NCBI GenBank assembly: GCA_026988115.1 | Contig: JALSLV010000099.1 | Span: 1-39,595, forward strand | Direction of reading: 5' to 3' | Origin: Lysobacterales bacterium | GTDB taxonomy: Bacteria > Pseudomonadota > Gammaproteobacteria > Xanthomonadales > Marinicellaceae | Length of the DNA: 39,595 nucleotides | Part shown: positions 1 to 39,595 of the stretch, piece after piece | How positions within the stretch are numbered: position 1 is the first letter of the stretch | Layout of the letters: every line of letters begins with the position of its first letter | Position numbers and translations under genes: made by a program | The notes under the pieces: generated by a model | Told to the model about the DNA's origin: nothing | What the model saw: only the letters and a program-made list of their open reading frames with translations | Databases searched by the model: none

Positions 1-70
1 AAAAACACATGACGGATATACAAAATCAACCGCAAAGAGTGATATCTTATTTTAAGCATCCTAAAATTTC

Positions 71-1300
71 TTATGCTGCATAAATTGAGCGGTAATATCT
101 AGCAGGGTTAATACCTCGGAAAAGATTGCATCTTTGAGTATCCCAACATTCATTATTATAAATGTTAAATGTAAATGGGAACGACCGTAATTGTGCTCCG
201 AGACTGGCAATACCTCCGCCAGCTCCATTAATACTTACATTGTTCTCTATTAAACCTGCAAAAATAATAAGAGAGTGATTGGTGAAAATTCCACCTCCAC
301 TGCCAATTCCAGTAATAAATCCAGCCGTGTTATTTGAAATATTGGCTGGATTTGTATTGTCACCTATACAGGTGTCTTCATTACAACTCATGTTTCCATG
401 GATAATTACATAACCATCGTCCGAATAAATACCACCACCATTACCCGATGCAAAATTTGATGAAATGCCTGCCAATCCGCCATCGGCTGAACCAGAATAC
501 ATTGAAAATTGGCAATCTTTCAAATGCACGCCACCACCATTACCAAAACCTCCTGACACACCAATGCCATTGGCTCTATTGGCACTTATTCCACTCTCGT
601 CAAGCAGTAGAACTGAAGAATTATTACCACTACAATAGAGTCCGCCTCCATATCGAGCTACATTATTAAACACCCTTGAGTTTTCTAAAACCATATCGGT
701 ATCTCCCGCTATAATGGCAATACCTGCGCCATAATGGGCATTATTATTAAGAATATCTAGATTAACCAAAGAAAGCATAGAGTCTACTACCATTACTAGT
801 AAGCCACCACCTGGTCCAATACTGTTACCATCAATAAGGCGTAAGTTCTTTAAAGAGATTGTTCGTCTTTGAGTGGTATTTTGTATTTTGACAACAGAAT
901 CGTTGTCACCACCATTAATAATTGATTGGTGGTTGCCAGGACCGCCAATAGCATTGGGTAAACCCATGTTAAAACAATCTAGATAGCCACCAATAATAGA
1001 AACGTCCATATCATCTATAATTAAGTTTTCATTGTAGGATTTATTGCGGGCTATTCTTATTTCATAAACACCCGTTAGGGCAAGAGCATTTAGCGCAGAT
1101 TGTATGGTACTATATGCGCACTGGTTATCTGCCCCCACTGATAAATATCCTCCTGTACCTTTAGATTGGGAAAGTTGCTTTATCGAATGAGCCAAAGCAA
1201 TATCTGCATTGATCATTTGCTGTATTTCAGGCTTAATCAGTTTTTCGGCCTGAGAAAAACCCGTTATTGTCACAAGTATTAAAAGTATGTATGTTTTCAT
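71..1300 (-). CDS. secreted right-handed beta-helix protein, C-terminally truncated
   Basis: A 409-residue exported protein. Residues 1-18 form a signal peptide (MKTYILLILV..., cleavage likely after FSQA). The body is Gly/Asn-rich with short 'NNxAxxGGGxY' coils typical of pectate-lyase-like parallel beta-helices. It is a paralogue of the proteins encoded at 11095, 14921 and 27019, sharing the N-terminal 'C-(A/D)-(F/Y)-S-T-I-Q-xA-hN' strand and the late 'CWDxxxCNxF' motif. The paralogues continue about 200 residues past that motif to an NGFE tail. This one stops 14 residues after it, at TAA, just after 'SIYAA', which still aligns with 'GAIYSS' of the paralogue. The C-terminal half is therefore missing, through a nonsense mutation or deletion; only 70 bp lie beyond it in the window. 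The ribosome site is AAAGGA upstream of ATG 1300. Function unknown, probably cell surface. Confidence 0.75.
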   Translation of the reverse strand: MKTYILLILVTITGFSQAEKLIKPEIQQMINADIALAHSIKQLSQSKGTGGYLSVGADNQCAYSTIQSALNALALTGVYEIRIARNKSYNENLIIDDMDVSIIGGYLDCFNMGLPNAIGGPGNHQSIINGGDNDSVVKIQNTTQRRTISLKNLRLIDGNSIGPGGGLLVMVVDSMLSLVNLDILNNNAHYGAGIAIIAGDTDMVLENSRVFNNVARYGGGLYCSGNNSSVLLLDESGISANRANGIGVSGGFGNGGGVHLKDCQFSMYSGSADGGLAGISSNFASGNGGGIYSDDGYVIIHGNMSCNEDTCIGDNTNPANISNNTAGFITGIGSGGGIFTNHSLIIFAGLIENNVSINGAGGGIASLGAQLRSFPFTFNIYNNECWDTQRCNLFRGINPARYYRSIYAA

Positions 1301-1385
1301 GATTGAGTTCCTTTGTTATATTTTTGCTAAAATCAGCCATTGTTTTATTTTGGATTAAAGGCAGGTACTGGAATTCTGATGTGAT

Positions 1386-3713
1386 TCAATTTTCAAAACC
1401 ATTTTCAAAAATCAAATCATTGATGTCTGTGAATATATAGGCAGAGCCAGAATTAAGTCCACGGTCGTTTATTCCTTGAGCACCGATTAAGATGCGATCG
1501 TCAAAAATACTAACAGAGTTGCCAAAATAAGCTTCAAATTGAGGGTCAGGCGAGCGAATAATTTCAGTCCCAAAGTGAACACTAGACCAATTTTCACCAT
1601 TATAATGATACAAATAAGCTGAACCAGTACCAAAATTTTTATTTTTGACACCAACTAAAGCTCGATTACCAGATAAGCTCACGGACCCACCAAAAAAATT
1701 GCCTGTTTGAGCAGTATCAGAAGCTGTTAATTTTTTAGATTCTGACCAAAAACTACCATTAAAATCAAATATATAGGCAACTCCAGACATAATATGAAAG
1801 GCATCTTTATATGGAGCTCCAATTAATATTCTATTACCGGATAAGCTTACAGAATTTCCAAAATGATCACCAGACTCACCATCATCTGCGCTTAGTTTTG
1901 TGGTTTGACTCCAGCTATTCCCATCAAAATCATAGACATAAGCAGCACCATAATCACTGCCATTTTCATCATAATATGCCCCAATCAAAGCCCTGTTGTC
2001 CGATAAACTTACCGAATTTCCAAATAGATCGATAGCCTCGCCATCATCTGCGGTTAGTTTTGTGATTTGATTCCAACTATTCCCATCAAAATCAAAGACA
2101 TAAGCAGCACCAGAACTAACGCCATTGTCATCGTCTCCAAGTGCCCCAATCAAAGCCCGATTGCCGGATAAACTTACCGAAGCTCCAAAGAGATCGTCAG
2201 CCTCACCATCATTTGCGCTTAGTTTTGTGGTTAGATTCCAGCTAGTCCCATCAAAATCAAAGACATAAGCAGTACCAGATTGAGAACCGTTGCTATTGTC
2301 ACTAGGTGTCCCAATCAAAGCCCGATCATTAGATAAGCTGACTGATAAACCAAATCGTTGCCTCGTTGAGAAAGTGCCAGATTCCGCAATTAGTTTTTGT
2401 TTTTGACTCCAGCTACTCCCATTTTTATCAAACACATAAACCGATCCGGAGGCATCTCCATTGGAGTCATCAAAGTGAGCACCAATTACTAACCTGTCAT
2501 TAGTTAAACCAGCTGCAAAACCAAATTGATCTTGTAGGCTAGCATCACTTGCAGTGAGTTTTTGACTTTGACTCCATATGTTACCATTGAAATTGAAGAC
2601 ATAGGCTGCACCTTTATTTGTATCAGTAACTGCTGTGATTAATGCGCGGTTACCCATTAAACTCACGGAGTTGCCAAACTTAGCATTGGCTTGACCATCT
2701 GTTGCTAGGATTTTCTGTGATTGTGTCCAAGTGTTATTGTTAAGGTTAAAGACATACGCAGCACCCGAATTACCTCCGTTAGTATTTTCACCTGTTGCCC
2801 CTATGAGAGCAGTATTGCTAGATAAGCTTACAGAGCTTCCAAATTGATGGTTAGAACCAGCATTAGTAGCTGTCAATTTTTGACTTTCCAACCAATCAGT
2901 TCCATCAAAATCAAAAATGTAGGCAGAACCAGATCCATTGGCATTATCGTCATTATTACTGTTGCCAATCAAAGCACGATTTCCAAATAAACTAACCGAT
3001 ACGCCAAAATTATCCGCATCAACACCATCCGATGCTAGCAATCTATCCGTTTGTGTCCAAGAATTATTGTTAAACTCAAAGATATAAGCAGCACCTGTTG
3101 TTGCACTAATGCTTTCGCCTGCTTTATCAGAGCCAATCAAGGCTCGATTTCCTGATAGACTTAATGATCCTCCAAATTTATAACCAGGCTGAGCATCATC
3201 AGCAATTAGTTTTTGGGTGAACTGCCAACTCACCCCATCAAAGTTATAGACAAATACCACCCCAGCATCATTATCGGCATCATCATCTTTATTTGCCCCA
3301 ATTAACAATTGCGTCCCAGATAAGCTAACAGAAATTCCGAATTGGTCATCGTTGTTGCCATCAAAAGGAGTTAGTATTTGCGATTCAGTCCAAGTCGTTC
3401 CATCAAAATCAAAAACATAAACAGCACCATGAACTATAGTATTAAGACTATAATTTGGTGCGCCAACAACCATGCGATTGCCATCAACCGACACACTGTT
3501 CCCAAAATTGTGGTCTTCTCCGCCACCTGCTGAGGGCAATAACTTAACTTCTTGCACAGCAGTTTTTAAACTGGACCATTGTTTGTTATTCATATCAACG
3601 GGCTTATGCTGGTCAATATTATTTTGTACAGTATTGGCTCTGACAATGCTTGAAAGTGGCAATAATACCAATGTTAATACCAATGCTAATCCCCGTGTAA
3701 TAAGTTTGTTCAT
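1386..3713 (-). CDS. secreted FG-GAP repeat (beta-propeller) protein
   Basis: A 775-residue exported protein. It has an N-terminal signal peptide (about residues 1-26, ending SIVRA) followed by thirteen repeats of about 53-56 residues, each reading roughly 'FGxSVSLSGNRALIGA...GAAYVFDFDGxxWxxxxKLxA'. These are FG-GAP/integrin-alpha-like blades; Asp/Asn-rich loops (DDDNG, DDDADND) could bind calcium. The chain ends in 'DLIFENGFEN', the C-terminal tail shared with beta-helix proteins in this window. Start ATG 3713 has a strong AGGAG site 8 bases upstream. A triple 11-bp operator with a TAATAT -10 lies upstream (3738-3797). Thirteen blades could make two propellers, or one with extra blades; this is not decidable by eye. 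Likely an adhesin or surface-exposed protein; substrate unknown. Confidence 0.85.
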   Translation of the reverse strand: MNKLITRGLALVLTLVLLPLSSIVRANTVQNNIDQHKPVDMNNKQWSSLKTAVQEVKLLPSAGGGEDHNFGNSVSVDGNRMVVGAPNYSLNTIVHGAVYVFDFDGTTWTESQILTPFDGNNDDQFGISVSLSGTQLLIGANKDDDADNDAGVVFVYNFDGVSWQFTQKLIADDAQPGYKFGGSLSLSGNRALIGSDKAGESISATTGAAYIFEFNNNSWTQTDRLLASDGVDADNFGVSVSLFGNRALIGNSNNDDNANGSGSAYIFDFDGTDWLESQKLTATNAGSNHQFGSSVSLSSNTALIGATGENTNGGNSGAAYVFNLNNNTWTQSQKILATDGQANAKFGNSVSLMGNRALITAVTDTNKGAAYVFNFNGNIWSQSQKLTASDASLQDQFGFAAGLTNDRLVIGAHFDDSNGDASGSVYVFDKNGSSWSQKQKLIAESGTFSTRQRFGLSVSLSNDRALIGTPSDNSNGSQSGTAYVFDFDGTSWNLTTKLSANDGEADDLFGASVSLSGNRALIGALGDDDNGVSSGAAYVFDFDGNSWNQITKLTADDGEAIDLFGNSVSLSDNRALIGAYYDENGSDYGAAYVYDFDGNSWSQTTKLSADDGESGDHFGNSVSLSGNRILIGAPYKDAFHIMSGVAYIFDFNGSFWSESKKLTASDTAQTGNFFGGSVSLSGNRALVGVKNKNFGTGSAYLYHYNGENWSSVHFGTEIIRSPDPQFEAYFGNSVSIFDDRILIGAQGINDRGLNSGSAYIFTDINDLIFENGFEN
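1840..2345 (-). repeat. near-identical tandem repeats inside the FG-GAP gene (period about 162-165 bp)
   Basis: Successive copies around 1882, 2044 and 2209 share long stretches of DNA, including the segments encoding the 'YVFDFDGxSW' and 'FGxSVSLSxNRALIGA' strands. They differ at few bases, while the outer blades are much more diverged. The pattern indicates recent unequal-recombination expansion of the blades. Confidence 0.75.
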
Positions 3714-3737
3714 ATTTATTCTCCTGAATTTTCATCC

Positions 3738-3797
3738 ATATTATTATTCATCACCTTTGTAAACATGAAGATTGTGTATTGATAGTGTGAAGATTGA
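3738..3797 (-). promoter_or_regulatory. operator D: three 11-bp direct repeats plus -10, FG-GAP gene promoter
   Basis: Reading the minus strand from 3797 to 3765: TCAATCTTCAC / ACTATCAATAC / ACAATCTTCAT. After 21 bases comes TAATAT (3743-3738), a near-perfect -10. Three consecutive repeats at one-helical-turn spacing over the -35 position suit an OmpR/PhoB-type activator. The same array occurs at four other promoters in the window. The FG-GAP start codon lies 24 bases past the -10. Confidence 0.65.
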
Positions 3798-3802
3798 TTT
3801 TT

Positions 3803-4552
3803 TTATGGCTTTTTATAAACATCTTTAAACAGCAAGATATCCACAACTCTTGATGAGGCGCCGTTATAAAACCCTGTTTCTTTAACAAAGTCCTTGGGAT
3901 TATTAAATGTCCCAAAGATGATATCAAATAACGGTAAGTCCGAATAATTGTATGCATGCACACCTTTTTGGTGATGGATGCTGTGGCTTTCGGGTCTTTG
4001 AATGAAATATCCAAGCCATTGTGGTGTTTTAACATTGGTGTGTTGAAAAATAGCTAAGAAGGTGGTGATATACAATACATTGGTGGTTGATTGTGGTGAT
4101 AGGCCAAGAAACAAAACCAAGCTTAAGCTGCCAATCATGGTAAAGCCAATCATGTCTAATGGGCTAAAATAATAAGCACCATAAGCATCAATTCTTTCAG
4201 CACTGTGGTGCATTTGGTGAAAGCCTAACCATAACCATTTGCTGTTGTGCATGGTGCGGTGCCAGATATAAATCAACAATTCAAAAACAAATATACCAAC
4301 AACACTGCCCATTATTTTCATGCTACTGATATTTATCAATTGAAATTGAATCAAGTATTTATCCCACAGTAGTGGTAAATAATTGGCCAAATAAAAATAC
4401 AGGCCAAAACTTATGAATGTTCTAAATTTCCAGCCTTTGACAGGAGGTAATTTTCTACCAGGAATTGCTGTCTCAATAAGTATCAAAGCTAAATAAATAG
4501 CAATAATAATTAATGAAACAGGGTCGATAAGTAATTCAATAGGGGTTGGCAT
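3803..4552 (-). CDS. sterol desaturase / fatty acid hydroxylase family membrane protein
   Basis: A 249-residue integral membrane protein of the fatty acid hydroxylase superfamily, which uses a di-iron centre held by histidine clusters to hydroxylate or desaturate lipids. The expected clusters are visible: HRTMH (H98, H102), HQMHH (H112, H115, H116), an extra H171, and HSIHH (H190, H193, H194) followed by HAYNYSDLPLFD, the usual end of the motif. Hydrophobic segments lie at about 10-30, 45-65, 80-97 and 133-165. Length is normal for short bacterial members. The start at 4552 has AAGAGA upstream. It follows the AOC-like gene on the same strand after 86 bp containing a hairpin, so the two may be co-transcribed. 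Substrate is unknown. Confidence 0.85.
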   Translation of the reverse strand: MPTPIELLIDPVSLIIIAIYLALILIETAIPGRKLPPVKGWKFRTFISFGLYFYLANYLPLLWDKYLIQFQLINISSMKIMGSVVGIFVFELLIYIWHRTMHNSKWLWLGFHQMHHSAERIDAYGAYYFSPLDMIGFTMIGSLSLVLFLGLSPQSTTNVLYITTFLAIFQHTNVKTPQWLGYFIQRPESHSIHHQKGVHAYNYSDLPLFDIIFGTFNNPKDFVKETGFYNGASSRVVDILLFKDVYKKP

Positions 4553-4586
4553 GTTGTTTCTCTTGGTGTTTTGTTTGTTGGGTAAT

Positions 4587-4621
4587 GTGCCTTAACAAAG
4601 AAACTTCTCCTTGTAAGGCAC
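4587..4621 (-). terminator. hairpin between AOC-like gene and desaturase gene
   Basis: GTGCCTTA pairs perfectly with TAAGGCAC, with an extra CAA/TTG pairing inside. It lies 18 bases after the AOC-like stop codon and 35 bases before the desaturase start. There is no T-run, so it may attenuate, process or stabilise RNA rather than fully terminate transcription. Confidence 0.4.
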
Positions 4622-4638
4622 AATTTAGTTATGCTTAT

Positions 4639-5280
4639 TTAACGTCTAAGACGAAGGACAACTCTTACATTTACACCAAATGATGAATTAAAACCCAGTA
4701 GTTTTTGAGTAGAAGTTCCTTTTGCACGACCAAACTTACCAGTCCCACCAGTGATAGCACGATCTATGCCAACATTAATATCTGCTAGCTCATAGCCTTC
4801 GGTGATTATTGTCTGTCTTCCATGTTTTTCTTTTAAGTCGAATATTTGCGTCGTAACAACCCAAGGGCCAGTAACAGTACTTGCACCTTCGCCGATATGC
4901 CATCCTCGACAAACCCACCTGCCTAATACCTTTTCAGGATAAGCAGGGCTTCCATCTTCGTTTACACCATTATGTGTTTCTAGAAAATTATAAGGATAAA
5001 GATAGCCCTGTGTAATAAACTCTCCACCATACGCAGGTAGACCATTCTCATCTACAGGTTCAGCATCAAAAGAAAAGCGTGAACCATTTTCTGCAATATC
5101 AAAGCGTTTAATTTTATTAAAATGAAATTCATTAATTGGTTTATCGCTTAATTGGTTTAATTCAGAATTAGTTAAACCTTCTTTTGCATGAACCTGACCT
5201 ATAATTATTGATGAAATGACAAACAATATAATTATTGCTACTTTACTTGCCTTTATTTTGTTTTTGTTGATATTTAACAT
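4639..5280 (-). CDS. exported protein resembling AOC/dirigent barrel family
   Basis: A 213-residue protein with a hydrophobic N-terminal signal (about residues 14-32, ending GQVHA). The C-terminal half contains 'ITGGTGKFGRAKG', which closely matches the GGTGxFxxARG signature of allene oxide cyclase-like/dirigent beta-barrels. It is followed by a final strand rich in beta-formers, as in that fold. The segment 'GWHIGEGASTVTGPWVVTTQIFDL' also fits an 'F/W-G-GxLxVxxxIxL' barrel strand. Bacterial AOC-like barrels are mostly uncharacterised, so no reaction is assigned. Start ATG 5280 is preceded by AAAGGAAA. Its promoter carries a weaker copy of the shared triple operator (5310-5369), placing it with the secreted-protein regulon. 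An unrelated exported lipocalin-like barrel cannot be excluded. Confidence 0.6.
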   Translation of the reverse strand: MLNINKNKIKASKVAIIILFVISSIIIGQVHAKEGLTNSELNQLSDKPINEFHFNKIKRFDIAENGSRFSFDAEPVDENGLPAYGGEFITQGYLYPYNFLETHNGVNEDGSPAYPEKVLGRWVCRGWHIGEGASTVTGPWVVTTQIFDLKEKHGRQTIITEGYELADINVGIDRAITGGTGKFGRAKGTSTQKLLGFNSSFGVNVRVVLRLRR

Positions 5281-5309
5281 TGTATTTCCTTTCGTTTAAA
5301 TGAGCTTCC

Positions 5310-5369
5310 ATGATAGATGTAGAGTTAAATTCATAAATGAAGATAAGGTATTTATTCCATGATAATTAT
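5310..5369 (-). promoter_or_regulatory. operator E: three degenerate 11-bp repeats plus -10, AOC-like gene promoter
   Basis: Minus strand 5369 to 5337: ATAATTATCAT / GGAATAAATAC / CTTATCTTCAT. After 21 bases comes TATCAT (5315-5310) as the -10. Repeats match the consensus at about 8-9 of 11 positions each. Individually they are weak; the three-fold phase and the exact 21-base spacing support the call. Confidence 0.45.
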
Positions 5370-5623
5370 GTACTTTTTCGATGAAGAACAATAGTTGCCG
5401 AAATCTGAAAGATTATCCTGACACATAGATAAAGAGCGATAATATCTATTAAAATTAGTGAATTTAATCACCTCATATAAGCATAGCTGGCTTCTCGGGA
5501 ATCAATTTTTAAAAAAAAACAGGTCTGAAATCACACTTTTAACCTGAAAATTAAGTAAACTGTTGGTGGCAGTCTGTTTTCACTGGCTTATAAATGATAC
5601 AAATTAGGGGATTTGTTCTAGAC
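5370..5623. other. intergenic region between divergent genes, upstream of the regulator pair
   Basis: The gene-free stretch runs from 5281 to 5623; beyond operator E I see no gene. It is AT-rich, with an A-run at 5512-5520. I find no convincing copy of the 11-bp operator directed at the regulators, although GGAATCAATTT near 5498 resembles a single half-site. The promoter of the regulator genes is not identifiable with confidence. Confidence 0.4.
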
Positions 5624-7990
5624 ATGCGTTATAAATTTAACACTATTGAAGTTGACACAGAAAAATTCAGCCTGTTGACAAATGGCAAAGAAACAGCTGT
5701 GGAACCTCAGGTGTTTAATTTAATCGTCTTTCTAATTCACAATAAAGACAGAATTATATCCCGTGATGAAATACTAGACAATATTTGGAAAGGCCGTGTT
5801 GTTTCAGACACCTCCATCAATAACCACATTAAATCGGCCCGCAAAGCCTTGGGTGATGATGGTCACAAACAACAGGTGATAAAAACCACTCATTCTCGTG
5901 GTTATCAGTTTATTGCTGAACTTGAAGGTGATTCGAATAGTACCGAAACCAAAACAAGCACTTTTCAGCCCAAGAAATTCCGTTCAAATATTCTTGTATT
6001 ATCGGCTTTTATAGTATTGACTTTATTTGCTATATATTATTATCAGAAAACACAACTTCGTCAATCTGTTCAAAAAATTGCTAACTATCAGGACATGGCT
6101 TATGCGACCTTTGTTGCTCAAGCTAAAAGAAGGAATGAACTGGTAGACATGATTGAGAAGCGAATTGGTGAAAAGCGTGAGATGCAATTTGAAAAATATT
6201 TTTCTTATTATTTCAAAAAATTAAACAGCCAAGAAAAATTTGTGTTTTATCAAATTAGGGCGATGACAGAGAACGGCTTGTACCAAAACAACCTAAGAAT
6301 TCTTGATGAACTAAATGGCCATCCGAAAATATATAAACTCATCAAAGGAAGCAAAGAATTACAACAGCATTTAACCTTCTGGATAAATAAATACCACAGT
6401 GTTTTTACCCAAAGAGAGGATATGTGTCTATTGTATGTCGGGGTTGAAGATGATGTGCCGTATCCAAGTGAAGTCAATAAAAATGTTAAAGATTGGTTGC
6501 TCAGTCATTCTGCAAATCCAACCCATGAAATTGATAACAACAGTCAAGCAACCACTCCTATTACGGAAATAAAAACAATAGATGATGATAAAAATATTTC
6601 AACTGGCACTCCGAAATCACTAGCAGTTTTGCCCTTAATTAATTTAAGCCCAGAAAAAGAAACTGATTTTTTAGGATTTGCCTTAACCGATCAAATTATT
6701 GGAAAATTAATTTATAATCGAAATATTCAAGCCAAACCCTCTGCACTTGTAAGGAAATACAATAAAGGTGTTATCGATACCGTGGCGATTGGAAAAGAAT
6801 TAAATGTCGAGTATATTTTAAGTGGCAATTATCTAAAACAAGATGACTTATTGAGACTGAACTTTGAATTGGTTGAAGTTAAAAGCAAAGAATTAATCTG
6901 GAGAGAATCTCAAGAATTACCCTATGAAAGCCTCTTTAAGTTACAAGACAGTATTGCCAATACATTGTCCCAAAAAATTGATATGGGGCTATCATTTGAA
7001 GAGTATGAAAACAACAAGAATCGCCAACCAATTGATGTCATTGCTTATGATTATTATCTACGAAGCATTGCTTCTCCCATTACCAAAGATGGCAATAAAC
7101 TGGCACTTGAATTATTAGGTAAAGCCATTATCATTGAGCCTAATTCGGCTCCAATACATACCCAGTTAGCCCTTAGACTACGCTATGGAACAGTAGATGA
7201 AGATGGATTAAATAAAGCCAGAGCGATACAACACTTGATTAAAGCACTAGAAATAAACTCCAGATATTTCGCAGCTCTGCGGCATTTATCAAGGATTTAC
7301 TATGACACAGGTGAATTCTTAAAGTCTTATAACTTGGTTAAGAAAATGCTGATTATAAACCCAAAATACAGTACTGCCTATTACACTCTGGGGAAAATTT
7401 ACCGTAAATCAGGCATGATTGAACAATCAATAACAATGTTTAAAAAAGCCTTGTCTTTAGAAGGAAACATCGACACTCGCAATCAAATTGGTGCCAGCCT
7501 TTTTAGCAATTCACAATACCAACAAGCCAGAAAGTACTTTGACCCAGAAACAAAAAATGCACCGTCATTAGCTTGGCAAGGAAGTATTGCTATTAGGCTT
7601 GGAGAAAACACAAAAGCCTATAAATTATATCAAAAAATTGCTGTCTTGTATCCTGAGAGTTATTGGGGAAAAGATGCTGAAATTTTTATGGCTATTATTA
7701 AGGGTGATAGCAAAAATGGTTTACAACAATTAGCAATACAGGAAAAACGTTATGTGGATGTCTCTGAACCCACTTACTTTATTGCCAGTCAATATGCAGC
7801 TTTTGGCGATAGAAACAATGCATTAAGGATGTATGAAAAAGCAGTCAAGGATGGGTACTACAATTTATCCATGATGCGTTCAGATTCTTTCTTTGATTTC
7901 CTACGTAAAGATGCCAAATACATTGAGATATTTAACTTGGCTAAACAAAAACATTTAGCTTTTAAACAAGCCATAGCCGATGATTTATAA
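5624..7990 (+). CDS. membrane-anchored winged-helix regulator with sensor insert and TPRs (CadC/ToxR-like)
   Basis: I place the start at ATG 5624, not the in-frame ATG 5594: TTAGGGG lies just upstream, and the product MRYKFNTIEVD then aligns with the start of its downstream paralogue. This gives 788 residues. Domains: an OmpR/PhoB-type winged helix at 1-100 (recognition region VVSDTSINNHIKSARKALG); a single transmembrane helix at about 121-140; an unfamiliar helical insert at about 145-300 absent from the paralogue; a 'SLAVLPLINLSPEKETDFLGFALTDQI' domain at about 331-450, typical of CadC-like/adenylate-cyclase-associated proteins; then TPR repeats to the end. Topology predicts a cytoplasmic DNA-binding head and a periplasmic sensor. 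It overlaps the next gene by 11 bases, so the two are probably translationally coupled. The proposed target is the triple 11-bp operator found at five nearby promoters. Confidence 0.85.
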   Translation: MRYKFNTIEVDTEKFSLLTNGKETAVEPQVFNLIVFLIHNKDRIISRDEILDNIWKGRVVSDTSINNHIKSARKALGDDGHKQQVIKTTHSRGYQFIAELEGDSNSTETKTSTFQPKKFRSNILVLSAFIVLTLFAIYYYQKTQLRQSVQKIANYQDMAYATFVAQAKRRNELVDMIEKRIGEKREMQFEKYFSYYFKKLNSQEKFVFYQIRAMTENGLYQNNLRILDELNGHPKIYKLIKGSKELQQHLTFWINKYHSVFTQREDMCLLYVGVEDDVPYPSEVNKNVKDWLLSHSANPTHEIDNNSQATTPITEIKTIDDDKNISTGTPKSLAVLPLINLSPEKETDFLGFALTDQIIGKLIYNRNIQAKPSALVRKYNKGVIDTVAIGKELNVEYILSGNYLKQDDLLRLNFELVEVKSKELIWRESQELPYESLFKLQDSIANTLSQKIDMGLSFEEYENNKNRQPIDVIAYDYYLRSIASPITKDGNKLALELLGKAIIIEPNSAPIHTQLALRLRYGTVDEDGLNKARAIQHLIKALEINSRYFAALRHLSRIYYDTGEFLKSYNLVKKMLIINPKYSTAYYTLGKIYRKSGMIEQSITMFKKALSLEGNIDTRNQIGASLFSNSQYQQARKYFDPETKNAPSLAWQGSIAIRLGENTKAYKLYQKIAVLYPESYWGKDAEIFMAIIKGDSKNGLQQLAIQEKRYVDVSEPTYFIASQYAAFGDRNNALRMYEKAVKDGYYNLSMMRSDSFFDFLRKDAKYIEIFNLAKQKHLAFKQAIADDL

Positions 7991-9833
7991 ATTTAATAAC
8001 AGTGAAGTTGATTCTAAGAATTATCGTTTGCTGGATAATGGCAAAGAAATTTCGGTAGAACCACAGGTGTTTAACCTCATCGTTTTTTTGTTAGAAAACA
8101 AAGACAATGTGGTTAGCCGTGATGAAATATTAGATAAACTTTGGCAAGGGCGTGTGGTTTCCGATACCTCGATTAATAACCACATTAAATCAGCCCGAAA
8201 AGTTCTGGGTGATGATGGTATCAAACAAGCAGTTATCAAAACCATACATTCACGTGGTTATCAGTTTATTGCTAAAATCAATACCAAACGTATTCAAGAA
8301 AATAGCAATGATCCAGCCGTAGATAACCCAAGTAGAAGTCTTTTGAAATTTATTGCATTCGGTGTTTTTATAGCCATTTTTTCACTGTTTCTATGGCAGA
8401 ACAATACCAGTAAAACACCTGATATACTCAAACTGATTGATACAGAACATGTAAGCGTACTTGAATCGATTGCAGTTTTGCCTTTTGCTAATAGCAAACC
8501 AGATGTTGATACAGATTTTTTAGGGTTTGCTTTGGCCAATCAAATTATTGGCGATCTAACAAATCTGGATAAATTCACTATTCTTCCGGCTGGTTCAATC
8601 AGAAAGTATAGAAACCAAACAATAGACCCTATTTATATCGGTGGGGAGCTTGTTGTTGATTATGTTCTTAGCGGAAATTATTTAAAAGAGAATAACGAAA
8701 TTCGGTTAAATGTTGAACTGATTGAGGTAGCCAATAAGCAATTGATTTGGCGTGAGTCCATACATGTGGATTATTCCAACACTTTTGCTTTGCAAGATAG
8801 GGTTGCACAGAAGGTTGCCAAGGGTTTGAAAGTTGGCTTTAGACAAAACTCCTCAACCGATAAATTCCAAGACATTCCCAATAGTGCCTTAGCCTATGAA
8901 TATTACTTACGTGGTATCTCTTACCCTTTTTCAAACCAAGGGCATAAATTGGCTGTCGAAATGTTGGGCAAATCTATTCAACTAGATGCCAATTATGCAC
9001 CAGCATATGCACACTTGGGCAATCACAGAAGATTGCTAGAACAACATGGACGAGTGATTGTTTCTGGTTTAGAAAGTGCTGAATGGTATTATAACAAAGC
9101 ACTGGAGCTCAATCCTGAATTGATAGAAGCCATGAGCAATTTGGTTTCATTATATACAGAAACCAATCGGATAGAAAAAGCTGTGCTGGTCACTCGAAAA
9201 ATGCTAAAAATAAATCCCAATAACGCACAAGCTCATTTTTCACTGGGTTATATCTATCGCTACGCAGGTATGCTTGATGAGGCCATTAAAGAAATGGAGA
9301 TCGCATTAACTATTAGTCCTAATAATAGCCGATTCAGGTCTATAGTTGCTACTTATGTGAGTGCGGGAAGGTACAAGCAGGCCTTGTCTAAAGTTTATTT
9401 GGACGAGGGCGATTATGGTATAGGTTATAGTGGGATTATTGCCTTTAACCAAGAAAGCAACACATTGGCTTTAGAGCGATTCAAGCAAGTACTTGCGATT
9501 GACCCCAATGGTATTTGGGGATTAATTGCGCAAGTTTATATTGCAGTTATTAACAACGATAAGTCAGCAGGTTTAATGGCACTAAATAAAATGGTAAAGA
9601 CCAATATTGTTGATGCGGAAAATTATTTTTATTTCTCTAATTTTTATGCACTGTTAGGTGAAGAAAAATCGTGTATTGAAATGTTAACTAAAGCAGTCAA
9701 TACGGGTTATTTCAACTATCCGCATATTTCTCAAAACCAATCATTTAATTTTATCCAAAGTAATCCACAATTCATTGCCATTTTAGAGAAAGCCAAAAGA
9801 CGACATGATGCTTTTAGAGAACAATTTTTCTAA
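7980..9833 (+). CDS. paralogous membrane-anchored winged-helix/TPR regulator
   Basis: A 617-residue paralogue of the preceding gene. The N-terminal winged helix (1-100) is nearly identical in the wing and recognition helix (VVSDTSINNHIKSARKVLGDDG...HSRGYQFIA). A transmembrane helix spans about 121-139. The 'SIAVLPFANSKPDVDTDFLGFALANQIIGDL' domain follows directly at about 163, then TPR repeats (for example around 'NAQAHFSLGYIYRYAGMLDEAIKEMEIAL'). It lacks the roughly 155-residue insert of the first copy. The ATG at 7980 overlaps the upstream stop by 11 bases; there is no clear ribosome site, which fits coupled translation. Near-identical reading heads with different periplasmic parts suggest two inputs acting on one operator, or a heterodimer; this is inference. 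Confidence 0.85.
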   Translation: MIYKFNNSEVDSKNYRLLDNGKEISVEPQVFNLIVFLLENKDNVVSRDEILDKLWQGRVVSDTSINNHIKSARKVLGDDGIKQAVIKTIHSRGYQFIAKINTKRIQENSNDPAVDNPSRSLLKFIAFGVFIAIFSLFLWQNNTSKTPDILKLIDTEHVSVLESIAVLPFANSKPDVDTDFLGFALANQIIGDLTNLDKFTILPAGSIRKYRNQTIDPIYIGGELVVDYVLSGNYLKENNEIRLNVELIEVANKQLIWRESIHVDYSNTFALQDRVAQKVAKGLKVGFRQNSSTDKFQDIPNSALAYEYYLRGISYPFSNQGHKLAVEMLGKSIQLDANYAPAYAHLGNHRRLLEQHGRVIVSGLESAEWYYNKALELNPELIEAMSNLVSLYTETNRIEKAVLVTRKMLKINPNNAQAHFSLGYIYRYAGMLDEAIKEMEIALTISPNNSRFRSIVATYVSAGRYKQALSKVYLDEGDYGIGYSGIIAFNQESNTLALERFKQVLAIDPNGIWGLIAQVYIAVINNDKSAGLMALNKMVKTNIVDAENYFYFSNFYALLGEEKSCIEMLTKAVNTGYFNYPHISQNQSFNFIQSNPQFIAILEKAKRRHDAFREQFF

Positions 9834-9839
9834 AAACAG

Positions 9840-9899
9840 ACAATCAACACACAATCAATACATAATCTTCATGTTCTAATATTTTCTCCAAACTATACT
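9840..9899 (+). promoter_or_regulatory. operator A: three 11-bp direct repeats plus -10, methyltransferase promoter
   Basis: 9840-9872 reads ACAATCAACAC / ACAATCAATAC / ATAATCTTCAT, the cleanest array in the window. Twenty-one bases later is TATACT (9894-9899). There is no good -35 hexamer at the canonical spacing, as expected for an activator-dependent promoter. It begins only 7 bases after the stop of the second regulator gene. Confidence 0.7.
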
Positions 9900-9931
9900 G
9901 TGCCTACTTAAAACACAATCAGGAAAACAGT

Positions 9932-10987
9932 ATGAGCATTAACGAAGATAAATTAAACGCATTACTTGGACAAGTAGTGGTAGAAATGGGAGCTGCTGCC
10001 AACGGGCCATTAATTACAATTGGTGACAAACTGGGTTTGTATAAAACCTTGGCAGAGTCAAAAGTGTTAACCGCCAATGAATTAGCTGATAAAACTGGTA
10101 CAGCCCTAAGGTACGTACAAGAATGGTTGGCTGCACAAGCGGCATCAGGTTATGTCGAATACGATGCACAAAACCATCAGTTTTATATGACTCCAGAACA
10201 AGTTGCGGTATTTGGTGATAACAAAAGCCCTGTATTTATGACGGGTGCTTTCTATGCAATTACTTCTTTGTATCATGATGAACCTAAGATGCTAAAAGCT
10301 TTTAAAACAGGAGAAGGTATTTCTTGGGGAGATCATCATACATGTTTGTTCTGCGGAACTGAAAAATTCTTCAGCCCATCTTATGAAGGCAATTTAATCT
10401 CCAGTTGGATTCCTGCATTAAAGGGTGTCATTGAAAAGTTAAAGAAAGGAGCGAAAGTAGCGGATATTGGTTGCGGTCATGCAGCATCAACAATAGTGAT
10501 GGCAAAAGCTTTTCCAAATTCACATTTTATAGGAATAGACTTTCACTCAGATTCAATCGCACAAGCCATTGTTCGTGCAAAAGAAGCGGATATTGAGAAT
10601 ATCGAATTTAAAGTCGCTACTGCAAAAGATTATGCAGATAAAGATTTTGATTTTATCGCATTTTTTGATTGTTTGCACGATATGGGCGACCCAGTTGGCG
10701 CTTGTGCTCATGCCAAACAAGCCTTAAAAGCCGATGGATCAATGATGATAGTTGAACCTTTTGCCAATGATTCAATAGCAGAAAACCTCAATCCTGTGGG
10801 TCGCGCTTTTTATGCATTCTCCACACAATTGTGTATTCCTTGTTCACTCAATCAAGAAGTAGGATTGTCATTGGGTGCACAAGCTGGTTTAAAAAGATTA
10901 ACCGAAACCATAAAATCAGGTGGCTTTAGTTATTGTGAAAAAGCCACAGAAACTCCATTTAATTTGATTTTGGAAGTTAAACCCTAA
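9932..10987 (+). CDS. SAM-dependent methyltransferase with N-terminal winged helix (Rv2258c-like)
   Basis: A 351-residue cytoplasmic enzyme. Residues about 25-95 form a winged-helix dimerisation domain of the small-molecule methyltransferase type (LGLYKTLAESKVLTANELADKTGTALRYVQEW). The class I Rossmann domain begins at about 175 with motif I 'VADIGCGHAAST' and the acidic motif II 'FIGIDFHSD' that binds the SAM ribose; 'FDFIAFFDCLHDMGDP' is motif IV. An unusual 'HHTCLFCGTEKFF' (about 135-147) could bind a metal or be a substrate-loop feature. Overall it resembles the Mycobacterium Rv2258c group; the substrate is unknown. AGGAAAA precedes ATG 9932. Its promoter carries operator A. The last 79 bp of the gene recur at 14741 as a relict. 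Confidence 0.85.
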   Translation: MSINEDKLNALLGQVVVEMGAAANGPLITIGDKLGLYKTLAESKVLTANELADKTGTALRYVQEWLAAQAASGYVEYDAQNHQFYMTPEQVAVFGDNKSPVFMTGAFYAITSLYHDEPKMLKAFKTGEGISWGDHHTCLFCGTEKFFSPSYEGNLISSWIPALKGVIEKLKKGAKVADIGCGHAASTIVMAKAFPNSHFIGIDFHSDSIAQAIVRAKEADIENIEFKVATAKDYADKDFDFIAFFDCLHDMGDPVGACAHAKQALKADGSMMIVEPFANDSIAENLNPVGRAFYAFSTQLCIPCSLNQEVGLSLGAQAGLKRLTETIKSGGFSYCEKATETPFNLILEVKP

Positions 10988-11001
10988 ATGTTGTTTAACA
11001 G

Positions 11002-11061
11002 GTAATCAATACATAAAAAACAGACAATCTTCATGTTTGAATCGTGTTGAATGCTTATATT
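11002..11061 (+). promoter_or_regulatory. operator B: 11-bp repeats plus -10, beta-helix gene promoter
   Basis: 11002-11034 reads GTAATCAATAC / ATAAAAAACAG / ACAATCTTCAT; the middle unit is degenerate. TATATT (11056-11061) follows after 21 bases, the same spacing as operator A. It starts 15 bases after the methyltransferase stop codon, so the beta-helix gene has its own promoter. Confidence 0.6.
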
Positions 11062-11094
11062 GTAGACAGTTAAATTCAATAAAAGGATAAAAGT

Positions 11095-14000
11095 ATGAAT
11101 AAAATATTGATAGCATTACTATTTTTAGTTTCACAGTACGGATTAGCGAAATCGTTATGGGGCTTGAATTCCGATACAGAAAGTAGATTACTTTCTGCTT
11201 TAGAATTGTCGCATGCCCATAAGGTCTCAAAGAGCAATAAGATGGGCGGTTTTGTTACTGTTGGGGATGACAGTAATTGTGATTTTCGTGTTGGAGCCAA
11301 CAAAATTCAAAATGCCATTGATAGTGGAGCTACTGAAATTAGAATTGCATCGAATTCTATTTATGAAGAAAATGTCGTGATTAACAATCCCAATGTGAGT
11401 TTGATTTTAAGGGGAGGTTTTTCAGATTGTTCACAAGCCGATTTAGGCAATCAATCTGACTTGGTTGATGATTGGGCTATAGTTGGCCGCTTTCCTGGGA
11501 GTTTTGGTGCAGTTTTTTTGATTACTGGATTGCCACAGGGTAATACTATAGTATTTGAAAATATTAAAATAATCAGCAGCGATCTTTTAACAGCATCAGG
11601 TTCAAGTATTAAAGTTGACGGTAGTGATTCGGATTTAATCTTAGATAAGGTGTGGATAACGCAAGGTGCTGAAATTTCTGGAGGAGGTCTACAGATTTCT
11701 AACAGTAATAGCACTACAGTATTGAAAAACACTGAGATATTCAATAATGCTGCTGCGAATGGCGGTGGCCTCTATTGTAACAATACCAGTGGTGTATTTA
11801 AAAATACAACGATTGTTTTAGATGAAACAAGCAGTATTCATGATAACAGTGTTAGATTTGATGGTGGTGGAGCCTATATAGGAAATGATTGTTTACTTAC
11901 GTCGTTCTCTGGTTCGGTTATCCTTTCTAGCAACAGCGGAATTGTTAATAATACGGCCAATAGAGATGGTGGTGGGCTTTATGTAATTGATGATGGAAAG
12001 GTACTCATATATGGAGGGAAGTTATGTGATGTGAATAATGAGTGCTTTGGAAATGAAGATGCTCCTGCCTCGGTTTCTGGAAATAACGCTGACTCAGATT
12101 CATCGGGTTTTGATAGTGGAGGTGGGATATATGCTTCAGGGTCAGGAACTGATATCACAATTATTGCAGGATATCTATCAAAAAACACCAATAACAATGG
12201 AATTGGTGGCGGTTTAGCTCTATTTGATAATGCACAATTAACGATTAATCACCCACGTAAAAACAATTTAGCATTAAGTTGCTGGAATTCCTATAAATGT
12301 AATATGTTCGAAGGGAATTCAGCCATCAGTGGAGGGGCGATTTATAGCAGTAGTTTTGCAACAATTGAACATGTGTTTTTTGAAGACAATGAAGCCGAAA
12401 ATGGTGCTGTTATTACTTCTACAATTTCTTCTACAACAGAAATACAAAGTTCAGTGATTGATAACAATGGCAGTGGTTTATTTTTTAATAGTAACAGTAT
12501 TTTTGAAGTAATGGATAACGCGAATTTAAACATTAAGTATTCTACAATTGCAGACAATATTTATAATGGAGTGGTCTTTGATGTGGTTGGATCTTTCAGT
12601 AATTTTAACATTCAATCATCCATTGTGCATGATAGTTCTGGCTTGAACATCATCAATTCTTTCACAGGAACAGTTTCCAGTAGTTGTGTAATGGGACACG
12701 AAGTTGCCTCACTAACTGGTACTTCAAATAGTATTAATGACCCAATGTTCATAGATAGATTGAATCGAAATTATCATTTAAATAGTACCAATTCCCCTGC
12801 AATAGATTATTGTGATGCTATTCCATTGATTGGGAACAATATTCCTATGCCAAGTAAAAAAGACATAGACTTTCAATCACATGGTTTCGACAATATTAAT
12901 CTGAGTAATTTATTAGGACCATATGATTTAGGTGCAGATGAAGCTTATCCTCAAAATTTCGTGACAGTTGGCATGGGTGCAAGTTGTGATTTTAATACCA
13001 ATAGCCAAAGTATCCAAGATGCCATCAATACAGGAGTACAAGAAATAAGGTTGGCCAAAACGGGGAGCTATACCCAGCCTTTTACTATCGATAACATCAA
13101 CCTTAAACTAATCGGAGGTTTTGAAACATGCGATGATGCATTGAATAACATACAAACGTTTACTTCAACCTCATTATTGGGAACAATTGGGCCTGTAGAG
13201 CCAATAATTATTATTAAAGGCAGTTCTTTAAGAAATACTGTTATCTTAGAAAAATTAATTTTATCAGGAGCAGACAATAGTGCTATTACAGCAATTAGTA
13301 CCAATACAGAGATTATATTGAATAACGTACTAATAAAGCAGAATAATTTGGCTATAGGTTTTTCAGGTGGGGCAATATTTACCAGCAATAGCAATGTAGA
13401 TTTTACTTTACACAACTCTAGAATTTTACAAAATACTGCGACAAATGGAGGTGGTATTTACTGTAGTGGAGAGGAGGCTTCAATTAAACTAACAGGGTTG
13501 AGTGGGATTGTCAATAATTCAGCAGATGGAAAAGGAGGGGGCATACACATTACCAATGGTTGTCAATTGACTGTCTATTCCGGTACGTTAGACCCCGTTT
13601 CGTTGACTTTTACTGGTATTCAAGGAAATAATGCAAAACAAGAAGGTGGCGGTATCTATGCTGATCTTGGTGCTAAGGTTGTACTTTATGGGCATGAGTT
13701 TTGTAGTGCATCTGGTGTTTGTGTTGGTAATAATACCAATCCAGTTAATGTCAACAACAATAGGAGTGATTCAGATTCATCTGGAGGTGAAAGAGGTGGT
13801 GGTATTTATTTAACAGGCCTTGGTACATCCGTAGAAATATATGCAGGATTAATCCAGGGCAATCTTAGCCCCAATGGCGCAGGAGTTTACGTCAATGACC
13901 AAGCCAGTTTAACTGTAGCCAGATTGTTTAAAGATTGTTGGGATCCCGTAAGGTGTAACTTATTTCAAAATAATCGGGCTTTTACCACAGGAGGAGCCAT

Positions 14001-14625
14001 TCAGAATGACCAAGGAATAGTCAACATTTCATCTACTTATTTTGAAGGAAACAAAGGCATTGCAGGTTCTGCACTTTATGCTTTTGGTGCACTTTCTAGA
14101 AACAGAATAGAAGGCAGTGTATTTAATCACAATAAACATGTATCCAGTACCAATAATGCTTATGTAATCAGAGCAGCAGTTTCAGCAAAAGTAGAAATTG
14201 TTCACAGTACATTTGCAGATAATTCTGTTGAAAATACAGCGGTATTTGGGATTGCTTCAAACTCAGAACTCAAGCTCTTTTCAAGCATCATAAATGATCC
14301 TACAGGTGTTGTACTTGATACCAATCCTGGAACAACCATAATCAATTGTGTTATGGCACATGAAACCAGTTCATTCTCGGGCAGCAATATATTTTTAAAT
14401 GACCCCGATTTCATTGATAGAGTCAATTTAGATTATCATTTGAGTGTCAATTCACCAGCCATTGATGTTTGTGACAACAGCTTTGCAAATGTTCAATTTA
14501 GAGACATAGATTTCGAATCACGCGGTGTAGACAATCCAAATGCCCCAAATAATATTGGAACCTATGATATTGGAGCCGATGAAACATCTGGTAGTGATGT
14601 ATTGTTTGCCAATGGGTTTGAATAA
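11095..14625 (+). CDS. large secreted beta-helix protein, internally duplicated, NGFE tail
   Basis: A 1,176-residue exported protein with a signal peptide at 1-18 (ending YGLA). Two homologous halves (about 50-625 and 635-1176) each begin 'FVTVG...CDF...IQxAI..G..EIR.A', run through parallel beta-helix coils with 'GGGIY/GGGLY' turns, a 'CWDxxxCNxF' or 'CWNSYKCNMF' motif and an 'FxxN.A..GGAI' coil, and close with 'IDxCD...KDIDFxSxGxDN...GxYDxGADE'. This closing block matches the choice-of-anchor Q type of C-terminal domain. The chain ends 'DVLFANGFE'. AAGGA precedes ATG 11095. It belongs to the operator-bearing group. Probably surface-displayed or released; adhesin or polysaccharide-interacting roles are possible, but no catalytic residues are evident. 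Confidence 0.85.
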   Translation: MNKILIALLFLVSQYGLAKSLWGLNSDTESRLLSALELSHAHKVSKSNKMGGFVTVGDDSNCDFRVGANKIQNAIDSGATEIRIASNSIYEENVVINNPNVSLILRGGFSDCSQADLGNQSDLVDDWAIVGRFPGSFGAVFLITGLPQGNTIVFENIKIISSDLLTASGSSIKVDGSDSDLILDKVWITQGAEISGGGLQISNSNSTTVLKNTEIFNNAAANGGGLYCNNTSGVFKNTTIVLDETSSIHDNSVRFDGGGAYIGNDCLLTSFSGSVILSSNSGIVNNTANRDGGGLYVIDDGKVLIYGGKLCDVNNECFGNEDAPASVSGNNADSDSSGFDSGGGIYASGSGTDITIIAGYLSKNTNNNGIGGGLALFDNAQLTINHPRKNNLALSCWNSYKCNMFEGNSAISGGAIYSSSFATIEHVFFEDNEAENGAVITSTISSTTEIQSSVIDNNGSGLFFNSNSIFEVMDNANLNIKYSTIADNIYNGVVFDVVGSFSNFNIQSSIVHDSSGLNIINSFTGTVSSSCVMGHEVASLTGTSNSINDPMFIDRLNRNYHLNSTNSPAIDYCDAIPLIGNNIPMPSKKDIDFQSHGFDNINLSNLLGPYDLGADEAYPQNFVTVGMGASCDFNTNSQSIQDAINTGVQEIRLAKTGSYTQPFTIDNINLKLIGGFETCDDALNNIQTFTSTSLLGTIGPVEPIIIIKGSSLRNTVILEKLILSGADNSAITAISTNTEIILNNVLIKQNNLAIGFSGGAIFTSNSNVDFTLHNSRILQNTATNGGGIYCSGEEASIKLTGLSGIVNNSADGKGGGIHITNGCQLTVYSGTLDPVSLTFTGIQGNNAKQEGGGIYADLGAKVVLYGHEFCSASGVCVGNNTNPVNVNNNRSDSDSSGGERGGGIYLTGLGTSVEIYAGLIQGNLSPNGAGVYVNDQASLTVARLFKDCWDPVRCNLFQNNRAFTTGGAIQNDQGIVNISSTYFEGNKGIAGSALYAFGALSRNRIEGSVFNHNKHVSSTNNAYVIRAAVSAKVEIVHSTFADNSVENTAVFGIASNSELKLFSSIINDPTGVVLDTNPGTTIINCVMAHETSSFSGSNIFLNDPDFIDRVNLDYHLSVNSPAIDVCDNSFANVQFRDIDFESRGVDNPNAPNNIGTYDIGADETSGSDVLFANGFE

Positions 14626-14740
14626 TTAGTGCCTGACCGAGAAAGGAATCGTAGCGAGGGAAAGTCTGGTTTGAAGCAAAATATTTCATTATTTGAGGAG
14701 AATAGCTCGCTATTTACGCGTTGCAGCCTTTATCAAGGGA
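14626..14740. repeat. intergenic segment with dispersed AATAGC-TC-GCTATT palindrome (copy 1)
   Basis: The palindrome AATAGCTCGCTATT with trailing TACG lies at about 14701-14718, and an identical 18-base core recurs at about 32461-32478. The surrounding sequence looks like a short non-coding repeat and not a gene. It sits where the body of a duplicated methyltransferase gene should be, immediately before that gene's surviving 3' end at 14741. Confidence 0.55.
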
Positions 14741-14819
14741 CATAAAATCAGGTGGCTTTAGTTATTGTGAAAAAGCCACAGAAACACCGTTTAATTTAAT
14801 TATAGAAGTTAAACATTAA
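14741..14819 (+). pseudogene. relict 3' end of a second methyltransferase gene
   Basis: This 79-bp stretch aligns without gaps to the end of the methyltransferase gene (10909-10987), with about 7 differences. It decodes in the same frame to ...KSGGFSYCEKATETPFNLIIEVKH followed by the stop codon. Most differences are silent (ACT/ACA, CCA/CCG, TTG/TTA), as expected if the copy was once a translated, selected paralogue. Everything upstream is gone. Together with the operator that follows, it shows that a methyltransferase + promoter + beta-helix block was duplicated in tandem. Confidence 0.85.
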
Positions 14820-14832
14820 AACACAAAAATAG

Positions 14833-14892
14833 AAAACCATTATTAAATCAACAGCTAATCTTCATGTTTGAAATAATTGATTTACATACTGT
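14833..14892 (+). promoter_or_regulatory. operator C: 11-bp repeats plus -10, promoter of second beta-helix gene
   Basis: 14833-14865 reads AAAACCATTAT / TAAATCAACAG / CTAATCTTCAT. After 21 bases lies TACTGT (14887-14892); CATACT two bases earlier is an alternative -10. The ATG at 14864 falls inside the last repeat, which argues that it is not the translation start. Confidence 0.55.
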
Positions 14893-14920
14893 AAAAGCTT
14901 ATACATTAAGAGGAAATACA

Positions 14921-16684
14921 ATGAAACAACTAACATTTTTTATACTGATTTTAATAAATAATATTTCAGCATCTACCTCAAATCAAATGAATGATGTCTC
15001 CCATTACAAATTAAACAAACATATAATGTTAAAAGATCAACTTAATAATCTTCAGCTAGACAAGCAAGTAAATGGCATAGGTAGATATTATGTTGGCGCT
15101 GATGGTGCTTGTGATTTTAGCACTATTCAAGCAGCAATTAATGCCACAATTGGTGACATGAATGCACCTGAGGTACTGATTGCTTCAAACAAAACTTATG
15201 AAGAAAATTTAGCCATACTTGATATTAATATGTTCATGGATGGCAGTTATTCTACTTGTTTGGATGCCAGAAATAATATTCATAATGGAGGTAGATCTAT
15301 AATTAAAGGTCCTTCTGGTTCTGCGTTGCCGATTATTAGAGTGCAAGGTAATACAGGCAGTTCTTTCCGTTACAATGTAACCATTAAAAATATTCAACTT
15401 CAAGATAGTAGTAAAGGAGGCGTTCGTGTACTGAGTTCATCTGCCGGTATATCACTGGAAAATGTATTTTTTTTCCAATTAGGCAATAATGCTTTAAGAG
15501 TGCAAGGAGTCACCTCTGCATCAACAAGTGTTACAGTTAAAGATTCTATATTCTTACTAAATTCAGCAATAAATGGTGGTGCAATTAGATGTGCCGGGTT
15601 GGGTAACATAATTGTGTTGGATAACTCAGGACTATCTACGAACTCAGCCACAGGAAATGGTGGTGGAGTGTATCTAGAACAAGCTTGTGACTTATCCGCA
15701 TTTGACAGTGATTTTGCCAATAACACAACTGATGGTAATGGCGGGGCCATTTATGCTGAATTTGGTTCAGATATTATCTTAGAACGGAGTTTTTTCAATG
15801 GAAATACAGCCGTTAGTAATGGTGGGGCAATTTACGCAATAGATGGGGCAACTACTATTAATGCAGAGGCAGTTAAATTTAGAAACAACCGAAGCACAAA
15901 TGGTGCAGGTGGAGCAGTTGCTGTACATAATGGTGCCAGTTTTACTATAAAGCGAACTGTAACTGAATGTGTTAATGACGATAGGTGTAATTTTTTTGAT
16001 GGTAATGAAGCACAAAATCTTGCAGGTGCAATATACAATGATAATAGCATCATCGATGTATCATCCACTTATTTTGAAGAAAATCGTGCAGCTTTTGGCA
16101 CAGCTATTTACGTGATTGGTGCTAACTCAACAACCAAAATAGAAGGCAGTATCTTCAATCATAATGGCAACAACGGTGCAAATGGGTTTACAGATTTCTA
16201 TGTAGTACGGACAATCCAACAATCAGATATCGATATAAGCTATAGTACTTTCGCAGACAACAATGCTGAACGTGCAACTTTTGGCGTCTCATTTAATTCG
16301 CAGTTAAATATTTCTGCATCTATTATTTATGATATTAGCAGTGGAGATGTTGTCGATAGAGAGGAAACTGGTGTATTTAACAAACACTGTATTATGGTGA
16401 ATGCACGAACAGGCTTTGAAGATGATGGGGATTATTTTATAATAAACAACCCTAAATTCATTGACCCTGACAATAGGAATTATCATCTTAATATAGTCCT
16501 TTCTCCAGCTATAGATATGTGTAATAACGGTCAAGCTCCAGCTGTTTTTAAAGATATTGATTTCCAAGACCGAGGTTTTGATGATGTATTAATAAACCCA
16601 AGTAATATTTTTGGTACAGGACCTTTTGACATGGGTGCCGATGAAAGCCAAGGTAATCTTATATTTAAAGATAGTTTTGAATAG
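14921..16684 (+). CDS. secreted beta-helix protein with NGFE-like tail
   Basis: I choose ATG 14921: AGAGGAAA sits just upstream and the product then begins with a proper signal peptide (MKQLTFFILILINNISAS). The alternative ATG 14864 lies within the operator and would put 19 odd residues before the signal. This gives 587 residues. The mature part repeats the family layout: 'YYVGADGACDFSTIQAAIN', beta-helix coils with GGGVY/GGAIY turns, 'CVNDDRCNFF' in place of CWDxxxCNxF, an 'FEENRA..GTAIY' coil, and the closing 'DMCNN...FKDIDFQDRGFDD...GPFDMGADE'. The tail is 'NLIFKDSFE', a variant of NGFE. It is most similar in layout to the second half of the 11095 gene, consistent with the duplication marked by the upstream relict. 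Confidence 0.85.
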   Translation: MKQLTFFILILINNISASTSNQMNDVSHYKLNKHIMLKDQLNNLQLDKQVNGIGRYYVGADGACDFSTIQAAINATIGDMNAPEVLIASNKTYEENLAILDINMFMDGSYSTCLDARNNIHNGGRSIIKGPSGSALPIIRVQGNTGSSFRYNVTIKNIQLQDSSKGGVRVLSSSAGISLENVFFFQLGNNALRVQGVTSASTSVTVKDSIFLLNSAINGGAIRCAGLGNIIVLDNSGLSTNSATGNGGGVYLEQACDLSAFDSDFANNTTDGNGGAIYAEFGSDIILERSFFNGNTAVSNGGAIYAIDGATTINAEAVKFRNNRSTNGAGGAVAVHNGASFTIKRTVTECVNDDRCNFFDGNEAQNLAGAIYNDNSIIDVSSTYFEENRAAFGTAIYVIGANSTTKIEGSIFNHNGNNGANGFTDFYVVRTIQQSDIDISYSTFADNNAERATFGVSFNSQLNISASIIYDISSGDVVDREETGVFNKHCIMVNARTGFEDDGDYFIINNPKFIDPDNRNYHLNIVLSPAIDMCNNGQAPAVFKDIDFQDRGFDDVLINPSNIFGTGPFDMGADESQGNLIFKDSFE

Positions 16685-16746
16685 GGCAAGTGATGTGAAA
16701 ATAATAATTTTACTCATAATGCAATACTATTTTGTATCCGATTAAA

Positions 16747-17562
16747 TTACTTTTTCTTAAAAGAAACAATATAAGTGCACAGCATCGATAAAATGACATA
16801 AATACTGAAATAATAGATGCCAATTTGTAAGTTGGCGTCGGTTTTTCCTGTGGCTTTCATGGAGAAATAGGTGACTACTATGGCAACAACAAAGACATCA
16901 AGCATCGACCATTTCCCAATAACTGATAGGAAATGAATCTTTTTTTGTGATAAATGCAATTTGTTTTGTAAAGTAATAACGATGAGTAAAATTGTCTTAA
17001 TGATTGGTGTTATAATGGTAAATAATAGAATAATTCCTGCGATAACGTATTGTTGCTTTTCAAACATTTTCATCAAAGCCGAGACGATACTTTTTGATTC
17101 GTATTGAAAAATTGTATTACCCAACATTGGCAGGTCTTGGTAAGCCGTAATTTCAAGAATTGGGGCAAACCAACCCGTCACAAGTGCAACAATGGATAAA
17201 GCGATTAAACCACTTAATAAAGCCATGTGTTTACCGATAAAATAGATAAGCAATGCTAATAAAACCAAACCCATAAAAGCCTTGGTAAAACGAAAAGCAT
17301 TTTTGTTGTATTTTTCAGATTTTTCTTTTAATGCTTTTAATTCATCCATTGATTCTGAATAGCCGTCGTACCAACTAAAAGTTATCTTTTCTAGTATTTT
17401 TTTTCCTTCATTTTTAATATTGCTTTCCAACTGTAACTTGTTGGTCATTTTGTTTATACTATGAGAATAGCCTTGAGAATTCCCTAGTGCTTCATAGGCA
17501 ATCAATGAAGCAATGATAAACAGTATTATTACATACAACGAACTTAAGATTTTATTTTTCAT
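16747..17562 (-). CDS. PqiA-family inner membrane protein
   Basis: A 271-residue polytopic protein. The segment 'IGKWSMLDVFVVAIVVTYF' is the PqiA (paraquat-inducible protein A) signature, and four to five hydrophobic helices surround it. The N-terminus has one membrane segment followed by a charged, partly helical stretch (about 35-90), probably periplasmic. PqiA/LetA proteins work with MCE proteins in lipid transport between membranes; no MCE gene is seen here. The usual PqiA zinc-binding cysteines are absent, so this is a short, single-domain variant. Its start overlaps the end of yhdP by 11 bases, making it the last gene of the operon. Because YhdP is itself an inter-membrane phospholipid transporter, the pairing makes functional sense. 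Confidence 0.75.
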   Translation of the reverse strand: MKNKILSSLYVIILFIIASLIAYEALGNSQGYSHSINKMTNKLQLESNIKNEGKKILEKITFSWYDGYSESMDELKALKEKSEKYNKNAFRFTKAFMGLVLLALLIYFIGKHMALLSGLIALSIVALVTGWFAPILEITAYQDLPMLGNTIFQYESKSIVSALMKMFEKQQYVIAGIILLFTIITPIIKTILLIVITLQNKLHLSQKKIHFLSVIGKWSMLDVFVVAIVVTYFSMKATGKTDANLQIGIYYFSIYVILSMLCTYIVSFKKK

Positions 17563-20500
17563 TTCTTTTCTTTGTCTCCACTAGGACAATATTGGGTTCA
17601 TCCCAACTGCCTGTAACTTTATAGATAATTTTGCCCACATCTTTCAAACCTTTATGAAACATACCTTGCACTAAAAAGCCAGCCGCAGCACCAACAGCAC
17701 CACCTGTTATGGCACCGATTGTTGGCAATATTCGCCCTACTCTTGGTTCTATAATTATGGTTTGGTCATAATCTTGAGTTGCTAAGCCTGTTCTGCCTGA
17801 TAAACTGATTTTTGCACTGGATGAATCAATAATAAATGCATCAGTATAAGCATCGCCTTTTCTGAGTTCAAAATCACCCTTCATGGACTGGAACTGCAAT
17901 CCTTTTGCAAATACATCACTAAAGTCTAAAATCAAACGCCTTGGTAGGTTGGTTAAACTAAAAAGACCCAATACGCGCCCCATTCCGGGTTTTGTATCAA
18001 CCACCTCACCTTTTCCTAACTCAACACGCATGGAACCACTAATATTTTTTATTTCAAACTCACTGGGCAATCCATCCCAACGAGCTTGCATATTTATTAA
18101 TGTTTGCGTGTGACTAATAGGGGCTTGAAATCCTAATTTTTTCAAAAAAGCAGCAATGTTTCGGGAAGTCATAATAATGTTAAATTTTGACACTCCTTTT
18201 TTGCCTTGGTTGCGTGACCAAACACCATTTATATTTAAATTAAGTAATTCCGAATGAGTCACTAGTTTTTCCACTTTAATCCCTTCACTCACAGGCCTAA
18301 CTTCAATACTCGATTCTCCCAATGGAATCCCATCATAGATAAAATCCCCTATCCATATATGCAAAGGGGGATAGCTTGAACTCACTTGCTCACTTGATTC
18401 CTCAGCCTTTACGATATCAGGTGCTTGCCAATGCAGTTTTTGCAACTGAACAATGATTCCCTTTTGAGTTAAATTGTTAGCAATTTTGACTGTTCCAGAT
18501 ATATCGGCGGCCTCAATCGTTAAATCAATGCTGTCAGCTTTAGTGTTATTGAACACATCAATAGAAACATTTTTTAACTCACGAGCCATAAATATAAGGG
18601 TATCAACCTGTAATGACAGGGTTTTAAATGGCAGGTCTTGAGCATTTTTTTGTGATTTGTTTCTGGTAAGTACGCTTATCCACTTATCAACGTCTACCGT
18701 TCCTAAATGACCACCAAACTTATCTTTTGTTTGACCAAAAATTAACTTGTTTAATTTAAATTCACCAGACTCACGGTTAACACTAAAATTTGAGCTTAAT
18801 AATTTATTATAGTTTAAATCCCAACCACTGTCTAAACAAGGTAAAACACACGATAAAGAAAAGGGAGTTTTTTGTTCTATGGGCTTGGCAAAAGGAGGTG
18901 GCATTTCTAACTGCACCCCTATTAAATCTGAGTTCGCCGTAAATACAGTCTGAGACTGTTGCTTATTAGAAATAGAAAATCGCCACAAAGAACGCCCTAT
19001 TGCTGGCAATTCAAATCCAAGTGTTGATTCAAAATTTGTGACGTCATAATTACCGTTAATCAATACATTAATCTTTGGTGTTTGATTGGCTTGATTGATT
19101 ATTTCACCAGATACCACCGCATTTTGGTTAAGAAATTTTGCTTTTAAATTAGCAAGCTTTAATGATAACCCTGAAAAATCCAAGGTGCCAACCAAGTCAA
19201 GCAATTGAAAATGGCCTAACTGAAAGTCCGTGTGCATAAAAGTAACCGAACCTGATGGTTCTATCTTAACATTGGCTTTATTTAATGGAAATCCCAAATG
19301 AACGTGTGCTTCCTGATTGCCTTTTAAAGACATGTCTTCATCTAAAATTTTTAATCCTTTTTTCATCGGCGAATTTTTAAGAAAATCAAGCAAATAATTA
19401 TCCTTGCCATTGGCATTTACATCAACAGTCAAATAAGGTTTTTTGAAATTTTTAATTTGCGCTAACACAGTTTTTATTCTTGCCTTCATCACTCGTCCAC
19501 GGTGTGATTTAACCTTGAGCGACATATTTTTCGTTCCAACATATGCATTAAAATCAGAAAGTACAGGCCAATCTTTATGGTATTTAACTTGTGCATTTTT
19601 TAAGTTTGACTGCGTGATAAACACGCCTTGATTACCTGTAAAGGGATAATCCTTTGTCAAACCATGATAAATTATCATGCCATTTTCAACCACCCCTGAA
19701 ACCAGTGCTTGATCTAAAAAATTCAACACTTTGGGCTTCCACTTATTCTTTGGCCAGTATTTATACAGTTGATTAACTTGAGCTTGGTAAATAGCAAAGG
19801 TTAAATCCATAAAGAGGTTTTGGTCAAGCCCAATTCGCGCCGCTCCATCTAAAATAAAGTCAGTGCAATCACACCAAATGGAATTTATTTTTACATCAAC
19901 ATCATTGTCTTGCATAGATGTTTGAGCCGTTAAAAGTAAATTATTCCATTGCACTGTTCCACGTAAAATACCTGGAATCCGCGCTGAACCTTTTTCAGAA
20001 TCAATCAGCAATCGGATTTGTTCATTGTGAAAATTAACTGAACCCGATAAGTTGCTTAATTGAGTTACATCCGTTGCCATATTTATATTTTCAAAAGCAA
20101 TACTGCCTTCTACGATACGCCTTAAGTTTACATCGTATTTTATGGACACATCAGCAACTTTTCCGGACAACTCAAATGCATCAAATGCAGCTGTATCAAT
20201 GTGAATAACCCCAAGTATTGCCCTTAATAAAGGAATATCCAAAACATCTGCTTTTAGGTTTATGAAGCCATTATTACGGTTTATCCGAACATTTATTTCC
20301 TCTTGTGATATGGATGTGGTTTCAATACCTTTAAGGGTTAAATTTGCCGACCATTTGTTTTTATTGCCTTTATAAACTAATTCTGCTTGACCTGTTATTT
20401 CTGCATCATCGTCGAAAAATTTATTTTTGAGATTGGCTTTAGCTATCATTTTTACGATGCTGCTGTTTTGGGTTTCCAGCCAGATTTGGGCATCGATAAA

Positions 20501-21241
20501 TGTTTTGGGAAAATAATCAATAGCGGTGTAATTACCAATGCGATGAAGTGATAAATTTTTTGATTCCACATACCATTTAGCTTGTTTAAGAAAATCATTG
20601 CTTTTTGCCGTGATGGCTTTTAACAAAATTACATCGGCAATCTCTTTTGTATCAAGCTCCAAAACAAAGGCTCTTTGATCATTGGATTGCTGCACCGTTA
20701 TCTTAGATTTTATTTTATGTTTGGCTTGAGAAACGGGATCAGTAAAATTTAATATCAAATTGTTAACAGACAATGTTCCAGCATCCAATAATTTTCCAAT
20801 TTTATCGGAAAATCCTGTGTTCATATCCACTTCATCGGTGAGAACGATTTTTCCAGAGGGTTTTCTTTCAAAGTCAACTGCGACATCGCTAATTTCAAGG
20901 TTTATACCAGTCGATCCTTTGGGCACAAGAAACTGAACAAGGTTAATAGTCAATACCGCTTGATCAACAGCAACTTCTTTTTCGTCTTTTATTTTCAACC
21001 CCTGAATAACAAAAGAAGGACCAAAACCTCGCCATTTTCCAGAGATATGCTCGATAGCAACCTCCTTATTCCATTGTTTGGACAAAAAAGAAACAACTTT
21101 ATCTTTGTATAAGTTTTCATTCGGTAGAATGAGCGAAACAACACCAATCACAACCCCAAACAATACAATTATTACTGCCAGTAAGCCACGTAAATGTATC
21201 CAAATACGAAAAGCCAGAGAATGTTGTGCTGTATTGGTCAT
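17552..21241 (-). CDS. yhdP: YhdP-family AsmA-like phospholipid transport protein
   Basis: A 1,229-residue protein, close to E. coli YhdP length (about 1,270). It has one N-terminal transmembrane helix (about 14-37), then a very long beta-rich periplasmic region of the DUF3971/AsmA2 type. The C-terminus carries the family hallmark 'IIEPRVGRILPTIGAITGG' and a small hydrophobic segment, followed by 'GSWDEPNI'. In E. coli YhdP forms a bridge carrying phospholipids to the outer membrane together with TamB and YdbH. It sits 3 bases after rng and overlaps the PqiA-family gene. The maf-rng-yhdP order is the same as in E. coli, which supports the name. Confidence 0.9.
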   Translation of the reverse strand: MTNTAQHSLAFRIWIHLRGLLAVIIVLFGVVIGVVSLILPNENLYKDKVVSFLSKQWNKEVAIEHISGKWRGFGPSFVIQGLKIKDEKEVAVDQAVLTINLVQFLVPKGSTGINLEISDVAVDFERKPSGKIVLTDEVDMNTGFSDKIGKLLDAGTLSVNNLILNFTDPVSQAKHKIKSKITVQQSNDQRAFVLELDTKEIADVILLKAITAKSNDFLKQAKWYVESKNLSLHRIGNYTAIDYFPKTFIDAQIWLETQNSSIVKMIAKANLKNKFFDDDAEITGQAELVYKGNKNKWSANLTLKGIETTSISQEEINVRINRNNGFINLKADVLDIPLLRAILGVIHIDTAAFDAFELSGKVADVSIKYDVNLRRIVEGSIAFENINMATDVTQLSNLSGSVNFHNEQIRLLIDSEKGSARIPGILRGTVQWNNLLLTAQTSMQDNDVDVKINSIWCDCTDFILDGAARIGLDQNLFMDLTFAIYQAQVNQLYKYWPKNKWKPKVLNFLDQALVSGVVENGMIIYHGLTKDYPFTGNQGVFITQSNLKNAQVKYHKDWPVLSDFNAYVGTKNMSLKVKSHRGRVMKARIKTVLAQIKNFKKPYLTVDVNANGKDNYLLDFLKNSPMKKGLKILDEDMSLKGNQEAHVHLGFPLNKANVKIEPSGSVTFMHTDFQLGHFQLLDLVGTLDFSGLSLKLANLKAKFLNQNAVVSGEIINQANQTPKINVLINGNYDVTNFESTLGFELPAIGRSLWRFSISNKQQSQTVFTANSDLIGVQLEMPPPFAKPIEQKTPFSLSCVLPCLDSGWDLNYNKLLSSNFSVNRESGEFKLNKLIFGQTKDKFGGHLGTVDVDKWISVLTRNKSQKNAQDLPFKTLSLQVDTLIFMARELKNVSIDVFNNTKADSIDLTIEAADISGTVKIANNLTQKGIIVQLQKLHWQAPDIVKAEESSEQVSSSYPPLHIWIGDFIYDGIPLGESSIEVRPVSEGIKVEKLVTHSELLNLNINGVWSRNQGKKGVSKFNIIMTSRNIAAFLKKLGFQAPISHTQTLINMQARWDGLPSEFEIKNISGSMRVELGKGEVVDTKPGMGRVLGLFSLTNLPRRLILDFSDVFAKGLQFQSMKGDFELRKGDAYTDAFIIDSSSAKISLSGRTGLATQDYDQTIIIEPRVGRILPTIGAITGGAVGAAAGFLVQGMFHKGLKDVGKIIYKVTGSWDEPNIVLVETKKRNEK

Positions 21242-21244
21242 AAA

Positions 21245-22732
21245 CTAAACAATCACCACATCGTACTGCTCTTGAGAGTAAGAATTCTCAGGTTGTAAAC
21301 TAATTCTTTTTCCTAATTCGTCTTCTAATTCCGATAAGGAATGGGTTTGCTCATCTAAAATATAATCGACCAAAACCGTGGAGGCAATAACAAGTATTTT
21401 GCCTGTTTGAAACTGCCTTACCATGCGAATAATTTCTCTAAACAACTCATAACAAACCGATTCAACCGTTTTCATCTTACCTAAACCATCGCATGATGGG
21501 CATTTTTGAGTTAGCATTTGTTGTAAATTTTCAGTTGTTCTTTTGCGGGTAATTTCAACTAAACCCAGTGTTGTTAATCCGTGCACATAGGTTCTTGTTG
21601 GATCCGCTGTGAGGTGATTTTGCAGTGTTTTAAGTACTTGATCTTTGTGTTCTTGCACGGACATATCAATAAAATCGGCAATAATGATACCACCTATATT
21701 TCTTAAACGAAGTTGTCGCGCAATCATTTGAGCCGCTTCAAGATTGGTTCGAAACACGGTTTCTTCTTGGTTTTTAAAACCAATGTACTTACCCGTATTA
21801 ACATCGATTGTTGTCATCGCTTCATTTTGGTCTATAACAAGATTGCCTCCAGATTTTAACGGTACAAATTGACGTAATGCCCTATTTATCTCATCATCAA
21901 TATTGTAAAAATCGAAAATAGGTCGTGCACCTTTATAATGAAGCAATTCACCTTGCCACTCGGGAACAAATTCTTTGATAAATTTCTTAAGGTGTACATA
22001 GACAGTAAAAGAGTCTGTTTTTATTACTTTTACATCAGATGAAATAAAATCACGCACGATGCGCTTGGGTAGGTTGAATTCTTGATAAACTAAATCTTTG
22101 ACTTTGCCTGTTTTGATGCGTTCATTGACCTTACCCCACAATTTGTGTAGAAATTTAAAATCGCGCAATAAATCTTCTTCGTTACTGCATTCGGCATTGG
22201 TTCGGGCAATTAATCCATGTTCTTTTTTCTGTTGAATATTCTCTAAACAAGAAATTAAACGCGCCCTTTCTTCCTCTTCCATTATGCGAATGGAAATAGT
22301 ATTGACTTTAGGTTCATTGGGCAAAAGCACTAAAAAACGACTGGGAATGCTCAAATTACAGGTGATTCGTGCCCCTTTTGAACCAATTGCATCCTTATAA
22401 ACCTGAACTACAATTCTTTGACCCTCATGAACCACACTTGAAATCGAAGGGTACTTAAGCTCAGAATCTGATTTTTTTTGTCCTTCTAAACGAATTAGTT
22501 TTTGCTGTGAACACACATCAGTGACGTGCATAAAAGCCGACCTTCCATGCCCAATATCAACAAAAGCCGCTTGCAACCCTGGCAGGACTTTTTCAACCCG
22601 GCCAATATAAATATTGCCAACACATGATGTACTTTGGTAACGTTCAATAAGCATTTCTTGCAACATGCCATTTTCCACCAGTGCCACCCGGGTTTCACTT
22701 GGTGTCGAATTGATGAGTATTTCTTCGCTCAT
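21245..22732 (-). CDS. rng: ribonuclease G
   Basis: A 495-residue endoribonuclease of the RNase E/G family, which matures 16S rRNA 5' ends and cleaves AU-rich single-stranded RNA. An S1 RNA-binding domain follows the N-terminus (GNIYIGRVEKVLPGLQAAFVDIG, about 37-60). The catalytic DNase-I-like part contains 'TTIDVNTGKYIG', with the metal-binding Asp, and 'IGGIIIADFIDM', with the second Asp. The zinc-link 'CPSCDGLGKM' is intact at about residue 418. There is no long C-terminal scaffold, so it is RNase G and not RNase E. Its start overlaps the maf stop by 4 bases and yhdP follows after 3 bases. Confidence 0.95.
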   Translation of the reverse strand: MSEEILINSTPSETRVALVENGMLQEMLIERYQSTSCVGNIYIGRVEKVLPGLQAAFVDIGHGRSAFMHVTDVCSQQKLIRLEGQKKSDSELKYPSISSVVHEGQRIVVQVYKDAIGSKGARITCNLSIPSRFLVLLPNEPKVNTISIRIMEEEERARLISCLENIQQKKEHGLIARTNAECSNEEDLLRDFKFLHKLWGKVNERIKTGKVKDLVYQEFNLPKRIVRDFISSDVKVIKTDSFTVYVHLKKFIKEFVPEWQGELLHYKGARPIFDFYNIDDEINRALRQFVPLKSGGNLVIDQNEAMTTIDVNTGKYIGFKNQEETVFRTNLEAAQMIARQLRLRNIGGIIIADFIDMSVQEHKDQVLKTLQNHLTADPTRTYVHGLTTLGLVEITRKRTTENLQQMLTQKCPSCDGLGKMKTVESVCYELFREIIRMVRQFQTGKILVIASTVLVDYILDEQTHSLSELEDELGKRISLQPENSYSQEQYDVVIV

Positions 22733-23295
22733 TCAAACTCCATTAGTAATTGTGACGTTTCATACAGTGGTAACCCCATAATACCAGAACAACTACCAGA
22801 AATACACTTTATCCAACGTGCTGCAAACCCCTGAATACCATAACTTCCCGCCTTATCCATAGGCTCGCCGCTGGCTATATATTTTTTAACTTCCTGACCT
22901 TTTAATTGACCAAACAACACCTCACTAACTGAGCTTACCACTCTTGAATGGATCGAATCAACCAATGCAACAGCAGTAATGACTTGGTGCTTTTTGTCTG
23001 ATAAGGACATCAACATGGTATAAGCCTCTTTTTCATCTCTTGGTTTTCCTAAAATAACATCCCCTAATACCACAATCGTATCTGAGCCAAGAGTTAGCAA
23101 GGTTTCATCTGAACGACTCCAACCTGCTTGTGCTTTTTCCATGGCGAGTCTTAAGCAATAATCCAATGGTTTTTCATTGCCTTTAATTCGTTCATCAATA
23201 TCGACAGGGGCACATACTGGAGTCATGCCAATTTGTTCTAGCAATTGCTTTCTTCTTGGTGACTGAGATGCCAGTAAAATTTTCTTTAACGCCAT
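22729..23295 (-). CDS. maf: Maf-family nucleoside triphosphate pyrophosphatase
   Basis: A 188-residue Maf protein, which hydrolyses non-canonical or dTTP/UTP nucleotides to monophosphates. Visible motifs: 'LLASQSPRRKQLLEQIG' (substrate-binding S/R at 9-14), 'TLGSDTIVV' with the catalytic Asp, 'GKPRDEKEAYTML', and 'SYGIQGFAARWI' near the C-terminus. The gene lies directly before rng, the place of the E. coli yhdE paralogue (dTTP/UTP pyrophosphatase), so that subfamily is favoured. It is 3 bases after rlmH and overlaps rng by 4 bases. Confidence 0.92.
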   Translation of the reverse strand: MALKKILLASQSPRRKQLLEQIGMTPVCAPVDIDERIKGNEKPLDYCLRLAMEKAQAGWSRSDETLLTLGSDTIVVLGDVILGKPRDEKEAYTMLMSLSDKKHQVITAVALVDSIHSRVVSSVSEVLFGQLKGQEVKKYIASGEPMDKAGSYGIQGFAARWIKCISGSCSGIMGLPLYETSQLLMEFE

Positions 23296-23298
23296 TTA

Positions 23299-23769
23299 TT
23301 ATTCACGATGATACGGATGATTGGCTATTATACTATAGGCTCGGTATATTTGCTCAATGACAATAACGCGGACTATTGGATGGGGAAAAGTCAACAAACT
23401 CAATGACCACTGAGCAGAAGCTTTACTTTTGACCTCTTGAGAGAAACCATCAGCTCCACCAATAACAATGGCAATATCCACAGATTGCATTTGCCATTTA
23501 GTGATGGATTGAGCAAGGTGTTTTGTTGAAATAGCCAAGCCATGTTCATCAAGAACAATCATTTTTTCATTGGCTTTTAAAGCCGATAAAATGCTCATGC
23601 CTTCTATTTGTTTGGCTTTTTCAACATTAATTGTTTTAGAACGATGAACAGGAAGAATTTCTACTAACTCGATTTGTTGAGGTTTGCTGAGTCGCTTATT
23701 GTAGTCATTGTAGGTTTGTTGTACCCACTTGGGCATTTTTTGCCCGACTGCTAACAATCGAATTTTCAT
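23299..23769 (-). CDS. rlmH: 23S rRNA (pseudouridine1915-N3)-methyltransferase RlmH
   Basis: A 156-residue SPOUT-fold methyltransferase that N3-methylates pseudouridine 1915 of 23S rRNA in the assembled 70S ribosome. It has the expected N-terminus 'MKIRLLAVGQKMPKWV', the SAM-knot region 'IAIVIGGADGFS' and the highly conserved C-terminal 'EQIYRAYSIIANHPYHRE'. Length equals that of the E. coli enzyme (155). Its start overlaps the rsfS stop by 4 bases, the usual rsfS-rlmH pairing. Confidence 0.97.
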   Translation of the reverse strand: MKIRLLAVGQKMPKWVQQTYNDYNKRLSKPQQIELVEILPVHRSKTINVEKAKQIEGMSILSALKANEKMIVLDEHGLAISTKHLAQSITKWQMQSVDIAIVIGGADGFSQEVKSKASAQWSLSLLTFPHPIVRVIVIEQIYRAYSIIANHPYHRE

Positions 23770-24128
23770 TCTTCTTGTGCATCAATATCCCAAAGACCTT
23801 CTAAGTTGTAATGCTCACGGGCAGGAGGTGACATCACATGTAAAACGACATCAACAAAATCCACAACAACCCATTCGGATTGTCCCAGTCCTTCTGTACC
23901 CATTTTTTCATAACCCGCTTCTTGAGCCTTTTTAAAAGCGGATTCAGCAATTGTTTGGATGTGGCGATTGGAAGTTCCCGAAGCAATAACCATATAATCT
24001 GTTACTTGGGTCAGGTGTTTGACATCAATGACCGTAATGTCATTGGCTTTAGCGTCTTCTAGTGCGTCAACGATAATATTTTTTAATTGTGATGAATCAA
24101 CATCTTGGTTACTTAGGGCTGTTTTCAT
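23766..24128 (-). CDS. rsfS: ribosomal silencing factor RsfS
   Basis: A 120-residue protein that binds ribosomal protein uL14 and blocks subunit joining when nutrients are scarce. The core motif 'ITVIDVKHLTQVTDYMVIASGTSNRH' and 'WVVVDFVDVVLHVMSPPAREHYNLEGLW' are diagnostic. It is the first gene of the six-gene minus-strand operon, with only a weak AAAGAA ribosome site upstream. The commonly adjacent nadD is not present here. Confidence 0.95.
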   Translation of the reverse strand: MKTALSNQDVDSSQLKNIIVDALEDAKANDITVIDVKHLTQVTDYMVIASGTSNRHIQTIAESAFKKAQEAGYEKMGTEGLGQSEWVVVDFVDVVLHVMSPPAREHYNLEGLWDIDAQEE

Positions 24129-24235
24129 TAGTTCTTTAATTAGTTAATTTGTATTGTAGTTGCTAAATTTTACCATTATCATGTTCATTTTTCATGGCAA
24201 AGTGGTATTTTGGTGAATTCAGCAGCAATTATATA

Positions 24236-24266
24236 TAAAAAGAGCCTCTAATTAACTTAGAAGCTC
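24236..24266 (-). terminator. rho-independent terminator after the AMP nucleosidase gene
   Basis: On the minus strand GAGCTTCTAA-GTTAA-TTAGAGGCTC forms a 10-bp stem with one mismatch and a 5-base loop, immediately followed by TTTTT. It lies 30 bases after the stop codon at 24297 and separates the purine genes from the rsfS operon. Confidence 0.85.
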
Positions 24267-24296
24267 AAATTTATTCTTAATGATTTGTTTTAAAGG

Positions 24297-25079
24297 CTAA
24301 TCCCAGCCACCAAAACGCAAGTGGCGCATAGATTCTCCATTTCTCTTAATTTCTTTTAATGCTTCAATACCAATTTTAATGTGATTATCCACATAATTAG
24401 CCGAAACATTATCGTCACTTTTTTCTGTTTTTACACCTTCTGGAACCATTGGTTGATCGGTCACAAGCAATAAAGCACCTGCAGGGATTTCATTGGCAAA
24501 AGCGGTTGAAAAAATAGTGGCAGTTTCCATGTCAATTGCCATGGCTCGGCATTTTCTTAAGTAAGATTTAAATTCATCATCGTGTTCCCAAACGCGACGA
24601 TTGGTGGTGAAAACCGTCCCTGTCCAATAGTCTAAATTGAACTTAATTATAGTAGCTGAAACGGCCCTTTGTAATTTAAATGCAGGCAGAGCAGGTACTT
24701 CAGGTGGCAAATAATCATTGGATGTCCCTTCCCCGCGAATTCCCGCAAGTGGAAGTATTAAATCACCTAAATTATTTTTCTTCTTAAGGCCGCCACATTT
24801 GCCCAAAAACAAAACCGCTTTAGGCTTAATAGCACTGAGCAAATCCATGATTGTTGCAGCATTTGCCGAACCCATTCCAAAGTTAATGATTGTAATACCA
24901 TCATGTGTGGCACTACTCATAGGACGGTCTTCGCCTTGAAGTTTAGCTCCCGTTTGTTCACAAAAACGATTAACATAATCTGAAAAATTAGTTAATAGGA
25001 TAACATCGCCAAAATCTTCCAGAGCTACGCCTGTATAGCGAGGTAACCAGTTTGAGACAATTTCTTTTTTACTTATCAT
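24297..25079 (-). CDS. amn: AMP nucleosidase, short form
   Basis: A 260-residue phosphorylase-superfamily (PNP/UDP) enzyme that would split AMP into adenine and ribose 5-phosphate. The sequence begins 'MISKKEIVSNWLPRYTG', continues 'GITIINFGMGSANAATIMDLL', 'LFLGKCGGLKKK', 'FTTNRRVWEHDDEF', 'RAMAIDMETATIF' and 'LLLVTDQPMVPEGVKT', and ends '(M)RHLRFGGWD'. This matches, from memory, the short AMP nucleosidase common in Bacteroidetes, and not the roughly 480-residue E. coli Amn. DMETA holds the conserved Glu that contacts ribose. A strong AAGGAG site precedes ATG 25079. It is convergent in role with purEK, being adenylate salvage/turnover beside de novo synthesis. Confidence 0.88.
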   Translation of the reverse strand: MISKKEIVSNWLPRYTGVALEDFGDVILLTNFSDYVNRFCEQTGAKLQGEDRPMSSATHDGITIINFGMGSANAATIMDLLSAIKPKAVLFLGKCGGLKKKNNLGDLILPLAGIRGEGTSNDYLPPEVPALPAFKLQRAVSATIIKFNLDYWTGTVFTTNRRVWEHDDEFKSYLRKCRAMAIDMETATIFSTAFANEIPAGALLLVTDQPMVPEGVKTEKSDDNVSANYVDNHIKIGIEALKEIKRNGESMRHLRFGGWD

Positions 25080-25179
25080 TATTATTCTCCTTATTGAAAT
25101 TGACGGCGTATGATAAAGAGATTAGCTTATAATAGCAACCAATAGATTACTTTGAAGATTAGAACAATACCTTTTAGTA

Positions 25180-26289
25180 CTACTTTGTAAGCAATTCAGC
25201 CAACTTAACAACTTTTTCATGCAAATCCTCGGCATTGTCTGCTACTACGGTTGAATGTCCTACTTTACGTCCTTTGCGTTCTTGCTTGCCATAGATATGC
25301 CAATAAATGCCTTTTTCTTTTGTGTTTAAAGCAATCTTAGGAATTTCTCCAATCCAGTTAATCATAGCAGAATAACCCAAACTCATTTGTGTAGAACCTA
25401 ATGCCAAACCCATCCCGGCTCGCAAATGGTTCTCAAACTGCGAAGTGACCGCACCCTCAATACTCCAATGTCCCGAGTTGTGCACTCGCGGCGCCATTTC
25501 GTTAATTAATAAACCGTCTTGAGTTTCAAACATTTCAATCACAAGCACGCCGACATAACTCAAGGTGTTGGCAATTTTTTGTGCGTACTCAAGGGCTTTT
25601 CCACTGGCACTTGATGGATTGGCTGGCACCAAGGTTGTGGTTAAAATACCATTTTTATGCTTGTTTTCGCACAATTCATAAAATTTTATTTCTGCCTGAG
25701 CATTGCGCACCACAATGACCGAAATTTCTCGCACGAAATCAACCGCATGTTCTAACACAAAACTTCCGCCTTGCACCTCTTTCCACAGTTCTTTTAAATT
25801 GGTGTTTTCGGTGATTCGGTGCTGTCCCTTACCATCATAACCTAAACGTCGAGTCTTTAAAAATCCATTATTACCACAACTCTTAGCTGCAAAAACCAAT
25901 TCAGAATAACTATCAACGTTATGAAAATCAGCAATAGGAATACTCAACGATTTGAATAAAAGTTTCTCTTTTAATCGATCTTGGGCAATTTCTAACACTT
26001 TAGGGTGCGGAAATATTGACGTGCGTTTTGCCACAAATTCTGCGGCTTCAACTGGCACGTTTTCAAAATCATAGGTGACAAAATCGCATTTTTGAGCAAA
26101 CTCTTCCAATGCCATTTCATTACTATAATCGGCTACCATTAAATCCCCAACCAATCCAGCGCAAGCATCAGCAGTTGGATCAAAAAAGACAAAACGAAAA
26201 CCCAAAGGATAACCATCAAGAGCTAACATCTGGGCTAATTGTCCACCTCCAAGAATTCCAATAGTCGGAAATAAAGTCTTTTCAGTCAT
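25180..26289 (-). CDS. purK: 5-(carboxyamino)imidazole ribonucleotide synthase
   Basis: A 369-residue ATP-grasp enzyme converting AIR, ATP and bicarbonate to N5-CAIR in purine synthesis. It has the N-terminal 'IGILGGGQLAQMLALDGYPLG', the ATP-grasp 'FLKTRRLGYDGKGQ', a 'VLEHAVDFVREISVIVVR' strand and the metal-binding 'INEMAPRVHNSGHW'. Size is normal. It follows purE after 3 bases, forming the classical purEK pair. Confidence 0.96.
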   Translation of the reverse strand: MTEKTLFPTIGILGGGQLAQMLALDGYPLGFRFVFFDPTADACAGLVGDLMVADYSNEMALEEFAQKCDFVTYDFENVPVEAAEFVAKRTSIFPHPKVLEIAQDRLKEKLLFKSLSIPIADFHNVDSYSELVFAAKSCGNNGFLKTRRLGYDGKGQHRITENTNLKELWKEVQGGSFVLEHAVDFVREISVIVVRNAQAEIKFYELCENKHKNGILTTTLVPANPSSASGKALEYAQKIANTLSYVGVLVIEMFETQDGLLINEMAPRVHNSGHWSIEGAVTSQFENHLRAGMGLALGSTQMSLGYSAMINWIGEIPKIALNTKEKGIYWHIYGKQERKGRKVGHSTVVADNAEDLHEKVVKLAELLTK

Positions 26290-26292
26290 AAT

Positions 26293-26778
26293 TTATTCTG
26301 CGGGATTGGGGTTGTCGAGGACTAATTGGGTTTGGTTTTCACGAAATTCAGCCAGACCTTGTTTGATAGCATCATCGTGAATGGCAAGAATTGCCGCACA
26401 ATACAAAGCCGCATTTTTAGCCCCTGCCACGCCAATACTCATGGTTGCTACAGGCACTCCTGCAGGCATTTGCACAATTGACAATAAAGAATCAACACCA
26501 TTAAGTACGCTAGATTTTATTGGAACCCCTATCACAGGAACTGGTGTTAATGCAGCAATCATACCAGGCAAATGTGCTGCACCTCCGGCTGCTGCGATAA
26601 TAATTTCAAACCCTTTATCTTGTGCTTGTTGAGAAAAATCCACCATCAACTGTGGCGTACGGTGAGCCGAAACAACCTGTTGGTGAAATTCAATACCTAA
26701 ATTTTCCAATAATTGCGCGCAATGTTGCATGGTTGCCCAGTCCGATTTTGAACCCATCACTAAAGCTACTTTTTTCAT
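26293..26778 (-). CDS. purE: N5-carboxyaminoimidazole ribonucleotide mutase
   Basis: A 161-residue class I PurE, which converts N5-CAIR to CAIR. Motifs: 'VMGSKSDWATM' (phosphate binding), 'VVSAHRTPQLM' with the catalytic His, 'IAAAGGAAHLPGM' and 'GVPIKSSVLNGVDSLLSIVQMPAGVPVATM'. It heads the purE-purK unit; amn lies 100 bp beyond purK and probably has its own promoter. Confidence 0.97.
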   Translation of the reverse strand: MKKVALVMGSKSDWATMQHCAQLLENLGIEFHQQVVSAHRTPQLMVDFSQQAQDKGFEIIIAAAGGAAHLPGMIAALTPVPVIGVPIKSSVLNGVDSLLSIVQMPAGVPVATMSIGVAGAKNAALYCAAILAIHDDAIKQGLAEFRENQTQLVLDNPNPAE

Positions 26779-27018
26779 TAATAATCACTCGGTGTTGCTA
26801 ATATTGCTAAAGGTGAATTGTGTCATATTTAAAGTCAAGACACAAACAGAACCTTGAAAAATTGATTATCCTAACCTTTACAACACGTGCGGAGCGTTTA
26901 AAAAGTTGGATTTGAAATTCTAAAGCTAATGATTCTCCACTTTGTTTTATGAAACTTTTGTCACCAAAATTTCAAAAACGGCGTATTAACTTACAAGCAC
27001 TTAATATAGGAACTTAAA

Positions 27019-28800
27019 ATGAAACTCGTTTTACTCATTTGTTTGTCGGTATCTTTATCCTCAGTATCGGCACAAAATAAAGATTATCAAACCTTATACA
27101 ACAAATACAAACAGGTATTTGCCAGTAAAGCTACAACAAAAGGCACTGTTACCTTTGCATCCGTAGGAGACGATCCTGTTAATTGTGACTTTGATAATAT
27201 CCAAGATGCTATAAACACTGGTATAGATGAAGTTCGGATTCAAAGGTTCCTCACTTATACTGAAAATATAACCATACAAAATCAAGCGATAAAATTAATT
27301 GGAGGCTATGAAAGTTGTTTTGGTGCAAATAATGGAGAAACACCAATTGGTACAAACGCATCTATTATCGATGGCAATGATTTGGCTCCTGTGATAAATA
27401 TCAACAATGACACTAACCCGTATGAAATTATTCTTAAAAACATAGAATTACAAAATGGCAATAGCGGAATGACTTTTTTTGGTGGTGGTTTAGAAGCTAA
27501 AGGAACAGCAACTTCTATCAATATATCCAACTTTAAATCGACCAATAATACAGGCAGTGGAATCAATGTTGAAAGCATTTCTCAACTGAATATTAAAGAC
27601 GCTCTATTAAGTAACAACACCGCTTTAATTGGCGGTGGAATTGCCTGCTCAGATACGTTTGTTGTTGTCTATGGGAGGAGCGCTATTTCATCAAATTCTG
27701 CAACAATAGCCGGTGGTGGAATATATGCCTATAATCAATGTAATTTTTCTTATTTTTCTGGAAAAAACCACATTCAAGCTGGCATTGGCGGAATGATAGG
27801 CAATACAACTGATGGACAAGGAGCCGGCATCTATGCCTACGATGGAGCGACTATTAATTTAAATGGTACCGAATTAGATTTAGGTGGTGGTACAATACTT
27901 GGAGACTCGACAATAGCAGTCAAAATTACAAGTAATATCGCAGATTCAGATGGTGGAGGCTTGTTTATTTCAGGAGCAAACACACAAGCGAACCTTACAG
28001 GTATTGATTTTCAATTTAATCGCACACCAAATGGGAATGGTGGAGGCATTGCCGTATTTGACCAAGCTACGTTGGTTATTACAAGGTATGATTTACCTTG
28101 TTGGGATGACATCAAGTGCAATTCATTCTACTTTAATCGTTCCAGCACTGCTGTGACAAAAGGCGGAGGAGGAGTTTATGCCGAAGCCAACTCAACTAGT
28201 GCTATCGGCAATGCCTATTTTGAAAAAAACACAGCAACCTTTGGCACTGCCATTTGGTTAACTGGCGGAGCGCAAGCAACAGTTGAAGGCTCTGTCTTTA
28301 CCGACAACAATGCCAGTCTTGGACGGACAGGCAACTACGTAATCGGAGCAGAGACTGCATCAAATTTAACTCTGGGTTTTAATACTTTTGTTGACAACCT
28401 GTCTGGGATTTCTATTATTGCTGCCTATGATTCAACCTTGACCAATGTGGGAAATTTATTTTACGAGTACGAAATGGCATCAATTCTGGCACAATCATCC
28501 TCTACAGTTACAAATAACTGTATTGTTTCTAGAAATACCACTGGCTTAGTAGGAATAAACATTACCCAAGCCATAGCTGATCCATTTGTTGACAGAGTCA
28601 ACTTAGATTTCCATCTTGATGGAAACACGGGAATGGTCGCCGTAGATTTATGTAACACATCTGTTTATAATCCAAGTTTAAAAGACATGGACCAACAACC
28701 CAGAGGTTTTGAATTGCCGATTGGAAATGTTGCAGGTCCTTATGATGTTGGAGCCGATGAAATCTTTATTGAAGAGATTTTTTCTAATGGATTTGAATAA
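27019..28800 (+). CDS. secreted beta-helix protein with NGFE tail
   Basis: A 593-residue exported protein of the same family as those at 11095 and 14921. It has a signal peptide at 1-18 (MKLVLLICLS...SVSA), the opening 'VTFASVGDDPVNCDFDNIQDAIN', Asn/Gly-rich beta-helix coils, 'CWDDIKCNSF', 'FEKNTATFGTAIW' and the closing 'DLCNTSVYNPSLKDMDQQPRGFE...GPYDVGADE'. It ends 'EEIFSNGFE'. ATG 27019 is preceded by AGGAAC. The 240-bp gap upstream, divergent from purE, holds no triple 11-bp operator that I can find, so this copy seems to be regulated differently. Confidence 0.85.
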   Translation: MKLVLLICLSVSLSSVSAQNKDYQTLYNKYKQVFASKATTKGTVTFASVGDDPVNCDFDNIQDAINTGIDEVRIQRFLTYTENITIQNQAIKLIGGYESCFGANNGETPIGTNASIIDGNDLAPVININNDTNPYEIILKNIELQNGNSGMTFFGGGLEAKGTATSINISNFKSTNNTGSGINVESISQLNIKDALLSNNTALIGGGIACSDTFVVVYGRSAISSNSATIAGGGIYAYNQCNFSYFSGKNHIQAGIGGMIGNTTDGQGAGIYAYDGATINLNGTELDLGGGTILGDSTIAVKITSNIADSDGGGLFISGANTQANLTGIDFQFNRTPNGNGGGIAVFDQATLVITRYDLPCWDDIKCNSFYFNRSSTAVTKGGGGVYAEANSTSAIGNAYFEKNTATFGTAIWLTGGAQATVEGSVFTDNNASLGRTGNYVIGAETASNLTLGFNTFVDNLSGISIIAAYDSTLTNVGNLFYEYEMASILAQSSSTVTNNCIVSRNTTGLVGINITQAIADPFVDRVNLDFHLDGNTGMVAVDLCNTSVYNPSLKDMDQQPRGFELPIGNVAGPYDVGADEIFIEEIFSNGFE

Positions 28801-28810
28801 TTATGAAAAT

Positions 28811-28838
28811 AAGGAGCTTGTCCTAGAACAGGCTCCTT
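28811..28838. terminator. terminator between convergent genes
   Basis: AAGGAGCTTG-TCCTAGAA-CAGGCTCCTT forms a 10-bp stem with one G-T pair. On the minus strand it is followed by ATTTTC and on the plus strand by ATGAATTTTC. It lies between the stops at 28800 (+) and 28867 (-), so it probably serves both genes. Confidence 0.7.
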
Positions 28839-28866
28839 ATGAATTTTCGATAGTTGTAATTAACTC

Positions 28867-29862
28867 TTATCGTTGAATCAAAACCTCAACCCCTTTGGGT
28901 CTTAATGATATTTCAGAATCTCCTTTTATTTTTATCCATTCTTTAAATGCATTAATTTTTAAATCTGTTGGTTCTTTCCAGTAGTCCTGATGGTAGCCTA
29001 ACCAAATCACTTCCCTTAAAAAACCCGCTTTTTCAATGGTTAATAATGAAACGGGTTGTTTGAGCTTATTGCTCTTTAGTTTTCCTTGTTCAATTAATTC
29101 TTTACTAACTTCAGTGACTTTTTGATAGAGAGCTAAAAACTGTTCATAATCCAAAATCAAATCTTTAGGCGTGACACTTTGAACAGCAATCGCATACATT
29201 AAGGCGAGCCTTCCTTGGTCACTTTTTACATTCAATACCTTTGCATCTAAATTGATGCCAATCTCACTTTTGTCTTTAGACTTAAATTGCGTCTGTTTAA
29301 GTAAACCTTGAAATAAATGGAACGTTTTATCCCTCAAACCATAATCCTTATTTGCCGAGAGTGGAAAAGTTGCACGAAGCTTGATAAAGTGATTATTAAT
29401 GACCGTTAAATATAATTCAGAAAGATAAATCATATCAGGATTTTCCATTTGAGTAATTGTTGAGATTACCCTTTGCTTATTGATGTGCACAATAGCTGAA
29501 TCCAAAACCGAAAACTGCCCATCATCTTTTTCAGCATAGTATTTTATCCCATACATAACATTGCCATATTCACGCATCATGGCATATTCAATAGATATAT
29601 TTTCATCAACTGGGTAAATATAATAGTCGTATTTAACGGGTATATCTTCGGCTTTATACTCAAAAGACACCCCGAGTTCCTTTTGGTCATATTTTTGTGT
29701 ATTCGACAGCTTAAAGGGTTTTATCTCTTTAGGTACGTAAATCTTTCCCGCCGTGGACAACTTCACTTTTTTCCGTTTTGACTTTGCTTCGACTTGAAAA
29801 GTCAGCATCAAGACAAGGCATAAGAAAAAGAGTGATCGGACGTGATTGTTTTCAAACTTCAT
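28867..29862 (-). CDS. exported protein of unknown function
   Basis: A 331-residue protein with an N-terminal signal peptide (about 1-26, LFFLCLVLMLTFQVEA) followed by a basic stretch (KSKRKKVK). I do not recognise the family. The mature part is mixed alpha/beta: a beta-rich first half (YDYYIYPVDENISIEYAM, DSAIVHINKQRVISTI) and a helical second half (LILDYEQFLALYQKVTEVSKELIEQ). There are no cysteines and no clear active-site motif. A clean AGGAG precedes ATG 29862. It is a single gene facing the beta-helix gene across a shared terminator. Probably periplasmic or envelope-associated. Confidence 0.75.
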   Translation of the reverse strand: MKFENNHVRSLFFLCLVLMLTFQVEAKSKRKKVKLSTAGKIYVPKEIKPFKLSNTQKYDQKELGVSFEYKAEDIPVKYDYYIYPVDENISIEYAMMREYGNVMYGIKYYAEKDDGQFSVLDSAIVHINKQRVISTITQMENPDMIYLSELYLTVINNHFIKLRATFPLSANKDYGLRDKTFHLFQGLLKQTQFKSKDKSEIGINLDAKVLNVKSDQGRLALMYAIAVQSVTPKDLILDYEQFLALYQKVTEVSKELIEQGKLKSNKLKQPVSLLTIEKAGFLREVIWLGYHQDYWKEPTDLKINAFKEWIKIKGDSEISLRPKGVEVLIQR

Positions 29863-30111
29863 TACAGGCTCCTGATTATATATTTAAGTTATACCATACT
29901 TCAATAATTTGTTAAACTCAAGATATTGACTTATTGGTCTAATCCTATTTGCCTTGACAGCTTACCAAGCAGTTCGTGGGCTGTACATTCATACAAAAGT
30001 GAAGTTTAAAGACGCTAATTTTCAATTATGAGAACGTCAAACACTCAATCCCAACCGATTCGAATTCATTGGTAAGTGGGATTTATCCCACTCAAAACCC
30101 AATTAAAACCT
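29863..30111. other. intergenic region, no gene seen
   Basis: The gap between the exported-protein gene and the HNH-like gene runs from 29863 to 30174. It contains a perfect short palindrome, AGTGGGAT-TT-ATCCCACT (30075-30092), with no T-run, and the terminator at 30112. No reading frame or RNA gene is supported. Confidence 0.4.
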
Positions 30112-30135
30112 AAAAAAACGTCGGTTACAACCGAC
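30112..30135 (-). terminator. rho-independent terminator of the nucleotidase-like/HNH-like unit
   Basis: On the minus strand GTCGGTT-GT-AACCGAC forms a perfect 7-bp stem followed by GTTTTTTT. It lies 40 bases after the stop codon at 30175. Confidence 0.8.
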
Positions 30136-30174
30136 AATCCAACGAAATCAAATCCTACGACCCCATCGATTTGT

Positions 30175-31392
30175 TTAATTACTCAAAATACGATATTCAA
30201 TTACTTTAAGTAGTTCATCAATTAATTTATTCTTAATAAGGTGTTTATTATGAGGTCTTGGAACTATTATTTTACTCAATTCTTCTTGGGTAATGAAAGA
30301 ACTTTTATTAATTACATTAATACTTAGTTTATCTGTGACTTCGTTAACAATATTTTTTGAAACATTACTACAATCATCACACACATAAACCCGTTTGTCT
30401 TCAATAGAACTCGTATGATTGCAAAATTCAGTTAAATATCTTAGAACAGTCCACTTACCTTTATTTGATTTCTTAATACATTCATACTTGGTTCTATTAC
30501 AAGTAGGGCAAATCCAATCTTCGTCTAGTTTATCCCAGTCACTTTTGCCCATTTTTTTCATGTGTTCAAATTCACCCATACTAGGAGGGGCTATAGATTT
30601 TACTTTTGGGTATAGTCTCCATGATGAGTTATTTCCAGTAAATTTATTAGTTGTGTATAATAGGCACTCTGGATTATTATGATTGACCAAATTAGTTAAA
30701 CCTTGCTTAGCTAGATGCCATTTAGCTGATTTTTTTGATATTTTTGATGTTCTAAGCGAAGATTCGTACCAATGGTTATCACTAGCCGCTAACTTAGCAA
30801 TATATTCAGCAATTTCAATCCTTTTGTAAAACATATCTTTACATTCTTGCCAAATTTTTTTTGCAGTACCAATATTTATTGAATGTTCTTTATTGGGTCT
30901 TGACTCAACAAATAAACCTATTTGTTTCGGAGAATATGAAAACTTTTTATGTATAGGAATGAGTTTCTTAACACGTCCATCAGCACTATTACAATCAGAA
31001 CAAATAATTGTATTATCATAGGCTGAAAAAGCAAAAGCAGTTCGAATTATAAATTTCTCTGCGTACTTATCTGCCACTTGGTTTTTTGCTTTTTCCGAAA
31101 AAATTGTAAATTTTTGTTTTATATGATCCTTCATGTGATCGTGATGTTCATGAAGATGCGCAGTTAGATATCCATGTTTATTTAGTCTAACTATATCTTG
31201 CTTATTTCGATTACATGATGGACACTCCCAGTTTATACTTGTTCTTACCCACCAAATATTCATATCTAACCCTTTAGCAGAAAATTTATTTGCAATGTTT
31301 ACACTGTTCTTCGAATATTCACTATCCAGACCAAATAAGTTATTTTCCTTTAAATATTCTAATAGCTGCTTTTTATTAGTAAATTTTTCCAT
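30175..31392 (-). CDS. HNH-like zinc-knuckle protein with two tandem modules
   Basis: I choose ATG 31392 (405 residues). It lies 4 bases after the preceding stop and follows AAAAGG/TAGGG, whereas ATG 31434 would start inside the upstream gene. Two similar modules are visible. Module 1 has W55-x-C57PSC60NRNK, a histidine cluster HLHEHHDH (79-86), then C131SDC134N; this is the CxxC...HH...CxxCN layout of HNH/treble-clef nucleases. Module 2 has W293-x-C295PTC298NRTK, C324NH326, then C338DDC341. Each module ends with a similar '(F)S/I-xxEL/QIG...RPxNxH' segment (160-170 and 370-384). I infer a nucleic-acid-binding, possibly nuclease protein, with module 1 the more likely catalytic one. Function and family name are unknown; it forms a two-gene unit with the 5'-nucleotidase-like gene. 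Confidence 0.65.
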   Translation of the reverse strand: MEKFTNKKQLLEYLKENNLFGLDSEYSKNSVNIANKFSAKGLDMNIWWVRTSINWECPSCNRNKQDIVRLNKHGYLTAHLHEHHDHMKDHIKQKFTIFSEKAKNQVADKYAEKFIIRTAFAFSAYDNTIICSDCNSADGRVKKLIPIHKKFSYSPKQIGLFVESRPNKEHSINIGTAKKIWQECKDMFYKRIEIAEYIAKLAASDNHWYESSLRTSKISKKSAKWHLAKQGLTNLVNHNNPECLLYTTNKFTGNNSSWRLYPKVKSIAPPSMGEFEHMKKMGKSDWDKLDEDWICPTCNRTKYECIKKSNKGKWTVLRYLTEFCNHTSSIEDKRVYVCDDCSNVSKNIVNEVTDKLSINVINKSSFITQEELSKIIVPRPHNKHLIKNKLIDELLKVIEYRILSN

Positions 31393-31396
31393 AACC

Positions 31397-32077
31397 CTAA
31401 ACCTTTTCAAATTGTGCCGTCTTAGAAATTTCATTTAAAGGAGAATCTGTTTTGCAAACTGGCTTTACAGATGAAACAACCTGTTTAGTTTTTTCAAGAT
31501 GAAGAACTTGATAGGCAAAGATAAAATGAACTATGAACTCTTTTAAAATTTTATCTTGATTTAAATTACCTAAAAAGAAAACTTCATCAACGTAAAAATT
31601 CCATTCTCGTAAAGCAATTATAACTCTCATAAGAAAGGAACTATTTCTAGCTGTTACAATTGCAAATCTTAGTGATGTTAATCCAATAAGAATTTTTAGT
31701 AGTTTGCTATGCAGGCTCTCTTTTAAAGGAATACTTTGTTTAATACTTTCATTTTCATGAAAGACATACATACTGCCTTTTTTATAAATTTTTACTGAGT
31801 CATAAGAAAAAATAACAACATCTGCATCAAATGCAATTCTAGCTGTATCACTTGATGATTTAAAATCTCTAGACAGTGCGAAATTTTCAACTAAAATTCG
31901 TTTGACACCCTCTTCTTTGGCTTCTAAATTAATTTTAAGGATGCTTTTGATAAAAATATCGGAAAAAATATTGGTTTCTTTGTTCCAAGTGCAGATTTTT
32001 AAAGACAAGTAATCATAACCAAATCTTGTTAGGTGTAATATTGTTGGGATTTTTACGTGGGTCTCTTGTTTAAACAT
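31397..32077 (-). CDS. degenerate cytosolic 5'-nucleotidase-like protein (HAD fold)
   Basis: A 226-residue protein. Residues 80-190 align well with the C-terminal half of the NT5C1-like 5'-nucleotidase family: 'RIAFDADVVIFSYDSVKIY' (HAD motif I, D84 and D86), 'RFAIVTARNSSFLMRVIIALREWNFYVDEVFFLG', and 'ILKEFIVHFIFAYQ'. In active members the last segment reads IFFDDQ, so the acidic motif IV that binds magnesium is replaced by AY here. The usual N-terminal half of the family (about 120 residues) is also absent or unrecognisable. It may be a binding-only or altered enzyme. The start at 32077 has no good ribosome site. It is followed after 4 bases by the HNH-like gene, so they are likely co-expressed. 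Family assignment is from remembered motifs. Confidence 0.65.
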   Translation of the reverse strand: MFKQETHVKIPTILHLTRFGYDYLSLKICTWNKETNIFSDIFIKSILKINLEAKEEGVKRILVENFALSRDFKSSSDTARIAFDADVVIFSYDSVKIYKKGSMYVFHENESIKQSIPLKESLHSKLLKILIGLTSLRFAIVTARNSSFLMRVIIALREWNFYVDEVFFLGNLNQDKILKEFIVHFIFAYQVLHLEKTKQVVSSVKPVCKTDSPLNEISKTAQFEKV

Positions 32078-32560
32078 CGTTTTTATTGAGCAATAGCTAT
32101 AAATTGAATTATTAGACTTTTTTTCATGAGGGTTTATTGTCAGTTTTTATTTTTGTGGTAGTGAATTAACAATATAAACGTCCAAGGATATTTTGTCAAT
32201 TAACATTGTGGTGATTAAAGCGAGTGAAAAAAGAAGTTCATGAGTTTTATTTCTATCACCCTATACTTTATTAAACTCATCCCTTCGCAAAATAGTTTTG
32301 ATGTCGGTTCAATCAATGTTTCTTCTTATGCTCGTCAACTGGTTTTTAAATCAATAGGCATGTTATAATTGCATTTTATTAATTAAAGAGCTCTTTGAAT
32401 AACTCTGGGGCAATGGAAAGAAGAATGGAAAAAGTGGCAATCAAGGCAAAAAACGAGTCAAATAGCTCGCTATTTACGAATTTTTTAATGCTGATTGGCG
32501 TTTTTTACAATTTTTTTACTCGTTCCACGAGTTGTGCAAAGGTCTCTTAAACCGTAACTG
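32078..32560. other. long non-coding stretch upstream of mvaB, no gene seen
   Basis: This 483-bp gap lies between the divergent nucleotidase-like and mvaB genes. It contains the dispersed palindromic repeat (32436-32502) and a small hairpin, ACTCG-TTCCA-CGAGT (32518-32532). I find no coding frame, tRNA or recognisable riboswitch. AT-rich runs around 32100-32200 could hold the promoter of the minus-strand pair. Confidence 0.4.
32436..32502. repeat. dispersed palindromic repeat (copy 2) with long imperfect hairpin
   Basis: The core AAATAGC-TC-GCTATTT (about 32460-32475, trailing TACG) is shared with the intergenic repeat near 14701. Here the arms continue: CAATCA...GGCAAAAAA on the left pairs with TTTTTTAATGC...TGATTG on the right, with small bulges. 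This makes a stem of roughly 25 pairs. Confidence 0.6.
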
Positions 32561-33457
32561 ATGTCAAAACCACCCAAACAAGTCAAAATCGTTGAAGTTT
32601 CTCCCCGTGATGGATTACAGAATGAAAAACAAGTGGTTGATTTAGCAACAAAACTCGAGCTTATTGAACGTTTAGGTCATTCAGGGCTGAAAAACATAGA
32701 GATAACTGGCTTTGTTAGCCCGAAATGGGTTCCTCAATTGTCAGATTCATCACTGCTATGTGAACAATTGCATCGTCATCAGGGCATTAATTATTCTGCC
32801 CTTGTTCCTAACCTCAAAGGTATGAAGTTAGCAATCGCAGGCAACATTAAAGAAGTCGCTGTCTTTACCGCTGCTAGTGAATCCTTTACCAAAAAAAACA
32901 TTAACTGCACCATAGAGGAATCACTTGAACGTTTTAAACCAGTCGTATCATTAGCCAAGCAGAACAACATTAAAATTCGTGGTTATGTTTCCTGTGTTTT
33001 GGGTTGCCCGTATGAAGGAGAAATAAATCCTTCAAAAGTAGCAGAAGTCACGCAAAATCTGTTTCAATTAGGCTGCTATGAAGTCTCTCTGGGTGACACA
33101 ATTGGCACAGGCACACCTTTAAAATCACAAAAAATGCTAACACAATGCATGGAAGTAGCTAGTATAGATACTCTTGCCTTGCATTTTCACAACACCTATG
33201 GACAGGCTTTAGCAAATATTTATGCTTGCTTAGAACTCGGTGCTCGTATTATCGATACATCAGTTGCTGGTCTTGGTGGTTGCCCTTATGCTCAGGGTGC
33301 CAGTGGCAATATTGCCACAGAAGATGTGGTTTATATGCTTGATGGTATGGGCATTGAAACTGGCATAGATTTAGCACAACTAATCAAAACAGGTAACTGG
33401 ATTAGCCAGAAACTTAATAAATCCAACAGTTCTCAAGTGGGAAATGCACTCGATTAG
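32561..33457 (+). CDS. mvaB: hydroxymethylglutaryl-CoA lyase
   Basis: A 298-residue TIM-barrel lyase of the HMGL family, splitting HMG-CoA to acetyl-CoA and acetoacetate in leucine degradation. The N-terminal 'VKIVEVSPRDGLQNEKQVV' carries the catalytic Arg and metal-binding Asp. 'EVSLGDTIGTGTP' and 'LALHFHNTYGQALANIYACLELG' (metal-binding His pair) follow, and 'SVAGLGGCPYAQGASGNIATEDVVYML' holds the active-site Cys loop that separates HMG-CoA lyase from isopropylmalate synthases. Length is standard. No other leucine-degradation gene is in the window, and no clear ribosome site is seen. Confidence 0.95.
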   Translation: MSKPPKQVKIVEVSPRDGLQNEKQVVDLATKLELIERLGHSGLKNIEITGFVSPKWVPQLSDSSLLCEQLHRHQGINYSALVPNLKGMKLAIAGNIKEVAVFTAASESFTKKNINCTIEESLERFKPVVSLAKQNNIKIRGYVSCVLGCPYEGEINPSKVAEVTQNLFQLGCYEVSLGDTIGTGTPLKSQKMLTQCMEVASIDTLALHFHNTYGQALANIYACLELGARIIDTSVAGLGGCPYAQGASGNIATEDVVYMLDGMGIETGIDLAQLIKTGNWISQKLNKSNSSQVGNALD

Positions 33458-33497
33458 ATTGTTAAATTTTCACCTCTTTTAACATTTATCAATTAAT

Positions 33498-33662
33498 ACC
33501 CAAATCCCAAAATAGAAAACACGATTATAGCACAGCCCCTTAACACGCCTAGCAAACCAAGAAAATATCTAATCACCAATGAGGTGACGACGAATTTTAT
33601 TGGTTTGCTATACGTATCAATTGATTGCACTCTAATTCGCGTTTCTATTTTGGGATTTGGGT
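33498..33662. mobile_element. MITE-like palindromic element with AAT direct flanks
   Basis: The left end (33498-33518) reads ACCCAAATCCCAAAATAGAAA, and its exact reverse complement forms the right end, finishing GGGATTTGGGT at 33662. The two arms stay complementary inward, with TAGCAAACCAA (33549-) pairing with TTGGTTTGCTA (33600-) and the centre TCACC-AATGA-GGTGA. The whole 165 bp can therefore fold into one hairpin. AAT flanks both ends (33495-33497 and 33663-33665), a likely 3-bp target duplication. It encodes nothing. It sits between mvaB and the BNR gene and could act as a terminator or promoter-proximal structure. Confidence 0.75.
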
Positions 33663-33711
33663 AATAAGTGCTAAAATCAAAGTACGTAAACACTATTTTG
33701 GCTTGACTCTT

Positions 33712-36700
33712 ATGAATTTAAAATTTTTACTCATCCCTATTTTGGCTTTTTCAGCGTATTCTTTAATTCAGCTGAACCCCACACCCACAAAAAAACGTCT
33801 CCATAAAACTGAAAAAGAACTCAAATACGACCAGCCTGATAAAGCCGCTGCGTGGTTATCCTCTATGAGGCAATCGCAAGAAAAAAACAAAAGCGCGGCG
33901 CAATTAAACAAACAAATTAAAACAACGGTTGATAGCATTGAACTCACTCGCAAACTCAATAAAGCCGCTTCTGCTACAAACATTCCAAAATTTGGTTTTG
34001 AAAACTTAGGTCCTAGCAATTTTGCTGGAAGAATCCGTGGATTTGTTATCAAACCCGATGACTCCACCCAACTGCTAGCAGGTTCTGTTTCTGGCGGGGT
34101 GTTCAAGTCAAATAACCAAGGTCAAAGTTGGGAAGTACTTGATGATTTTTTACCAAGCCTTGCAATTGGCAGCATGACAAGCGACCCTGATGAACCCAAT
34201 CGTGTTTTTTTAGGTACTGGAGAGGGTTTTTTTAATTTTGATTCTGCCCGTGGCGCTGGTGTTTTTGTCAGTGACAATTTTGGCAACACGTGGAACCAGT
34301 TAGCTGCAACGGATAACGAAAATTTTTACTTTGTCAATCGCCTTGCTCGTATTCCAAATTCTGACATTTTAGTAGCAGCGACCCGCAAAGGTATTTTTAG
34401 GTCATTGGATTTAGGCAATAGCTGGACTGAAACCAGCCAATTTACCGTTGTTGGCAGAGGCTTTGTTGATTTAAAGATTGACCCAAGTGATCCAAATCAT
34501 TTACTTTCCGTGCATTATGGCAATTCAAACAATGCCTTAAGTCTAGACATTAGCAGCCCTGCAAGTGCCAATGGTTCTTATGAGGCAGTTTTGGCTTCTT
34601 TTGGGCCTGAATTTCCTACCAGTGGCACCGGCAATAAATCAATTGTACTAATCAACGATGGCACAGGAACTACCAATGATGCTTGTGAAACTATTAATGC
34701 TAATCTTTCTGGCAAAATTGCTCTCGCTCAACGGGGCAGTTGTAACTTTACTGTCAAAGTCAAAAATGCGCAAAATGCAGGGGCTGTTGCCGTTGTTATC
34801 TATCAAAACACAAATGATTCTCCTTTTGCAATGGGAGGCGAAGATGAAACCATTACCATTCCATCTGCCATGATTTCAAAAGCGGATGGCGAGTTTTTAG
34901 CTAACCAATCAGGCTTAAATGGCAGCATTAAAAATGTTATCAAAACCGTATTAAGCCGTTTTGTTATGGAGTCCAATGATGCGGGTGCCTCATGGAATCA
35001 ACTCAATGCATCTGATGGTTTGCCTGTCAGTAATGTCGGTCGCATGGAATTAGCCTTTGGCACTGATGGAGTCACTTATGTTATGGTTTCTAACGATGAC
35101 GATAAAACTTTAGGTTTATGGAAATCAACAGGCAATGGCACCAATTTCATTAAAACGACTTCGAATGCTCAGTTCATTGAACGCCAAGGGTGGTATGACT
35201 TGGCCATTGCTGTTGACCCGCACAATTCCAACAAGCTGTTCGCGGGAGCAATTGATCAATACGTCAGCACAGATGGTGGTAATACACTGATTAAAAATAC
35301 GAAGTGGGATCCAGTCGGCGAAAACAATGACATCTCAAAATACATGCATTCAGACCATCACGGTTATATATTTGACCCGAACAATAGCAATATCGTTTAT
35401 ACCGTTGGTGATGGTGGCGTTTATAAATCAACAAATAATGGAGTGAGCTATAAAGTAATTAATTCTGGAATGAGCATTTCTCAATCCTATGGGATTGATG
35501 TTCACCCCAATAATGGCAGAGTGGCATCAGGCACTCAAGACACAGGTTCTCACATTTATTTCGGTGATAACAATACCTGGCTAGAATGGTGGGGAGGTGA
35601 TGGCGGATACATTGCTTGGGATAAACAAAATACTCGTTTTCTTTATGGTTCAAATCCAGAGGGTGGTATGTTTGGTTCAAATGATTCTGGCAATTCTGTG
35701 GACTTTTTTGAATTACCAGACACAGATGGGGCTTTATTTATTCAACCCTTTGCACTAGACCCTCATGATGGCAACCGCATGATTGTTGGCACAGATAATG
35801 TATTCTTTACCACTAATGCCCGCCTTATCAGCAATGCGCAATTTACTGATATTAGTGGTGCACTTGCCAGTGGTTCTGTGTCAGCTCTGACTTTTAATCC
35901 GATAACGACTTCTGAGGTTATCGTTGGAATGACCAGTGGCAACGTTTATAAAATTCAAAATATTGGAACGCAAAACACAGTTATTGACATCACTCCTGCA
36001 AGCAATCTATTTGGTTCAATAACAGACATAAAAATTGACACTAATGACAGTTCTGGCAAGACATTGTATATAACTCGTTCTAATTATGGCGAAGACCGCA
36101 TCCTAAAAAGTGTTAATGGTGGAACCAGTTGGATTTCTCTATCTGGAGATTTACCTGATATGCCTTTGTATCAAGTTTCCATTGACCCACTTGATCCAAA
36201 TCGCATCTTTGTTGGCAGCGAATTAGGTTTATGGGTAACAAATGTGGGTTCTGGAACACCACAATGGAATCGTTACCATTATGGTGTTGCCTATACACGC
36301 GTTGTTGATTTGGTATGGTCAGGCGTTAACACCCTTTATATTGGCACCCATGGTAGAGGAACCTATAAAGCATCACGCAATGCATTAGAGCTTAAAATAA
36401 ATAAGGTTGTCACAACAGACTCAAGTAATGATGATGATGGCATTCTTGATGCGGGCGAAACAGGGTTAATTCTTTTTGAAATTAAAAACAACAGTGGCTT
36501 TGCTGTTTCTGGTGCTGATTTATCTTTGACTATAAATCAAAATACACTGATAAACCTACCAACCATAGCACCTCACTCCTCTATTGTGGTATCGCATGAG
36601 ATTACCTTAGACCCTGCGACCAGTTGTATGAACACTCTTGGCATTGAAGCTTCTTTGCAATACGACACTATTAATACAATTCACAACTTTGAGCTCCTAA

Positions 36701-38124
36701 CTGCTGCAGATAAAAACACCAATTCAACTGAATTTACCGAAGGAGCCGAAAACTCAGAACATTCAATGACTGTAATGACTGGACTTGGTAATTCGCCATG
36801 GAAACGGGTTACAAATGAGTCAAACAGTGGAAACTCCAGTTGGTTCACCACAAATGAAGGGGCATATTCTGATAAGTCACTTGTATCACCTTGGCTAATC
36901 ATGAACTCTGGTGGTAACACTTTAAGTTTTGCTTTGAAGTATAAAACCGAAGGCAATAGCACTCAACATTGGGATGGAGCGGTTCTTGAGATTCGAGAGA
37001 AAGGTGGCTTGTGGCAAGACATCGGACAGTTAAGTTCCGTGTCTTATGATGGACAACTATTTACCAATAACACAGCTTCCACACGCCGAGCATGGTCAGG
37101 AGACCACAATACTTGGCGCAATGTGATGGTAGATTTATCCAACAATTACCAAGGAAAAACCATACAATTTCGGTTTAGAATGATTTCTGATACCAGTGCT
37201 GCCGAAATAGGATTTTGGGTTGATGATATAAAAATGACGCATGTTATTTGGGATGACAAAGAAGCCTGTGATGAAAACATCAACCAAGGACACAAATTAC
37301 CTGCTCCAGGTTTCTGGTACGACAGAAGTAAAAATGGTCACGGTTTTGTTATTGAACCCATAGGAAGAGACAATCTGTATTTCACTGTATTCTACACTTA
37401 CGATGATTCAGGCAAGCCAGAATGGTACACCTCTTTATCAACCCTAGAAAATGGCGTTCTTAATGTTAATTTTGATACTGGAACATTACAAAAATTCATT
37501 TACGATTATTCCATCGACCCAACCACAGGACAAGCCAATGTTCTTGACCCTACAATTACCGATGGACGTTTATCAATTGATTTCAATTCTGACTCTGTTT
37601 CAACTAGCAATGCATGCCTAGATGGAGTCGCTGGACGACCACAAGATTTAATTGCCTTAGCTAAATGGAAAATCAATAGTCAACAAGGCCAATGGTGTAT
37701 CGAACCCATCATCGGTGAAACCAATAAAGGCTTTCCAGATGTCGCTGGTAATTGGTACGGTGGAGTTGATGATTCGGGCTGGGGTATTTCTTTTGCCATT
37801 GCCCAAAAAGTCCTCGTTGCAACACTTTATTATTACGACCAAACAGGTCAACCACGTTGGGCAATTGGACAACAAGATAATTTTGAAATTGGTCAAGAAA
37901 TCACTATCCCAATGAGTGAAGTCAGTGGATTTGGTCGATTAGATGCAGCGATTGAAACAACCAGAACTCCAGCAGGCACAATTAAAGCGACTATTAACAA
38001 CCTCTTAGGCAAAATTGCCATTGATGGAGATTCCACTATTGACCTTGAATACCAAGGCATTGAAGGTGGGCAATGGATAAGAAACAATGTACCAATTACC
38101 ATTATAACTAAACCTCACGATTAA
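33712..38124 (+). CDS. large secreted BNR/sortilin-like propeller protein with inserted PA domain
   Basis: I choose ATG 33712 (1,470 residues): the chain then begins with a signal peptide (MNLKFLLIPILAFSAYSLIQ), whereas ATG 33625 lies inside the palindromic element. Domains: BNR/VPS10-like blades from about residue 95 to 290 and 420 to 890, with Asp-box-like 'SxDxGxTW' turns (NNQGQSWEVL, SVNGGTSWISL); a protease-associated (PA) domain inserted at about 310-415 ('GKIALAQRGSCNFTVKVKNAQNAGAVAVVIY'); a CARDB-like stretch at about 900-995; a MAM/immune-inhibitor-A-like jelly roll at about 1000-1183 ending 'IGFWVDDIKMT'; and two copies of a 'G.WYd.s.nGhGf.iep...Y.YdxxGqPxWy' domain at about 1195-1466. 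There is no NGFE tail and no protease active site that I can see. Probably an extracellular carbohydrate- or protein-binding protein. Confidence 0.8.
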   Translation: MNLKFLLIPILAFSAYSLIQLNPTPTKKRLHKTEKELKYDQPDKAAAWLSSMRQSQEKNKSAAQLNKQIKTTVDSIELTRKLNKAASATNIPKFGFENLGPSNFAGRIRGFVIKPDDSTQLLAGSVSGGVFKSNNQGQSWEVLDDFLPSLAIGSMTSDPDEPNRVFLGTGEGFFNFDSARGAGVFVSDNFGNTWNQLAATDNENFYFVNRLARIPNSDILVAATRKGIFRSLDLGNSWTETSQFTVVGRGFVDLKIDPSDPNHLLSVHYGNSNNALSLDISSPASANGSYEAVLASFGPEFPTSGTGNKSIVLINDGTGTTNDACETINANLSGKIALAQRGSCNFTVKVKNAQNAGAVAVVIYQNTNDSPFAMGGEDETITIPSAMISKADGEFLANQSGLNGSIKNVIKTVLSRFVMESNDAGASWNQLNASDGLPVSNVGRMELAFGTDGVTYVMVSNDDDKTLGLWKSTGNGTNFIKTTSNAQFIERQGWYDLAIAVDPHNSNKLFAGAIDQYVSTDGGNTLIKNTKWDPVGENNDISKYMHSDHHGYIFDPNNSNIVYTVGDGGVYKSTNNGVSYKVINSGMSISQSYGIDVHPNNGRVASGTQDTGSHIYFGDNNTWLEWWGGDGGYIAWDKQNTRFLYGSNPEGGMFGSNDSGNSVDFFELPDTDGALFIQPFALDPHDGNRMIVGTDNVFFTTNARLISNAQFTDISGALASGSVSALTFNPITTSEVIVGMTSGNVYKIQNIGTQNTVIDITPASNLFGSITDIKIDTNDSSGKTLYITRSNYGEDRILKSVNGGTSWISLSGDLPDMPLYQVSIDPLDPNRIFVGSELGLWVTNVGSGTPQWNRYHYGVAYTRVVDLVWSGVNTLYIGTHGRGTYKASRNALELKINKVVTTDSSNDDDGILDAGETGLILFEIKNNSGFAVSGADLSLTINQNTLINLPTIAPHSSIVVSHEITLDPATSCMNTLGIEASLQYDTINTIHNFELLTAADKNTNSTEFTEGAENSEHSMTVMTGLGNSPWKRVTNESNSGNSSWFTTNEGAYSDKSLVSPWLIMNSGGNTLSFALKYKTEGNSTQHWDGAVLEIREKGGLWQDIGQLSSVSYDGQLFTNNTASTRRAWSGDHNTWRNVMVDLSNNYQGKTIQFRFRMISDTSAAEIGFWVDDIKMTHVIWDDKEACDENINQGHKLPAPGFWYDRSKNGHGFVIEPIGRDNLYFTVFYTYDDSGKPEWYTSLSTLENGVLNVNFDTGTLQKFIYDYSIDPTTGQANVLDPTITDGRLSIDFNSDSVSTSNACLDGVAGRPQDLIALAKWKINSQQGQWCIEPIIGETNKGFPDVAGNWYGGVDDSGWGISFAIAQKVLVATLYYYDQTGQPRWAIGQQDNFEIGQEITIPMSEVSGFGRLDAAIETTRTPAGTIKATINNLLGKIAIDGDSTIDLEYQGIEGGQWIRNNVPITIITKPHD

Positions 38125-38138
38125 CATCATGCGCAGTT

Positions 38139-38870
38139 ATGGCAAAAAAAATCTGGATCCTGCTTTTTAGTCTATTTTCACTACTCGGGATTGTTCTTTT
38201 TTTAAACCAAAAAGAGCAATCCCTATCAAGTAAGTCATGTGTACTGAAATTGCTTGCTGATAATACTATTGAAAATAGTGCAGTCGTTGAACACGGTAAT
38301 CAAATCATTTTAAAAGGTTCAGTTGATAAACAAACAAGATATAAAATTAACAAATTATCTTTTGAAACCTGTGGAACTATTGAAATCATTGATAGCTTAG
38401 TTTTAAACGAAAACAACACAAAGCACCAATCTTGGTTACAATTTGAGGTTGATGACGTTAACGAACTCGTCTCAATCCATGGAAAAGTCAAAAATCAAAA
38501 GCAAATGAAGGAAGTACTCGCTCTCTTTAAAGAAAATTTCCCAAATAAAACGATAGCTCATGATCTTGAAATAGATGTCTTAATTAATCGCAAAAACTCA
38601 ATAATCAGCCATTTAACGTATTTACTTCCGTCAATAAAGCCCATAAAGGTGGCTCAAATAAATTTAACAGAAAATTCCATTATACTCAAAGGACTGGTGC
38701 GGGATAAAAAAAGACATGATGATGTCATAAACACACTTAATTTAATTTTTGCCAACGAGGTGAAAATCGAAGACAGTCTTGAGACAGTTATAAAAGACAA
38801 AAATACCATCAAATCATTAGAATTTGACCTGCCACCAATACCCTTACCTGAAAAAAACCCAAATCAATAA
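38139..38870 (+). CDS. membrane-anchored protein with BON-like repeats
   Basis: A 243-residue protein with an N-terminal hydrophobic anchor or signal (KIWILLFSLFSLLGIVLFL, about 4-22). The rest contains three similar units with the pattern 'hhLxGxVxxxxxxxxhhxxh' (around residues 50-80, 105-140 and 175-215; for example 'NQIILKGSVDKQTRYKINKL', 'ELVSIHGKVKNQKQMKEVL' and 'NSIILKGLVRDKKRHDDVI'). This resembles BON-type modules found before OmpA domains, but no OmpA peptidoglycan-binding domain is present. It starts 14 bases after the BNR gene stop and may be co-transcribed. Function unknown. Confidence 0.6.
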   Translation: MAKKIWILLFSLFSLLGIVLFLNQKEQSLSSKSCVLKLLADNTIENSAVVEHGNQIILKGSVDKQTRYKINKLSFETCGTIEIIDSLVLNENNTKHQSWLQFEVDDVNELVSIHGKVKNQKQMKEVLALFKENFPNKTIAHDLEIDVLINRKNSIISHLTYLLPSIKPIKVAQINLTENSIILKGLVRDKKRHDDVINTLNLIFANEVKIEDSLETVIKDKNTIKSLEFDLPPIPLPEKNPNQ

Positions 38871-38905
38871 TGGCTCTAAGCAAATGTTAACTTTCATTAA
38901 CTCAC

Positions 38906-38935
38906 TTGACAATTTATCAAAATAAGTAGAACATA
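38906..38935 (+). promoter_or_regulatory. possible sigma-70 promoter of the last gene
   Basis: A perfect TTGACA (38906-38911) lies upstream. The -10 is unclear: CATAAC at 38932 is 20 bases on, and TAGAAC at 38927 is 15 bases on. The position, just before ATG 38956, fits a promoter for that gene. Confidence 0.3.
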
Positions 38936-38955
38936 ACGCGCTTTAACTATTTCGT

Positions 38956-39528
38956 ATGACACAAATGGGCAAGATAACACTTATATTATCGAGCATTATT
39001 GGACTTATTATTATATTTCTTTTATGCACGTGGTTGCATGTACGCTCAATCGAACAAGACGTTGCTACTTGCTCTCAGGACATTTTAAATAAAGCAGGTC
39101 TGCCACAGCTAACAGCACAAACCAATAATAAAGGGCGAGATGTTTTAATTATTGGCACGGTTGAGTCTAAACAACTTAAAGAAAAGGCTTTGAATTCACT
39201 CCAAAATCAATGCCACATGACAGGACTTGAAAATCAAATTCAAATTGTCAAACCCAAACCCACAAAAGAGGCGCATGTTAGTATTTTATTTAATGAAAAT
39301 AATGAGTTAGTTAAATTCGTAGGAACAACAGCAAAAGAAACTATTGAAACTAACTTTGGCTTTTTACTGGATACATTTAAACGGGCACAGAACTTTAATT
39401 TATCCATTAATAGCAATAAAGACATTATACCAGCCGATTATCATCGCTACCTGTCCGTATTATTGCCGTATTTGTATAGTTTCACAACGTTATTGTTAAA
39501 TAATTGCCACACTCATTGTGGAGCGTAG
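38956..39528 (+). CDS. small membrane-anchored BON-like protein, probably truncated at its 3' end
   Basis: A 190-residue protein with an N-terminal transmembrane segment (about 6-26, ITLILSSIIGLIIIFLLCTWL). It contains BON-like units: 'RDVLIIGTVESKQLKEKALNSL' and a second around 'ELVKFVGTTAKETIETNFGFLL'. It resembles the gene before it and probably belongs to the same envelope pair. ATG 38965 is an alternative start; neither has a strong ribosome site. The last residues (NNCHTHCGA) are encoded by the left arm of a perfect hairpin, and the stop codon lies in its loop. The natural C-terminus was therefore probably lost when this repeat inserted or formed. Confidence 0.6.
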   Translation: MTQMGKITLILSSIIGLIIIFLLCTWLHVRSIEQDVATCSQDILNKAGLPQLTAQTNNKGRDVLIIGTVESKQLKEKALNSLQNQCHMTGLENQIQIVKPKPTKEAHVSILFNENNELVKFVGTTAKETIETNFGFLLDTFKRAQNFNLSINSNKDIIPADYHRYLSVLLPYLYSFTTLLLNNCHTHCGA

Positions 39529-39547
39529 CGGAACAATGAGTGTGGCA
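39505..39547. repeat. perfect 15-bp inverted repeat (hairpin) at the end of the last gene
   Basis: TGCCACACTCATTGT (39505-39519) is exactly complementary to ACAATGAGTGTGGCA (39533-39547), with a 13-base loop, GGAGCGTAGCGGA. GC-rich relative to its surroundings, it looks like a small mobile or REP-type palindrome. No T-run follows on the plus strand beyond CTTTTAAAA. Confidence 0.7.
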
Positions 39548-39595
39548 GGCTTTTAAAAACTCGCCTTGTTAGATAAAATTCAATCAACTAACAGG

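Follow-up and report, generated by a model that had tools for sequence, protein, structure and literature searches.

Organization of the locus

The window, that is the whole stretch of 39,595 bp analysed here, comes from a Lysobacterales bacterium, has an A+T content of 63%, and contains two regulator genes as well as a group of genes of which five are preceded by three consecutive 11-bp direct repeats (arrays A–E, Table 1). All five arrays of the preliminary description are present at their coordinates, and in each of them exactly 21 bp lie between the end of the array and a -10-like hexamer. The triplet repeats in the window are real; in a leave-one-out analysis every array was recovered at rank five or better when each position of the window was scored on either strand (four of the top-ranked positions are training sites), with scores of 20.9–38.4 bits against a maximum of 14.4–16.9 bits in the reversed sequence. 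Array A begins six bases past the stop codon of regulator 2.

Table 1. Arrays, regulator genes and neighbouring genes in the window
Feature	Position	Strand	Characteristics	-10-like hexamer	Context
Array A	9840–9872	+	three 11-bp units	TATACT, 9894–9899	upstream of methyltransferase gene
Array B	11002–11034	+	three 11-bp units	TATATT, 11056–11061	upstream of protein 1
Array C	14833–14865	+	three 11-bp units	TACTGT, 14887–14892	upstream of protein 2
Array D	3765–3797	-	three 11-bp units	TAATAT, 3743–3738	upstream of FG-GAP repeat protein
Array E	5337–5369	-	three 11-bp units	TATCAT, 5315–5310	upstream of dirigent/AOC-like gene; divergent from regulator 1
Regulator 1	5624–7990	+	winged helix PF00486, TPR
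Regulator 2	7980–9833	+	winged helix 1–100, predicted membrane helix 122–141, alpha/beta 162–282, TPR 303–616
Methyltransferase	9932–10987	+	Rv2258c-type winged helix and SAM methyltransferase		target of A
Protein 1	11095–14625	+	exported-looking, beta-helix-like, 1176 aa		target of B
Protein 2	14921–16684	+	exported-looking, beta-helix type, Chlam_PMP repeats		target of C
FG-GAP repeat protein	1386–3713	-	exported-looking		target of D
Dirigent/AOC-like protein	4639–5280	-	exported-looking		target of E
Fatty-acid-hydroxylase family protein	3803–4552	-	membrane protein		behind the E gene; without own array in the window

Both regulators match the Trans_reg_C family (PF00486) with 60.7 and 63.3 bits, above the curated cut-off of 26.2, as expected for the OmpR/PhoB-type winged helices proposed before. 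Their recognition regions are indeed nearly identical: 75 of the 100 N-terminal residues agree and SDTSINNHIKSARK is common to both. The start of regulator 1 at 5624 was taken from the alignment with its relatives, the reading frame being open from 5594 as well. TPR repeats are found in both proteins and a membrane helix in the predicted structure of regulator 2, in agreement with their earlier description as membrane-anchored TPR regulators, and a receiver domain is absent from the Pfam matches of both. For regulator 2 only, the AlphaFold model (13 sequences, mean pLDDT 82.8) predicts the architecture of the CadC type with a winged helix, a single membrane helix and a periplasmic alpha/beta and helical-repeat domain. 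In a Foldseek search this model matched the CadC periplasmic domain (3ly9, 3ly8 and 3ly7) with a TM score of 0.62 by target over 295 alignment columns for a chain of 322 residues, at ranks 7, 11 and 18, the top six being TPR proteins. The solved chains matched by the regulators include the DNA-binding domains of ToxR and CadC. The scores against the CadC equivalog PRK10153 (53 and 70 bits, cut-off 400) are far too low, and the regulators are thus CadC-like but not CadC. The best NCBIfam match of both by E-value is HilA/EilA/YgeH, with 78 and 84 bits against the cut-off of 589 of the equivalog PRK12370. An identity with CadC, HilA, PhoB or TcpP proper is ruled out by the equivalog scores and the differing core sequences.

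The targets had been described as surface proteins, which holds for most of them in that they look exported and fails for the methyltransferase, which is probably cytosolic and is 83–93% identical in relatives including Paraglaciecola and 76% identical in a further locus (L136). Protein 1 gave no match in a Pfam search and is called beta-helix-like by eye and by similarity to the group of protein 2. For protein 2 an open reading frame had been called at 14864 with an ATG inside array C; the start is probably at 14921, giving 587 aa, because the spacing is then as at the other promoters. The dirigent/AOC-like protein matches the Pfam family Dirigent with an E-value of 8e-5, which is under the curated cut-off. 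The fatty-acid-hydroxylase gene possibly forms one operon with the target of array E; in the loci of eight relatives this gene lies directly behind an array.

Structure of the array

Within the 33-bp array self-identity is highest at a lag of 11 (0.54), and the remaining lags from 3 to 19 reach 0.16–0.40. In a set of 29 strong sites units 1 and 2 are closest to NTAATCATTAY, whereas only the promoter-proximal unit reads NTAATCTTCAT and is followed by GTTT, which makes the head-to-tail array polar. The core AATC is the consensus in every unit, and the spacers are not conserved between sites. The start codon follows 84–96 bp past the first base of the array in 21/29 strong sites, usually at about 92 bp. 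As the initial test of the -10 element used sites from a model containing it, the test was repeated with a matrix holding no -10: the motif TAnnnT was found at 21 bp in 11 and at 20 bp in 6 of 32 matches, compared with a mean of 0.74 of the 32 matches at other gaps. The repeats had been placed over the -35 position; as we read the sequence, a -35 hexamer set 17 bp before the -10 adjoins the array and is not covered by it.

Sites in the genome and in related genomes

The genome of 3.51 Mb was searched with a model trained on six of its own sites (A–F) and with the 29-site model, whose training set includes eight of the nine sites found. With the former model further sites appeared at E-values of 5.7e-6 and 9.1e-5 and the next at an E-value of at least 0.025; with the latter, nine sites had E-values up to 1.3e-4 and the next 0.31. 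Instead of recurring at background frequency the triplets thus form nine sites followed by a clear gap. The site at C115:4205, which is absent from every training set, lies just upstream of a paralogue of the regulators and faces away from it. A pattern search allowing up to three mismatches gave 21 matches, against 5 in the reversed control, and A–F alone were retained. Of the remainder, C53:6954 with two mismatches among them, neither model recovered any but C118:28188, which has an E-value of 4.8 in the six-site model. The match on contig C81 (six-site model, E-value 0.025) and all weaker ones were taken as noise.

The nine sites are spread over four contigs beside five related regulators, of which the window and contig C109 carry two each and C115 one, and 8/9 sites lie no more than about 5 kb from regulator 2 or one of its four closest paralogues. 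The other 16 of the 21 PF00486 genes of the genome share no contig with any site. One site is on contig C105, on which no PF00486 regulator was found. The locus is therefore not the self-contained regulon of two regulators that had been supposed.

As called for in the preliminary description, the same array was looked for beside relatives of the regulators in other genomes, and it was found there, mostly just upstream of the regulator and facing away or just behind it; the loci with the array include those of Paraglaciecola and Colwellia strains (L135 and L146). The 77 loci examined, the best of 173 relatives found, were picked solely for encoding the regulator and are not fully independent. 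At a cut-off of 14 bits the six-site matrix gave 34 matches (32 once overlapping registers were merged) and none in the reversed control; at the loose cut-off of 8 bits there were 75 against 12. Nineteen of the 34 lie divergent of the regulator at a distance of up to 300 bp, where 0.41 were expected, in 17 loci of 15 assemblies, and among the matches in the 300 bp upstream 19 face away from the regulator and none towards it. A test free of any matrix, applied to 75 of the loci (L159 and L162 being too short upstream), found a lag of 11 significant (p<0.05) in 37/75 upstream regions and 33/65 assemblies, compared with at most 6/75 at the other lags from 7 to 16. For loci with a GC content of at least 0.5 the count was 20/35, with at most 4 at any other lag, and control regions gave 16/253, below lags 12 and 15. 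Within the 200 bp tested, 38/75 regulators have no significant triplet of this lag, and the same is true of all five own-genome regulators of the clade (p 0.11–0.99).

With the own genome left out, the six-site model found a site in 6/10 genomes with a close regulator and in 2/50 without one (Fisher test, 1e-4), a close regulator being defined by a tblastn E-value below 1e-60, a cut-off fixed after viewing the table. The genomes G005, G006, G008 and G032 have a close regulator and no site under this model; under the 29-site model, to whose training several family genomes that were later searched had contributed, this applies to G005 and G032, whose assemblies are 74 and 81% complete. A site without a close regulator occurs in G004 and G028, or in G009 and G028. 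Homologous targets recur among the 45 reading frames at 49 sites, namely the beta-helix group (9), the fatty-acid hydroxylase (8) and the methyltransferase (6); these were picked mechanically as the longest reading frame near the site; several targets in far relatives are doubtful, and none was found at 4/49 sites.

Function of the arrays

Judging from sequence and genomic position, the triplets are most probably the operators of a family of one-component membrane regulators of the CadC type. We suggest that two or three monomers anchored in the membrane place their winged helices side by side along a single face of the DNA, immediately before the -35 position, that the periplasmic alpha/beta-TPR part would receive a signal from the envelope, and that the tethered regulators would then recruit RNA polymerase. 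The output would comprise the exported proteins of beta-helix and FG-GAP type and further secreted proteins, together with the methyltransferase and the fatty-acid-hydroxylase-type enzyme. Since the recognition helices of the paralogues are similar, they likely exert overlapping control over the nine promoters, and may to some extent divide the labour.

Any of the 21 PF00486 domains of the genome might bind 11-bp repeats, and the arrays could accordingly belong to another factor, for example a response regulator of the OmpR/PhoB type, with the regulators adjacent by coincidence. We regard this as improbable in view of the excess of sites divergent of the regulator (19 against 0.41, 77 loci, best of 173), the location of 8/9 own-genome sites near regulator 2 or the four genes matching it best, with the other 16 genes on site-free contigs, and the co-occurrence across genomes, which fits the regulator. 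It is highly improbable that the arrays are AT-rich helically phased DNA, curved or similar to UP elements, or copies from a recent promoter duplication, as the A+T content of the window and the related beta-helix genes behind some of the promoters might suggest. We reject generic phasing because other upstream regions from these loci, taken as controls, have no excess at a lag of 11, and because the GC-rich loci are also positive at this lag; we reject duplication alone in view of the unrelated families of the targets, and the variable spacers also speak against it. Chance similarity is rejected on the basis of the genome scans, the control regions and the leave-one-out analysis.

Rather unlikely, albeit less so, is that the sites are true operators from which the regulators repress by blocking the polymerase beside the -35 position, which the array abuts, or mainly autoregulate. 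In many loci the array lies between the regulator and the divergent gene, so that an additional effect on the promoter of the regulator itself is conceivable; on the other hand, upstream matches face away from the regulator throughout, and the constant 21-bp gap without a clear -35 hexamer suggests activator-dependent promoters. The regulators probably activate from the array.

It is possible, and we put it forward tentatively, that this reflects a general operator grammar in which each CadC-type TPR regulator or small clade has beside it a private head-to-tail triplet of 11-bp units facing away, which would be bound by three membrane-tethered winged helices or by a dimer plus one. In the own genome 4/8 long CadC-like regulators outside the clade have different 11-bp triplets (p<0.01; contigs C120, C8, C63 and C108), and the C108 triplet, the one tested, has no other occurrence in the genome at up to three mismatches. 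If this grammar holds, the operator and regulon of each regulator could be read from the sequence. For the present family, the array beside a large group of regulators permits regulon assignment from sequence in many bacteria, and with its defined units and spacing offers a clean test substrate. It also links one presumed envelope-sensing family to a group of exported proteins of the beta-helix and FG-GAP types as well as to a methyltransferase and an enzyme of the fatty-acid-hydroxylase type.

Comparison with known systems

Membrane regulators of the CadC/ToxR type are common, and to our knowledge few of their operators have been described. In the open-access library searched we found no description of the present operator. 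In the pho box the gap to the -10 is about one turn shorter than 21 bp. The PhoB site is quoted as TGTCA-N6-TGTCA (PMC11358694). The present system resembles that of PhoB in the winged-helix family PF00486 and in direct repeats of period 11, and differs in having three polar units instead of two and the core AATC instead of TGTCA. Unlike PhoB, the regulators described here are membrane-bound one-component proteins, without a receiver domain in their Pfam matches.

HilA, EilA and YgeH also have a winged helix followed by TPR, but the equivalog scores are far too low, and HilA is cytosolic, whereas the regulators here have a predicted membrane helix. The periplasmic part of ToxR and TcpP differs from the alpha/beta and TPR part seen here. 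In reports on Vibrio cholerae, TcpP recognizes TGTAA-N6-TGTAA with a period of 11 and ToxR recognizes TNAAA-N5-TNAAA (PMC4829181, PMC8517210). The present system would share with them a membrane-anchored winged helix acting on AT-rich direct repeats, and is distinguished by another core (AATC, not TGTAA) and by three units. CadC of Escherichia coli, which has the same predicted architecture as regulator 2, is reported to bind two TTAxxxxT motifs head-to-head (PMC5430869), in contrast to the three head-to-tail units found here. Published accounts of how membrane-tethered regulators bind differ, the site of CadC being head-to-head and that of TcpP head-to-tail. The binding mode proposed here is of the kind known from PhoB and TcpP; what is new is the polar three-unit array on regulators of the CadC type and its breadth.

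Nine promoters and their probable regulators

All five window promoters carry the three 11-mers and the 21-bp gap to a TAnnnT hexamer (5/5), as the preliminary description stated. Lag 11 is the sole self-identity peak within the 33-bp array, and with a leave-one-out matrix every window site ranks fifth or better among all positions of both strands and exceeds the reversed-sequence control. A pattern search of the whole genome gave 21 matches at up to three mismatches versus 5 in the reversed control (4 at up to one mismatch) and yielded a sixth site with the same gap. These six sites form model R1, whose window E-values (at most 4.3e-13 for A–E, 0.96 for the next match) concern trained sites. 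In the genome R1 found two further, untrained sites, the next matches having E of at least 0.025; model R2, trained on eight own-genome sites and 21 from relatives, gave nine sites at E ≤ 1.3e-4, the next at 0.31. The genome-wide matrix scan proposed earlier sets the sites off by a gap in E-value with both models.

The genome has 21 PF00486 domains. Regulator 2 and the four regulators of the genome that match it best (sorted by E-value, among the matches listed) are the ones with sites nearby, and none of the remaining 16 PF00486 genes is on a contig with a site. Therefore, the initial count of five promoters and two regulators has to be replaced by nine promoters and probably five regulators.

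Features of the proposed regulon and its surroundings
Feature	Location	Strand	Remarks
Array A	9840–9872	+	methyltransferase
Array B	11002–11034	+	exported-looking beta-helix-type protein 1
Array C	14833–14865	+	exported-looking beta-helix-type protein 2
Array D	3797–3765	-	FG-GAP protein
Array E	5369–5337	-	AOC/dirigent-like protein
Sixth site	contig C109		precedes exported-looking Vps62-like protein; divergent from another CadC-like regulator
Seventh site	C109:29188		R1 E 5.7e-6, untrained; precedes exported-looking TPR protein
Eighth site	C105:6167		R1 E 9.1e-5, untrained; precedes relative of beta-helix proteins
Ninth R2 site	C115:4205		absent from both training sets; 51 bp upstream of paralogue C115:2331–4154; points to beta-helix relative
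Regulator 1	5624–7990	+	CadC-like
Regulator 2	7980–9833	+	CadC-like by predicted architecture
Inverted repeat	4553–4638		GTGCCTTA ... TAAGGCAC, between fatty-acid-hydroxylase and AOC-like genes (by eye)
165-aa protein	G000:C109:29350–29847 (L073:12351–12848)		relative of exported TPR protein, between array and regulator
Single regulator	L078:3359–5638		G007
Methyltransferase copy	L078:5941–6993		G007; behind array, single in-frame stop at codon 74

The TAnnnT hexamer lies 21 bp after the array in 11 of 32 non-overlapping matches and 20 bp after it in 6, other gaps averaging 0.74; the matrix for this count held no -10. The start codon follows 84–96 bp past the first base of the array in 21/29 strong sites, the leader being longer in the C105/C115 kind. 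Over 29 sites, the consensus of the first two units is AATC.(T)TA and that of the third AATCTTCATGTTT, so the array is polar. On contigs C115 (L074:4250–4400) and C105 (L096) and at L076:13290–13360, where long leaders precede the gene, the array is followed by similar leader sequence around TTCCCTTGAGAAGTTAAGATAGTTCA. The 165-aa protein on C109 may be a truncated duplicate, and a degenerate second array upstream of it is possible.

Both window regulators have PF00486 and TPRs; 75 of 100 N-terminal residues are common, and 36% over residues 148–614 of regulator 2. Modelled with AlphaFold (13 sequences, mean pLDDT 82.8, pTM 0.67), regulator 2 is predicted to comprise a winged helix, a membrane helix, an alpha/beta domain and a TPR superhelix. 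Its top six Foldseek hits are TPR proteins, followed at rank 7 by the CadC periplasmic domain (3ly9; E 5e-8, TM 0.62 by target, 295 columns, 322-residue chain); a sequence search of solved chains also matched the CadC and ToxR DNA-binding domains. Past its hydrophobic stretch, regulator 1 carries an additional segment that relatives in genomes G010 and G007 share. The single G007 regulator has a similar segment and a C-terminal part 67% identical to regulator 2, and by its sequence looks like a fusion of, or recombination between, the adjacent regulator pair.

Conservation with the regulator

Among 60 other genomes, R1 reached E < 1e-3 in eight (G002, G004, G007, G010, G016, G020, G027, G028), all from two genera of the window's family, and in none of 28 genomes of other families (best G056, E 0.006). 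The site is present in 6/10 genomes with a close regulator versus 2/50 without (Fisher 1e-4), "close" being tblastn E < 1e-60, a cut-off chosen after the table was seen. Within the family the counts are 6/10 versus 2/22 (0.005), and 8/10 versus 2/22 with R2, some of these genomes having supplied its training sites. Site presence across genomes follows the regulator.

A contig scan with a 20-protein alignment, taking the best 80 of 173 relatives, gave 77 distinct loci (Marinicella relatives, Paraglaciecola, Colwellia, Shewanella, Thalassotalea and records named as other proteobacteria). There a 37-bp matrix built on the six sites of the own genome had 34 matches of at least 14 bits (32 with overlapping registers merged) versus 0 in the reversed control, and 75 versus 12 at 8 bits. 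Nineteen of the 34 are on the strand opposite to the regulator and no more than 300 bp upstream of it (17 loci, 15 assemblies; expected 0.41), and none of at least 14 bits occupies that stretch on the regulator's own strand. Some of the other 15 stand directly behind the regulator and before a methyltransferase (L133, L134, L135; weak in L136), and others are at distances of as much as several kb (L133, L134, L137, L146, L150, L154).

Independently of any matrix, the 200 bp upstream in 75 of the 77 loci were compared with dinucleotide shuffles for three tandem units at lags 7–16. Lag 11 is significant at p<0.05 in 37/75 loci (19 at p<0.01; 33/65 assemblies), every other lag in 0–6. Control regions upstream of other genes of the same loci (253/254) gave 16 at lag 11, below lag 12 (24) and lag 15 (20). 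With GC of at least 0.5, lag 11 occurs in 20/35 loci and any other lag in at most 4; these loci differ in unit letters, for example with recurring units that resemble AAATCTCCA or AGATCTTCA (L169, L193, L190). As evidence against the link, no significant lag-11 triplet was found in 38/75 of the 200-bp regions, including those of the close relatives L133, L134, L135 and L136, where the array is behind the regulator. Of eight further long CadC-like regulators of the own genome outside the clade, four (C120, C8, C63, C108) have an 11-bp triplet (p<0.01) in the upstream 200 bp that differs in sequence from the clade array; the C108 triplet has no second occurrence in this genome at up to three mismatches. 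The five own-genome clade members are not significant (p 0.11–0.99, upstream 200 bp), for regulators 1, 2 and the second C109 regulator because the array lies outside this region, and for the other two because the array, though inside, is degenerate by this measure. This null result counts against a wider reading, which is possible, in which every CadC-like regulator or small clade would have an adjacent triplet of its own.

Candidate target genes

An open reading frame followed 45/49 sites examined, the similarity groups being beta-helix (9), fatty-acid hydroxylase (8) and methyltransferase (6), then pairs and singles. Eight of nine own-genome products look exported: seven score 1.77–3.39 on a crude hydropathy scale (methyltransferase 1.49), and the C115 product was judged by eye. 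In the window, the fatty-acid hydroxylase gene comes after array E and has no array to itself; the G010 copy has one. Identity of the methyltransferase is 83–93% at six relatives' loci and 76% at L136 (L134 and L077 are one contig), and the regulators matched at these loci are 42–76% identical to regulator 2. L135 (Paraglaciecola sp. MB-3u-78, a genus outside the window's family) holds regulator (61%), array and methyltransferase (86%) together, which suggests cassette transfer. A short C-terminal tail (LFxNGFE, IFKDSFE, IFENGFEN or IFSNGFE) ends the window proteins at 11095–14625, 14921–16684, 1386–3713 and 27019–28800 and several relatives' targets (9/45 by a loose pattern). It may be a sorting signal; an NCBIfam scan of three window targets named none.

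Proposed mode of action

As the three units lie on one helix face just upstream of the -35 position, the gap is constant and the -35 itself is poor, we suggest that the regulator, bound directly upstream of the -35, would contact the polymerase and thereby activate transcription. Likewise inferred are the protomer count per array and the signal. Head-to-head binding is reported for CadC (PMC5430869), and period-11 tandem direct repeats are described for PhoB (PMC11358694) and TcpP (PMC4829181). In the period of their tandem direct repeats, the arrays resemble the sites of PhoB and TcpP.
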